Positions 1-51,755 of a stretch of DNA of 51,755 bases are shown one piece after another (position 1 is the stretch's first letter; each line of letters begins with the position of its first letter). The stretch lies in NCBI RefSeq assembly GCF_013184775.1, contig NZ_JAATVV010000019.1:1-51755 (forward strand), in the 5' to 3' direction. Origin of the DNA: Martelella sp. HB161492 (lineage in GTDB: Bacteria > Pseudomonadota > Alphaproteobacteria > Rhizobiales > Rhizobiaceae). The notes under the pieces were generated by a model that saw only the letters and a list, made by a program, of their open reading frames with translations, made no database searches and had not been told where the DNA came from. The position numbers and the translations under genes are program-made.

Positions 1-3000
1 CAGCGCCTTCTGCCCGCCGGTTGCAACCCCGCCCATGGAGCGGGTGAAGCCGTACTGATCGCCGGTCGGCTGCTGGATGGTGCTGCCGCCAAGCCCCTTG
101 GCCCAGACACAGGAGCCATCCGTCAGCATGATCCCGTCGCCCTCGAAGGCGGGGCAGGACAGCACGCTGTTGGCCGCGGCAATGGCGGAAGCGGGCGACA
201 GCGCCACGCCGGCGGCTGCCGTCTGCGAGGCGAGCTTCTGCAGATCGTCGGAGAGAGAGCTGGTGGTCGATTGCTGGAACGAACCGAAGATCTGGCCGAT
301 GGTGATCTCGTCGGATGCGGTGGCTGAAGCCGTCTCGCCCGCCGAAAGGCGGTCCCAGACCTCCTGCAGCCCGCGGGAAACCTCCGAGGCATTCTTGCCG
401 AGCGACAGCCCGGTATCGGTGAAATGGGCGCTGTCGACCGAGAAGCCTTCCCAGCCATCGCTACCCGTCGTCACATCGGTGAAGTCATAGATCAGCGATG
501 ACAGCACGGTGATATCGGCAAGATCCGTGCCCTCGACCTTGAGGAAGTCGGTGCGGGTGTTCGGAAGCAGCGACGTTGCATTGACATCCACGCCCCAGCT
601 GCCGGCGAAATCGCCTTCAACCACCAGCGTGTCACCGGTGCCGCTCTCCATATCGACATCAAGGCCAGTGATAAGGCCGCCACTGCTGGAAGTCGCTGTG
701 CTCCAGTTTTTCACCGTCGAGCGGCTGTAATAGGTGAAGGCGGTAAAGGCGGCATCAAGGCCGAGCGTCTCGGCATCATAGGTGCTGCCGTAATCGGACG
801 AGCCGATCCCGACCAGATCACCGGAGAACACCGTCTGGATCACATGGCCTTCACCGCCGAGATTGATGGTGCCCGAATTCAGCACCGTGTCGAGGCCGGC
901 AATCACACCACTTGTGAAACTGCCGTGATTGAGCAGCAGGGTCTTGCCTTCACTGGCCTCCGTCGCCAGGCTGACCACACCATCTGCATTCGCGGAAACC
1001 GAGGAACTGTAATCCTTGACGGTAGTGACGGATCCGGCCTTGGAAACCACGACGTTGCCGGTGATGCTGCCGCTGTTTTCCAGCTTGAATTTGCCATTCT
1101 TGCTGTAGGCGGCGTAGATGGCACCGCCATTCTCATCGGAACTGGCCGAGGCGCTGATGGAGCCGGAAGAGCCCACAGTCACGGTGATGGTGCTGTCCTG
1201 CGTCTGCGCCCAGACGCCCCAGGAGCCTTCCCCCGTGACCGAGACCGATCCGTCGACCGTCACGTTGACGTCACCTGAACTACTGGTAAATCCGCTGTCC
1301 AAATAGCGGTTCAGCGACCCGGCATAGACCTTGCCGTTCCGCTCGAAGATGCCGCCCGAGCCGGAAATTGACTGCGCGATGATGCCATGGGCGTAGTCAC
1401 CGGTCGTCGTGATGGATGAATCTTCATCAACGGTGACAGTGACCGTGCCGGAATTGGCGTAGCCCTGAAGATAGGCCGTCGAGTAATAGCTGTATTTGGC
1501 ATCCTTGCTCGAAACGTAATAGGCATTGATCTTGCCGGCGGAAAGATCCGCCGCCAGACCGCCGCCGCCAGCGATCGACTGGGCAACGACGCCGGCAGCG
1601 CCATCGCCGGAGGTGACGATCGAACCGCCCGTCAGCGATACCGTGACATCATCCGCCCCGCCGGCATAGGCCTTTTCGGCAAAGGTCACGGAGGAGAAGG
1701 AGGCGCTCGATGCATTGACCAGGCCGCCGCCCGCGCCGATGGACTGCGCGACAATGCCGAAGGCGCGCGTTCCCGATGTCGTGATCGTGCCCTTGTTGGT
1801 AACCGTAACCGTTCCGCTCTGGATATTCGGGTTTGCCTTCCCCGAACCATAGCTGCCAAGCTGCACCGTCATGACATCGGAGATCGTGTCATCATTGACA
1901 AGCGAACTCGTGCCGAATGCCATGATGGCGATGCCGCCACCGCCGGCGATCGACTGGGCGACGACAGCACTCGAATTGTCGCCCTTCGTCGTGATCGCCT
2001 CCTTGCTCAGCAGCTCGACATAGACACTGCCGCTTTCGAGACTGTCTTCGAAGGAATTGCTTTCAAGCTTGGCCCCGAGCGTGATGGCAATGGAATCGGG
2101 CGCGTAGCCGCTGAAAGTGCCGATGCCACCGCCGCCGCCGATCGACTGGGCGATCACGCCGATGGAGGAAAACCCGGCCGTATAGACATCCGAGGCATAG
2201 ACGCTGACCTTGCCGCCATTGCCAAGCGCGCCTTCGCCCGATCCGCCGAGCGTGAGTGCTGCCGTCACGCTGACACTGTTCAACCCGTCTATGGCCGCCT
2301 TGAGCGCAACACTGCTCTGGTTGGATGACAGCGAAACGGTTCCGCCACCCTGACCGATGGACTGGGCAACCACGCCATGGGAGGTCGGACCATAGGTCTT
2401 GATGGAGCCGTGGGAAAAGTCATCTTTGCCTTCTTCCGGAAGCCCGAAAATAACCGTGCCGCCATCGCCCGATGCGCCGCCGGACGATCCTGCGGTCGCT
2501 GTCAGCGTCGTTTTAATATCGGCGCTCGCCTTCAACTCGATCTTGGTCTTCTCGTCGCTGGTCAGTTCCTTTTCAATCTCTATACTGTGCGACACAGAAC
2601 TGGTGCCGGAGCCGCCGATACCGCCGCCGCCGCCAATCGACTGGACCGTGACGCCATTGGCGGCATCGCCGGTCGTAACGATGGTTCCGGCATTCCAGGC
2701 ATAGGCCGAGCCGCCATCGCCCCCCGAGCCGCCTGTGGTGCCGAGCCCGAGCGTGACAGTATTGGAAGCATCCGCGTCACCGGTTCCGCTGCCGCCCGTA
2801 CCGCCGCCGCCGCCGATCGACTGGACAACAAGCGCACCGGCGTTGCTGCCACTGGTCTTGATCGAACCGGTATCCGAAACGCCCCCCTTGGCGAGGCCAC
2901 CTTCACCACCAGAGCCGGCACTTCCGCCAAGCAAAAGCGTCAGGGCAACCGTGCTTTCGCCAAAGGCGTTGAGCGAATCGCTTTCGCCGGTTCCACCATT

Positions 3001-6000
3001 GCCGCCGCCGCCGCCGATCGATTGCACCAGCATGCCATAGGCAAACTCGCCTTCTGTCGAGATGGTGCCGAGATTATGCGCATAGGCTTCGCCGCCCTTG
3101 CCGCCATCGCCTCCAGAGCCACCAATGGACACATTGGTTGTCAGGGAGAGCGACTTGCCCTGCAGTCCGACAACGCCATCCGTTTCCTTTGCGAGCAGGC
3201 TTTGCAGCGATGCGGACCCTGACGCAGCCGTCGAATCGCCGCCATTGCCGCCGCCGCCGCCGATCGATTGCACGACCAGCCCGGAAGAGCCATCGCCGGT
3301 TGTGGTGATCTTGGCGCCGTCTTCCACCCAGGCATTTGCGCTCCCGCCATCGCCGCCGGTCGCGCCCGAGCCGCCATGGGAGATCGAGACCGAGAGCGAA
3401 GCGCTGTCGCCGCCCCACTCGGTAGGTACGCCCGCAGCGATCGCCTTGGCCGTCGATCCGCCGCCATCGCCGCCGCCGCCGCCAATCGACTGGACGAGGA
3501 CGGCAACAGAATCCGTGCCTGTCGTCGTGACGGTTCCGCCGATATGGCCGTTGACCTCCCCGCCATCACCACCGTCGCCGCCATTGCCGCCGGTCGCGAC
3601 GGACAGGCTGACGACGCCGCTGTCGCTGATCGATTTGGCAGCGCCGCCGCTGCCGCCGCCGCCGCCGATCGATTGCAGCAGAATGGCCGTCGCATGATAG
3701 CCGCTGGTGGAAATGACACTCTTGTTGTTGCGCTCCAGCGTAACCGTTCCGCCGTCGCCGCCGCCGCCGCCACTGCCACCGACCGCAAGCGAGATGCCGA
3801 TGCCGAACGACGATGCCTTGCCGCCGGTACCGCCGCCGCCGCCGACGGATTGCGCGATAATCGCGCTTGCATAGTCGCCATAGGTCGTGATCGAGCCGAC
3901 ATTGGAAATATCGACATCGCCGCCATCACCGCCATTGCCGCCCGTACCGCCGATCGTGGCGAAAATGCCGAATCCGTTTGTGCCGGTGCCGCCGCCACCG
4001 CCAATCGATTGCGCGACAATGCCATGCGCTTCCGCACCATAGGTGACAATCGTGCCGGAATTGGTGACATAGACCTCACCGCCATTCGAGCCGTCCTTGT
4101 TGTTGTCACCCGAGCCTCCGAGATTGCTGGAGGTGCCCTGGCCGACCACGATGCCGCCGCCGCCGCCAATCGATTGCGCCAGAATACCAATGCCACCGGT
4201 AACAACCGTATTCGCAACCTTTGTTCCGCTGGAATAGGACGTGCCGGCATATTTGGTGATGATCGTGCCGTCGTTGATGACGGTCACCTTCGCACCATCA
4301 GCGTTGCTGGCCCCGGTTCCGACCGTCTGTGACGTCGACGAATTGACAGCCCCGTAGCTATCCGTGGAGAGCGTCGCCGTTGCCGTCAAGATCCCGCCGC
4401 CGCCGCCAATTGACTGGGCGATGATGCCATGGGCCGAAATACCGTTGGTTACGATCTTGCCGGTATTGAGAACATAAACATCCGAACTGCCCTGAGACGA
4501 ATCATTGGTATCGCCAAGGGTGATGTCGCCATCGCCGGAATAGCGGAAATTGGCACCGGAATAGGCGGCCGCTGCCGACTGGGCGACAATGCCGTGAGAA
4601 TAAGCGCCTGCCGTGGAAATATAGAAATCACTGATGACCGTGACCTTTCCGGCATTGCCGGCATAGGTATAATTCTTGCCCTTGGCTCCGCCGCTGCCGC
4701 CAAGGGACTGCGCCACGATTCCGGACGAATAGGCACCGCTTGTCTTGATCGTCCCGCCGCCGGATACGGTGACGCTGACAGCCGCACCATTGCCGCCGGG
4801 CTTGTAGCTGCCGCTCCACGAGGTGGAATAGCCCATGCCGCCAGCGCTGACAGCAAGGATACCGGCAGAATCGTCGCCACTGGTTGTGACAAGGGTCTTG
4901 GAGGTGCCATAAAGCGATACGGTGACAGTGTCGCCATCCCCGCCACCGCCGACATCGCCACCATTGTTGAAGCCATAGCCGCCAATGCTCTTGGCAGCAA
5001 TCGCCGCCCCTGAGACACGCTGCGCCAGACTGCCGATCGTCGAACCAAGCGCGATCTTTGGCTCGCCATTCTGCTTTATGACGCCATTGCCGACCGTGCC
5101 TGATGACTTCGTGGAAATGGTGCCCGAAAACGCCGTTGACGATGATCCGATCGTGACCGTGACCGCGCTGGCATCGCCACCATAGGCTTCGCCCAGATAT
5201 TGATCCGTCAGGAAGTTACCCGTTCCGGTCCCCTGGCTGCCGCCATAGGACGCAGCGAGAACGGCTGGGCCGCTGGTCGTGGCATAGACCGAACCGCTCA
5301 CATAGATGCCAACCGTTCCGGCAGAACCCGCAACTGTCTCGCTGGCGGTTTTGCCCGTCGGCTCCATCAATGTGTTGGCGTGACCGCCGGAGCTGATGGC
5401 AACAATGCCAAAGGTCGATCCGGTGACCGTGCCTGTCGATTTCACATAGACATCGCCGCCATCGCCGCCAGCGCCGTAGGTCGTATCACCGCCGAGCGAG
5501 ATGGCGTAGATCCCGCCGCCGACAGTGCTGGTGAGCGTGGCGCTATTGGTGATCGAAATTGCGCCGCCCAGCCCGCCGGAGGTGACGAAGCTCGCATACT
5601 GAAAATTGTCCGATGCATGCGATACCACCGAAATGGCCGCACTCTGCGTCGACAGCGCGCGCTGCATGTAGACGGAACTGACGGAAGTTTCGATTATCGA
5701 CGATGATGATGCGGCGGCTGAAACCGTAATCGCCGCAGAATTGTTGATGGTGATGTTCAGGCCGGGCTGCCCGTTCTTGGCCATCACCTTTGCCTCGGGG
5801 ATTGGCAGGGTCGCGGCATCATAGGCCATATAGGCCCCGCCATAGGCATATTGCGGTGTTGTAATCGTGCTGGACGACGTGATTGTGCAGGTGAAGGTGG
5901 TCGACTGCACGGTGCTGGCATCATTGACCATGCCGCTTGTCGAGGACGGGTCGCAGCTGGCGGCGGCATAGGCCCTTGAATATCCCCGCGCATAAAACGG

Positions 6001-6144
6001 CATCGGCACGCCGGCGAGCGTTCCGGCAAGCGCGGTCGACTGAAACAGCAATGATGATGCAACCCATCGTGCACGGGCCTTGCGGCTGGACGCCGAAGCC
6101 TTCGCAAGAGACGTCCTGTTCCTTTCAGCGTCCTTGGCAGTCAC
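1..6144 (-). CDS. Giant autotransporter-type adhesin, 3' end off the window
   Basis: The frame stays open for 2048 codons from the start to base 1 on the minus strand, so the C-terminus is missing. The GTG start at 6144 is chosen because an AAGGAA ribosome site lies 6 nt upstream and the frame continues. Residues 1-62 form a long basic n-region plus a hydrophobic stretch (TALAGTLAGVP) ending in AYAA, an extended signal peptide typical of large autotransporters. The passenger holds at least 15 copies of a glycine-rich module (core QSIGGGGG, often preceded by HGIVA), spaced about 50-90 residues apart, as expected for a beta-helix. Near base 60-90 the sequence reads CVWAKGLGG, resembling the start of an autotransporter beta-barrel, most of which lies off the window. 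It is a full-length paralogue of the gene at 47646. Likely role: surface adhesin secreted by a type V route. The upstream 6145-6393 region holds only a weak GTTAG/CTAAC dyad at 6195-6210. Confidence 0.9.
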   Translation of the reverse strand, partial: MTAKDAERNRTSLAKASASSRKARARWVASSLLFQSTALAGTLAGVPMPFYARGYSRAYAAASCDPSSTSGMVNDASTVQSTTFTCTITSSSTITTPQYAYGGAYMAYDAATLPIPEAKVMAKNGQPGLNITINNSAAITVSAAASSSSIIETSVSSVYMQRALSTQSAAISVVSHASDNFQYASFVTSGGLGGAISITNSATLTSTVGGGIYAISLGGDTTYGAGGDGGDVYVKSTGTVTGSTFGIVAISSGGHANTLMEPTGKTASETVAGSAGTVGIYVSGSVYATTSGPAVLAASYGGSQGTGTGNFLTDQYLGEAYGGDASAVTVTIGSSSTAFSGTISTKSSGTVGNGVIKQNGEPKIALGSTIGSLAQRVSGAAIAAKSIGGYGFNNGGDVGGGGDGDTVTVSLYGTSKTLVTTSGDDSAGILAVSAGGMGYSTSWSGSYKPGGNGAAVSVTVSGGGTIKTSGAYSSGIVAQSLGGSGGAKGKNYTYAGNAGKVTVISDFYISTAGAYSHGIVAQSAAAAYSGANFRYSGDGDITLGDTNDSSQGSSDVYVLNTGKIVTNGISAHGIIAQSIGGGGGILTATATLSTDSYGAVNSSTSQTVGTGASNADGAKVTVINDGTIITKYAGTSYSSGTKVANTVVTGGIGILAQSIGGGGGIVVGQGTSSNLGGSGDNNKDGSNGGEVYVTNSGTIVTYGAEAHGIVAQSIGGGGGTGTNGFGIFATIGGTGGNGGDGGDVDISNVGSITTYGDYASAIIAQSVGGGGGTGGKASSFGIGISLAVGGSGGGGGDGGTVTLERNNKSVISTSGYHATAILLQSIGGGGGSGGAAKSISDSGVVSLSVATGGNGGDGGDGGEVNGHIGGTVTTTGTDSVAVLVQSIGGGGGDGGGSTAKAIAAGVPTEWGGDSASLSVSISHGGSGATGGDGGSANAWVEDGAKITTTGDGSSGLVVQSIGGGGGNGGDSTAASGSASLQSLLAKETDGVVGLQGKSLSLTTNVSIGGSGGDGGKGGEAYAHNLGTISTEGEFAYGMLVQSIGGGGGNGGTGESDSLNAFGESTVALTLLLGGSAGSGGEGGLAKGGVSDTGSIKTSGSNAGALVVQSIGGGGGTGGSGTGDADASNTVTLGLGTTGGSGGDGGSAYAWNAGTIVTTGDAANGVTVQSIGGGGGIGGSGTSSVSHSIEIEKELTSDEKTKIELKASADIKTTLTATAGSSGGASGDGGTVIFGLPEEGKDDFSHGSIKTYGPTSHGVVAQSIGQGGGTVSLSSNQSSVALKAAIDGLNSVSVTAALTLGGSGEGALGNGGKVSVYASDVYTAGFSSIGVIAQSIGGGGGIGTFSGYAPDSIAITLGAKLESNSFEDSLESGSVYVELLSKEAITTKGDNSSAVVAQSIAGGGGIAIMAFGTSSLVNDDTISDVMTVQLGSYGSGKANPNIQSGTVTVTNKGTITTSGTRAFGIVAQSIGAGGGLVNASSASFSSVTFAEKAYAGGADDVTVSLTGGSIVTSGDGAAGVVAQSIAGGGGLAADLSAGKINAYYVSSKDAKYSYYSTAYLQGYANSGTVTVTVDEDSSITTTGDYAHGIIAQSISGSGGIFERNGKVYAGSLNRYLDSGFTSSSGDVNVTVDGSVSVTGEGSWGVWAQTQDSTITVTVGSSGSISASASSDENGGAIYAAYSKNGKFKLENSGSITGNVVVSKAGSVTTVKDYSSSVSANADGVVSLATEASEGKTLLLNHGSFTSGVIAGLDTVLNSGTINLGGEGHVIQTVFSGDLVGIGSSDYGSTYDAETLGLDAAFTAFTYYSRSTVKNWSTATSSSGGLITGLDVDMESGTGDTLVVEGDFAGSWGVDVNATSLLPNTRTDFLKVEGTDLADITVLSSLIYDFTDVTTGSDGWEGFSVDSAHFTDTGLSLGKNASEVSRGLQEVWDRLSAGETASATASDEITIGQIFGSFQQSTTSSLSDDLQKLASQTAAAGVALSPASAIAAANSVLSCPAFEGDGIMLTDGSCVWAKGLGGSTIQQPTGDQYGFTRSMGGVATGGQKAL

Positions 6145-6393
6145 ATGCAATTCCTTTTTCTCGATTCAGATCAGGAGAACCATCACCCCCAAAAGTTAGA
6201 TCTGACTAACGCTATTAGGTCATGACTTCCCAAAAGACAAAATCATTCAGCGGACCTTTTCTGGGAATTGCGGTTTAACAATCGCCCAGAGTTGCATTCC
6301 TGACACTCAATGCCGTGGAAATCGATCTGAGGCTGGCCGAAGGGACGAGGATACCGACAGCATCCGAGACGGAACCGGCGCTGCGGTCGAAGA

Positions 6394-7293
6394 TCAGCTG
6401 CCGGACGATCGCCCGATGGTTTCGGTCAGATAGTCGATAAAGACCCGAACCTTCACCGAAAGAAACTTCCGGCTGAGATAGACAGCATAGAGGCTGAAAT
6501 CGCCCATCCGCCAGTCCTGCAGCAATGGCACCAGCATGCCACTGGCAATATCATCGGCGAGAATGAAGTCCGGCTGGACGATGATCCCGCCACCCGCCAG
6601 AGCAAGCTCCCGCAACAAGTCACCATTGGTCGCATGAATGCTGGGACTGACCCGCACCGTTGTCTCCGCTCCCGCAGCATTCAGGAGCACCCAGTTATCG
6701 CCGGAAGAGAGGTAGGAATAGCTCAGCACCTCATGGTCCGATAGCGCCTGAGGCGTTGCCGGTTCTCCGTGCTTGACCAGATAGGATGGCGAAGCACAGA
6801 TAATCATCTGGATGGGGGCGATCTTGCGGGCAATCAGGTTCTGGCTTGGCGCCCGCGCAATGCGCAGCGCAATATCAAGGCCGTCATGGGCCAGATCGAC
6901 GACGCGGTCAGTGAGGTCGATATCCAGTCGCAGCTTCGGATAACGCGCATGAAATTCAGGCAGCAGCCGGGACAGCGTGTGAATGCCGAAGGACAGCGGC
7001 GCACTGATCCGCAGAACGCCGCTGGGCATGGCCGTATGCTGCCCGACGACGGCCTCCATTTCCGCCACATCATGCAAGATCTGTTGGCCGCGCTGATAGA
7101 GCGCCTGGCCAGGTTCGGAGAGCGATAGCCGGCGTGTGGTCCGGTGCAGCAGACGAACGCCAAAATGGCTTTCCAGTGCCGCGACCTGACGGGAAATGGC
7201 GGCATTGGACGTATCAAGCAACGCGGCCGCTGCAACGAAACTGCCGCTGTCGACGACGGTTACGAAGACCTGAACTGCACGAAAAAGATCCAT
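6394..7293 (-). CDS. LysR-family transcriptional regulator
   Basis: This 299-residue protein has standard LTTR length and layout. The N-terminal winged helix-turn-helix covers about residues 1-60 (AALLDTSNAAISRQVAALE, then RLLHRTTRRLSLSEPG). A periplasmic-binding-type effector domain follows from about residue 90. It is of the CrgA/DsdC-like short type common in proteobacteria. It is transcribed divergently from the exported SnoaL-like gene at 7450, with a dyad operator between them, so autorepression and control of that gene are the natural guess. The effector is unknown. The autotransporter starting at 6144 lies 250 bp downstream in the same direction but appears to have its own leader. Confidence 0.93.
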   Translation of the reverse strand: MDLFRAVQVFVTVVDSGSFVAAAALLDTSNAAISRQVAALESHFGVRLLHRTTRRLSLSEPGQALYQRGQQILHDVAEMEAVVGQHTAMPSGVLRISAPLSFGIHTLSRLLPEFHARYPKLRLDIDLTDRVVDLAHDGLDIALRIARAPSQNLIARKIAPIQMIICASPSYLVKHGEPATPQALSDHEVLSYSYLSSGDNWVLLNAAGAETTVRVSPSIHATNGDLLRELALAGGGIIVQPDFILADDIASGMLVPLLQDWRMGDFSLYAVYLSRKFLSVKVRVFIDYLTETIGRSSGS

Positions 7294-7305
7294 GAGAATG
7301 CCATT

Positions 7306-7322
7306 GTTACGTTTTGCGTAAC
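7306..7322. promoter_or_regulatory. LysR-type operator dyad
   Basis: A perfect inverted repeat, GTTACG-TTTTG-CGTAAC, contains the T-N11-A pattern of LTTR boxes (T7308 to A7320). It lies 13 bp upstream of the LysR start codon at 7293 and about 130 bp upstream of the divergent gene at 7450. The position fits autorepression of the LysR gene. Binding is inferred. Confidence 0.5.
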
Positions 7323-7449
7323 AGTCTTACACGGCTGGGCCGCTTTTTCCATCGATTCCTTCGATCTAGTTTCACCGCATCGAAACGCGATCAGGCCGGC
7401 ATAGGAAGCCCTCGCCAGGCTCGGCCAATCCAACGAAAGGACGACAATC

Positions 7450-8034
7450 ATGCGTAAACTCACATCACTTCTGGCCGCTGCCGCGATCAGCCTGCCGCTC
7501 GCCACCGCCGCCTCTGCCCAGCAGACAACGACGCCCCAGGATGCGAATGCAGCCATTCCCGCCCTGATGACAGAACTTTCGAAGTATCAGAGCGCCGAGG
7601 AGACGACGAAAAAGAACCTTGAGACCTTCGACACCCTCGATTTCGATGTCTACACGCATCAGAAATGGGACCGGCTTCACGAAAGCCACGCCCAGGATAT
7701 TCTGGTTCACTATCCTGATGGCACCACGACCAAAGGCCTCGACGCCCATATCGAAGCCCTGAAGCCGATGTTCGTCTTCGCACCCGACACCCGTATCGAG
7801 TCCCATCCGGTGAAATTTGGCGATGGCGAGTGGACCGGCGTCATCGGCGTTCTGGAAGGCACCTTTACCGAGCCCATGCCAGTCGGTGACGGCAAGACAC
7901 TGGATCCGACGGGCAAGCCGTTCAAGCTCACCATGGCGACGCTTGGCCACTGGAACAGCGACGGTGTCATGGATGAAGAATATCTTTTCTGGGACAATCT
8001 CGATTTCATGAAGCAGATTGGCCTCGCGCAGTAA
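7450..8034 (+). CDS. Exported SnoaL/NTF2-like protein
   Basis: This 194-residue protein has a clear Sec signal peptide (hydrophobic residues 7-20, cleavage after ASA, about residue 23). The mature part resembles the SnoaL-like/ester-cyclase NTF2 fold: HESHAQDILVHYPDG, then HIEALKPMF, GEWTGVIGVLEGTF and a C-terminal WNSDGVMDEEYLFWDN. This fold holds small hydrophobic ligands or acts as a cyclase or isomerase. The reaction here is unknown. A ribosome site AAGGACG lies just upstream of the ATG. The divergent LysR gene probably controls it, and the DODA-like gene follows after 89 bp in the same direction. Confidence 0.75.
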   Translation: MRKLTSLLAAAAISLPLATAASAQQTTTPQDANAAIPALMTELSKYQSAEETTKKNLETFDTLDFDVYTHQKWDRLHESHAQDILVHYPDGTTTKGLDAHIEALKPMFVFAPDTRIESHPVKFGDGEWTGVIGVLEGTFTEPMPVGDGKTLDPTGKPFKLTMATLGHWNSDGVMDEEYLFWDNLDFMKQIGLAQ

Positions 8035-8123
8035 ACGCGCTACCAGATATCAATATCCGGCCGGTGGTCACATTGAGCTGACCCCCGGCCCTTGCGCGAT
8101 GAATGACCACAGGAAACTACCCC

Positions 8124-8933
8124 ATGTCCGATCTGAACACGGCCTTCGCCAATCTGCCGCCAACGCCGCGGATGCCCGCACTCTTCATCGGTCATGGCAA
8201 TCCGATGAACGCCATCGAGGACAACGCCTATAGCCGATCCTGGCATGAGGTCGGCGAGAACCTCCCCGTGCCGGCAGCTATCCTGTGCGTCTCGGCCCAT
8301 TGGATGACATCGGGAACGACACTGGTTCATGTCGGCCAGCAGCCCGCAACGATCCATGACTTCGGCGGCTTTCCGCCGGAACTTTTCGCACAGCAATATC
8401 CGGCACCGGGCGCGCCCGAACTTGCACAGGCAACCATAGACCTTGTCCGGTCATCCCACCTGGAAGCCGACACCGAATGGGGCCTCGACCACGGCGCCTG
8501 GTCCGTGCTGATCCGGATGTTCCCGAAGGCGAATATCCCCGTATTCCAGCTGTCGCTCGACCTGCGCAAATCCGCCCGCGCGCATTTTGAGCTGGCACAG
8601 GAGCTGAAAGTTCTTCGCGAACGCGGCGTTCTGATCATCGGCAGCGGCAACCTCGTGCATAATCTCCGCGCCTTGCGGCCCGGTGCAGCGCCCTACGACT
8701 GGGCGCAGATCTTTGATGCGCATGTGGCAAAGTCGCTTGAACAGCGCGATTTCCTCTCGGTTACCGATGCGCTGTCGCTCGGGCGTGTGGCGCAGCTTGC
8801 CAATCCGACCCCCGAACATTTCCTGCCCTCGCTCTATTCGATCGGCGTCGCCGATCCAAAGGACGACCTCTCCTTCTTCAATACATCCTTCGACATGGCC
8901 TCCCTGTCGATGCGCTCCTTCATTCTGTCCTAA
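8124..8933 (+). CDS. DODA-type extradiol ring-cleavage dioxygenase (YgiD family)
   Basis: The protein belongs to the LigB-like 4,5-DOPA extradiol dioxygenase family, which opens catechol-type rings using one metal ion. The expected histidines are visible in the family motifs: FIGHGNPM near the N-terminus, CVSAHWM, SGNLVHNLR and PEHFLPSLYSIG near the C-terminus. Its length (269 residues) matches YgiD. The ATG at 8124 is preferred over the in-frame ATG at 8103 because AGGAAA at 8111-8116 is well spaced for it, and the family start is short. The physiological substrate is unknown. It lies downstream of the SnoaL-like gene and may share its transcript. Its stop codon abuts a half RIME-like element. 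Confidence 0.88.
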   Translation: MSDLNTAFANLPPTPRMPALFIGHGNPMNAIEDNAYSRSWHEVGENLPVPAAILCVSAHWMTSGTTLVHVGQQPATIHDFGGFPPELFAQQYPAPGAPELAQATIDLVRSSHLEADTEWGLDHGAWSVLIRMFPKANIPVFQLSLDLRKSARAHFELAQELKVLRERGVLIIGSGNLVHNLRALRPGAAPYDWAQIFDAHVAKSLEQRDFLSVTDALSLGRVAQLANPTPEHFLPSLYSIGVADPKDDLSFFNTSFDMASLSMRSFILS

Positions 8934-8989
8934 AGCGCCGTGCGTCCTTTTGGACGCACCAGGACGCCCTATCTTATTGAATCGACGCA
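8933..8989. repeat. RIME-like palindromic element, left half only
   Basis: About 57 bp almost identical to the first half of the elements at 20541 and 35820. It contains the small GCGTCC...GGACGC hairpin and the GAATCGACGCA boundary. The second palindrome is missing and unrelated sequence follows. It begins at the stop codon of the dioxygenase gene. Confidence 0.7.
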
Positions 8990-9046
8990 GCCGCTCGCTC
9001 ACCGCGGCCCGGCCTTTCGCACCCTCCCAGCATCGCAAGACAGGAT

Positions 9047-9070
9047 CGCGGAACCATGACTGGTTCCGCG
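9047..9070. terminator. Hairpin after the dioxygenase gene
   Basis: CGCGGAACC and GGTTCCGCG form a perfect 9-bp stem with a 6-nt loop, but no T-tract follows. It sits between the upstream gene end and the promoter of the FAD oxidoreductase operon, so it may be a terminator-like insulator. Confidence 0.4.
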
Positions 9071-9087
9071 CGGGCAGCATTTGTGTC

Positions 9088-9130
9088 TTGACATAACGAT
9101 TTCAATTATAGATATTTCTATTATTGAAAT
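9088..9130 (+). promoter_or_regulatory. Promoter and 32-bp palindromic operator of the FAD/ABC operon
   Basis: TTGACA at 9088-9093 followed 17 bp later by GATATT (9111-9116) forms a plausible sigma70 promoter. Overlapping its -10 is an inverted repeat: left arm ATTTCAATTATAGA (9099-9112), 4-bp spacer, right arm TCTATTATTGAAAT (9117-9130), pairing at 13 of 14 positions. It ends directly before the GGGAGG ribosome site of the first gene, an ideal repression site. The IclR regulator encoded in the operon is the obvious candidate ligand (inference). Confidence 0.6.
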
Positions 9131-9141
9131 GGGAGGATGGC

Positions 9142-11409
9142 ATGATCGTTGAGGGAGCCAGCGCCCCGCGTGACCTCAGAACCCTCGCTATCGAGGCGGA
9201 TCTGGTGGTGGTGGGCGGCGGTCTTTCCGGCGTCTGCGCCGCAATCGCGGCCGCGCGGGAAGGGCTCAAAGTCACATTGGTGCAGGACCGGCCGGTTCTG
9301 GGCGGCAACGCCTCAAGCGAGGTCCGGCTGTGGATACTGGGCGCGACCTCCCATGGCGGCAACAACAACCGCTTTGCCCGCGAAGGCGGGATCATCAACG
9401 AGCTGCTGCTGGAAAATCAGTTCCGCAATCCGGGCGGCAATCCGGTGATCTTCGACAGCATTGTTCAGGACTGGGTGGGCCGGGAGCAGAACCTGACCGT
9501 GCTCGTCAACACCCAGGTCTTCCATGCGGTTACAACAGACAACCGCGTCCGCGAGATCCATGCCTTCAATTCCCAGAACAGCACCATGTACCGGCTTTCC
9601 GGCCCCTTTTTCGCCGATTCCAGCGGTGACGGCATTCTCGTTCACCTGTCCGGGGCGGCCTATCGCATGGGGGCGGAACGGGCCGAGGAGTTCGATGAGC
9701 CGATGGCGCCGGGCAATAATTACGGCGAGCTGCTTGGCCATTCGATGTATTTCTACACCAAGGATGTCGGCCATCAGGTGGATTATGTGGCACCCGATTT
9801 CGCATTGAAGGACGTGCCGCAACTGATCCCGCGTTATCGCCGCTTCCGCACCAGCGAACAGGGCTGTTCGCTGTGGTGGATCGAATGGGGCGGCAGGCTT
9901 GATACGATCCATCAGTCGGAAGAGATCAAGGGCGAATTGCAGAAGATCGTCTATGGCGTCTGGAACTACATCAAGAATTCCGGCGCGTTTCCCGAAGCCG
10001 CCAATCTGGCGCTCGAATGGGTCGGCACCATTCCGGGAAAACGCGAAAGCCGCCGCGCGGAAGGCGACTATATTCTGAGGCAGAAGGATATAGTCCGCCA
10101 GGTCGTCCACGAAGACGACGTCTGCCATGGCGGCTGGTCGATCGACCTGCATCCCGCTGATGGCGTCTATGGCGATGCCGATGGCTGCAACCAGTATCAC
10201 GCCAAAGGCGTCTATGGCATTCCCTTCCGCTGCATGTACAGCCGCAACATCGAAAATCTCTTCACCAATGGCAGGCTTCTGTCCGCCTCCCATGTCGCCT
10301 TCGGATCAACCCGGGTGATGGCGACATCATCGACCGTGGGGCAGGCGATCGGCACGGCGGCGGCCCTTTGCGTCAAAAAGGGCATTCTGCCGCGCGATGT
10401 GGCGACGCCGGACGTTCTTCCCGCCTTCAAACACGCCTTGTCACGGGCCGGCCACTACGTGCCCCATTACGATGCTCTGGCAGACGGTAATCTGGCATGT
10501 CGCGCAAAAATCACCGCATCCTCGACCTTCTCGCTCACCAGCCTTGCCCATGATCACGGCTATAGGCGGCTGAAAACGAGCTACGCCCAGCTTTTGCCGG
10601 GCCGCAGCGACATCGCCAATGTGATCCATGTGCCGCTGCGCGCCGGGCGGCAGACGGAGCTCACAGTTGAGCTGAAGATTGCCGAGAAGCCTGAAAACCA
10701 TACGCCGGACATTCTGGTCAGCGCGCTCTCGCTGCCGCTTGAAGCCGGCGAACAGACGATCACCATCCCGCTGCCGGCCCTTGCCCGCGCGCAATATGTG
10801 TTTGTCTGCTTTCTGGAAAATCCGGATGTCGAAATCGGGCTTTCGAGCGAATGCATCACCGGCCTCGTCGCGGTCAAGAAAGGCGGCCTTGACAAGGTCT
10901 CGACCACGGCCCGGCAGGAAGCCCCCTTTTCGCTCGGCGTTGACAGTTTCGATTTCTGGGTGCCGGAACGGCGCCCCGAAGGCGCAAACATTGCCCTTGT
11001 TGCCGACCATCCGCTGCATCTGTTCGATACTGCCAATCTTGTTTCCGGGCCGCTCAGACCGACTTTCGGTCCGAATGCCTGGATGGCCGATCGCGCCGAC
11101 CCGGCCCCCGAGGTGACGCTCGATTTCGAGACGCCGGTCCGCGCCGCAAAACTCATTCTCTATCTTGATTGCGATTACGATCATCCGCTGGAAAGCGTGC
11201 AGTACCGCCACCACGACCGGGTGATGCCGCTTCTTGTCCATGACGTCACGGTCAGTGCCAATGGCCGCGTCGTTGCCGAGATCCTCGACAATCGCAATCC
11301 CGTCCTTGCTGTCGATCTTTCGGAGGAAAGCCTGATCGGCAGCCTGAGCCTGCGGATGGCCAACAGACAGGGCCACGCCGTGTCACTGCTTGGAGTGCGT
11401 GTAGAATAA
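9142..11409 (+). CDS. FAD-dependent oxidoreductase (FAD_oxidored family)
   Basis: This 755-residue protein has an N-terminal Rossmann motif for FAD: LVVVGGGLSG at residues 21-30, then VTLVQDRPVLGGNASSEVR. A second FAD-contact region is FADSSGDGILVHLSGAAYRMG, about residues 155-175. The C-terminal 300 residues look like beta-rich domains, possibly carbohydrate-binding (inference). The ATG at 9142 is chosen because GGGAGG at 9131-9136 precedes it; an in-frame TTG at 9124 lies inside the operator. The gene heads an ABC sugar-transport operon, so it probably oxidises an imported sugar or glycoside. The substrate is not deducible. No signal peptide is seen, so it is cytoplasmic. Confidence 0.85.
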   Translation: MIVEGASAPRDLRTLAIEADLVVVGGGLSGVCAAIAAAREGLKVTLVQDRPVLGGNASSEVRLWILGATSHGGNNNRFAREGGIINELLLENQFRNPGGNPVIFDSIVQDWVGREQNLTVLVNTQVFHAVTTDNRVREIHAFNSQNSTMYRLSGPFFADSSGDGILVHLSGAAYRMGAERAEEFDEPMAPGNNYGELLGHSMYFYTKDVGHQVDYVAPDFALKDVPQLIPRYRRFRTSEQGCSLWWIEWGGRLDTIHQSEEIKGELQKIVYGVWNYIKNSGAFPEAANLALEWVGTIPGKRESRRAEGDYILRQKDIVRQVVHEDDVCHGGWSIDLHPADGVYGDADGCNQYHAKGVYGIPFRCMYSRNIENLFTNGRLLSASHVAFGSTRVMATSSTVGQAIGTAAALCVKKGILPRDVATPDVLPAFKHALSRAGHYVPHYDALADGNLACRAKITASSTFSLTSLAHDHGYRRLKTSYAQLLPGRSDIANVIHVPLRAGRQTELTVELKIAEKPENHTPDILVSALSLPLEAGEQTITIPLPALARAQYVFVCFLENPDVEIGLSSECITGLVAVKKGGLDKVSTTARQEAPFSLGVDSFDFWVPERRPEGANIALVADHPLHLFDTANLVSGPLRPTFGPNAWMADRADPAPEVTLDFETPVRAAKLILYLDCDYDHPLESVQYRHHDRVMPLLVHDVTVSANGRVVAEILDNRNPVLAVDLSEESLIGSLSLRMANRQGHAVSLLGVRVE

Positions 11410-11431
11410 ACCGATACGTGGAGGAGAGATG

Positions 11432-12697
11432 ATGATGATGTTCAAAGCGGGCGTTGCGGCGCTGGCGCTTTCGGCAAGCGCGTTTGCCGCCCATGCCGCC
11501 GATGGCAAGGTGACATTCCTGAACTGGATCACGGCCGAGCCCAGCAATGCGCCGGTGATGGATCAGCTGATCGAAGAGACCGGCGTGCCGGTGGATGTGC
11601 TTTCGAGCGCCTGGGGAGATATGCAGAAGACGGTGTTTCTGAGGATCAGGACCAAGCAGCCGCTTGATGTCTACCAGGCGCAGGAACGCTGGCTGCCGAC
11701 CTTCGCCCAGATGCCGGATGTGGTCGATTTCAACGAGCTTTACGGCGAGGAAAAGCTCGCGGCGATGTTCCCGCCGGAAGTGCTGGCCGCAGGCCAGGTT
11801 CAGGGCAGACAGGTTGGCATGCCATGGAATATCGGCTCAATCAGCCTTGTCTCCAACCGCAAGGTGCTGGAGCCGGCAGGCGTGAGCGAACCACCGGCGA
11901 CGATCGCCGACTTCGTTACCGACCTTGAAAAAGTCAAGGCGGCAAACCCGAACAGCACGCCTTATGCCATGATGACCAAGGGTGATGATCTGGTATCGAG
12001 TGATTTTCAGCTCTGGCTCTGGGCTTTTGGCGGCTCGATCTTCGATGATAACGGCAAGCCCGTCGTCAATTCTGAAGCAACGGTTGCAACACTGGACTTC
12101 ATGAAGGATCTGGTCGATCGCGGTCTCGCTGCCCTGGATGTCGATCGCGGCGCGGCGCGGCGCATGTTCGGCCAGGGAGAAAGCGCCTATTATTTCGATG
12201 CGCCGGTTGCCAAGGGCTTTGCCGAGGATTTTTCCGGTGAAGGCGAAGCCTTCATCAAATATATCTACCCGATCCCGATGCCCGTGGCTGAGGCCGGCAT
12301 GACACCGCATTCGATGGAATGGGGTCACCTTCTGGTGATGCGCAAGACGGACGAAGGCATGGTGGACGGCACCCTTTCAGCCGAAAGCCCCTCGGCAAAG
12401 CTGATTTCGGGCCTCACCATGAATGACCAGATCCAGCTTGAATATTTCCAGAAGCTGGGCGCGATACCGGTCACCAACTCGGCGCGGATGAGCGACATCG
12501 TCACCTCCGACCAGTATATTGTCGACTGGAACGCCTCGCTCGGCATGCCGAAGCTCAACGAACTCGCGTCTCTCAAGGACAGCGCCAATTATGTCGGCAT
12601 TGTTTCAGAGGAAGTGCAGTCCGCCGTGCTGGGCAAGAAGGATGCGGCAACGGCCGCGGCCGATATGCAGGCCCGCATCGAGAAACTGATGAACTGA
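11432..12697 (+). CDS. ABC transporter sugar-binding protein (family 1)
   Basis: About 420 residues with a Sec signal peptide (FKAGVAALALSASAFAAHA, cleaved before ADG) and the fold of CUT1 extracellular solute-binding proteins. Typical segments are GKVTFLNW at the mature N-terminus, VGMPWNIGSISLVSNRKVL, and FGQGESAYYFDAP. It delivers a sugar from the periplasm to the two permeases that follow. Four ATG codons stand in a row at 11429-11440; the second is given because it lies 7 nt after GGAGG (11420-11424), but the exact start is uncertain. The gene follows the oxidoreductase by about 20 bp. Confidence 0.92.
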   Translation: MMMFKAGVAALALSASAFAAHAADGKVTFLNWITAEPSNAPVMDQLIEETGVPVDVLSSAWGDMQKTVFLRIRTKQPLDVYQAQERWLPTFAQMPDVVDFNELYGEEKLAAMFPPEVLAAGQVQGRQVGMPWNIGSISLVSNRKVLEPAGVSEPPATIADFVTDLEKVKAANPNSTPYAMMTKGDDLVSSDFQLWLWAFGGSIFDDNGKPVVNSEATVATLDFMKDLVDRGLAALDVDRGAARRMFGQGESAYYFDAPVAKGFAEDFSGEGEAFIKYIYPIPMPVAEAGMTPHSMEWGHLLVMRKTDEGMVDGTLSAESPSAKLISGLTMNDQIQLEYFQKLGAIPVTNSARMSDIVTSDQYIVDWNASLGMPKLNELASLKDSANYVGIVSEEVQSAVLGKKDAATAAADMQARIEKLMN

Positions 12698-12707
12698 GGA
12701 CGGTGAG

Positions 12708-13640
12708 ATGGACATGGCGACCACGCGCCAGATGGGGGCGACAAGCCCGGCCCGGCGCAAACCCGGCTATCTGAAACGTTCAGACAGGCGCTTTGCCTAT
12801 CTGATCCTCGCCCCGGCGATGTTTGCGTTTCTGGTCATGGTGGCCTGGCCCTTCGTGGATGCCATGTCCATGGCCTTCTACCAGTACACGATCTACGACA
12901 CGGAGCCGATCTTCATCGGCTTCGAGAATTTCAAGACCATCCTGACCGATCCTTATGTACTCGGCTCCTGGGTGACGACGGCGATCTTCGTCGCCGGAAC
13001 GACACTGCTGACGATGTTTCTCGGCCTGTCCTGGGCGCTGCTCATGTATCAGGATTTTCGCGGGCGCGCCGTCTTCCGCACCATGACGCTGCTGCCCTGG
13101 ATCCTGCCGTCGACGGTGAGCGCCTTCATCTGGGCCTGGATGCTGAACGGGCGCTACGGCATCGTCAACGTGCTGCTGATGGATATCGGGGCGGTCAGTT
13201 CCCCCGTCCAGTTTCTCTCCAATGATGTCGGGGCGATGATGGCGGTGATCCTGACGCGGACCTGGATTTCGATCCCGCTGTTCATGTCCTTCTTCCTTGC
13301 TGGCCTGCAGAGCATGGACTTCCAGCAGATCGAGGCGGCGCGCATCGATGGCGCCGGTAATCTGAAGATCGTGCGGCGCCTGATCCTGCCGCATCTCAAA
13401 CCGGTCTTCCTTGTCACCGGCGCGCTCGGCATGATCGGCAATCTGCAGCAGTTCGATATCATTTTCGCGCTGACCGGCGGCGGTCCGGTCCGGGCAACAT
13501 CGGTCCTGTCGATCGAGGTCTACAAACAGGCGTTCCAGAACTGGAATCTCGGCATGGCGTCGGCCATCGGCGTGCTCTGGGTCTTCACGCTGATGCCGAT
13601 CGTCATCTTCTATCTCAGAAGCCTGTTCAGGGAGGATTGA
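12708..13640 (+). CDS. ABC sugar permease, MalF-like
   Basis: This 310-residue inner-membrane protein has six predicted membrane segments, the first at about residues 27-50 (YLILAPAMFAFLVMVAWPF). The cytoplasmic EAA loop that docks on the ATPase is visible as EAARIDGAGNLKIVRRLILP, about residues 208-227. The N-terminus is a 25-residue basic tail. It starts 10 bp after the binding-protein gene, behind GGACGGTGAG. It pairs with the permease at 13644. Confidence 0.93.
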   Translation: MDMATTRQMGATSPARRKPGYLKRSDRRFAYLILAPAMFAFLVMVAWPFVDAMSMAFYQYTIYDTEPIFIGFENFKTILTDPYVLGSWVTTAIFVAGTTLLTMFLGLSWALLMYQDFRGRAVFRTMTLLPWILPSTVSAFIWAWMLNGRYGIVNVLLMDIGAVSSPVQFLSNDVGAMMAVILTRTWISIPLFMSFFLAGLQSMDFQQIEAARIDGAGNLKIVRRLILPHLKPVFLVTGALGMIGNLQQFDIIFALTGGGPVRATSVLSIEVYKQAFQNWNLGMASAIGVLWVFTLMPIVIFYLRSLFRED

Positions 13641-13643
13641 GCC

Positions 13644-14480
13644 ATGCTTGAGCTGCGCAGCTGGCGGGAAAAGACCGGCTTTGTCGTCATTCTCGCCGTC
13701 ATCGCCTTCTTTCTGTTCTTCCCGGTCTACTGGGCGCTGTCGAGCGCCTTCAAGGCCAATGCCGAGCTCTACCTGTCGAACCCGACTTTCGTGCCACACC
13801 GGCCCTATCTCGGCCATTTCATCAATGCCATCACGCAGGGCCCGCTGATCCTGCAGCTCGGCAACAGCCTCATAACCTCCACCGCGTCGGCGCTTCTGAA
13901 TGCGGTTCTGGCCGCCCTTGCCGGCTATTCCTTCGCCAAGTTCGACTATCCGGTCAAACGGCCGCTGATGCTGCTGATCCTGTCGGCGCAGATGTTTCCC
14001 TTCGGCGTCCTGCTGATCAGCATCTATCCGATGCTGCAATCGGTCGGCCTGCTCGACACCCGGATCGGGCTGACGATATCCTATATCGTCTTCGCGCTGC
14101 CGGTTTCGACCTATATGATGTACAGCTATTTCAAGCAGGTGCCGAACGAGCTGATCGAAGCCGCGAAAGTCGATGGCGCCAGCAATATGAAGATCTTCCG
14201 CCGTATCGTCATGCCGATCTCGCTGCCGGCCTTCATCACCGTCGCGCTCTATGCCTTCATGTGGTCGTGGAACGATCTGCTCTATTCGATGACGCTGATT
14301 ACCTCTGACGACAAACGCACGGTCGGCCCCGGCCTTCTGCTACGCTATATCAACGAAAACAATGCCGATTGGGGCGGGGCCATGGCAGCCTCCTTCATCG
14401 TCGCGGCGCCGATTATCCTTGTCTTTTCCGTGCTGCAGAAGCAATTCATCGGTGGTGTGACATCGGGAGCGGTGAAGTGA
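13644..14480 (+). CDS. ABC sugar permease, MalG-like
   Basis: This 278-residue inner-membrane protein begins with a membrane segment at about residues 11-30. Its EAA loop reads EAAKVDGASNMKIFRRIVMP, about residues 173-192. Length and layout fit the second subunit of CUT1 importers. Only 3 bp separate it from the MalF-like gene, and its stop codon overlaps the GTG start of the IclR gene by 4 bp, so the genes are translationally coupled. Confidence 0.93.
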   Translation: MLELRSWREKTGFVVILAVIAFFLFFPVYWALSSAFKANAELYLSNPTFVPHRPYLGHFINAITQGPLILQLGNSLITSTASALLNAVLAALAGYSFAKFDYPVKRPLMLLILSAQMFPFGVLLISIYPMLQSVGLLDTRIGLTISYIVFALPVSTYMMYSYFKQVPNELIEAAKVDGASNMKIFRRIVMPISLPAFITVALYAFMWSWNDLLYSMTLITSDDKRTVGPGLLLRYINENNADWGGAMAASFIVAAPIILVFSVLQKQFIGGVTSGAVK

Positions 14481-15199
14481 GCGACAAACCCCAGACATCC
14501 CAGCCCAATCAGAGCCTTGTCGATGGCATCCGCTGCTTTCAGGAGCTGACGACCAGCGACCATCCGCTCGGCACCAAGGAACTCGCCGAACGGCTCGGCA
14601 TCAACATGATCAAGGTGAACCGGCTGCTCAGGACGCTGAAGGCGATCGGCATGGCCGAGCAGAACCAGCAGAAGAAATATCTGCCCGGCCCGGTGGTGCA
14701 TGTTCTGGCCGCGCAGAGTTTCCATTCCTCTGCCCTGTTCCGGGCCGCCACCCATGTGGCCATCAGCCATGCCTATGACGACCGGACGCTCGCAATCGGC
14801 ATTCTGTGGAAGGATGCGGTCGTCTACATGTACCACGCGCTCGCCCATCAGAATCCGGCCGAAGGGCTTGGCGGGTACCATCTCTATCACGCCTCGCAAT
14901 CATCGATCGGCAAGGCGCTTCTGGCGGAGATGGATGATGAGACGCTGACGCTGTGCATCACTGACTGGTCGGAAGAAGCGCGGGCGGGCCTTGCGGATAC
15001 CATCGCAGCCATCCGGCGCAACGGCTATGCCTGCCAGCGCGATGCGGCGGGCCGCATCAACAATATCGCGGCCACATTTTCGGTTGGCGGCGCCAGGGCG
15101 GGCATCGCCTTCACCGACATCGCCATCGAGGATGGCGCGCTTGAAAACTATGTCGGCGAGCTGAAGACACTGATCCGCGAAATTGAAAGCTACGCCTGA
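14477..15199 (+). CDS. IclR-family transcriptional regulator
   Basis: This 240-residue regulator has an N-terminal winged helix-turn-helix (about residues 10-65: GIRCFQELTTSDHPLGTKELAERLGINMIKVNRLLRTLKAIG) and a C-terminal GAF-like effector domain of the IclR type ending near ENYVGELKTLIREIE. The GTG at 14477 is chosen because it overlaps the stop of the permease (GTGA) and gives a normal IclR length; a longer in-frame ATG at 14369 would run 108 bp into the permease gene. Its place inside the transport operon suggests it senses the imported sugar or a product and acts on the palindrome at 9099-9130. Confidence 0.9.
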   Translation: MSDKPQTSQPNQSLVDGIRCFQELTTSDHPLGTKELAERLGINMIKVNRLLRTLKAIGMAEQNQQKKYLPGPVVHVLAAQSFHSSALFRAATHVAISHAYDDRTLAIGILWKDAVVYMYHALAHQNPAEGLGGYHLYHASQSSIGKALLAEMDDETLTLCITDWSEEARAGLADTIAAIRRNGYACQRDAAGRINNIAATFSVGGARAGIAFTDIAIEDGALENYVGELKTLIREIESYA

Positions 15200-15222
15200 C
15201 GGGCGGAACCGGGAGGAAAATC

Positions 15223-16383
<1,161 letters not shown>

Positions 16384-16524
16384 ACGCGTGGCGCATCCCT
16401 GAGGCCATTTCAGCGGAGCAGCTCAAGTCGAGAAGCCTTGGTCCTGCGGTATGAAACAATCCGGCCTTTCGATCCGCCCCGATGCGAACCAGACGCGGGA
16501 TACGCCATCACGACGGGCGGATGC

Positions 16525-17403
16525 CTATTGCCGTGGACAGGTCTTGTCGCAGCTGATGGGTTCTATCCGGACGAATTTTTCACATTTCGTCTCGACAGCC
16601 GGCGCTGCCAGCTTCGGCTTCGCCAGACCAAGAATGACATCCAGACCACTGCTAAAATCGGCGGTGGACGGTCTGGGCGTATTGCGCCCTGTCGCGGCGG
16701 CCTCCTTCTTTCTCAGGCAGTTCAGGCTCCTTCTGTTTTCGACAATCCGTGCGAGCAGCACGCACTTGCCGAAGAAGTCCTTATCGTTCGGATTACAAAA
16801 GCCCGACGAATTCAACAATATCACGCTCAGTTTTGCATTCGGCCCGTCCACTTCAGGCGCAAAAGGAAGTCGTTGATACTTCACGGAATAGCCTTTTCGC
16901 AGCTCGCCATCGGCAACCACTGCCGTAGCCTCAATGACGAATGGCACCATGAAAAGCGAGACACGCATTCTCGAGACAACCCTGACACCGTCAGCGACCC
17001 TTTCCGAAGAGATGATCTCTGGATCTCCGTATATCTCGGTCGGTGCAACCGGAACCGCCCAGGTATTCGGACGAACCACCGGCTGGAGCCCCAGAACAGG
17101 CGTTCTGCCAACGCCGAGCTCCACGAAACTCTCACTAAGCTCATTCACATGGAGTGTCCCGGTTCTACTGTTGATCGTCATCCGCATCTCGCCGGATTCA
17201 TTCTTGCTGAAGAAATCCTCTCTTCCTGCGGTGCACCGCTGACCATCAAGATAAAGAATGATGACGACCATCTGGATCTCACCCTCTGACCCTTTGACCC
17301 GTTCGCAATCCACCCAACCCTGCGCCGAAGCCTGGTTCTGCAGCCCGAACAGGATTACCGTCAACAAAACCAGAAAATACATGAATGTCTTTGTGTTATT
17401 CAC
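16525..17403 (-). CDS. Exported cysteine-rich protein, function unknown
   Basis: I do not recognise a family. The GTG at 17403 is chosen because GAGGGG precedes it by 7 nt and the protein then opens with a short polar stretch and a Sec signal peptide (MYFLVLLTVILFGLQNQASA). The mature part is about 265 residues with eight cysteines, an even number that suggests disulfides in the periplasm or outside the cell. It is the last of three consecutive minus-strand genes for exported proteins (19604 to 16525), separated from the previous one by about 125 bp. It is probably expressed from the divergent promoter near 19700, though a separate promoter cannot be excluded. Confidence 0.7.
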   Translation of the reverse strand: MNNTKTFMYFLVLLTVILFGLQNQASAQGWVDCERVKGSEGEIQMVVIILYLDGQRCTAGREDFFSKNESGEMRMTINSRTGTLHVNELSESFVELGVGRTPVLGLQPVVRPNTWAVPVAPTEIYGDPEIISSERVADGVRVVSRMRVSLFMVPFVIEATAVVADGELRKGYSVKYQRLPFAPEVDGPNAKLSVILLNSSGFCNPNDKDFFGKCVLLARIVENRRSLNCLRKKEAAATGRNTPRPSTADFSSGLDVILGLAKPKLAAPAVETKCEKFVRIEPISCDKTCPRQ

Positions 17404-17529
17404 CTTAACACCCCTCACAGGTCGACAGAAAAAATCCCATGATTGCAGAACAAGACTGGATCTATCGATGAACATATTCAGATCTTGGCTAGATATTGCC
17501 AAAACAGCCAAAACAAAAATCAGGTATAT

Positions 17530-18513
17530 CTAGTCTTTACTTACGAAGACGGGTGATTTCCGCCACCAGAATGCGAGCATGTTCCGTTCCATCATCCGGC
17601 GTGTATCGCTCTCACATCCCAGATCGATCAGGATTGCACCGATCGTGTTCGCGGCCTGCCGCGAAACGTCGGAATCGTTGGTCTTCTCCAGAATGGGCGC
17701 AAATCCGTACGGAACCTCGATCGTTCCCTTGGGCGTCTTTACCGGGGTCGTGCTTCCCTGGAACTGGCCCAATCCGTTGCGGTATTCTGTCCAGCTGATC
17801 GTGGCGTTGTTCAGTGTGTCCGTCGGCTCGCCGCAGTCTCCCAACACGGACAGGCGAGTGATGCCATACATGGACAGCAATCCTGCATATCTGGCTTCAA
17901 TCAGCTGCTTTTCGAGCCCTGGCATGAATTCTCGGACAAGCGGGGCCAACGGCCCCAGTTCACCTATACCTACGCGCGCATCCTGCTTCAGCAGCTCATT
18001 CAGTGCGCCGAACTGTCCTTTCGAAAACATGCGCATGCGCACACCCCAGAGAGAGCTTCCGAAGACGTCTCCGCTCGCGCCAAGAGCGGCAACCAGTTCC
18101 GCTCTTTCCCGCGACACGACCTTCAGCTTGTATTCCTTTTGCTTCTTGCTCGCCGGATCAACGGTAACCACGGAAATCACGTCGCCTTCTGACAGATGTG
18201 TCAGAAGCTCGATAATCTGTGCTGGCCCCTCGGTCCTTATGATCCGTCCTTTGTCGGCGCTGATGAAGTGGGCAAAGGTTACGATCACTCCGGGGGGCAG
18301 ATTTCCGTCATTCGCGTGATCCGGATCGACCTTCACTGCGAAACGGAAGCGCCCATCGGGAAGAACCCCCTTGAAAGGGCTGAGGCTCGACGGGTTCAGG
18401 GCCTTCACGATCTCCAGCTCGGTCACCTCGCCCTGGGCGCGAGCTTCACCGGTACCGCAGAGGCTCGCCCATAAAAGAAATGCGACTATCTTGACGCCTG
18501 AACCTCTGAGCAA
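17530..18513 (-). CDS. Exported protein, function unknown
   Basis: I do not recognise a family. The protein has a Sec signal peptide (KIVAFLLWASLCGTGEARA, then QGE) and a mature part of about 300 residues with two cysteines and no repeats or membrane segment. The TTG at 18513 is proposed because GGGAGGACGGGGC lies directly upstream; a GTG at 18537 is an alternative. Either start overlaps the end of the upstream gene (stop at 18486), so translation is coupled. A second exported gene lies upstream and a third downstream on the same strand. Confidence 0.65.
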   Translation of the reverse strand: MLRGSGVKIVAFLLWASLCGTGEARAQGEVTELEIVKALNPSSLSPFKGVLPDGRFRFAVKVDPDHANDGNLPPGVIVTFAHFISADKGRIIRTEGPAQIIELLTHLSEGDVISVVTVDPASKKQKEYKLKVVSRERAELVAALGASGDVFGSSLWGVRMRMFSKGQFGALNELLKQDARVGIGELGPLAPLVREFMPGLEKQLIEARYAGLLSMYGITRLSVLGDCGEPTDTLNNATISWTEYRNGLGQFQGSTTPVKTPKGTIEVPYGFAPILEKTNDSDVSRQAANTIGAILIDLGCESDTRRMMERNMLAFWWRKSPVFVSKD

Positions 18514-19604
18514 GCCCCGTCCTCCCGGTAGATGCACCTCGCATCAAGCTGGCCATCTGGCCGTTGTTCAAACACGATGTCTCTCTGTGCTAAGCGATAT
18601 TCGACACCGTCCAGCTTGCCTGCTCTGCTGTCGTAAGGTTCCTGTGCCCGGCCGCTATATTTGCGCCATTTGACGGCGAAGATGCAGCGCATCAGGGGCG
18701 CAGCCTCGAAGCAGGCAATCTGGTCCGGGTCGATGTCGCTTTGCTGCAACATCTGGACGCCCATGTCTGCATCGACCGCGCGATCCGTGATGAAACCACC
18801 ATCCGGCAACACGTGGAACGTCACCGCCGGATCCGTCGCATAGATGAGACGCTGAAGCCGAACATAGCCATCATTGATCATTGCCGGATCAATCTCTTTC
18901 GGCCTTGCTGTGGCGATATCGACGAACCACCGCTTGGAAGGATCAAGCATTGCCACCTGGTTCTCGGCTTCCGGATCGACCCTGAACTGCAAGTCCGGCT
19001 GAAGCGCGAAGGCGAAAGCGACCAGATAGGCCACCGGCGTCGCGGACCCCTCTTTGAACTTGCTGACGACCTTCGCGATCATCGGTCGCTCATGCGACTT
19101 CGACCAGACAATGGCGTAGCAGCCATTGCCGTAACTTTTCTTGATGAATGTTTTCTCGGCCTGAAAGCAGGGAATACCGCGCGCGCTGTCATAATAGGGA
19201 ACATCTCTCTTCCGCTCGCTCGTGGTGATCGTGATTTTCTGCTTGCTGAAGACAAGCGTAGCCAGTGCCGGGCGCTCCTCCAGCGCGGGTTTCGCCTCGC
19301 CTCCGAGGTAAGCCACGACCTTAAGCGTCTTGCCAGCGAGCGATTCAGGTTCCGCCCAGCGCACCAGGATCCTGTCACCCTTGGAAGAAGAGTCAGGGTC
19401 ATCCTCAGCAGTCAGCAGCGCCTCCGCCCATTCATAGTTTCCGCCTTTCGGCTCTGGAAAACGAAACAGATCAACAAAGCCGGGGTTCAGGTTAAGGGTG
19501 GCATCAAAGTAGGGCGGTGAGCCCTTGTCGGCCGCTGCAACTTCGGTAACGCCGCAGACTATCGCGAATATTGCCAGGTAAGCTGCCCTAAAGATTCTAC
19601 GCAT
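18486..19604 (-). CDS. Exported protein, function unknown
   Basis: This 372-residue protein starts with a Sec signal peptide (RAAYLAIFAIVCGVTEVAA). The mature part has six cysteines, four of them in the last 90 residues. I cannot assign a family. It is the first gene of the minus-strand exported trio. It reads away from a 250-bp divergent promoter region that contains a perfect lux-box-like dyad about 110 bp upstream of the start. The start has GAAGGCGG as ribosome site. The other side of this promoter region drives the LprI-like gene. Confidence 0.7.
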   Translation of the reverse strand: MRRIFRAAYLAIFAIVCGVTEVAAADKGSPPYFDATLNLNPGFVDLFRFPEPKGGNYEWAEALLTAEDDPDSSSKGDRILVRWAEPESLAGKTLKVVAYLGGEAKPALEERPALATLVFSKQKITITTSERKRDVPYYDSARGIPCFQAEKTFIKKSYGNGCYAIVWSKSHERPMIAKVVSKFKEGSATPVAYLVAFAFALQPDLQFRVDPEAENQVAMLDPSKRWFVDIATARPKEIDPAMINDGYVRLQRLIYATDPAVTFHVLPDGGFITDRAVDADMGVQMLQQSDIDPDQIACFEAAPLMRCIFAVKWRKYSGRAQEPYDSRAGKLDGVEYRLAQRDIVFEQRPDGQLDARCIYREDGACSEVQASR

Positions 19605-19684
19605 CGGTTCCGCCTTCTCAACCTGGCGGGCGACAGTCCCGCGCCAACTGTGGCCGATCTCAGGTCAACCGCGCCGCTGCAGAA

Positions 19685-19690
19685 ACAATA
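19685..19690 (-). promoter_or_regulatory. Possible -10 box of the exported trio
   Basis: On the minus strand this reads TATTGT, about 35 bp from the centre of the dyad at 19712-19733. That is close to the spacing in LuxR-activated class II promoters, where the box centres near -42.5. No good -35 is present, which is expected if an activator is needed. Weak evidence on its own. Confidence 0.3.
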
Positions 19691-19711
19691 TTTGCCCGCT
19701 GCCCCCTGGAC

Positions 19712-19733
19712 AACCTGACAACACTGTCAGGTT
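19712..19733. promoter_or_regulatory. Perfect lux-box-like dyad
   Basis: The 20 bases ACCTGACAACACTGTCAGGT (19713-19732) have the ACCTG-N10-CAGGT form of classic lux boxes. They form a perfect dyad with 9-bp arms when one more base is counted on each side. It lies between two divergently read sets of exported proteins, and a LuxR-family gene with an intact AHL pocket is 0.9 kb away. No T-tract follows, so a terminator is unlikely. Confidence 0.6.
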
Positions 19734-19855
19734 TCGAAACGGAAATAGATCTGCCACCCTCGATATCGGGATGGTCTGGCGGACCTGCGGGCAGCTTTCT
19801 CACTGCAGAGGAGGCTGCTCACTCCGCACTTCTTCTGTGTTTCGGAGACGCAAAC

Positions 19856-20542
19856 ATGCGATTTGGAATCCTGCTTCTCGTGCTGGCATTGTTTCAGGTC
19901 CCGTCGGCGGCCGGGGCTCAGCCGAGCTTCAACTGCAAGCAGGCGACGACACCGACGGAAATCGCGATCTGTCGGTCTCAGGTGCTTTCGGCACTCGACC
20001 AGCAGATCGCGGAGGCCTACGCCAAAGCCCGGTCAGGAAAGTCCGAACAGACACGAAACAGGATTCGCAGCGAACAGATGAACTGGCTTGGCATGCGCGA
20101 TCAGTGCGGTGCTGACAGCGCCTGTCTCGACATCACCATGAGCCAGCGGGCGAGGCAGCTCAGTGCGGCGCCAGCCTCGGCAACAGCGCGCGGGAAACTG
20201 ACCGGTTCTTATTGCGCCAATGGCTTTAGCGACAAGATACTGATTGAAGATTATGGAAATGCACTCGACTTCAGCATTTCAAGCTTTCAACGCGGCTTTA
20301 GCTGCGGTACCGGCCGCATTCATGCCGTCAGGAATGGCAACGCCTTTACCGCAAAGGAGAGTGGATGCTCCTTCCGAATCGTTGTCTCTGGTGGAAGTCT
20401 CGTATTCACAGCAGGCGGTGAACCAGCCTGCGCCGATTTCTGCGGTGCCCGCGCCAGATTCGGCGAACGTTCCTTCAACCTGAATGCAAAGCATCCGTTG
20501 GAGGCCGACTGGATGACCGCCGAAGAATCGGGCGGCTGCTAG
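19856..20542 (+). CDS. Exported LprI-like (DUF1311) protein
   Basis: This 228-residue protein has a Sec signal peptide (FGILLLVLALFQVPSAAGA). An LprI-type domain spans about residues 25-100: FNCKQATTPTEIAICRS, LDQQIAEAYAKA, MNWLGMRDQC and CLDITMSQRARQL, with its four conserved cysteines. LprI of Mycobacterium is a lysozyme inhibitor, but most family members are uncharacterised. The C-terminal 120 residues are a separate cysteine-containing beta-rich part that I do not recognise. The gene is divergent from the exported trio and shares its lux-box-like promoter region. Its stop codon overlaps the start of a RIME-like element. Confidence 0.75.
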   Translation: MRFGILLLVLALFQVPSAAGAQPSFNCKQATTPTEIAICRSQVLSALDQQIAEAYAKARSGKSEQTRNRIRSEQMNWLGMRDQCGADSACLDITMSQRARQLSAAPASATARGKLTGSYCANGFSDKILIEDYGNALDFSISSFQRGFSCGTGRIHAVRNGNAFTAKESGCSFRIVVSGGSLVFTAGGEPACADFCGARARFGERSFNLNAKHPLEADWMTAEESGGC

Positions 20543-20644
20543 AGCGCCATGCGTTCTCTTGGACGCGCCAGGACGCTCTAGCTCATTGAATCTACGCATC
20601 GTTCTTTTCGAAAATCGATTCCGATTTTCGAGCCGATGCGCTAG
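20541..20644. repeat. RIME-like palindromic element, full copy
   Basis: A 104-bp element made of two palindromes: GCGTTCTCTTGGACGC-type hairpin at the left, and a large dyad around CGAAAATCGATTCCGATTTTCG at the right, ending in GATGCGCTAG. It matches the copy at 35820 in length and most bases. It fills the whole gap between the stop codons of the convergent LprI-like and LuxR genes, so it may act as a bidirectional transcript end. Confidence 0.85.
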
Positions 20645-20646
20645 CG

Positions 20647-21420
20647 TCAGCCCTGCTTCTGATTGATGGAGCGAAGCGTATCCGGAATAATCAGCTTCCG
20701 GCGGACAGCCGTGACGGTTGCGGCCATTTTGTTGTTGCTTCCCATCTTCTTGAAAATATTGTTCCAGTGAAAGCGGACCGTTGCCGTCGAGATGCCGGTA
20801 ATCTCGGCAATCTCCCAGTCGGTCTTTCCCGCGGCTGACCATGACAGGACGTCCTTTTCCCGCTGGGTGAGATGCGGTGCCTGACCTGACCGATATGAAC
20901 CGAGATAGCTGTCATAGAACATCGAAGACAACAGAAAGATGTCGGCGAGAGCGTTGATGTTATGGTCATCCTCAGCCTGCGGCCGCGAAATGCCGAAGCC
21001 CGCGATTTCTCCCGAAGCGTTGACGATCGAGACGCTGATGCCATCATGCAACCCGGCCTCGGCCGCCTCTTTCATCAGGCGGGCCCAGCTGGCATCGGCC
21101 TTGCCCTGAAAGCGCGGCATGAGGCTCAGCTTCTCAATCGCGTGAGACCAGAAAAAGGCACCGGGCCGGCTGATAATCAGCTGGAACACCGGGTCAACCT
21201 CATGGCAATCCCGTTCCCGGTAATATTTCATCCAATCTTCCGGGTAGACTGTCAGCATTCCGTGCAGTGCCGTTTCGCCGATCGACGGATGATCTGTCAT
21301 CAGCGAAAAGACAGCCTTGTCATATCCATGATGTGCCACAAAAGCACAATAATGCCTGAACGCCTCTTCTTGGGAACGGGCGTGCATGATGGCTTCGGCC
21401 GCGGCTTCCAGTCTGCTCAA
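20647..21420 (-). CDS. LuxR-family regulator with AHL-binding domain (LuxR solo)
   Basis: This 257-residue protein has the two-domain layout of quorum-sensing regulators. The autoinducer-binding domain (about 20-165) keeps all six residues that define AHL receptors in TraR numbering: W63, Y67, D76, P77, W91 and G127. A GerE-type helix-turn-helix follows at about 190-250 (LTQREKDVLSWSAAGKTDWEIAEITGISTATVRFHWNNI). No LuxI-type synthase is encoded in the window, so it is a solo here. The start is a TTG at 21420 after GAGAGGGTGAGCG. An acylhomoserine lactone ligand is inferred from the pocket, and the dyad at 19712 is the likely operator. Confidence 0.9.
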   Translation of the reverse strand: MSRLEAAAEAIMHARSQEEAFRHYCAFVAHHGYDKAVFSLMTDHPSIGETALHGMLTVYPEDWMKYYRERDCHEVDPVFQLIISRPGAFFWSHAIEKLSLMPRFQGKADASWARLMKEAAEAGLHDGISVSIVNASGEIAGFGISRPQAEDDHNINALADIFLLSSMFYDSYLGSYRSGQAPHLTQREKDVLSWSAAGKTDWEIAEITGISTATVRFHWNNIFKKMGSNNKMAATVTAVRRKLIIPDTLRSINQKQG

Positions 21421-21918
21421 CGCTCACCCTCTCAATTTTGTCAGTTTTTCCGAATGCTGCACTTCCAATAAATTCTTTGATCATCAGGATGAATGGTTTC
21501 AGTCAGACAAATCCGTCATCGCAAGCATACGAATTTCCGTCATTTCAGACCGAATTCAGCAAAATTAAGCGCATACGCAAACAATAGAAAAGTCATTTGA
21601 ACCAGACGCCGGTTCCCGGCATCGGCATGAAACTGAAAATACCAGAAAATGACAAAACTGTAATATTCAACTTGCCCGGGGGGAGAGGTATTTCGGCTCA
21701 TCGCCGCGCACTCAAGGCAAGCGACGATGAGACAGAAATCCCGGCGGGAAAGATCCTCCGCCGGGAAGACGCTCGAGGGCATCCGCCGCGCCACGCGCCG
21801 GCGGCGGCTGCGTGGCACATCGGACGATCCCGGAACTGGACGGCGATATCAACGCCGGCATCAAACGCCGCGATGAAAACCCGCCCCATCAAATGGGTCA
21901 GATCCGCCGATCAAACCC
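21421..21918. other. Intergenic region, 498 bp
   Basis: The first 270 bp are AT-richer and include the LuxR upstream region. No conserved reading frame with a convincing ribosome site was found. The only structure I can support is the hairpin at 21739-21766. Short open frames on both strands show no recognisable protein. Confidence 0.5.
21739..21766. terminator. Hairpin downstream of the isomerase gene
   Basis: TCCCGGCGG and CCGCCGGGA pair perfectly over 9 bp with a 10-nt loop, about 150 bp after the stop of the minus-strand isomerase. No strong T-run follows, so it is a possible rather than certain terminator. Confidence 0.35.
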
Positions 21919-22821
21919 TCACGCACCAACCTTGCGCAGCGTGTCGTCGACATACTTCTTGGCGCGCGGCACATCATCCTCGTCAATATGCTCGATGATC
22001 AGCGGGATGTTCGGGTTCAGTTCGTGCAGGCGCTCGATATAGAGCGGGTAGTTGAGAACACCGAGACCGGCACCAGGCAGCTCGACCGCACCGGCACCGC
22101 GGAAGGTATTGGCCTCCGGCCCGTCAATCGCGACGTGCTTTTCGCCCTGATCCTCGGCAACCTTGCAGTCCTTCGCATGGGCAATCTTGATCTTGTCGCC
22201 GATCGCGTTGAACATCCTGTTGATGGTGCCGTCGACGTCGTTGATCGTGGTTTCGTCGAAATAGTTCGTCGGGTCCATCAGCATGCCGAGACCGGGGTGG
22301 CGCAGGTCCGCAAACAGCCGCAGCACCTCATCGACCGAGCCAATGACATTGTTGACGTAGTTTTCGACAAGGAACACTGCGCCGTGGTCATAGGCTTCCT
22401 GCGCCAGTTCGGCGATGACCTTCAGCGCCTCCTCGTAACCTTCCTCGGTCTTGTTGCGCGGATCGTGCACCCAGTCGCTCTCGACATTGTAGGTGCCGGT
22501 TTCGGAGATCACATAGGGCGTGCCGCAATCGCGAGCGTGGCGGATGATCTCCTTCAGATAGCCGACCCGACGGGCGCGTTCGTTCTTGTCCGGATGGATG
22601 ATGTTTGTATAGCCCGAGATCGCGCAGATCGGCAGGTTGGCATCACGGAAGGCGTTGCGCACCGTGCTGCATTTTTCCCTGGTGATATTGCCGGCGGAAA
22701 AATCCATATCCTTGAAGGACAGGTCAAGCTGCACCGTCGAAAAGCCATTGGCCTTCGTCTTCGCGATCACCGTGTTGAGGTCATAGGGGAAATACCCGGT
22801 AAAGATACCGACAGGAATCAT
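21919..22821 (-). CDS. Sugar isomerase/epimerase, AP-endonuclease-2-like TIM barrel
   Basis: This 300-residue protein is of the xylose-isomerase-like TIM-barrel family. The four expected metal ligands of ketose 3-epimerases appear in order: Glu in ISETGTYN, Asp in LMDPTNYFD, His in IKIAHAKD and Glu in LIIEHIDED. It would isomerise or epimerise a free sugar or sugar acid in the cytoplasm. It is the last gene of the AraC-linked minus-strand unit (RbsD/FucU, Gfo/Idh/MocA, isomerase). The start has AGGGAG at good distance. The substrate is unknown. Confidence 0.85.
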   Translation of the reverse strand: MIPVGIFTGYFPYDLNTVIAKTKANGFSTVQLDLSFKDMDFSAGNITREKCSTVRNAFRDANLPICAISGYTNIIHPDKNERARRVGYLKEIIRHARDCGTPYVISETGTYNVESDWVHDPRNKTEEGYEEALKVIAELAQEAYDHGAVFLVENYVNNVIGSVDEVLRLFADLRHPGLGMLMDPTNYFDETTINDVDGTINRMFNAIGDKIKIAHAKDCKVAEDQGEKHVAIDGPEANTFRGAGAVELPGAGLGVLNYPLYIERLHELNPNIPLIIEHIDEDDVPRAKKYVDDTLRKVGA

Positions 22822-22863
22822 GATGTTTCACTCCCTTTTTCTGATTGAACTCACATCCGGCCC

Positions 22864-23985
22864 TCAGGCCAGAAACTCCGCTTCAATTTCAGCCAGCTTT
22901 ACCGTCCGCTCCTCCTCGATGGAGCGGTAGCAGGCTTCCACGCAGGCCAGTGTCTTGAGGTTGTCTCGGCCCGAAATCTCCGGTTCGCCGCCGGTCTCGA
23001 CGGCGCGCAGAAGCTGGGCCATGGTTCCGGCAAAGGCATCGGGAAACCAGACGCGACCAAGTGTCGGGGCAATCCAGCCCTTCGGCATCTGCGCGGTGGT
23101 GAACCTGAGTGTCGAGGGCACCAGAACCGGATACTGGAACCAGCTGATCGTGCCCTCGGCGAGCCCTTCCGTGCCGACGACACGCCACTTGATGTAGGGA
23201 TCGTCCTCGCAGTCGCCGCCGGGACCGACCCAGACATCGTCGAGGCTCGTCGCCATGAAATCGTCGTCATATTTGAAGGTGTATTGCGATATGCCGTCGC
23301 GGTGCGGGAAGGTCGTGCGCGGATCCTGGCGGACAACCGTGGTGATCTTTTCCGGATCGCCGAACAGATAGCGGAAGCTGTCGATGTGGTGGATGCCCAT
23401 ATTGAGGATCTCGATACGATCATATTTCCGCAGGAATCCCTGCCAGTCGGGGATCGCCCGCATCTCGATCGTCGCCAGCACCCGCTCGCCGAGCAGCCCC
23501 CTGTTCAGAAGCGTCTTCAGCGCCCGGATCGACGGGTCGTAGCGCATGTTGGAATTGACACCGAGCGGTATGCCCGCCTCTTCACAAAGCCTGACGATCT
23601 CGCGCGCTTCGGCAAGGTTCATCGCGATCGGCTTCTGGCATAAAATGCCCTTGATATGGCTCTTCTGCTTCACCGCCTCGCGGATGATGCCGAGCTGCTG
23701 GTCCGGCGGCACGGCAATATCGAGAATTTCGACGGCCGGGTCGTGCACCACGTCCTGCCAGCTGTCATGGACATTCGGAATGCCGCGAAGCGCGGCCACT
23801 TCTTCACTGTTGCTGCGCTCCAGTGAGGTGATCGTGTACGGCGTGAAACCGGCCTCGGCATAGGCGACGAGGTGGCAATCACGCATGATGAAGCCCGCAC
23901 CAATGCAGCCAATGCGGAAATCCTTGCGGGCGGGAAGTTCCGGCATGATGTCAAGATCGAATGGCAGAAGAGATTGCTGGGACAT
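22864..23985 (-). CDS. Gfo/Idh/MocA-family NAD(P)-dependent oxidoreductase
   Basis: This 373-residue enzyme has the N-terminal nucleotide-binding motif GCIGAGFIMRDCH (about residues 25-37) and the family signature around QKPIAMNLAEA, where the Lys contacts substrate. The C-terminal alpha/beta domain follows from about residue 150. Such enzymes oxidise or reduce a hydroxyl of a sugar or cyclitol. It lies 5 bp after the RbsD/FucU gene and about 40 bp before the isomerase gene, consistent with one operon. The exact substrate cannot be read from sequence. Confidence 0.88.
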   Translation of the reverse strand: MSQQSLLPFDLDIMPELPARKDFRIGCIGAGFIMRDCHLVAYAEAGFTPYTITSLERSNSEEVAALRGIPNVHDSWQDVVHDPAVEILDIAVPPDQQLGIIREAVKQKSHIKGILCQKPIAMNLAEAREIVRLCEEAGIPLGVNSNMRYDPSIRALKTLLNRGLLGERVLATIEMRAIPDWQGFLRKYDRIEILNMGIHHIDSFRYLFGDPEKITTVVRQDPRTTFPHRDGISQYTFKYDDDFMATSLDDVWVGPGGDCEDDPYIKWRVVGTEGLAEGTISWFQYPVLVPSTLRFTTAQMPKGWIAPTLGRVWFPDAFAGTMAQLLRAVETGGEPEISGRDNLKTLACVEACYRSIEEERTVKLAEIEAEFLA

Positions 23986-23990
23986 GATCC

Positions 23991-24491
23991 TCAGTCCTTC
24001 AATTCGGGAACAACATTTTCGCGCATCATCCGACGGCGCTCGACATAGGCCGGCAGGATGTCGATATCGGGCTCGTTGAACCAGGCGAAGGGATCGGTCG
24101 CGGCGGTGAGCGCCACATTGGCCCAGGCATTGAAAGAGCCGGAGCGGATGATGACCTTGGCCTTCGGCGCGACGACCTCGACCAGTTCCTCGTGCGGCGT
24201 GGCAAGAAAGGGTGCGCCAGCGCCGGTGTAGATCTCCTGAAAGGTCTTGTAGAGATCGGGATGGCGATCGCGCACCGCCTTGTCGAAATGGACGGCCTCG
24301 ACGAACATTTCCTTGCGCAGCACCTTCAGGATGTCGATGACATCCGGAAGACCTTCGTAAAAGCCGAGATCGATACGGTTTGCATCTTTCGGAATCGGAA
24401 AGCCGGCATCGGTGACCAGTACGATGTCGCCATGACCGACGGTGGCCATGGCCTGAGCGAGACCGGGATGCAGGATATGGTTGGGGATCAT
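23991..24491 (-). CDS. RbsD/FucU-family sugar mutarotase
   Basis: This 166-residue protein matches the RbsD/FucU fold, which interconverts pyranose and furanose or the anomers of ribose or fucose. The N-terminal catalytic His lies in GHGDIVLVTDAGFP (about residues 19-32) and the C-terminal sugar-contact region reads RSGSFNAWANVAL. It is about 25 residues longer than typical members at the C-terminus. The ATG at 24491 has a strong AAGGAGG site. An in-frame longer version to 24617 has no such signal and is rejected. It is the first clear gene after the AraC-type promoter at 24741-24806. Confidence 0.88.
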   Translation of the reverse strand: MIPNHILHPGLAQAMATVGHGDIVLVTDAGFPIPKDANRIDLGFYEGLPDVIDILKVLRKEMFVEAVHFDKAVRDRHPDLYKTFQEIYTGAGAPFLATPHEELVEVVAPKAKVIIRSGSFNAWANVALTAATDPFAWFNEPDIDILPAYVERRRMMRENVVPELKD

Positions 24492-24571
24492 TTTCTCCTC
24501 CTTATGGTTTGAAACGGGTCGCGAAAAGCCACTGCAGACAGGGACAGCCCGGCAGCGGTTGATCGGCGAGA

Positions 24572-24667
24572 TCAGGGAAAGAACCGAAAGGCGCACTGAG
24601 CGTACGGGCCAGCGCAAGGCTCAGCCGGGCTCTGTTCGGCAATGCTTTTGAAAACGGCAAAAGACAT
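24572..24667 (-). CDS. Possible 31-residue leader ORF or gene remnant
   Basis: An ATG at 24667 has a strong GGGAGGAAACC ribosome site and opens a 31-codon frame (MSFAVFKSIAEQSP..., ending in RFFP). It lies at the head of the transcript from the AraC-type promoter, 80 bp before the mutarotase gene. It may be a leader peptide, or what remains of a deleted gene whose start signal survived. I recognise no homologue. Confidence 0.35.
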   Translation of the reverse strand: MSFAVFKSIAEQSPAEPCAGPYAQCAFRFFP

Positions 24668-24740
24668 GGTTTCCTCCCGAAATCTTTTGTGCCGGGCCGT
24701 GACGAGAGAACCTCCATCTCCGATCATGACCACGGTTCCG

Positions 24741-24806
24741 AATTTAGCAGGGAGGCCCTGAGCTGCCGATGGCGGCATCTCTCAAAAACATGGACAAAAT
24801 TCTCAT
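24741..24806 (-). promoter_or_regulatory. AraC-type operator and promoter, copy 1
   Basis: The operator (24780-24806, plus strand) has two TCTCA half-sites in direct repeat 21 bp apart, two DNA turns, with AAAACATGGACAAA between them. A -10-like TAAATT (24741-24746, minus strand) lies 33 bp away and no good -35 is present. The same arrangement occurs at 27536-27601 with the same spacing. It sits between the AraC gene and the mutarotase unit. Confidence 0.65.
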
Positions 24807-24831
24807 CCGCTGCGGAAGGAAAAGCTTCACG

Positions 24832-25806
24832 TTACCAGCTCTCGCTCGCCCTGAAGGCGCGTGGCGACAGCCCCGCATGCTTCTTGAATTCACGGGAGAA
24901 ATAAAGCGGATCAGGATAGCCGACGGCCATGGCGATGGATGAGACAGGATCATCGGTTTCGACCAGAAGGCGCTTGGCCTGCGCCATGCGATAGTCGCGC
25001 AGCCAGGCAAGCGGCGCCTTGCCGAAGGCGGTCTGGAACAGGCGGAACAGCTGCGCCTTGCTGACCCGGCATGCATTGGCGAGCTTGTCGATATCCCAGT
25101 GCTCGTTGTAGTGCGCGTGAATCTGCGCCATCAGATCGCCAAGCCCCTTATGCGTGGCGGCCTCCGGTTCCAGAAGACGGTTCTCGCGGGCCGCCACCAG
25201 CGCCTCGACAAGCGCCGAGACATGCCGGTCGCAGGCCGCCTGAATCGCCAGGGAAGAGCGGTCGAGCTGATCGAGCAGCTCGATGAGCAGCGCTTCGACA
25301 TCCTCAGGCTGGGCGAAATGAAAAACGGGATCATCATGCACGGTCAGGACGGCCATCAGCCGCGAAAGATTGGCACTGTCGACGCGCAGCCACAGGATTT
25401 CCCAGGGATTTTCCCGCACCGGCCGGTGGGCGTGGGCCTCGCGGACCGGCAGCCATGCCATTTCGCCTGCCCGCACGGCATGTGACCTGCCCCTGACGGT
25501 CACCACGCCTTCGCCCCGGACACAGAACAGGAATTCATGACCCGGCACATCCTGTCGCTCGATCCGGTGATCGGGTCCGGCCTGGATATGCCCGGCGCGC
25601 AGCACCTGATAGGCAAAGAGCCCCAGCCATCCCTCATGAACAGGGAAGTAGGAGCGAAGAATGCGGGTCTGGGGCACAGATGCAGGCGCCATGGCGCGGG
25701 CGGTCTCCGGTTTGTCTTTGACAAGACTTATCACAGAGTTACCGTCCGTCGTCAGATTTCGAAACCGCCTGACGGAGGCAAATGCGCGCGTCTGGAAGCC
25801 GCTCAC
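24832..25806 (-). CDS. AraC-family transcriptional regulator
   Basis: This 324-residue regulator has an N-terminal cupin sensor (about residues 55-135: PGHEFLFCVRGEGVVTVRGRSHAVRAGEMAWLP) and the double helix-turn-helix of AraC/XylS proteins at about 225-320 (DIDKLANACRVSKAQLFRLFQTAFG, then VSSIAMAVGYPDPLYFSREFKKHAGLSPRAFR). The GTG start at 25806 overlaps the kinase stop codon by 4 bp, so it is co-translated with the kinase. It is very likely the activator that binds the direct repeats at 24780 and 27575, controlling both halves of the cluster and itself. Confidence 0.92.
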   Translation of the reverse strand: MSGFQTRAFASVRRFRNLTTDGNSVISLVKDKPETARAMAPASVPQTRILRSYFPVHEGWLGLFAYQVLRAGHIQAGPDHRIERQDVPGHEFLFCVRGEGVVTVRGRSHAVRAGEMAWLPVREAHAHRPVRENPWEILWLRVDSANLSRLMAVLTVHDDPVFHFAQPEDVEALLIELLDQLDRSSLAIQAACDRHVSALVEALVAARENRLLEPEAATHKGLGDLMAQIHAHYNEHWDIDKLANACRVSKAQLFRLFQTAFGKAPLAWLRDYRMAQAKRLLVETDDPVSSIAMAVGYPDPLYFSREFKKHAGLSPRAFRASESW

Positions 25807-26720
25807 GCAGCCCGCTTCATGAAGGCCTCGACCTCGTCACGCCGATGGTAGGATGGCACGGTTTCCCAGCGCGTGCAGCAAAGGGCGGCAACGGCGGCGG
25901 CAAAGCGGGCCGCCTCCTGCAACGGCTTACCTTCGGAAAGCCCAACGGCAAGGGCGGCATTGAAACTGTCCCCGGCGCCATTGCTGTCGACGTGATCGAC
26001 CCTGAAGGCCGGGATGGTAAAGGTCCCCGCAGCCGTCGCGCCGAACACGCCGTCTTCGCCGAGCGTCATCACCACGGCCCGGCAACCGGTTTGCATCAGC
26101 CGACGCGCGATTTCTTCGTTGGGCGTCGGATCATCCGGCGCGAGGCCCAGCACGACGCGGGCTTCCGTCTCATTCGGCGTCAGGAAATCGACCATCGACA
26201 GGTCCTTGCCGACAAGATTTTGCGCCGGAGCTGGATTAAGGATGGTCCGCGCACCACCGGCTGCGGCTTTCTTCAACCCATAAAGCGCGGTGTCGAGTGG
26301 GATCTCCAGCTGGGCAAGCGCAATATCTGCCGGTTGTGTTATTTCAAGCGCGTGATCGACATCGGCCGGCGAGAACAGCTCGTTGGCGCCCATATCGACG
26401 ACGATGACATTGCGCGCCGCATTGTCCTTGATGATGAGACCGGCGCCGGTGGGCTTTTCATCCGTGACCCGGAGCCCCGAAATTCCGATACGCTCCTCCT
26501 TCATCAGCGCCACGAATTCATGACCAAAGACGTCATCGCCGATCACCCCGGCAAATTCCACCGGGCAGCCGAGCCTTGCGACCTGAACCGCCATATCCGA
26601 TCCCTTGCCGCCGAATGTCTGGCGGAAATCGCGACCGAGCAGGGTTTCCCCCGCCAGCGGAATTCTGTCAGCGGTCATCACGAGCGCCTTGGCATAGCTT
26701 CCCAACACAAGAACCGACAT
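25803..26720 (-). CDS. Ribokinase-like PfkB-family sugar kinase
   Basis: This 305-residue kinase has an N-terminal sugar-binding region (GGKGSDMAVQVARLG, about residues 38-52) and the C-terminal anion-hole motif DSNGAGDSFNAAL, where the last Asp is the catalytic base. The usual form is DTTGAGD, so S-N in place of T-T is a mild deviation. It would phosphorylate a pentose, deoxysugar or ketose to feed the DeoC-like aldolase next to it. The ATG at 26720 follows GGGAGG; an upstream in-frame start at 26789 lacks support. Confidence 0.88.
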   Translation of the reverse strand: MSVLVLGSYAKALVMTADRIPLAGETLLGRDFRQTFGGKGSDMAVQVARLGCPVEFAGVIGDDVFGHEFVALMKEERIGISGLRVTDEKPTGAGLIIKDNAARNVIVVDMGANELFSPADVDHALEITQPADIALAQLEIPLDTALYGLKKAAAGGARTILNPAPAQNLVGKDLSMVDFLTPNETEARVVLGLAPDDPTPNEEIARRLMQTGCRAVVMTLGEDGVFGATAAGTFTIPAFRVDHVDSNGAGDSFNAALAVGLSEGKPLQEAARFAAAVAALCCTRWETVPSYHRRDEVEAFMKRAA

Positions 26721-26801
26721 GATCTTTCCTCCCTTCGTCCTTCCATTCACATCAGGCTGGGGGGCCGGAAACCCTGCCCCCTGCCCCATATCACACAGGC
26801 G

Positions 26802-27503
26802 TCAGTAGTCGTTCGGATCGCCTGCGATACCATCAACGATGGCCGGGCCGGAGCTCGTGCCAACCAGTTCGGCACCCGCTTCAAACAGCGACTGCATCTT
26901 CTCGCGTGTGTTGACCTTGCCGGACACCTTGACGCGGCAGGGCGCCTTGATGTTGGCGGCCAGGATCTTCACATCCTCCTCGGTGGCGGCGCATCCGCCC
27001 TTGCCCCAGCCACTCGACTGTTTCACCCAGTCGATACCTGCTTCGCAAGCGAGCTGCGCGACGCGGGCCTTCATCGCATTGTCGGTGATGTAGCCGAATT
27101 CCAGCATCGCCTTGATCTGCATGCCCTCTTCATGGGCAACGCGGGTCACTTCCTGCAATTCCTTTGCATAGGCGGCTTCATCGCCACCGAGGATCAGGCC
27201 GGGGTTCGGCGGGAAATCGAACTGGTCGGCGCCTTCCTTGGCCAGCAGCCGCACGACGGCGAGCTTCATTTCCAGCGTATCGTTGGCCATCGGAAAATTG
27301 ACCGTCGAGGCCACTTTCACACCCGTGCCAGCCAGCGCTTCCTTGGAGAGCTTCACCCAGCACGGCGGCACCATGGCGGCGTCGAAACCATATTCGGCAC
27401 AGACCTTCACATGAGCCAGCAGCCCTTCCTTCGTCAGGTCGGGATTGACGTTGGTGTACTGGATCGCCTTTGCGACCTGCTCCCGGTTACTGAAATCAAT
27501 CAT
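26802..27503 (-). CDS. DeoC-family aldolase (deoxyribose-phosphate aldolase-like)
   Basis: This 233-residue class I aldolase has the DeoC landmarks: an Asp in DQFDFPPNPG, the Schiff-base Lys region DWVKQSSGWGKGG and the second Lys in CRVKVSGKVNT, followed by AGAELVGTSSGPAIVDG, the phosphate-binding loop. Several motif residues differ from classical DeoC (QSSGWG for TSTGFG), so the substrate may be another phosphorylated sugar. It is the first gene of the AraC-linked set, behind the operator at 27575, with GAGGAG as ribosome site. The kinase follows after about 80 bp. Confidence 0.82.
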   Translation of the reverse strand: MIDFSNREQVAKAIQYTNVNPDLTKEGLLAHVKVCAEYGFDAAMVPPCWVKLSKEALAGTGVKVASTVNFPMANDTLEMKLAVVRLLAKEGADQFDFPPNPGLILGGDEAAYAKELQEVTRVAHEEGMQIKAMLEFGYITDNAMKARVAQLACEAGIDWVKQSSGWGKGGCAATEEDVKILAANIKAPCRVKVSGKVNTREKMQSLFEAGAELVGTSSGPAIVDGIAGDPNDY

Positions 27504-27535
27504 CGTTCTTAACTCCTCAGGGTGACGATGACCGG

Positions 27536-27601
27536 ATTTTAGCGGCCTTCCGTCTGCGGCTGGATGGCATGATTTCTCAAAAACATGGACAAAGCTCTCA
27601 T
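27536..27601 (-). promoter_or_regulatory. AraC-type operator and promoter, copy 2
   Basis: The operator (27575-27601) matches copy 1 at 25 of 27 bases, with TCTCA direct repeats 21 bp apart. A -10-like TAAAAT (27536-27541, minus strand) lies 33 bp away, the same distance as in copy 1. It is 72 bp upstream of the DeoC-like gene. Matching operator and spacing point to one regulator, most likely the AraC protein at 24832. Confidence 0.65.
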
Positions 27602-27674
27602 TCGGACGAATTCTTCGTGGTTGCGAAAAGGCGTTGTTTTACAGATAGAAACCGCTCCGCCGTGACAAACAAAA

Positions 27675-27702
27675 GCAGGTCCGGCGCAAAAGCCGGACCT
27701 GC
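27675..27702 (-). terminator. Rho-independent terminator of the deoxyhexose operon
   Basis: GCAGGTCCGGC and GCCGGACCTGC form a perfect 11-bp stem with a 6-nt loop, followed on the minus strand by TTTTGTTTG. It lies 33 bp after the stop of the DapA-like gene and insulates the DeoC cluster. Confidence 0.85.
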
Positions 27703-27734
27703 ATGCCAGTGAACCTCAGCGACGCGCAATCGCG

Positions 27735-28667
27735 TCAGGCAGAAAGCTTCTGAACCGCCGGCGGTTGGCTCAGCACACCGGCTGCAACGAGCATGTCATG
27801 CAGACTTTGAATGCTGGCGGGTGATGCCGGTGCGGCAGGCGGCAGGACGGCGGTCGCATCGGCAAAGCCGACCATTTTGATGCCTTCCTTGACGACGGAA
27901 TAGAACGGGGCCTCGAGCGCGGTCATGTAGGACAGGTGCACAAGCTTCTGCTGCCAGGCGACCGCTGCAGCGTGATCACCACGCCGATAGGCTTCATAGA
28001 GCTCGACCGTCAGCTGCGGCGCGAAATTGGCTGAGGCCGGCACGACGCCATCGCCGCCCATGATCAGCGTGCCATGAAGATATTCGTCAAAGCCGGCGAA
28101 CACCAGAAAATCCGGGCGCTGTGCCTTGATGACGTGAATGGCGCGACGGATGTGGCTCAGCGTATCGACCGTGTCCTTGAGACCGATGATGTTCTTGCAG
28201 TCGAGCGCAAGCTTCAGGACAAGCTCCGGGCTCATGTCCTGGCCGGTGACGACCGGGAAGTTATAGATCATCAGCGGCAGATCGACATTGTCGGCAATCT
28301 CGCGGAAATAGCGGTAGAGATTGTCCTCGGAAAGCCTGGCGTAGAATGGGTTGATGGCGACGACGGCATCGGCGCCGTGTGCTGCGGCATGCTGGCCGAG
28401 CTTGATCGATTCCGTCGTGCTCGGCAGGCCGATACCGATCAGCACCGGCACGCGACCGGCAACATGGGCGATGCAGAATTCGGCGATTTCGAGCCGCATC
28501 TCGATCGGCATGTGCTGGGATTCGCCATTGCTGCCGAGAAAGAAGAGCCCGTGCACGCCACCTTCGATCATATGATCGATCAGGCTGGCCTGGCTTTCCC
28601 GGTCAAATGCAAGGTCCGGGGTAAAGAGGGTGGAAACGGGCGGGATGACACCATGAAATTTAGGCAT
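27735..28667 (-). CDS. DapA/NAL-family aldolase, probable 2-keto-3-deoxy-sugar-acid aldolase
   Basis: This 310-residue TIM-barrel enzyme has the class I lyase residues: Tyr in MIYNFPVV and the Schiff-base Lys in IIGLKDT, plus the substrate loop GSNGES, which in true DapA reads TTGES. The changed loop fits a 2-keto-3-deoxy-acid aldolase rather than lysine synthesis. It sits directly after fucO in a deoxyhexose operon, so it probably splits 2-keto-3-deoxy-fuconate (or a relative) into pyruvate and lactaldehyde. It ends at a strong terminator. Confidence 0.85.
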   Translation of the reverse strand: MPKFHGVIPPVSTLFTPDLAFDRESQASLIDHMIEGGVHGLFFLGSNGESQHMPIEMRLEIAEFCIAHVAGRVPVLIGIGLPSTTESIKLGQHAAAHGADAVVAINPFYARLSEDNLYRYFREIADNVDLPLMIYNFPVVTGQDMSPELVLKLALDCKNIIGLKDTVDTLSHIRRAIHVIKAQRPDFLVFAGFDEYLHGTLIMGGDGVVPASANFAPQLTVELYEAYRRGDHAAAVAWQQKLVHLSYMTALEAPFYSVVKEGIKMVGFADATAVLPPAAPASPASIQSLHDMLVAAGVLSQPPAVQKLSA

Positions 28668-28744
28668 TGGAAATCCATTCGGATCAGGCCGGTCACAACT
28701 GACGTTGAAAGATCTGCCAGGACCGGCCGGTTGGTTTCAGTGTT

Positions 28745-29893
28745 TCAGAGCAGCGCGCGGTAGAGCGACTTGACGTCGTCAATGTTCGCGTCGCGCGGAT
28801 TGCCGCCGGTGCAGACATCGGCCATCGCGGCTTCGGAGAGCGCATCGACATCTTCCGCCCTCACGCCCACATCGGAGAGCTTGGTCGGGATCGCGACGTC
28901 GATGGAAAGCTGCTGGACCGCAGCAACGGCAGCCTTTCTGACCTCTTCGAGGCTCATTTCAGCGGCACCCTCAACCTTCATCGCAATGGCGATGTCGCGG
29001 TATTTCTCGCCGGTGTAATCGGCGTTGTAAGCCATCAGCGTCGGCAGAAGGATGGCGTTGGCAACGCCATGCGGCGTATCGTAGAAAGCGCCGAGCGGAT
29101 GGGCCATGCCATGGACAAGACCAAGGCCGACATTGGAAAAGCCCATGCCTGCCACATACTGGCCAAGCGCCATGTCCTCGACCCCTTTTTGATCTCCGGC
29201 ACAAGACGCACGCAGAGATCGGGCGATGATCTCGATCGCCTTGAGGTGCAGCGCGTCGGTGAGCTCCCATGCCCCCTTGGTAATATAGCCTTCGATGGCA
29301 TGGGTCAGTGCGTCCATGCCGGTGGCAGCCTTCAGCGACTTCGGCATCGAGCCCATCAGATCGCTGTCGATGATTGCGACCTGCGGAATATCGTGAGGAT
29401 CGACGCAAACGAATTTGCGGCGCTTTTCCTCATCGGTAATCACGTAGTTGATTGTCACTTCAGCTGCCGTGCCAGCCGTTGTTGCCAGCGCAATGATCGG
29501 CACGGACGGCTTTTTCGTCGGAGCGACGCCTTCGAGCGAGCGGATATCGGCATATTCCGGGTTGGCGATGACGATGCCGATGGCCTTGCAGGTATCCTGC
29601 GGCGAGCCACCGCCAATGGCGATCAGGTAATCGGCGTCAGCAGCCTTGAAGGCCTCGATCCCGGCCGTGACCGCTGCGATCGTGGGATTGGGCATGACCT
29701 TGTCATAAATGGCATAGGCAAGCCCCGCCTCATCCAGCATGGCAGTCACCTTGCCGACGACACCAGCCTTGACCAACGGCCCGTCAGTCACGATCAGCGC
29801 CTTTTTATAGCCCCGGCGCTCGACTTCACCGACAAGCTCAAAGCGCGCACCCGCCCCGAAATAGGATGTTTCGTTCAAAATCATGCGGTTCAT
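28745..29893 (-). CDS. fucO: Lactaldehyde reductase / 1,2-propanediol oxidoreductase
   Basis: This 382-residue group III iron-dependent alcohol dehydrogenase is unusually close to E. coli FucO as I remember it, with long shared stretches such as NRMILNET, SPQDTCKAIGI, RRKFVCVDPHDIPQVA and FSNVGLGLVHGMAHPLGAF. The cofactor loop GGGSPQDT and the Fe ligands (Asp and His in GMDALTHAIEG, His in LVHGMAHP and TPHGVANA) are present. It interconverts L-lactaldehyde and 1,2-propanediol, disposing of the C3 aldehyde from 6-deoxyhexoses. The upstream lactonase gene ends about 20 bp before its start, which has AAGGAAA. Confidence 0.93.
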   Translation of the reverse strand: MNRMILNETSYFGAGARFELVGEVERRGYKKALIVTDGPLVKAGVVGKVTAMLDEAGLAYAIYDKVMPNPTIAAVTAGIEAFKAADADYLIAIGGGSPQDTCKAIGIVIANPEYADIRSLEGVAPTKKPSVPIIALATTAGTAAEVTINYVITDEEKRRKFVCVDPHDIPQVAIIDSDLMGSMPKSLKAATGMDALTHAIEGYITKGAWELTDALHLKAIEIIARSLRASCAGDQKGVEDMALGQYVAGMGFSNVGLGLVHGMAHPLGAFYDTPHGVANAILLPTLMAYNADYTGEKYRDIAIAMKVEGAAEMSLEEVRKAAVAAVQQLSIDVAIPTKLSDVGVRAEDVDALSEAAMADVCTGGNPRDANIDDVKSLYRALL

Positions 29894-29914
29894 GCTGTTT
29901 CCTTCCCTTGGGCG

Positions 29915-30790
29915 TCAGTCGTCGAGCCGATAGGCCCTGGCGGCGTTTTCACCGAAAAACTTTGCCTGCCACGCCGTGCCTCGCCGGGCGGTGGCCGAGA
30001 TCAGAAAATCGATCCAGGGGCGCGACGCCGTCCCCAGCCGGTTGACCGGAAAGTTCGAGGCGAACATCACCCGGTCTTCACCAAAACTATCCACAAGTGC
30101 ATCAAGTGCGCCTTGCGCTTTCCTAATTCCTGCGTCGTTTGGCAGTGTGAGCCCGGAAATCTTGCAGTAAACATTGTCCAACGCCGCCAGCTGTCGAAGT
30201 CCTTGCCGCCACAAGGCGAGCGTCGGCTGATCCATGCCGCCTGCAAAGAAGGCGTCACCTGGATTTCCTGCGTGATCGAGAATGATCGTCGTTTCCGGTG
30301 CAGCTTCGGCGGCCTGCGCGAGGTCACTGAGTTCATCCGGGCGCATGCAGGCATCGAAAGCCAGCCTCAGGCGACCGAGCTTCTTCAGATTGGCGATGAA
30401 TAGCGGCTCGAGGCAGAGACCGGGCGCAGCTGTCGGCATGTGCAACACCTGCCGCGCGCCCTTCAGTCCCTTGTCCGAAAGCCATGGCGCGAGCTGCGCT
30501 TCAATATCGCCCTGCGAAAGGCGGGCCGCAATGACGGCGCCCTTCACAGGGTTGGCCGGGTCAGCGGTCATGGAAAACACGATCCGGTTTTCCGTGGCCA
30601 GATCCTCCGGTGCAGCGTCGATCTCGACGTAGACCGCAGCGGCAAGGTGGAATTCATCCCCCTCCCCCGCTGCCGCCCGCCATTCCTCAAGCCCGAATGT
30701 TCGGTTCAGCGCCGGCGCATCGATCAGCCACGGCGGCGTGACCGTGTCGGGCGACCACAGGTGAATGTGAGAATCGATGATCTCCAGCAT
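29915..30790 (-). CDS. Amidohydrolase-family lactonase (fuconolactonase-like)
   Basis: This 291-residue amidohydrolase (COG3618 type) has the metal-binding DSHIHLW at the N-terminus, a His in IILDHAGNP and the C-terminal motif VMFASNFPVNRLG. Relatives hydrolyse sugar lactones such as L-fucono-1,5-lactone. Its place between a sugar dehydrogenase and a dehydratase-aldolase set supports a lactonase role: opening the lactone made by the aldo-keto reductase. It starts about 12 bp after the aldo-keto reductase gene, with only a weak ribosome site. Confidence 0.82.
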   Translation of the reverse strand: MLEIIDSHIHLWSPDTVTPPWLIDAPALNRTFGLEEWRAAAGEGDEFHLAAAVYVEIDAAPEDLATENRIVFSMTADPANPVKGAVIAARLSQGDIEAQLAPWLSDKGLKGARQVLHMPTAAPGLCLEPLFIANLKKLGRLRLAFDACMRPDELSDLAQAAEAAPETTIILDHAGNPGDAFFAGGMDQPTLALWRQGLRQLAALDNVYCKISGLTLPNDAGIRKAQGALDALVDSFGEDRVMFASNFPVNRLGTASRPWIDFLISATARRGTAWQAKFFGENAARAYRLDD

Positions 30791-30802
30791 GACGTGGCCC
30801 TG

Positions 30803-31753
30803 TCACTTGCCAGCCTTGCCGCCATTGCCCGGCAAAACATCCCAACCGGCGCCGATAACGGGCTCCAGTATGGCCTCCACAGCCTTCAGCAATTGCGGAT
30901 CGATCTCTTCGCCGGCCCAGCGAATATTGCGCATGACATTCTCAGCGCGGGCAGTGCCAACCACTGTCGTGGCAATATCGAATTCGCCCGCGGTGGAAAG
31001 GGCAAACTTGATCGCCAGCTCGGAAATATCGCTGCCCATCGCCTTGCAGTAGCGCGCGGCTGCATTGGCAAGTTCGATGACCTTTTCATTGCCCGGATGC
31101 CAGTCTGGCGCGCCCCTTTCGGTCAGCAGCCCCATGCCAAGCGGCGAGGCATTCAACACGCCGATCCCGGCTTCGGACAGGCGCCTGGCCACCGGCCCGA
31201 GGCGGCGATCCTGCAATGTGTATGTGCAGTAGGTCATAACGGTATCAACCTGCTGCTCGATGGCGATACGTTCCATGACGTCCAGCAGATAGCCGGTTAT
31301 GCCAATGTTTTTGACAATGCCCTGCTCCTTGAGCGCGCGCAGCGTCGGCAGGGCCTCATCGACCAGTTGCTGCAGATCGCCGCATTCAATGTCATGGCAC
31401 TGAATGACGTCGATATAATCCGTTCCAAGCCGCTTGAGGCTGGCCTCGATCGAACGCTTGGTCGCATCCGCTGAGAAATCCCAGTCCTTGTCGCCATAAC
31501 GCCCGATCTTGGTGGCGATATGGAATGTGCTGCGGTCCTTTGCCTCCAGCGCCTTGCCAAGCGCGGTCTCGGCGGTCGTCATGCCGTAATAGGGCGCAAC
31601 GTCGAAATAGTTGATCCCATTATCCAGTGCCACCGCAACGGCCTCACTGGCCTCGTCCTGGGAGACCTTGAAATAGATGCTGCCCAGCGACGCGGCACCA
31701 AAGGCCAGTTCGGGCACATCAATGCCGGTCCGTCCAAGCGGATGATACTTCAT
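30803..31753 (-). CDS. Aldo-keto reductase, probable L-fucose-type sugar 1-dehydrogenase
   Basis: This 316-residue aldo-keto reductase keeps the catalytic tetrad: Asp and Tyr in YFDVAPYYG, Lys in HIATKIGRYG and His in IQCHDIE. The family branch (L-galactose dehydrogenase / D-threo-aldose dehydrogenase) oxidises the C1 of L-fucose and relatives to the lactone. The ATG at 31753 is preferred because GGGAGGAA is well placed; an upstream in-frame start at 31780 is unsupported. It lies between the dehydratase and lactonase genes of the deoxyhexose operon. Confidence 0.85.
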   Translation of the reverse strand: MKYHPLGRTGIDVPELAFGAASLGSIYFKVSQDEASEAVAVALDNGINYFDVAPYYGMTTAETALGKALEAKDRSTFHIATKIGRYGDKDWDFSADATKRSIEASLKRLGTDYIDVIQCHDIECGDLQQLVDEALPTLRALKEQGIVKNIGITGYLLDVMERIAIEQQVDTVMTYCTYTLQDRRLGPVARRLSEAGIGVLNASPLGMGLLTERGAPDWHPGNEKVIELANAAARYCKAMGSDISELAIKFALSTAGEFDIATTVVGTARAENVMRNIRWAGEEIDPQLLKAVEAILEPVIGAGWDVLPGNGGKAGK

Positions 31754-31856
31754 GTTGAAATTCCTCCCATGATAAGACATGGCTTCCTCCAGTTAGGCAG
31801 CTTCAACGACGGCGGCTCCCGCGCCGCGGAGAAAACTGCATGGTTTGACCTTCTTG

Positions 31857-31881
31857 CCGGTCAGCGAACATCGCTGACCGG
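31857..31881. other. Intra-operon hairpin
   Basis: CCGGTCAGCG and CGCTGACCGG form a perfect 10-bp stem with a 5-nt loop between the dehydratase and aldo-keto reductase genes. No T-tract follows, so partial termination, processing or mRNA stabilisation is more likely than full stop. Confidence 0.5.
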
Positions 31882-31886
31882 GATGT

Positions 31887-33032
31887 TCATGCTTTTGCCG
31901 GGGCTCCGAGCTGAAGCCCTGCCCTTTCCGGACGCACATGCGGGCCGGCCTTGTTGGCCCAGCAGCCATTCAGCTGATGCCGGGAAATGGCGACCTCATC
32001 GACCTCGAAGCCGAAGCCGGGCTTGTCTCCGAGGACAATACCGCCATCGGCGATTTCCTGATCGACGGCGATCCCGTATGGCGGCGCGATATGCTGGATT
32101 TCACAGCCGATATGATTTGGGACGGCCGCCGCCGCATGCGCCACGGGATTTGCGTTGTAGCCGACCGGACTGACCGGCAGATCATGTGCGTGGGCAAGGT
32201 TGGCAACCCGCAGGAAATGGCTGATCCCCCAGCAACTTCCTGCCTGAACGATATCGACTGCATTTTTCTGGATGAATGGCCGGTACTGTTCCAGCCCGGT
32301 CAGGTTTTCGCCCGTGGCAACGGCGGCCCGACAGGCACCGGTCAGGGCGGCATGACCGTCCGCATCCCAGCGCCGCACCGGCTCTTCGATCCAGGTCAGG
32401 TCGATCTGATCCTCGATCGCACTCAGGAAACGAACCGCCTGCTTGCGCGACCAGCTCTCGTTGACATCAAGCATCATCGAAGGGCGCGGCAAATTGACCG
32501 AGAGAACGTCGCGGACGGCCTTGAGCCTCTCAATATCCCGCAAGGGGTCGCTTCCGCCTTTGATCTTCGCGGCAGCGAAACCACGATCTGCCCACTGGCG
32601 GTAATATGCGACGAGACTCTGATCATCGAGTCCGTAGTCCAGCCCGGACGCATAGCCCGGAACGAACCGGTCCCGCGCGCCGAGAAGCCGCCACAACGGT
32701 TCACCAGCAAGTTTTGCCTTGATGTCCCAAAGGGCCATATCGGCAACGCCGATGGCGCCGAAGACAGAGCCGCAATGTCCTGTCTTGAACACAAAGGACT
32801 GCATGCGATCATAAAGCGACGTCACCGCGCGGGGATCCTCGCCTTCAAGCGCCGGAAAAACGCGGGCGATATCGGCATGTCCGCCAAGGCCAATACCATT
32901 GACCCCCTCATCCGTCTCGATGATCAGGATCGGCACGTCCGTGATGCCATTCTCGATGACACCATTGACATCGCCCACGGGGCGACCCCAATCGCAGATT
33001 GTTGTCAGACTGCGGTATCCGGTGATCTTCAT
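31887..33032 (-). CDS. Enolase-superfamily sugar-acid dehydratase (MR/MLE family)
   Basis: This 381-residue protein has a capping domain and TIM barrel. Visible catalytic elements are the KxK pair (K156, K158 in AAKIKGG), and metal ligands D189 (LDVNESW), E215 (WIEEP) and E242 (ATGEN), spaced as in L-fuconate dehydratase. The later His-Asp dyad of that enzyme is not apparent: those positions read QAGSCWG and SPVGYN. It is expected to dehydrate the sugar acid released by the lactonase. The ATG at 33032 follows GAGGA; the ATG at 33044 is less well placed. It is first in the operon, behind the GntR-type site at 33087. Confidence 0.82.
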   Translation of the reverse strand: MKITGYRSLTTICDWGRPVGDVNGVIENGITDVPILIIETDEGVNGIGLGGHADIARVFPALEGEDPRAVTSLYDRMQSFVFKTGHCGSVFGAIGVADMALWDIKAKLAGEPLWRLLGARDRFVPGYASGLDYGLDDQSLVAYYRQWADRGFAAAKIKGGSDPLRDIERLKAVRDVLSVNLPRPSMMLDVNESWSRKQAVRFLSAIEDQIDLTWIEEPVRRWDADGHAALTGACRAAVATGENLTGLEQYRPFIQKNAVDIVQAGSCWGISHFLRVANLAHAHDLPVSPVGYNANPVAHAAAAVPNHIGCEIQHIAPPYGIAVDQEIADGGIVLGDKPGFGFEVDEVAISRHQLNGCWANKAGPHVRPERAGLQLGAPAKA

Positions 33033-33086
33033 GATAGTCCTCATGCGGCACGGACAGGCAAACCATATCCATGCATGCGTTATTTA

Positions 33087-33105
33087 TGATACGTAATATG
33101 TAATA
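33087..33105. promoter_or_regulatory. FadR/GntR-type operator, site A
   Basis: The minus-strand sequence TATTACATATTACGTATCA matches site B (34420-34438) at 17 of 19 bases, including a 13-base identical core. It lies 55 bp upstream of the dehydratase start, so it controls the minus-strand catabolic operon. The rest of the 363-bp gap up to 33396 holds only a short TGAGA/TCTCA dyad at 33249-33261. Confidence 0.65.
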
Positions 33106-33395
33106 TGAATTTTCTGAGCATACCAGAACTTTTTGGTCACCGGGCCGATTTTTTGGAAATGCGCCTGCGGGAAAGCGGCATTCAGGCTGCGCTCGGTGAT
33201 GGTGACGCCCGGCATTTGACGCCTTGCCAGCGGGTTGCAACACAGCGATGAGATTGTCTCAAAGAATGAAAAATGCAAGAACATCAATCATGCGAGATCA
33301 CGGCGCCGCCATGACCAGGCATTCCGAAAATTGCCAGGCTGGCCTTCGCCGATCCGGCGGTTGTAAAACGCGAAGAGTAACGGGAAAGAGATGAC

Positions 33396-34133
33396 ATGGT
33401 GAGCGACGGTATTACGGGCACAGCCAGTCCAACCTTTGCAAAACGCGGTCGCCTCGCCGATGCGGTCATCGAACACCTGACCAATGCCATTGTCACCGGC
33501 GTCTATCCGGTCGGCAAGTCACTCCCGACGGAGACCGCTCTGTGTGACATGTATCAGGTGAGTCGCACGGTTATTCGCGAGGTCTCGACCACGCTTGCCG
33601 AAAAGGGGCTGATCATCAGCCAGCAGGGACGCGGCACCATCGTCCAGGAACAGTCGAAATGGAACCTTCTCGACTCGACCGTGCTTGCCGCCCTGTTTCG
33701 CCGCGAAGACGGCCTCACCTATCTCGACAGCCTCATTGAAATCCGCCTTTTGCTGGAATGCGCCATGAGCGCGAAGGCTGCCGAGCGGATCACCGATGAC
33801 GAGATCACTGCGCTTCGCGGCATACTCGCACGGCTGAAGTCGCTGGCGTCCGATCCCCTCGCCTATGGCAAGGCCGACCTCGACTTCCACGACTTCATTA
33901 TGGAAGTCTCGGGCAATCAGCTGGGCCGAGCCATCATCAACGGCATTCAGGGGCAGGCACTGGCAACCCGCGACTATCACGGTCACCCGACAGCGACAGA
34001 TATCAAGGCCACGCACCTCGCCCACGAAGCGATCGTGGATGCAATCGCCCGGCATGATGCCAAGGGCGCTTCACAAGCCATGCACGACCATATCGAAGGT
34101 TCGTGGAAGCATCGCCGCCGCATCGCCGACTGA
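33396..34133 (+). CDS. GntR-family regulator, FadR/FCD subfamily
   Basis: This 245-residue regulator has the GntR winged helix-turn-helix at about residues 20-85 (KSLPTETALCDMYQVSRTVIREVSTTLAEKG) and a helical FCD effector domain with metal-binding Asp/His residues (DLDFHDFIMEVSGN, then HEAIVDAIARHD and MHDHIEG). It sits between the minus-strand catabolic operon and the plus-strand transporter gene, each of which has a matching operator. It is very likely the repressor of the deoxyhexose pathway, with a sugar acid as inducer (inference). No copy of the site is seen at its own start. Confidence 0.92.
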   Translation: MVSDGITGTASPTFAKRGRLADAVIEHLTNAIVTGVYPVGKSLPTETALCDMYQVSRTVIREVSTTLAEKGLIISQQGRGTIVQEQSKWNLLDSTVLAALFRREDGLTYLDSLIEIRLLLECAMSAKAAERITDDEITALRGILARLKSLASDPLAYGKADLDFHDFIMEVSGNQLGRAIINGIQGQALATRDYHGHPTATDIKATHLAHEAIVDAIARHDAKGASQAMHDHIEGSWKHRRRIAD

Positions 34134-34419
34134 TGAGCCCTCTGCACGGCTGACGACCAGCTGCACTGCGGCTCTCCCGCCCAATTGCGGCTGACGACCT
34201 ATCCGTGTGCGGATTTTTCTCTTCTGTATGACTGGTTTCGCTCTCATGGCCCCCGCCCGGCCCATCAAGGCAGCGTCATGACGTCGCACCCGAAGCTCGG
34301 CCATGGCGAGCAGCCCTGCCGATCACTCAAAATCCAGCCAATCCGAATTTCAACCATAGGCAGGCAACAGGTTTTTCCGCGCCAATACAAAAAACACTTG
34401 CGTCCGGAGCGATTAAAGA

Positions 34420-34438
34420 TAATACATATTACGTATTA
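34420..34438. promoter_or_regulatory. FadR/GntR-type operator, site B
   Basis: TAATACATATTACGTATTA has perfect 6-bp arms (TAATAC/GTATTA) around 7 bases, and matches site A at 17 of 19 bases in opposite orientation. It lies 41 bp upstream of the transporter start, so it controls uptake. The remainder of the gap 34134-34479 shows nothing else that I can support. Confidence 0.65.
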
Positions 34439-34479
34439 CCTCATATAAAGTTTTGCTATCACCATGGGAGGAGCATAGC

Positions 34480-35775
34480 ATGACCATTCAAGTAGCATCC
34501 GATGCGGCGGGCGAACCCGTTGTGGAGGAACCCGCCAACGGCGCGCATGTCCACGGCGCCGCCCGCAGCAAGCTTCTGTTTTCTCTGATGATCAGCAACT
34601 TCGTCCTGCTCGCGCTCTATTGCGGAGTGCTGGGTGTCTTGCTGCCCAATCAGATCGCCGCACTTGATCCGGACAACAAGACGGCCAATCTCGCAATCCT
34701 GTTTGCCATCACCTCGGTCTTTTCGACGCTGACGACACCGATTGCCGGCGCGTTCTCCGACCGGACGCGCAGCCGCTGGGGACGACGCACGCCATGGATC
34801 GCTGCCGGCGCTCTGATCGGCGCAGCGGCACTCTTCGGTGTGTCCTTCATGACCACATTCGTGTCGATCACGGTCATCTGGGTGATCGCATCAATCGCAC
34901 TGAACTCCATGCAGCCTGCGCTGACAACAGTGGTGGCGGACCGTTTCTCGATCTCCTCACGCGGCATTGCCGGTGGTTTCGTTGGCGCGGGCATGACGGC
35001 GGGCGTTGCCGCCGGCCCCTTCATCGGCGGACGACTTGCAGACAATATGGTGCTCGCCTATGGCGTTTTTGCCGCCGCGATTGCCGTCACCTGCATCGCC
35101 TTCGTCATCTTCAATCGCGAAAAACCTTCGCTTGAAGAGGTCAGGAAGGAAGAATTCCATATCGGCGAATTCCTGCATGGCTTCTGGGAACCGCTGAAAA
35201 GTCACGATTTCGCCTGGGCTTTCGCTGGCCGATTCGTCATCTATATGGGCTATCAGGGCATTGCCACCTATCTGCTCTATATCCTGATGGACTACATCAA
35301 GCTGTCGAATGCCGATGCCAACATCATGATCGGCAATCTTGCTTCCGTTACCTTCGTCTTTGTGGTCATTGCCTCGCTCGGCGGCGGCTACCTGTCAGAC
35401 TACCTGCAGCGTCGCAAGCCCTTCGTCTTCCTCGCCAGCATCTTCATGACAGCAGCAATGGTCGTGCCGCTCTTCATGCCAACCATGCAGGGCATGTATA
35501 TCTATGCCGCCCTGATCGGTATCGGCTACGGCGCCTTCATGTCGATCGATCTGGCGCTGATGACCCAGGTCCTGCCGAAGACCGAACGTGGCGACAACGG
35601 CAAGGATCTCGGTGTTCTGACCACAGCAGTCAACATCCCGCAGATCATCTCGCCGCCGATGGCTGCAATCCTGCTCTCGGCCTTCAACCACAATTACCAG
35701 GTCCTGTTCATCGCCGCAGTGATCTTCGTCGGTCTGGGTTCGTTCTGCGTGCTGCCGATCCGCTCGGTCAAGTGA
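34480..35775 (+). CDS. MFS sugar transporter
   Basis: This 431-residue membrane protein has about 12 predicted segments and the MFS loop motif between helices 2 and 3 (GAFSDRTRSRWGRRTPW). This motif is typical of SLC45/GPH-like sugar importers and differs from FucP. A polar 25-residue N-terminus precedes the first helix. The ATG at 34480 has GGGAGGAG 6 nt upstream; a TTG at 34453 is rejected. It is driven by the operator at 34420 and probably imports the deoxyhexose used by the minus-strand operon. A hairpin and a RIME-like element follow. Confidence 0.9.
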   Translation: MTIQVASDAAGEPVVEEPANGAHVHGAARSKLLFSLMISNFVLLALYCGVLGVLLPNQIAALDPDNKTANLAILFAITSVFSTLTTPIAGAFSDRTRSRWGRRTPWIAAGALIGAAALFGVSFMTTFVSITVIWVIASIALNSMQPALTTVVADRFSISSRGIAGGFVGAGMTAGVAAGPFIGGRLADNMVLAYGVFAAAIAVTCIAFVIFNREKPSLEEVRKEEFHIGEFLHGFWEPLKSHDFAWAFAGRFVIYMGYQGIATYLLYILMDYIKLSNADANIMIGNLASVTFVFVVIASLGGGYLSDYLQRRKPFVFLASIFMTAAMVVPLFMPTMQGMYIYAALIGIGYGAFMSIDLALMTQVLPKTERGDNGKDLGVLTTAVNIPQIISPPMAAILLSAFNHNYQVLFIAAVIFVGLGSFCVLPIRSVK

Positions 35776-35790
35776 TCGCCTGCCAACATC

Positions 35791-35819
35791 ATGTCCTGCC
35801 GCAACAGGCGGCAGGACAT
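35791..35819 (+). terminator. Hairpin terminator after the MFS gene
   Basis: ATGTCCTGCCGC and GCGGCAGGACAT form a perfect 12-bp stem with a 5-nt loop, 15 bp after the transporter stop codon. A T-tract is absent; the RIME-like element begins at the next base. Confidence 0.6.
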
Positions 35820-35923
35820 AGAGCGCCGTGCGTCCTTTCGGTCGCACCAGGACGCCCTATCTTATTGAATTGACGCATCGTTCTTTTCGAAAATCGATTC
35901 CGGTTTTCGAGCCGATGCGCTAG
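35820..35923. repeat. RIME-like palindromic element, full copy
   Basis: A 104-bp copy of the same two-palindrome element as at 20541, ending in GATGCGCTAG. It separates the transporter gene from the mutarotase gene and lies directly against the transporter hairpin. Confidence 0.85.
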
Positions 35924-35943
35924 TCTTTTCCCGGGAGGATGAA

Positions 35944-36297
35944 ATGGGTACCGTGCGCAAGTGTTTCGCCGTCGACATCAACAACGATCCAGCGCTGATT
36001 GAAAAATACAAGCAATTCCACAAACCCGGTGGACCGCCTCAGGCGGTGACGGATTCCATTCGTGCCGATGATATCCGTGTGCTGGAAATCTATCTGGTGG
36101 GCGACCGCATGTTCATGATCATGGAACAGGGCGACGACTTCAACGAAGCCGAAAAGGCTAAGCGCGATGCAGTCAATCCCGATGTGAAAGCATGGGATGA
36201 GATGATGCGTTCGACCTATCAGAAGCGCCTGCCCTTCGCTCCGGAAGGGACAACCTGGATCGAAATGGAACGGATCTATTCCCTCGACGAGCAGTGA
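35944..36297 (+). CDS. L-rhamnose/L-fucose mutarotase (RhaM-like, DUF718)
   Basis: This 117-residue protein fits the RhaM family, which interconverts the alpha and beta anomers of L-rhamnose or L-fucose. Family features are RKCFAVDINNDPALIEKYKQFHKP at the N-terminus, RVLEIYLVGDRMFMIME in the middle and W-rich PEGTTWIEMERIY at the end. A strong GGGAGGATGAA precedes the ATG. It follows the transporter and belongs functionally to the deoxyhexose pathway. An insertion-sequence remnant starts just after it. Confidence 0.9.
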   Translation: MGTVRKCFAVDINNDPALIEKYKQFHKPGGPPQAVTDSIRADDIRVLEIYLVGDRMFMIMEQGDDFNEAEKAKRDAVNPDVKAWDEMMRSTYQKRLPFAPEGTTWIEMERIYSLDEQ

Positions 36298-36329
36298 GCC
36301 AGGCGGCTTGAGACGCGCCAGGCCTCTTG

Positions 36330-36595
36330 GGCGGCGCGCTCAGGCTTGCGGCATGCCACTTGCTGGCAATGGCCTTGATGAAGCAATTGTCGGTCGGCTG
36401 ACCAGGCCGCGACAAGGCCAGCGTGACCTTGTTCACACAGCCCCAGCGATCAGGCTCACGGGAGATGGTCATGAACAAAGCCCATGCCCTGACATCATTC
36501 GGGCCTGTGGCCACCTGACAGTCCTCGCCAAGCCTTGCCTTCAAGCGGCGTTTGCGGTGCCTGCTCGTGAGCGGCAGATCTGCACACGGACACTT
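36330..36595 (-). pseudogene. Remnant of an IS3-family transposase
   Basis: A minus-strand open frame contains two pieces of the IS3-type OrfB transposase in the right order. The first is SRHRKRRLKARLGEDCQVATGPNDVRAWALFMTI, matching the lead-in to the DDE domain. The second is VTLALSRPGQPTDNCFIKAIASKWHAASLSA, matching the last catalytic region. About 80-100 residues between them are missing, so it is inactive. No terminal repeats were found. The rest of 36298-36739 shows no gene. Confidence 0.6.
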
Positions 36596-36739
36596 TGTCA
36601 TCGCTTCCGCGCCGTCACCCAGCCGACAGCTGCAAGATGTATCAAAAGGCATGCGCCAGTGTCCGGCCGCATTCATGTGGCTGGCCGATCGACCCGGGAA
36701 ACGGAATCTTGCCTGCAATCACAGATCCCGGATTTGACA

Positions 36740-38368
36740 TCAGCGCTCGCGCAGCCGGCTTTCGACGAGAAGACCTTCCTCGTCGAGGATCGGGTGGGCA
36801 ACCGACACGAAATGGGCATTCATCCGCTTCAGGTCACGTAATATGTCGAGATGGACCGAGGATGTCTCGCGGCTCTCGGGCTTGCCCTCGCGCAGCCGGA
36901 TCAGGTGACGCTGCGCCGATTGCCTTTCATGCTTGCGCACCTCGATCTTCAGTTCCATCAGCCGCTTAGCGAGATCGCGATCACGCGTCATGAAGACGGT
37001 CTGCGCCATGCGCAGCACCTCGAAGGTGAGCAGGAACATGGCATCGAGCTCACGATAGCCTTCATCAGAGAAGTGCAGACCGAGCCCGACCTTCTTGCGC
37101 ACCTGCACGACCAGTCCCCGCTCGATGATGTCGCCGATATGCTCCAGATTGATCACGTAATCGAGGATGGTGATGCTGCGGCGGCGCTCTTCCTCGCTCG
37201 CCTCGCGGCCGAGACGGGACAGATAGGTCTTGACCTGCTGCTGGCAGAGGTCGACGCGCTGCTCCAGCAGCGAGACATCCGAAAGCTGAAGCAGATCATT
37301 CTTGCGAAAGGCCAGCCGCGTCTGCTCCAGCATCCGCTCGATATCATCGCCGATGGCCAGCGCCTGCCGGCTGGCACCCGCCAGCGCCAGCGCCGGCATG
37401 TCGAGAGCCGCCTCGTTCAGCCATTTCGCCGCCAGCGGCGTCTGGCGATCCGCATCAGGCAGAACATGTTCAAGACCATCGGAAAGGCGCCCCGCCACCG
37501 GCCAAACCAGCACGGCAAGCATCAGGTTGAAGACCAGATGTACCTCTACCGCAAGCCCGGTCAGCGTCAGCGGCAGTTCCCCCAGTCCGCTGGCAATCAG
37601 GTTGGCAAAGGGCATGGCAAGCGCACTGCCGGCAATGCGGATGACAAGGTTACCCGTCGTCAGGCGACGCGCCGAGGGTTTGCCGCCAAGCGTCGCGATC
37701 ACCGGCGGTATCGCCCCGCCAATATTGGCGCCAAGGACCATGACAACACAGAGACCGCCGGGAAGGCCGAGCGACAGAACCAGAAGAACGGCCGCCAGCG
37801 ACGAGGAACAGGCGGCAGCGATCAATGCGGCGGCGATCAGGGCGACCGGCCGCGCCTGATCGAGCATCGACAGAAAACTTGCCATGGCCGGCGCATCGCG
37901 CAGCGGCACGGTGGCAGCCTCCAGCAAGGTGATGGCGACCAGCATCAGCCCCACGCCGATCAGCGCCCGGGCGATGCCGCTGCGCAATGCGCCTTCACGG
38001 CGGCCGAGAATATAGCCCGCCAGCAACAGCGCCGGACTGAGTGCGGCAACCCCCGTTGAGATCACGAGGGCCGTCAGAGCCGTACCGACATTGGCGCCAA
38101 GCAGCACGATCTGCGCCATACGGCCCTTGATCAGTTCGCGTTCGACAAAAGAGGATGTCAGCAGCGCCGTCGCCGTCGATGACTGCAGGCCGAGCGTTGC
38201 GACCAGACCCGAGACAAAGGCACGCGACCCGGTTTTCGTGCCGAGACCAAGTGCCGTCTTCAGGCGCACGCCAAAGGCGGTCGTCACGCCATCACGCACG
38301 AGGCCAAGCCCGAACAGCAGCAGGGCGACTGATCCAGCAATCTGCAATACGACCAGAAGCGATCCCAA
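36740..38368 (-). CDS. Na/Pi cotransporter family protein with PhoU-like C-terminus
   Basis: This 542-residue protein has an N-terminal membrane half with the two inverted repeats of Na/Pi cotransporters. The first QSS motif is GLQSSTATALL (about residues 61-71). The second repeat reads AACSSSLAAVLL. A cytoplasmic PhoU-like helical domain covers about residues 340-540. It moves phosphate with sodium; direction is not deducible. The start is a TTG at 38368 after AGAGGGATCTGAT, with no suitable ATG nearby. It is divergent from the phosphatase gene at 38562, with a GntR operator between them. Confidence 0.85.
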   Translation of the reverse strand: MGSLLVVLQIAGSVALLLFGLGLVRDGVTTAFGVRLKTALGLGTKTGSRAFVSGLVATLGLQSSTATALLTSSFVERELIKGRMAQIVLLGANVGTALTALVISTGVAALSPALLLAGYILGRREGALRSGIARALIGVGLMLVAITLLEAATVPLRDAPAMASFLSMLDQARPVALIAAALIAAACSSSLAAVLLVLSLGLPGGLCVVMVLGANIGGAIPPVIATLGGKPSARRLTTGNLVIRIAGSALAMPFANLIASGLGELPLTLTGLAVEVHLVFNLMLAVLVWPVAGRLSDGLEHVLPDADRQTPLAAKWLNEAALDMPALALAGASRQALAIGDDIERMLEQTRLAFRKNDLLQLSDVSLLEQRVDLCQQQVKTYLSRLGREASEEERRRSITILDYVINLEHIGDIIERGLVVQVRKKVGLGLHFSDEGYRELDAMFLLTFEVLRMAQTVFMTRDRDLAKRLMELKIEVRKHERQSAQRHLIRLREGKPESRETSSVHLDILRDLKRMNAHFVSVAHPILDEEGLLVESRLRER

Positions 38369-38521
38369 ATCAGATCCCTCTCAAATCAAAATGGTACGGA
38401 AAGTCGTAAATCACCGAGATTCGCGCGGTTTGTTCATTCCGTCAAGAAAATCGCACGAAACGAGTGCTGTCGTGCCACACTTTGTCGGAAGACCATTCCA
38501 AACACGGAATTATATGGTACT

Positions 38522-38539
38522 AACCTGTTATAACCAGAT
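38522..38539. promoter_or_regulatory. HutC/GntR-type operator, site 1
   Basis: AACCTGTTATAACCAGAT, with the TTATAA dyad core typical of HutC-type GntR operators, lies 22 bp upstream of the phosphatase start. The same 18 bases occur at 46468-46485 next to the GntR gene. Confidence 0.75.
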
Positions 38540-38561
38540 TCATAACGCAAGGGAACATTGC

Positions 38562-39359
38562 ATGGAAGCCGGTCTTTCTGAAACAACGGACATCATGATC
38601 AAGGCTGCCCGCGCCGGAGCCGCCGTTGCGATGGATTATTTCAACCGTTCCACGCCGCTCAAGATGGTGGAAAAGGCACCGCGCGACTACCAGCTGGCAG
38701 CCGACGTCGCCACGGAACGCGCCATTATCGCGGTTCTGAGAGCCCATTTTCCGCAAGCAGGCATTTCCGGCGAAGAGGGAACGGGAGACCAGGCCGGCTC
38801 GGGCGCCATGCGTTTTCTGATCGACCCGATCGACGGCACATCCAATTTCGCCTTTAGGATTCCCTTCTTTGCCCAGGTGATCACCTGCCTGATCGACGGC
38901 GTGGCCGAAATCGGCGTCATCCTCGAGCCGGTCCGCGACGAAATCTTCGTCGCCGAGCGTGGCAAGGGCGCCTTTCTCAATGGCAGACGGCTTCCGTCCT
39001 GCGCCGATGTCGCTCCGGATCACGCCATTGTCGGTGTCGGCCTGCCAATCCCCGGCCAGGTGCGCGGCGTCGATGTCGAGCGCTACTTCGGCGCCGTGCG
39101 CCAGGTTTCAGATACGGCTGCCGTCACGCGCCGTCTCGGCTCGGCAGCCCTGTCGGTCGCCTATGTTGCGGCCGGCCGCCATCACGCCTGCTTCGAGGAT
39201 GGTCTCGACACGCTTGACTATCTCGCCTCCGCCCTGCTGCTGCGTGAATGCGGCGGCATCGTCACGGACTTTCAGGGCCGGGAGCAGAATGGCAATGGCG
39301 CCGTTCTTGCCAGTGTGCCCTCGCTGCACGGCTGGATGGTCAGCCTGTTTGCCGGCTGA
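38562..39359 (+). CDS. Inositol-monophosphatase-family sugar phosphatase
   Basis: This 265-residue phosphatase has the family signatures: GISGEEG (metal site), FLIDPIDGTSNF (DPIDGTxNF, metal-bound) and a C-terminal metal Asp in EDGLDTLDYLASALLLRECGG, where the usual WD is LD. It removes phosphate from inositol or sugar monophosphates. The ATG at 38562 is set by AAGGGAA and the operator position. It converges on the phosphodiesterase gene with a 20-bp overlap, and its promoter has the same operator as the transport operon. In acc loci the analogous enzyme is AccG (arabinose-phosphate phosphatase), which is my suggested parallel. Confidence 0.88.
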   Translation: MEAGLSETTDIMIKAARAGAAVAMDYFNRSTPLKMVEKAPRDYQLAADVATERAIIAVLRAHFPQAGISGEEGTGDQAGSGAMRFLIDPIDGTSNFAFRIPFFAQVITCLIDGVAEIGVILEPVRDEIFVAERGKGAFLNGRRLPSCADVAPDHAIVGVGLPIPGQVRGVDVERYFGAVRQVSDTAAVTRRLGSAALSVAYVAAGRHHACFEDGLDTLDYLASALLLRECGGIVTDFQGREQNGNGAVLASVPSLHGWMVSLFAG

Positions 39360-40170
39360 GACCCGCCAGCATCGCCGCCATGACCGCGGGCTCGTCGGTG
39401 GTGATCTGGTCAACGCCAACGGCAACAAGTGTCGCCAGGCTTTGTGAAGCCTCCGGATGCGTAGCGTTGAGCGTATAGGCATCGACCGTCTTGCCCTCGG
39501 CCTGAAACAGGCGCGCGAGATTGATCCCGCGCTTGAGACCGGCCAGAATGATCGGATATTCCAGATAGATGTAGCCGGCAAAGGGGGCTGCCGCCACGGC
39601 ATCTGCGGCAAATTCGGCAAACCGCCCGGAGGCATTCAGCGCCGCAAGCGTATCGTCCGTACAGGGATCATAGCCGATCGTGAGCCCTTCAAGCCCGCCG
39701 CCGAGCCGCTGCAGGCCCATGGCATCATCGCCCGACAGAACGAAATATCCGGCGATACCGGCCAGACATTCCCGGAAATGGTCAAAATGGGCCTGCTCCA
39801 GACTGTCGATCCGATCCTTGAAATCGAGCTGGATGCGCGTTCGGGAGACCGGTTTCGACGCCCGCACCGCCTCGCAGAGTTCGCCAAGCGTCATGGGTGG
39901 CGACCAGGTCGGCGCGCCCTTGTCGCCAAGCATCGACAGGGTTTCGATATCCTTCGTCGTCCGGCTTCTGACTGAACCGCTGCCGTCCGTCTCGCGATCA
40001 AGGGTCGCATCATGCAGGCAGACGAAGCCGCCGTCGCCGAGCGCCCTGAGATCGACCTCCATCGAAGCGCCATGGGCCAGTCCGGCCCAGAGACCGCTGC
40101 GATCGAAGGCGCAGTCATCAAGCCGCTGGCGCAGGCGATGCCATTTGAAAACCGGAAGTCGCGCTGTCAT
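39340..40170 (-). CDS. Glycerophosphodiester-phosphodiesterase-family protein
   Basis: This 276-residue protein has the GDPD catalytic layout: His-Arg in FKWHRLRQR, the Glu-x-Asp pair in SMEVDLRALGDGGFVCLHD and the second His in the same stretch, followed by ATLDRETDGSG. The usual HRG is HRL here and the PENT-like loop is replaced, so the substrate is probably not glycerophosphodiesters. It would hydrolyse a sugar phosphodiester; the acc phosphodiesterase AccF is the closest known role. The start overlaps the ATPase stop by 4 bp, so it is the last gene of the transport operon. Confidence 0.82.
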   Translation of the reverse strand: MTARLPVFKWHRLRQRLDDCAFDRSGLWAGLAHGASMEVDLRALGDGGFVCLHDATLDRETDGSGSVRSRTTKDIETLSMLGDKGAPTWSPPMTLGELCEAVRASKPVSRTRIQLDFKDRIDSLEQAHFDHFRECLAGIAGYFVLSGDDAMGLQRLGGGLEGLTIGYDPCTDDTLAALNASGRFAEFAADAVAAAPFAGYIYLEYPIILAGLKRGINLARLFQAEGKTVDAYTLNATHPEASQSLATLVAVGVDQITTDEPAVMAAMLAGLSRQTG

Positions 40171-41222
40171 TGCCCCGATGCCGCATTGGAGCGATAGACA
40201 TCTTCGCCGTCCCGGAACACCGAGTAATGCTGCGGACGCAGATGAATATGCTCGCCGGCCCTGACCGCTGCATCCGTTCCCGACTGGATCTTCAGCCGCT
40301 GGCCGGCCTCGCCTTCCGCTTCGATGATAAGATGGGTGCCAAAATGGATCACCCGGTCGACCCGCACACGCGCCGCAGCGGCGTCAGCCCCGCAAAGGAC
40401 CAGCCGCTCCGGCCGCATCGCAAGCGTTGCCGGACCGTCCGAAAACGGTACGGACAGATCGAATCCGCCGGCCCGGACCTTGCCGCCGGAAACATGCCCT
40501 TCGATCAGGTTCATCGCCCCGATGAACCCGGCGACGAAGGTGTCGCACGGATCGGCGTAGATATCGGCGGGCGCACCGATCTGGTTAACCTTGCCGACAG
40601 ACATGACCACGATCCGATCGGCGATCGCCAGGGCCTCATCCTGTCCGTGGGTGACGAAGACGGTGGTAATGCCAAGCTCGCGCTGAATATTGCGAACCTC
40701 CTCGCGCAGCCGCTCACGCAGATGCTGGTCAAGGCTGGCAAAGGGTTCATCCATCAGCAGGATTTTCGGCTCAAGCACGATGCAGCGGGCAATCGCGACA
40801 CGCTGCTGCTGACCGCCGGAAAGCCGCACCGGGCTGCGGTCGGCGTAACCGCCAAGCCCGACCAGTTCCAGGGCCGTCTCGACCTTGCGGCGGATCTCCG
40901 CCCGCGGCAGTTTCCGGAGCTTCAGCCCGAAGGCGATGTTGTCATAGACGCTCATATGCGACCAGAGCGCATGGCTCTGAAACACCATGGCCGTCGGCCG
41001 GCGTTCGGGCGGGCTTGCCGTCACGTCAGCGCCATCGATCAGCACCTGACCCGCACTCGGCCGCTCAAAGCCGCCAATGATGCGCAGCAATGTGGATTTT
41101 CCCGAGCCGGACGGACCGAGCAGGCAGACAAGCTCACCGGAGGCGATTTCCAGTGACACATCCTGAACCGCCACGGCATGTCCGTAGGACTTGGCAATAT
41201 CCTTCAATTCCAGTTTAGCCAT
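40167..41222 (-). CDS. ABC transporter ATPase (POPT/PotA-like)
   Basis: This 351-residue ATPase has Walker A GPSGSGKST (about residues 36-44), signature RLSGGQQQRVAIAR, Walker B ILLMDEPFASLD and the switch His in VFVTHGQDEA. A C-terminal TOBE domain covers about 250-340. It pairs with the two PotB/PotC-like permeases upstream in the operon (37 bp gap). The POPT family takes up polyamines, opines, phosphonates and phosphosugars. Confidence 0.93.
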   Translation of the reverse strand: MAKLELKDIAKSYGHAVAVQDVSLEIASGELVCLLGPSGSGKSTLLRIIGGFERPSAGQVLIDGADVTASPPERRPTAMVFQSHALWSHMSVYDNIAFGLKLRKLPRAEIRRKVETALELVGLGGYADRSPVRLSGGQQQRVAIARCIVLEPKILLMDEPFASLDQHLRERLREEVRNIQRELGITTVFVTHGQDEALAIADRIVVMSVGKVNQIGAPADIYADPCDTFVAGFIGAMNLIEGHVSGGKVRAGGFDLSVPFSDGPATLAMRPERLVLCGADAAAARVRVDRVIHFGTHLIIEAEGEAGQRLKIQSGTDAAVRAGEHIHLRPQHYSVFRDGEDVYRSNAASGQ

Positions 41223-41258
41223 TTCAATGCATTCCTGATAGTTCGGGGTGGTTCCGCC

Positions 41259-42068
41259 TCATGCGCCAAATCCCTTGGCGAACTGGTTCGAGGCCAGAAC
41301 CCTGCGCGCAAACAGAAGCGCAATGAAGGAAGGAACCCACAGCAGCACCGAGAGCACTGCGCCATATTGCACGACAATCTGACCGTTGATCATCTGCAGC
41401 ATGACCATCGGCATGGTGCGAAGCTTCGGCGCGCCGACAAGCCAGGCACCCTCGGTTTCGTAGAAGGTGGAAACGAATGTGAGCAGCATCGCCGCCCCGA
41501 TGGCCGGAGCCGCCTGCGGGATGGTGACGTGGAGGAAGGTGCGCAATGGCCCTGCCCCGACATCCCGGGCCGCCTCTTCAAGCCGCCGGTCAACCCCACG
41601 GAAGGCGGCTGACGGCAGCCAGATCATGATCAGCATGGTGTTGAGCAGCTGCACGAGCACGATGCCCCAGAACGTGCCGATCAGACCGAGGCTGAAGAAC
41701 AGCGTCGCGATCATGACGATCAGTCCGAAACGCGGAAAGGCGTTGATCGCAAGAAAGGACATCATGAAGGTGCGCCGCCCGACAAATTCCATGCGGGCAA
41801 AGGCATAGGCCGCCGGCAGGCAGATCACCGCCGAAAGCAGGGTGACCGTGACCGAAAGTGTCAGCGACAGGCGCAATGCCGAGAGAACATCGGCCCGCGC
41901 CAGTGTCGTATGCCAGTAGCGCAGCCCCCATTGCGTCGGAAGCAGCGAGGGATAGTACCATTTTTCGGCGAAGGCCCAGACAAAGACCGTACCGATCGGC
42001 ATGACCACATAGGCAAACAGAACCACGAAGATGATCGAGCCGACAATCGTGCTGAGACTGATCTTCAT
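41259..42068 (-). CDS. ABC permease, PotC-like
   Basis: This 269-residue inner-membrane protein has about six membrane segments starting at residue 10. Its EAA loop reads EEAARDVGAGPLRTFLHVTIP (about residues 165-185), the DVGAGP form typical of POPT and iron-type importers. It overlaps the preceding permease gene by 4 bp. Confidence 0.92.
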   Translation of the reverse strand: MKISLSTIVGSIIFVVLFAYVVMPIGTVFVWAFAEKWYYPSLLPTQWGLRYWHTTLARADVLSALRLSLTLSVTVTLLSAVICLPAAYAFARMEFVGRRTFMMSFLAINAFPRFGLIVMIATLFFSLGLIGTFWGIVLVQLLNTMLIMIWLPSAAFRGVDRRLEEAARDVGAGPLRTFLHVTIPQAAPAIGAAMLLTFVSTFYETEGAWLVGAPKLRTMPMVMLQMINGQIVVQYGAVLSVLLWVPSFIALLFARRVLASNQFAKGFGA

Positions 42069-42919
42069 ACGTCATCCCTCTTCGTCAGCATGACAACATA
42101 GAGAATGCCGAAGACGGCGCAGGTGATGAAGGTGACGACGGCCTGGGTTGCGGCAAAATCCGGTTCCCGCACATCCGAAAAGGTCCGCAGCATATAGGGG
42201 CCCATCATCTCCGGCGAGGCCGGTCCGAGCATGTAGGGGATCACGAAAGAGCCGAACAGGCTGATGACATTGAGCGCCAGAACCACCATCAGACTATCCG
42301 TGATCAGCGGCAGGATGATGCGGCGAAAGATCGTCACCGGCCCGGCACCGACATCCCGTGCCGCCTCGATTGCCTCCTGTGATACACGCGCCATGCCGGC
42401 CGTCAGGATCAGCAGCGTCAGCGGCAGATGATCCCAGATGAGGCCGATCACCGGCCCCCAGGCCGTGAGATAGGGCGAGCGGTACCAGTGGAAGCCCACG
42501 GTTTCGAGCAGCATCTGCAGCACACCGTTTGGTCCGATATAGCGGATCAGCGCATAGGCGACGATGATGCCCGGCACGAACATCGGGAAGAGCGCCAGCG
42601 CCTGAACCACTGCGGCAAGCCGGCTGCGGGTGAAGTGAAGATACATGGCGATGGGCAGGCAGATGACGACTAGCAGCACCAGCGTGACCGCCGTGGTCCA
42701 GATCGTCCTGAAATAATTGGCCATGCTGTAGGCATCGGCAAAGAAGCGATGATAGCGCGCCAGTGTCCAGGTGACGGTGCCATCGGCATCCGCCACCTGA
42801 AGGGTTTTGATGATCGACACGCCGGCGGGATAAAGGAGAAGCCCGACCATGACGATGAGCGGCAGGCTGACAAGAGCCAGCCCGCGCAGATTGCGTTTGA
42901 GAGCGTTCTCGGTTTCCAC
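42065..42919 (-). CDS. ABC permease, PotB-like
   Basis: This 284-residue inner-membrane protein opens with a membrane segment at about residues 12-32. The EAA loop is EAARDVGAGPVTIFRRIILP (about residues 184-203). It starts 18 bp after the binding-protein stop codon. With the PotC-like permease it forms the channel of the POPT-type importer. Confidence 0.92.
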   Translation of the reverse strand: METENALKRNLRGLALVSLPLIVMVGLLLYPAGVSIIKTLQVADADGTVTWTLARYHRFFADAYSMANYFRTIWTTAVTLVLLVVICLPIAMYLHFTRSRLAAVVQALALFPMFVPGIIVAYALIRYIGPNGVLQMLLETVGFHWYRSPYLTAWGPVIGLIWDHLPLTLLILTAGMARVSQEAIEAARDVGAGPVTIFRRIILPLITDSLMVVLALNVISLFGSFVIPYMLGPASPEMMGPYMLRTFSDVREPDFAATQAVVTFITCAVFGILYVVMLTKRDDV

Positions 42920-42937
42920 GACGCGGGCTCCGCAGGC

Positions 42938-44086
42938 TCAGTCGCGGGAAATGCCGGGAGCGACGTTGCGATACCAGCCATCATTGACCGCCGCTTCCCA
43001 TTCGCCATCCGGGAAAGCCGGAATGGAGCTCGGGATGATGTCGGCGTTGGCCGTGCGGGTCTCCTCGCTCAGATAGCTCCATTCGATCGCCGGGAAACCG
43101 GCAATCTGCAGCACGATCTGCTCCTGAACCTCCGGCGAGATCAGGACATCTGCGAGTTTCAGCGCAGTATCGCGATGCACCGAATTGGACGGAATGGTGC
43201 AGAAGGCATAGCCGCCGACAAAGGCGAGGTCCTTGAGCTGGGTAAGCTTGATATTGGGCGGCAGCTCACCCGATCGCATGCCGGTAAGTGCCTGGTCGGA
43301 CCAGGCCGGAACCATGGAGACGACACCGGAAACCAGCAGCTGCAGCGACGCCGTGTTGCCGGCAGTGTAGGAACCGTTCTGATACATGGATGGCCCCAGA
43401 TCCTTGAGGATATCCCAGGCCGGGGTGAGCATCGTCTCACCCTTTTCCTTGGTGTAATTGTCGGCGGTAAACAGCGAAGGGTCGCGGCCATTCGCTTCAT
43501 GAATGGCGCGGCGGACGAAATTGCCGCCAGCACCGCCCTTGTCGGGACGGTTGTAGATGAACTGGCCCTCATTGCCCTTGATGAAGGCGGTGAGCTCTTC
43601 CCATGTGGTCGGCGGCGTTTCAACGCGATCGGCATCATAGGCGAGCACGACCTGCGAGCCACGATAGGGAAGACCGAAATCGGTATCGATCGCCAGGCTG
43701 GAGAGCTTGGCATAATTGTCCATGTTGGCATCGGCAAAGTCGACCCAGAGACCAGCCTCGATGCCGCCGACCGTATTGCGCGGATTGAAGGCTTCCATCA
43801 GGTCGATCTGCGGATCGCTCTTGGTCTTCATTGCCGCCAGCGCACGATCGGCAAGCGCCATCATGCCTGAATTGCCATTGGCAACCGTGACGTTGACATC
43901 AACATCGGGCATCGAGGTTTTCAGCGCCGGCACGACGACATTCGACCAGAAATCGGCAATATTCTGGTCAGAACCAACAATGACCTCGACCGTTCCATCA
44001 GCTGCGAAGGAAATGCGGGGGGCAAGAACGAGAGCTGCGGCGGCAGCGGAGGCAGAGGCAAGAAATTCGCGACGTTTCATAGACAT
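42938..44086 (-). CDS. ABC transporter substrate-binding protein, Tat-type signal
   Basis: About 380 residues. The N-terminus (KRREFLASASAAAAALVLAPRISFA, then ADG) has the twin-arginine RRxFL motif followed by a hydrophobic stretch, so export by Tat is likely. The mature part resembles FbpA/PhnS/AfuA-like periplasmic binding proteins. Such proteins can bind phosphosugars, phosphonates or opines. The ATG at 44086 is given; the ATG at 44080 has slightly better spacing to GGGAAC, and a frame extension to 44131 overlaps the kinase gene. It precedes the two permeases directly. Confidence 0.87.
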   Translation of the reverse strand: MSMKRREFLASASAAAAALVLAPRISFAADGTVEVIVGSDQNIADFWSNVVVPALKTSMPDVDVNVTVANGNSGMMALADRALAAMKTKSDPQIDLMEAFNPRNTVGGIEAGLWVDFADANMDNYAKLSSLAIDTDFGLPYRGSQVVLAYDADRVETPPTTWEELTAFIKGNEGQFIYNRPDKGGAGGNFVRRAIHEANGRDPSLFTADNYTKEKGETMLTPAWDILKDLGPSMYQNGSYTAGNTASLQLLVSGVVSMVPAWSDQALTGMRSGELPPNIKLTQLKDLAFVGGYAFCTIPSNSVHRDTALKLADVLISPEVQEQIVLQIAGFPAIEWSYLSEETRTANADIIPSSIPAFPDGEWEAAVNDGWYRNVAPGISRD

Positions 44087-44114
44087 GTTCCCATCTTTTG
44101 TTGATTTGATATCT

Positions 44115-45059
44115 TCAGTCACTTGTTTCATTCAACGCGTTGAGGAGATCGCTCTCCCCGGGCAGACCGTGTCCACCATGAGCCGTCACCGCAGCGGACC
44201 CGCAGGCAACCGCTGCGCCGAGGACATTCGAAAGGCTCCAGCCCTTCAGCAGGCCATAGACAAAGCCGGCATTGAAACTGTCGCCGGCACCCGTGGTATC
44301 AACGACCGTGACGGGCAAGGCAGCCTGTTCCATCTCCGCGCCGTTGACCCGCGCGATCGCCCCCTTGGCGCCGCGCTTGAGAATAACGGCCGGCACATGA
44401 GCGGACAGAGCTGCAAGCGCCTCGCGGCAATCGGCAAGGCCGGTCAGCCGGGCTGCTTCCGTCTCGTTCAGGAAAAAGACGTCGAGATGGCTCAGGATCT
44501 CCGTCAGCCCTTTGTCCTGAAGCCCCTCATCGACATGCTGGCAATCGAGGCAACACAGCACACCAAGGCTGCGGGCATGGGCGAAAAGGTCGGCCAGTCC
44601 ATCGCGGCAGGTCAGCCCCTGCACCAGCAGGACGCGCGGGCGGAGCCTGTCGATATGCTGGCGCGAAGGCAATGTTTCCTCACCGGCGAAATGGCTGATG
44701 AAGCCGCGGTCTTCAGGCATGGAAAACGCCGCACTGACCCGGATACGCGGTTCCGCGCGGCGCTGGACGAGGCTCGTATCGATGCCAAGCCTTGCCGCCT
44801 CGGCCAGCATGAGCTGGCTGAAGATGTCGCTGCCGGCTTCGCACCACCAGCCGGCCTTGATATTGAGGAGCCGGAATGCCCGCGCCGTGGTGAAATTCGC
44901 CCCGGCAACCGCCTCAAAGCCATCTGACCAGATATCGCTGCCAAGCGTCGGAGGGCTGCGCAGGCCGGAAAAGATCAGGTCATAATAATACTCGCCGACC
45001 AGCAGCACCTCATGGGGACGATCCGGATCAGACGGCAGCTTCAGCTCCATCAGCGCCAT
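44115..45059 (-). CDS. PfkB-family sugar kinase
   Basis: This 314-residue kinase has the C-terminal catalytic motif DTTGAGDSFNAGFVYGLLKG (about residues 247-266) and an N-terminal sugar-binding region with VAGANFTTARAFRLL, where GG is replaced by AG. It phosphorylates a sugar or nucleoside; the substrate is unknown. It overlaps the GH4 gene by 10 bp, so the two are translated together, and it precedes the binding-protein gene. A second ATG at 45050, overlapping the GH4 stop codon, is a possible alternative start. Confidence 0.87.
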   Translation of the reverse strand: MALMELKLPSDPDRPHEVLLVGEYYYDLIFSGLRSPPTLGSDIWSDGFEAVAGANFTTARAFRLLNIKAGWWCEAGSDIFSQLMLAEAARLGIDTSLVQRRAEPRIRVSAAFSMPEDRGFISHFAGEETLPSRQHIDRLRPRVLLVQGLTCRDGLADLFAHARSLGVLCCLDCQHVDEGLQDKGLTEILSHLDVFFLNETEAARLTGLADCREALAALSAHVPAVILKRGAKGAIARVNGAEMEQAALPVTVVDTTGAGDSFNAGFVYGLLKGWSLSNVLGAAVACGSAAVTAHGGHGLPGESDLLNALNETSD

Positions 45060-46435
45060 TCTCCGGCAAATTCGGCATGGGTCGACAGATATTCGTCGAC
45101 CAGCGGCTCGGCACGCGAATAGGAGAGAACCAGCGGGTGGGCGACAAGAGCCTCGACCGCCAGATCGCGGCTTCGTGTGGCAATCGCACGGACCGCCAGA
45201 CGCTCATAACGCTTGATGTTGTGGATCAGCTGGGCGGGACCGTCAGGAATCGCGCCGATCTTCTTCGTCCTGATGCCATCGCCATCGACCACGCAGCTGA
45301 CCTCAACGACATCATCGTCTGCAAGTCCCTCAATAGCGCCGCCATTGCGCAGATTGAGGCCGATATGGCATTCAACACCGGTCTGCAGCGCGTCAATAAT
45401 GTTCAGAGCAACGCCTGCATAACCTTCGCCGACACCATCAGCCGCTTCCGAGCCGACCGCACGGATGGCCTTGTCGGCATCCTCCATGCTCGGCGCCTCT
45501 GGCCGAGCGTAATGCATATAAGTCGCTTCGCGCCGCTGTTCATAGGCGAAATAGGCTGAAAGCGCTGCTTCGGCATCGCGGTCGACACCGATCGCCGAGA
45601 GCTGCGCGACCAGATCGCGGTTGAGGTCACGCACCTCTTCGCCACGCGTGCGGGTATCGGCCTGAATATCGCCCAGCGCCTTTTCAGCATAGTAGAAATA
45701 GTAGAGATATTCGTTCAGCCACAGGCGATGGCGGCGGATGATCGCCGGATCGAAAATGCGCTGCGGCGTTTCGGCCAGAAAACTGTCATCGTCAAGAAGC
45801 CCCTGCAGGACCTCCTTGCCATCAACATAGGCCGCCCGCGTATAGGACAGGTGATTAAGCCCGAACACCTCCGCCTGAACCTCGCGCACGGAGACATCGA
45901 GTTTCTGGGCGACGGCTTCCTGCGCGGCGTTGGCGCCATCGCAGATGCCAACGACACGGTCAAAGCCGGCATCACTGAGGGCCTGGGCCACCAGGCCAGC
46001 CGGATTGGTGAAGTTGAAAAGCCAGGCATCAGGGCTGACGCGCTTCAGCAGACTTGCATATTCCGTAATGACGGGAATGCTGCGCAGAGCCATGGCGAAA
46101 CCACCCGGCCCGGTCGTCTCCTGCCCCAAAACTCCATGCGAGAGCGCGATACGCTCATCCTTGACGCGGCCATCCTCGCCACCAGGCCTGACCGTGGTCA
46201 CCACATAGTCGGCCCCCTCAAGCGCCCGCTCGGCGTCAAGCGAGGTGGTGATACGCACCGGAGACTGGACGCGACGGGTAATCTCCGCAGCTATTCCACC
46301 AAAGATCTCCAGCTTTTTCGCATCGACATCATGAAGGCAGATCTCCTTCAGCCCGCTGCGTTCCGCCCGGCGAAGGGCCGATGCCACAAAAAGGGGAGAC
46401 CTTACGCCGCCGCCACCAATCAAAGTCAGTTTCAC
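45050..46435 (-). CDS. GH4-family glycosidase, 6-phospho-beta-glucosidase-like
   Basis: This 461-residue enzyme has the NAD-binding motif LIGGGGVRSPLFVASAL at the N-terminus and the GH4 metal site: Cys in VGICDGANAA and His in VFGLNHLSY, the LNHLS form of the phospho-beta-glucosidase branch. GH4 enzymes cleave glycosides through a redox step at C3 using NAD and Mn, often on 6-phosphorylated substrates. It is the first gene of the transport operon, 33 bp downstream of the operator at 46468. It suggests the imported molecule contains a glycosidic bond. Confidence 0.9.
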   Translation of the reverse strand: MKLTLIGGGGVRSPLFVASALRRAERSGLKEICLHDVDAKKLEIFGGIAAEITRRVQSPVRITTSLDAERALEGADYVVTTVRPGGEDGRVKDERIALSHGVLGQETTGPGGFAMALRSIPVITEYASLLKRVSPDAWLFNFTNPAGLVAQALSDAGFDRVVGICDGANAAQEAVAQKLDVSVREVQAEVFGLNHLSYTRAAYVDGKEVLQGLLDDDSFLAETPQRIFDPAIIRRHRLWLNEYLYYFYYAEKALGDIQADTRTRGEEVRDLNRDLVAQLSAIGVDRDAEAALSAYFAYEQRREATYMHYARPEAPSMEDADKAIRAVGSEAADGVGEGYAGVALNIIDALQTGVECHIGLNLRNGGAIEGLADDDVVEVSCVVDGDGIRTKKIGAIPDGPAQLIHNIKRYERLAVRAIATRSRDLAVEALVAHPLVLSYSRAEPLVDEYLSTHAEFAGEWR

Positions 46436-46467
46436 GCTTGCACCTCAGATATAATCTGCGATGAGTG

Positions 46468-46485
46468 AACCTGTTATAACCAGAT
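46468..46485. promoter_or_regulatory. HutC/GntR-type operator, site 2
   Basis: The same 18 bases as at 38522-38539, located between the GH4 operon and the GntR gene. On the minus strand a TTGACA (46487-46492) abuts it, consistent with repression of the GH4 operon promoter. It may also control the GntR gene. Confidence 0.75.
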
Positions 46486-46559
46486 ATGTCAAGATAGGCT
46501 GTTGCCTTGAACCGCATTTTCATGCAACCAGTGACACGGGGAAATTTTTGCGGGAAACG

Positions 46560-47351
46560 ATGTCTGCTCGAACACCATCCATCAGCAGGGAAACCATGGA
46601 TCAGCTGGACCGAATGCGCCCGCTCGATCGTAGCGACCAGCAGCCGCTTTACCGTCAGGTGAAAGCGAGCATTCTCGAGGCGATCCGCGACGGCTCTCTT
46701 GCGCCCCACGCCAAGCTCATGTCGGAGCGCGAGCTTGTCAATTTCTATGGCGTCAGCCGCATCACCGTTCGTCAGGCGCTGATGGAACTGGTGCAGGAAG
46801 GACTTCTGCAAAGCCAGCCAGGCAAGGGCTTCTACGTCACGGGCAAGCACGAACCTTTCGAGCTTCACCTGCTGAAGAGCTTCACCTCAAATGCCATTGC
46901 CAAGGGCATGACCCCCGGCAGCCGGCTGATCGAGGCGAAGATCTGTCCGGCGCCTGCCGACATCACCCGGGCACTTTATCTGCCGGCGGCGGCGGACGTC
47001 GTGCTCTTGAAACGGCTGCGGACGCTCAACGGGACGCCGGTCGTCATTCAGTATGACTGGCTTGAACCCGGGCGCTGCCCTGGCCTGGTGACGCTGGACT
47101 GGTCCACCGGCAACCGCTCGCTCTACAAGGAACTCCACGAGCGCTACGGTCTGAGGCCGATGCGCGGACAGACGACCATCAGCGCGCGCTGCCCGGATGC
47201 GGAGGAAGAGCAGCTGCTTCAGCTTGAGCCGCGCTCTGCTGTGCTTACGCTCGACCAGGTCGCCTATGACGACGAAAATTACCCAATCAACGTCTCGACA
47301 TCCATCCATCACCCGCAACGCTATCCGCTGAGCATCCAGCAGGGCGAATAG
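46560..47351 (+). CDS. GntR-family regulator, HutC/UTRA subfamily
   Basis: This 263-residue regulator has a GntR winged helix-turn-helix (about residues 28-95: LMSERELVNFYGVSRITVRQALMELVQEGLLQSQPGKGFYV) and a C-terminal UTRA effector domain (about 105-255). UTRA proteins usually bind sugar phosphates, phosphonates or similar. The ATG at 46560 is chosen after GCGGGAAACG; a longer frame from 46461 would contain the operator itself, and ATG 46596 is another option. It is divergent from the GH4 operon and is the likely owner of both 18-bp operators. Confidence 0.9.
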   Translation: MSARTPSISRETMDQLDRMRPLDRSDQQPLYRQVKASILEAIRDGSLAPHAKLMSERELVNFYGVSRITVRQALMELVQEGLLQSQPGKGFYVTGKHEPFELHLLKSFTSNAIAKGMTPGSRLIEAKICPAPADITRALYLPAAADVVLLKRLRTLNGTPVVIQYDWLEPGRCPGLVTLDWSTGNRSLYKELHERYGLRPMRGQTTISARCPDAEEEQLLQLEPRSAVLTLDQVAYDDENYPINVSTSIHHPQRYPLSIQQGE

Positions 47352-47645
47352 CGCATCCTGCCCCAAGGCTGCGGCGGCGGATATGCGCGGACCGCTGCGC
47401 ATGCGCTGCCCCACCGCGATCAGCTTGACGACCGTTGATATCTGATTGAAAGCGCCAGCCCGGCCTTCTGGATGCGCTGTGCAAATCGCAGCTTCAGGTC
47501 CGCACGTCGTTTGGCGGACAAGACCTTTTATCCCGCTAATTTAGCGAAAAAAATCTGGTCAACTGAATGCATCATACATACAGTGTGACATGTAAAAATT
47601 TTCATATCTATTGAGATCTCATACCGCATAGTAAGGCAATTTTTT
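47352..47645. other. Intergenic region before the right autotransporter
   Basis: The last 125 bp are AT-rich and should contain the autotransporter promoter. An imperfect GTCCGC/GCGGAC stem at 47498-47519 followed by CTTTT could end the GntR transcript, but it is weak. No gene seen. Confidence 0.4.
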
Positions 47646-50600
47646 ATGCGTCAGCCCAGTGACGAGACGTATCCGCAATCTGCAAAAGCCCCCCGCCAAG
47701 ACAAAAACCGTTCCGGCAAGAACAGACACTTGTCGGCCAAAACAAGGTGGATCGCATCTTCCATCCTGTTCCAGACGACGGCCCTGGCAGGCACGCTGGC
47801 AGGCGTTCCCCTGCCCTTTTACAATCGCGGTTTCTATTCAAGGGCCTATGCGGCTGCGACCTGCACGCCATCATCGACAAGCGCCTATGCCAGCAAGGAT
47901 GACGACGTTTCCAACGTCACCTTCAAATGCACGATTTCCTCATCGACAACGGTGACATCGCCGCAATATGCCTATGGCGGTGCGATGACCTGGTATCGGT
48001 CCCCAACCCCTAAATATTCCGGCAGTTATGGCTATTACAACGATTACGATCGGTTCCCCGAACACGGTCAGCGCGGGCTCACTATTTCGCTGTATAATTA
48101 TGCCGATATCAGCATTACCGAAACCCAGGATATCTCGGCGCTGATTGCCTTTGATGCACCCTACGGCACCAATTACTATTCCAAGAGCCAGTCGGATGCC
48201 ATTCGAGTCATCTCTTTCGGCAGCAATACTCACTCCGGCGGTGACGACAAATACAGCGCCGGCGGAGACGCAGGCGCGATCACGATTGTCAATACGGGCA
48301 GCATTGCCAGCACCGTCGGCAACGGCATCTATGCAGTCAGTTCAGGCGGCTACCCTTACAACAATGCCGATGGCGGCTCCGCCGGCGCCATCACGATTAC
48401 CGATAGCGGATCGGTTTCGGCGGCCGGAACGGCAATCCTGGCAATCAGCCGCGGCGGGGCTTCGTCCGGTGGAACCGGCGGCAGCGGCGGCACGGTCACC
48501 ATTACCGTTTCCGGCGACGTCGACACGATCACGTCTACATCCGCAGGCGGCGGGATCTTTGCGGCCTCATATGGCGGCAACAATCTCTATCTGAGCGAAA
48601 AGCGTGTTTATGAATATTGGGGCAACTTGTACCAGAACTATATTCAGGGTGGTACAGGCGGGAATGCCGGCGACGTTTCCGTCACGCTCGGTTCCAGTAC
48701 CAACGTGTTCAGCGGCTCGATCATCACAACGTCATCCGCCAAGATCGCCAGCATCTGGACCCAGACCGGGCGGACCAGCGGCGCGGCGATTTCCGCAATC
48801 AGCTATGGCGGCTGGGGCAACATGATCCAGGCCAGCGCCACAGTCTTTGATGGAGGAGACGGCGGAAATGTCTATGTAACGATCTACGGCGCCTCCACCA
48901 CCACACTCAAGACCTCCGGCGACCATTCCGACGGCATTTTCGCGGCGAGCTATGGCGGTGCCAGCGTTTATGGCTATGGACATGGCAAGGCAGGCGGAAC
49001 AGCCGGCAATGTGGCCGTGTCGCTGACCGGCGGCGGGACGATCTATACGGCGGGCGCGCATTCGAGCGGCATCGTTGCCATGTCGCTGGGCGGCGCCGGG
49101 CAGGAAACGACCAAAGCCCAAAGCACCTCATCCAGTGGCGGTGTGGCGGGCAATGTCACCGTCAAGAATGATTTCGCCATTACGACGAAGGGCAACTATT
49201 CAAACGGGATCGTGGCCATTTCCGCCGGATCGGGCGGTGGCCTCTATGAATGGAGCGGTTACGAGGCGTTCAACTGGGGCAGCTACAGCCTTGGCTCCAA
49301 TACCAGCGGCAATGTCAGCGTCTATAACTATGCCTCGATTGTAACCTACGGCGTCGATTCCCATGGCATTGTCGCCATGTCGATCGGCGGCGGCGGCGGT
49401 ATACTGACCTCAACCTCGACGCTTTCCACAGACAGCTATGGCGCCCTGACCTCCAGTAGCAGCGCCCAGACGCTTGGCGGATCGTCGCAATCCGCAGATG
49501 CGGCAGCCGTCCTTGTCATCAACAAGGGATCGATCACCACCCATGGCGGCTATTCCTCGACGGATACGGATACCGATTCCAGCACCGATATCGGTGGCGG
49601 CATCGCAATCCTGGCCCAGTCGATCGGCGGCGGCGGCGGCAACAATGTCGGCAAGGGTGCCTCAGGCTATGTCGGCGGCAAGGGCGACGCCGATGGCGGC
49701 GGCACCGGCTCGGATGGTTCAACCGTCACGGTGAAGAACTATGCCACGCTGACGACCTATGGTTCGGAAGCGCACGGCATCGTGGCACAATCGATTGGCG
49801 GCGGCGGCGGCACCGGCCGCAACAACGTGGGTTTCTTCTATGCCGTTGGCGGCACAGGCGGATCCGGCGGCGATGGCGGCACGGCAAAAGTCTACAATGA
49901 GTCTGATATCGTCACCTATGGCGACTATGCCTCCGGCATCATCATCCAGTCGATCGGCGGCGGCGGCGGCACGGGCGGCTCTGCCACGGCATGGTCTGTT
50001 TTCGGTGGCTCTCTGGCCATCGGCGGAAGTGGCGGATCCGGCGGCGATGGCGGCGATGCGATCTACGAGAAAAGCAGCAGCGGAACGGTCACGACATCAG
50101 GTGATGGCGCGACGGCGGTCATCGTGCAGTCAATCGGCGGCGGCGGCGGCACGGGCGGTGCGGCAAAATCGGAAACCTCCGCCCTTGCCTTTACCATGGC
50201 CGTTTCAATCGGCGGACAGGGTGGCGAAGGCGGTGATGGCGGAACTGCGACGGCCTATGCAGCGGGAACCATCAAGACATCCGGGACGGACGCCACCGGC
50301 CTGCTGGTGCAGTCGATCGGCGGCGGCGGCGGCGATGGCGGAACATCAACGGCAAGCGCGCTCGCGCTCGGCGTACCACTGGACAGCAGCGGCCACGCCT
50401 TCTCGCTGTCGATCACGAATTCCATCGGTGGTTATGCCGGGGACGGCGGTAATGGTGGTGACGCCAAGGCCTGGGTGGAAAAAAGCGGTTCGATCGTGAC
50501 AACGGGCGATGGTTCGAACGGCTTGGTGGTTCAATCCATCGGCGGCGGGGGCGGCAATGGTGGCGATGCCACGGCCTCTTCTGCGACAGCGACAATCGCC

Positions 50601-51755
50601 AGCATCATGGCCGAGCTTTCCGGCGACTGGGCCGAGATCAAGGAGGCAACCGCCGACAAGACCTTCACGCTGAAGGTCGACAGCACGGTCGGTGGAACGG
50701 GGGGCGATGGCGGAACCGGCGGCTACGCCTACGCCCATAATATGGGCTACATCTATACCGGCGGAAATTTCGCCACCGGCATGCTCGTGCAATCGATTGG
50801 CGGTGGCGGCGGAACCGGCGGCAGTGGCGAAAGCGACACAATCGGCTTCTTCGAGGATTCGTCCGTTGCAATCTCTGTCAATCTCGGCGGCGGTTCCGGG
50901 TCTGGCGGCGATGGCGGAACGGCAAAGGCGGGGGTTGCCGATTCAGGCATCCTTGTTACCAAAGGCAACAACTCCAATGCACTCGTCGTTCAGTCGATCG
51001 GCGGCGGCGGCGGTATTGGCGGTGCCGGCGGCGGCGATATCGAGGCCGATACGACCGTCACGATCAGTGCCGGTGCGACGGGTGGCGACGGCGGCGACGG
51101 CGGCAAGGCCTATGCCTGGAACAATGGCAAGATTGTCACCTCGGGCGATGCCTCCAGCGGTGTCGTTGTCCAGTCCCTCGGCGGCGGTGGCGGTATTGGC
51201 GGCTCCGGCACCAGTTCCGTTTCCCATGCGAACTCGATCGACGCCGAACTGAAGGAATTCGAGAACTACCACATCTCCCTCGTCTATGCCGGGACGGTGG
51301 AAACCAAGCTGTCGGGCACTGCGGCCGCATCCGGTGGCGACGGCGGCAATGGCGGCATGGTGGTCTTCGGCACCAGGGTCAAGGGCAGCTCCGATTATTC
51401 CTACGGCAGCATCACGACGTCCGGCGCCCTTTCCCACGGCGTCGTTGCCCAGTCGATTGGCGCCGGCGGCGGCACCGTATCGCTCAGTTCGAACCAGACC
51501 ACCACCGAGAATGTTCTCGTCAACAGCATAACGGTCGATGCCTCCATTGCCCTTGGCTCAACATCGTCCGAAACCGGCGGAACAGGCGGTTCCGTCTATG
51601 CCTATGTCTCGAACATCTACACCTCAGGCTTTTCTTCCATCGGCGTCATTGCCCAATCGATTGGCGGCGGCGGCGGCATCGGCGTGATGAGCGGCTATGC
51701 GCCGACATCGCTTGCCGTGACGCTGGGTTCAACGGAATCGGACGCGGATGAAAGC
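47646..51755 (+). CDS. Giant autotransporter-type adhesin, 3' end off the window
   Basis: The frame is open for 1370 codons from the ATG at 47646 to the window end. AAGG lies 9 nt upstream of the start. Residues 1-70 form an extended basic n-region and hydrophobic core (TALAGTLAGVPLPFY) ending in AYAA, nearly the same as in the gene at 1-6144. The passenger carries the same glycine-rich modules (QSIGGGGG), at least a dozen copies, and aligns with the left paralogue module by module, for instance FSSIGVIAQSIGGGGGIG near the right edge. The barrel is not in the window. Likely a surface adhesin; its partner gene reads in the opposite direction. Confidence 0.9.
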   Translation, partial: MRQPSDETYPQSAKAPRQDKNRSGKNRHLSAKTRWIASSILFQTTALAGTLAGVPLPFYNRGFYSRAYAAATCTPSSTSAYASKDDDVSNVTFKCTISSSTTVTSPQYAYGGAMTWYRSPTPKYSGSYGYYNDYDRFPEHGQRGLTISLYNYADISITETQDISALIAFDAPYGTNYYSKSQSDAIRVISFGSNTHSGGDDKYSAGGDAGAITIVNTGSIASTVGNGIYAVSSGGYPYNNADGGSAGAITITDSGSVSAAGTAILAISRGGASSGGTGGSGGTVTITVSGDVDTITSTSAGGGIFAASYGGNNLYLSEKRVYEYWGNLYQNYIQGGTGGNAGDVSVTLGSSTNVFSGSIITTSSAKIASIWTQTGRTSGAAISAISYGGWGNMIQASATVFDGGDGGNVYVTIYGASTTTLKTSGDHSDGIFAASYGGASVYGYGHGKAGGTAGNVAVSLTGGGTIYTAGAHSSGIVAMSLGGAGQETTKAQSTSSSGGVAGNVTVKNDFAITTKGNYSNGIVAISAGSGGGLYEWSGYEAFNWGSYSLGSNTSGNVSVYNYASIVTYGVDSHGIVAMSIGGGGGILTSTSTLSTDSYGALTSSSSAQTLGGSSQSADAAAVLVINKGSITTHGGYSSTDTDTDSSTDIGGGIAILAQSIGGGGGNNVGKGASGYVGGKGDADGGGTGSDGSTVTVKNYATLTTYGSEAHGIVAQSIGGGGGTGRNNVGFFYAVGGTGGSGGDGGTAKVYNESDIVTYGDYASGIIIQSIGGGGGTGGSATAWSVFGGSLAIGGSGGSGGDGGDAIYEKSSSGTVTTSGDGATAVIVQSIGGGGGTGGAAKSETSALAFTMAVSIGGQGGEGGDGGTATAYAAGTIKTSGTDATGLLVQSIGGGGGDGGTSTASALALGVPLDSSGHAFSLSITNSIGGYAGDGGNGGDAKAWVEKSGSIVTTGDGSNGLVVQSIGGGGGNGGDATASSATATIASIMAELSGDWAEIKEATADKTFTLKVDSTVGGTGGDGGTGGYAYAHNMGYIYTGGNFATGMLVQSIGGGGGTGGSGESDTIGFFEDSSVAISVNLGGGSGSGGDGGTAKAGVADSGILVTKGNNSNALVVQSIGGGGGIGGAGGGDIEADTTVTISAGATGGDGGDGGKAYAWNNGKIVTSGDASSGVVVQSLGGGGGIGGSGTSSVSHANSIDAELKEFENYHISLVYAGTVETKLSGTAAASGGDGGNGGMVVFGTRVKGSSDYSYGSITTSGALSHGVVAQSIGAGGGTVSLSSNQTTTENVLVNSITVDASIALGSTSSETGGTGGSVYAYVSNIYTSGFSSIGVIAQSIGGGGGIGVMSGYAPTSLAVTLGSTESDADES

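What the first reader, a model, noticed from the sequence alone, without database searches (positions are those of the whole stretch)
38522..47351. Candidate new pathway for a sugar phosphodiester: POPT importer, phosphodiesterase, phosphatase, GH4 glycosidase and kinase
The operon couples a POPT-type importer to a GDPD-family phosphodiesterase and, via a shared operator, to an inositol-monophosphatase-type phosphatase. The known acc (agrocinopine) system uses the same logic: import, phosphodiester cleavage (AccF), sugar-phosphate dephosphorylation (AccG). Here a different transporter type, a GH4 phospho-glycosidase and a PfkB kinase are added, and the regulator is HutC-type. The substrate could be an agrocinopine-like opine, a glycerophospho-sugar or a glycosylated inositol phosphodiester.
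Basis: inference. Interest (0 to 1): 0.8.

Follow-up and report, generated by a model that had tools for sequence, protein, structure and literature searches.

The report
Phosphodiester-sugar uptake and breakdown operon
A soil-type bacterium carries one co-regulated gene set that probably imports a phosphate-linked sugar compound and takes it apart inside the cell; it joins a widespread uptake-and-phosphate-removal module to a separate sugar-cutting module.

Summary
A seven-gene minus-strand operon (GH4, PfkB kinase, binding protein, two permeases, ATPase, GDPD) lies between a divergent HutC-type regulator and a convergent inositol-monophosphatase-type gene. One 18-bp site stands before both transcription units; related sites recur at both places in four of four other syntenic clusters (weakly in one). 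The cluster is two modules fused. (1) Importer, GDPD and phosphatase form a conserved core: of the best 80 relatives, 56 have the GDPD and 73 the phosphatase. (2) Regulator, GH4 and kinase recur in Sinorhizobium and Shinella with a different, sugar-type importer and no GDPD or phosphatase. Best reading: a phosphodiester-linked glycoside is imported, its diester cleaved, the phosphate removed, and the glycoside split by kinase plus NAD-dependent phosphoglycosidase. The substrate is unproven. Some relatives carry genes nearest to inositol-pathway models (below cut-off), so an inositol phosphodiester is my leading guess; an agrocinopine-like diester stays possible. It is not the acc system (regulator class differs). 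My searches of an open-access library found no description. New variant of a known kind; interest 0.5.

The parts
46468..46485 (.). Operator 1 (AACCTGTTATAACCAGAT), 32 bp from the GH4 start and 74 bp from the likely regulator start
   Evidence: Exact 18-mer shared with 38522; related sites at the GH4 promoter in L007, L012, L047, L048, L131, L132, L133
38522..38539 (.). Operator 2, same 18-mer, 22 bp before the phosphatase start
   Evidence: the site before the phosphatase ranks 3rd in L007 and 2nd in L012, L047 and L048, of 18,796 to 24,793 positions
46560..47351 (+). HutC-subfamily GntR regulator (GntR + UTRA); the longest frame starts at 46461 but would contain the operator
   Evidence: Pfam PF00392, PF07702; 71-73% identical regulator in L007, L012, L047, L048
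45050..46435 (-). GH4 glycosidase, phospho-glycosidase-like (NFTNPAG, CDGAN, GLNHLS)
   Evidence: Pfam PF02056 + PF11975; nearest solved relatives 6-phospho-beta-glucosidases 5c3m, 1s6y, 1up4-1up7
44115..45059 (-). PfkB-family carbohydrate kinase
   Evidence: Pfam PF00294; no NCBIfam cut-off reached
42938..44086 (-). Periplasmic solute-binding protein (start at 44086 or 44080)
   Evidence: Pfam PF13416, PF01547; model pLDDT 84.9 with binding-protein fold
42065..42919 (-). ABC permease 1
   Evidence: Pfam PF00528
41259..42068 (-). ABC permease 2
   Evidence: Pfam PF00528
40167..41222 (-). ABC ATPase with TOBE_2 domain
   Evidence: Pfam PF00005, PF08402; best NCBIfam row PhnT2 343.2 bits, below its cut-off 457.7
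39340..40170 (-). GDPD-family phosphodiesterase
   Evidence: Pfam PF03009; H11, R12, E38, D40, H53, D116, K118 invariant in 26 sequences, window included; model pLDDT 95.1, nearest folds mostly GDPDs
38562..39359 (+). Inositol-monophosphatase-family phosphatase, convergent to the operon
   Evidence: Pfam PF00459; DPIDGT invariant in 9 sequences, window included (residues 88-93)
36740..38368 (-). Na/Pi cotransporter with PhoU domain, divergent from the phosphatase; membership in the system uncertain
   Evidence: Pfam PF02690, PF01895; similar proteins found in L047, L048 and L105 only

Best explanation
The cluster imports a small phosphodiester that carries a glycosyl part and dismantles it in the cytoplasm. 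The binding protein and ABC importer bring it in intact. The GDPD splits the diester, the IMPase-family enzyme removes phosphate from the released phosphate ester, the PfkB kinase puts a phosphate on the freed glycoside (or its sugar), and the NAD-dependent GH4 enzyme cuts the phospho-glycoside into a sugar phosphate for central metabolism. The HutC-type regulator, acting as repressor, sits on copies of one operator and releases both transcription units when an inducer appears. Shown by sequence: gene families, operon layout, shared and conserved operator, conserved core, modular origin. Inferred: diester substrate, order of steps, kinase before GH4, repressor action. Leading substrate guess: an inositol (cyclitol) phosphodiester such as a glycosylated glycerophosphoinositol.
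For: Core co-occurrence: in the best 80 of 227 binding-protein relatives the GDPD lies within 9 kb in 56 and an IMPase in 73; 2 of the 7 IMPase misses end at the contig end. The 24 GDPD-less loci are one nested clade, so one loss suffices. In a sample drawn by binding protein alone, GDPD in 18 and IMPase in 18 of 25 loci (at least three contigs are also in the 80). Remote binding-protein relatives in Deinococcus and Enterococcus are annotated beside GDPDs, of another branch than this one. Operator related at both promoters in five of five clusters, weak in L007. Regulator-GH4-kinase trio with another importer elsewhere; the S. meliloti one has a binding protein nearest to alpha-glycoside binders (titles). 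GH4 has phospho-type motifs, against CHSV, CHEV and CHGV in the genome's three other GH4s. The binding proteins of the five clusters are one clade on a long branch, 0.59, and their GDPDs read HRL where the 58 others read HRG or HRA, as expected for a shifted substrate. IolE- and IolG-like genes lie directly upstream of the core in Devosia L103, L105, L114, L123.
Against: No protein reaches the cut-off of a characterised NCBIfam family in the rows shown. The binding protein has no PDB sequence relative, and its fold matches plain-sugar binders as well as it matches AfuA. 24 of 80 loci keep importer and phosphatase without this GDPD, so a phosphomonoester could be the common ligand. A sister binding-protein group (43-48% identical) has no GDPD match in 7 of 7 loci. 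GDPDs of this subfamily also occur away from the importer: an ATPase over 400 bits adjoins in 12 of 30 places of the family sample (short loci). GDPD is the least conserved of the cluster proteins whose identity I have (52-55%, against 76-79% for the binding protein and 85-87% for GH4). IolE and IolG models are matched well below cut-off (142 of 290 and 107 of 355 bits), and such pairs can also cleave glycosides by oxidation (recalled).
Confidence: 0.55

Rival explanations
1. A Ugp-like glycerophosphodiester phosphate-scavenging importer that by regulatory merger shares a regulator with an independent glycoside pathway; GDPD and GH4 never act on one molecule.
For: The two modules exist apart, each with its own importer. 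The ATPase scores 326.2 bits against UgpC.
Against: In the five merged clusters the POPT-type importer follows the kinase in the place where the Sinorhizobium clusters have their sugar importer, so the GH4 half has no other importer inside the cluster (L007 has another ABC ATPase about 4 kb beyond the GDPD). The UgpC cut-off of 432 is not reached. A phosphatase is not needed for glycerol-3-phosphate (recalled biochemistry).
Confidence: 0.15
2. A phosphomonoester importer like AfuABC (sugar phosphates) in which the phosphatase is the key enzyme and the GDPD is accessory.
Against: GDPD loss needs only one event inside the tree and the catalytic residues are kept. Annotated GDPDs accompany remote relatives.
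Confidence: 0.15
3. An agrocinopine-like opine or other sugar-sugar phosphodiester: GDPD releases a disaccharide and a sugar phosphate, the phosphatase frees the sugar, and kinase plus GH4 split the disaccharide.
For: Same import, phosphodiesterase, phosphatase logic as acc (PMC4526662, passages). The GH4-kinase trio in S. meliloti comes with a binding protein nearest to alpha-glycoside binders, which would suit a sucrose-like product.
Against: The regulator is GntR/UTRA, not DeoR. The core occurs in Ketogulonicigenium, Alloyangia, Celeribacter and Devosia, for which I know of no crown-gall link. AccF and AccG were not available for direct comparison.
Confidence: 0.1
4. Iron, polyamine or 2-aminoethylphosphonate importer with unrelated neighbours.
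For: The ATPase's best NCBIfam row is PhnT2 (343.2 bits); 4r6y (recalled as a 2-AEP binder) and a ferric binding protein head the Foldseek list.
Against: All such rows are below cut-off, and no enzyme of phosphonate, iron or polyamine metabolism is in the cluster.
Confidence: 0.05

Closest known systems
acc (agrocinopine catabolism) operon of Agrobacterium
   Different: AccR is DeoR-family against GntR/UTRA here; AccBCDE has four importer parts besides AccA against three here; GH4 and PfkB are added here; AccF and AccG were not compared
UgpBAEC-UgpQ of Escherichia coli (recalled)
   Same: ABC importer in one operon with a cytoplasmic GDPD
   Different: UgpC cut-off not reached (326.2 of 432); phosphatase, kinase and glycosidase added
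AfuABC hexose-phosphate importer (PMC4546632)
   Different: No PDB sequence match at E 1e-5; GDPD present here
Sinorhizobium meliloti pSymB GntR-GH4-PfkB cluster (GH4 at 1,389,581-1,390,960 of NC_003078)
   Same: GH4 71%, kinase 47%, regulator 50% identical, same order, related operator (strain ml28)
   Different: Importer annotated as carbohydrate type; no GDPD or IMPase match in 25 kb; I found no report of its substrate

Membership tests
GDPD family | PF03009 above cut-off and catalytic residues (H-R, E-x-D, H, metal acid, K; roles recalled) | tested here: met
   43.7 bits against 23.6; residues invariant in 26 sequences; nearest folds mostly GDPD
GH4 | PF02056 and PF11975 above cut-off | tested here: met
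   142.7 and 142.3 bits
GH4 6-phospho-glycosidase subgroup | Acts on 6-phosphorylated glycosides | tested here: inconclusive
   Nearest solved relatives are 6-phospho-beta-glucosidases, 189-217 bits, against 125-127 for phospho-alpha enzymes; CDGA differs from the CNVP of the former; activity cannot be tested here
Inositol monophosphatase family | PF00459 above cut-off and DPIDGT metal motif (motif recalled) | tested here: met
HutC subfamily of GntR regulators | GntR HTH plus UTRA domain | tested here: met
acc agrocinopine system | DeoR-family repressor AccR | tested here: not met
   Regulator is GntR/UTRA; AccR class from PMC4526662 passages
acc agrocinopine system | Orthologous AccF and AccG | not tested
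   NC_011990 and MK318973 are not in the collections
Ugp system | UgpC model cut-off | tested here: not met
   326.2 of 432 bits
POPT importer class | Placement in the transporter classification | tested here: inconclusive
   ATPase and permeases match PhnT2, PotA, PotB, PotC, PhnV and similar models below cut-off
AfuABC sugar-phosphate importers | Homologous binding protein with a phosphosugar pocket | tested here: inconclusive
   Fold match only

The most novel reading that the evidence does not exclude
The core is an unrecognised, widespread importer-hydrolase system for inositol phosphodiesters (glycerophosphoinositol type), and this locus is its glycosylated branch: a route for the head groups of glycosylated inositol phospholipids or sphingolipids from plants, fungi or bacteria, ending in an ATP-kinase plus NAD-dependent phosphoglycosidase step.
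Probability: 0.2. Interest if true: 0.75.

Novelty: new variant of a known kind. Interest (0 to 1): 0.5.

Why it matters
Inositol phospholipids and glycosylated inositol phosphodiesters are abundant in plant and fungal debris (general knowledge), and I found no bacterial uptake route for the intact diesters in the listings I saw. The conserved core gives a handle in many Rhizobium, Devosia and Rhodobacterales species. The swap of one GH4-kinase cassette between a sugar importer and a phosphodiester-type importer makes the substrate testable by comparing the two.

Tried and rejected
Literature: ten searches. In the listings shown (at most 15 titles each) nothing describes this cluster or a bacterial glycerophosphoinositol importer. 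The library lacks most subscription papers, and PMC1635973 (the S. meliloti transportome paper) is not held. The six locus tags were guesses from memory; 0 papers. Papers: PMC4526662, PMC6546132 and PMC12239276 seen as passages, PMC4546632 as abstract, PMC10628242 as listing.

PDB sequence search with the binding protein, alone or as a profile, found nothing. Fold comparison does not separate sugar binders from phospho-ligand binders. The second GDPD of this genome (38% identical, G000:C50) sits beside a polyprenyl synthetase, a different context, and was set aside. The GH4 genes near the core in Devosia L103 and L126 are CHSV-type, unlike this one. Alpha-mannosidase genes 5.4-8.6 kb from the binding protein in four GDPD-less Rhizobium loci, with transketolase and other genes between, were not used as evidence. 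A first ORF-based context map suffered from shadow frames; counts come from tblastn, whose script stopped with an error after the rows used here had printed. 'No GDPD' means no tblastn match to this subfamily's GDPDs; the same queries also miss the annotated GDPDs of L145 and L146. Queries made from those two gave no match over 60 bits in the seven sister loci or in the 24 GDPD-less loci.
Full report
The genes. The window lies in a 5.28-Mb genome of 52 contigs. On the minus strand, GH4 (45050-46435), PfkB (44115-45059), binding protein (42938-44086), permeases (42065-42919, 41259-42068), ATPase (40167-41222) and GDPD (39340-40170) follow one another with overlaps or gaps of 18-36 bp. The regulator (46560-47351) is divergent; the IMPase-type gene (38562-39359) is convergent and overlaps the GDPD end by 20 bp. 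All nine pass Pfam cut-offs. None reaches an NCBIfam cut-off in the rows shown.

The shared operator. AACCTGTTATAACCAGAT stands at 38522 and 46468, expected 0.00 in 100 shuffles at up to 3 mismatches. Its 14-bp core has no other place in the genome at up to 1 mismatch; the pattern read backwards has 5. I picked the GH4-promoter sites of other loci by eye, built a matrix from GH4-promoter sites only, without the tested locus's own, and scanned each locus. The site before the phosphatase gene ranks third of 18,796 positions in L007, second of 24,793 in L012, second of 21,123 in L047 and second of 21,120 in L048. Single-base shuffles of that upstream stretch reach its score in 8, 1, 0 and 0 of 2000. 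The L007 site is weak (8.8 bits). L047 and L048 are close relatives and not independent, and the window's GH4 site, identical to its phosphatase site, is in the other loci's matrices. The GH4-promoter copy follows TTGACA in the window, L007, L012, L131, L132 and L133 (read by eye); the -10 is not clear. Over 111 loci, five exceed 24 bits and hold a regulator at least 55% identical to the window's; the next scores 13.7. Four of these five contributed to that matrix (directly or through an identical site), so only L066 is a free test. It has the regulator, importer and phosphatase but no GH4, no GDPD and no second operator at its phosphatase.

Module one, the importer core. A profile of the binding protein found 227 relatives in the GTDB collection, of which the best 80 were kept. 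Within 9 kb, a GDPD of this subfamily is present in 56 of 80 and an IMPase in 73 of 80; two of the seven IMPase misses (L114, L126) end at the contig end. The IMPase gene points against the operon in 64 and along it in 9. The 24 GDPD-less loci form a single clade inside the tree (support 100/99), so one loss suffices. These 80 are weighted to Rhizobium. In 297 genomes of the order, 22 have the binding protein at E 1e-40 or better, at 26 places. I fetched 24 of these (all but the window and G128, the latter fetched) plus one from the phylum sample, where 4 of 398 genomes matched. At least three of the 25 contigs (L176, L179, L200) have the lengths of contigs among the 80 and are probably the same. 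GDPD occurs in 18 of 25 and IMPase in 18 of 25. Of these, the GDPD of L195 lies about 6 kb off on the other strand, and the IMPase of L194 is a weak match (105 bits) about 8 kb off. Six of the seven GDPD-less ones belong to a sister binding-protein group at 43-48% identity. With L144 that group counts seven loci: 0 of 7 with GDPD, 4 with GH38 alpha-mannosidase, 6 with a ROK protein, 6 with a TIM-barrel isomerase, 5 with a Gfo/Idh/MocA oxidoreductase (queries taken from L144, which counts among the seven). Remote relatives (about 32% identical) in Deinococcus aetherius and Enterococcus casseliflavus are annotated beside a GDPD and a CehA/McbA metallohydrolase; these GDPDs are not matched by queries of this subfamily. 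Roseinatronobacter has a GDPD of this subfamily and a CehA/McbA protein. Seen from the GDPD side, 29 of 297 genomes of the family have one, at 30 places; a POPT-type ATPase over 400 bits adjoins 12 of the 30 (loci of about 3.8 kb).

Module two, the glycoside cassette. Regulator, GH4 and kinase recur in Sinorhizobium meliloti (GH4 71% identical, kinase 47%, regulator 50%), S. medicae (72, 47, 48) and Shinella oryzae (70, 49, 49). In the two Sinorhizobium records an importer annotated as carbohydrate type follows; the Shinella record has no annotation, but ATPase and permease matches follow there too, and none of the three has a GDPD or IMPase match in the stretch fetched. The S. meliloti binding protein is nearest, by sequence, to structures titled alpha-glycoside-binding protein and to a trehalose/maltose binder. 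Their binding proteins form one clade (100/100) on a long branch of 0.59. The window's GDPD and those of these four loci read KWHRL; of the other 58 loci scored, 50 read KWHRG and 8 KWHRA. One close GH4 relative only, the window's own, was found in 385 genomes of the class at E 1e-60, so the cassette is rare outside its family.

How it works, and what is inferred. In the merged clusters the POPT-type importer takes the place that the sugar importer has in Sinorhizobium, so both halves most likely serve one imported compound. Diester cleavage, removal of the phosphate and re-phosphorylation for GH4 is the simplest order. A dedicated phosphatase suggests that the GDPD product is not glycerol-3-phosphate. 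The inositol lean comes from Devosia (L103, L105, L114, L123), where an isomerase and an oxidoreductase lie directly upstream of the core on the same strand. Representatives (L105 isomerase, L114 oxidoreductase) match IolE at 142 bits over nearly the full length and IolG at 107 bits over the N-terminal domain, best of the NCBIfam models listed, but below the cut-offs of 290 and 355. The window's genome has an IolE above cut-off elsewhere (G000:C10). Proteins of these two superfamilies also deglycosylate by oxidation (recalled; a related paper, PMC10628242, was seen in the listing only), so this is a lean, not proof.

Comparison. acc: same logic by the passages read of PMC4526662, different regulator class, AccF and AccG not compared. 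Ugp: cut-off not reached. AfuABC: fold only. Verdict: real, conserved, modular, substrate unknown, new variant of a known kind.

Noticed in passing
window 47646-51755 (+), runs off the window end: Frame of at least 1370 aa, very rich in glycine, serine and threonine, with repeated QSIGGGGG-like units and no Pfam match at E 1e-6; looks like a large repetitive surface or autotransporter-type protein.
   Followed up: partly
window 36740-38368 (-): Na/Pi cotransporter with PhoU domain next to the phosphatase and its operator; similar proteins (31-43% identical) near the phosphatase in L047, L048 and L105. May handle released phosphate.
   Followed up: partly
L135 (G000:C50), L139 (G222): A GDPD of the same subfamily stands directly beside a polyprenyl synthetase gene in this genome and in another of its genus.
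   Followed up: partly
L009 8932-17083 and L011 8953-17001: Rhizobium leguminosarum and Sinorhizobium sp. B11 clusters with two GDPDs, IMPase, LacI regulator and a carbohydrate-type importer: another unexplained GDPD-IMPase pairing.
   Followed up: no
L128 4880-9687, L148 2486-7750: Importers annotated as iron-type (AfuABC-like layout) in Pantoea plasmids, followed by an IMPase gene.
   Followed up: no
L144, L193, L194, L196, L198, L199: Sister binding-protein group beside ROK and TIM-barrel isomerase proteins, mostly also Gfo/Idh/MocA, and GH38 alpha-mannosidase in four, with no GDPD; the two L144 enzymes are nearest to IolE and IolG models. Possible mannoside or mannosyl-cyclitol pathway.
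   Followed up: partly
L146 5076-11138: Enterococcus casseliflavus plasmid with GDPD, ABC importer and CehA/McbA hydrolase; its binding protein is a remote relative (32%) of this one in Bacillota.
   Followed up: no
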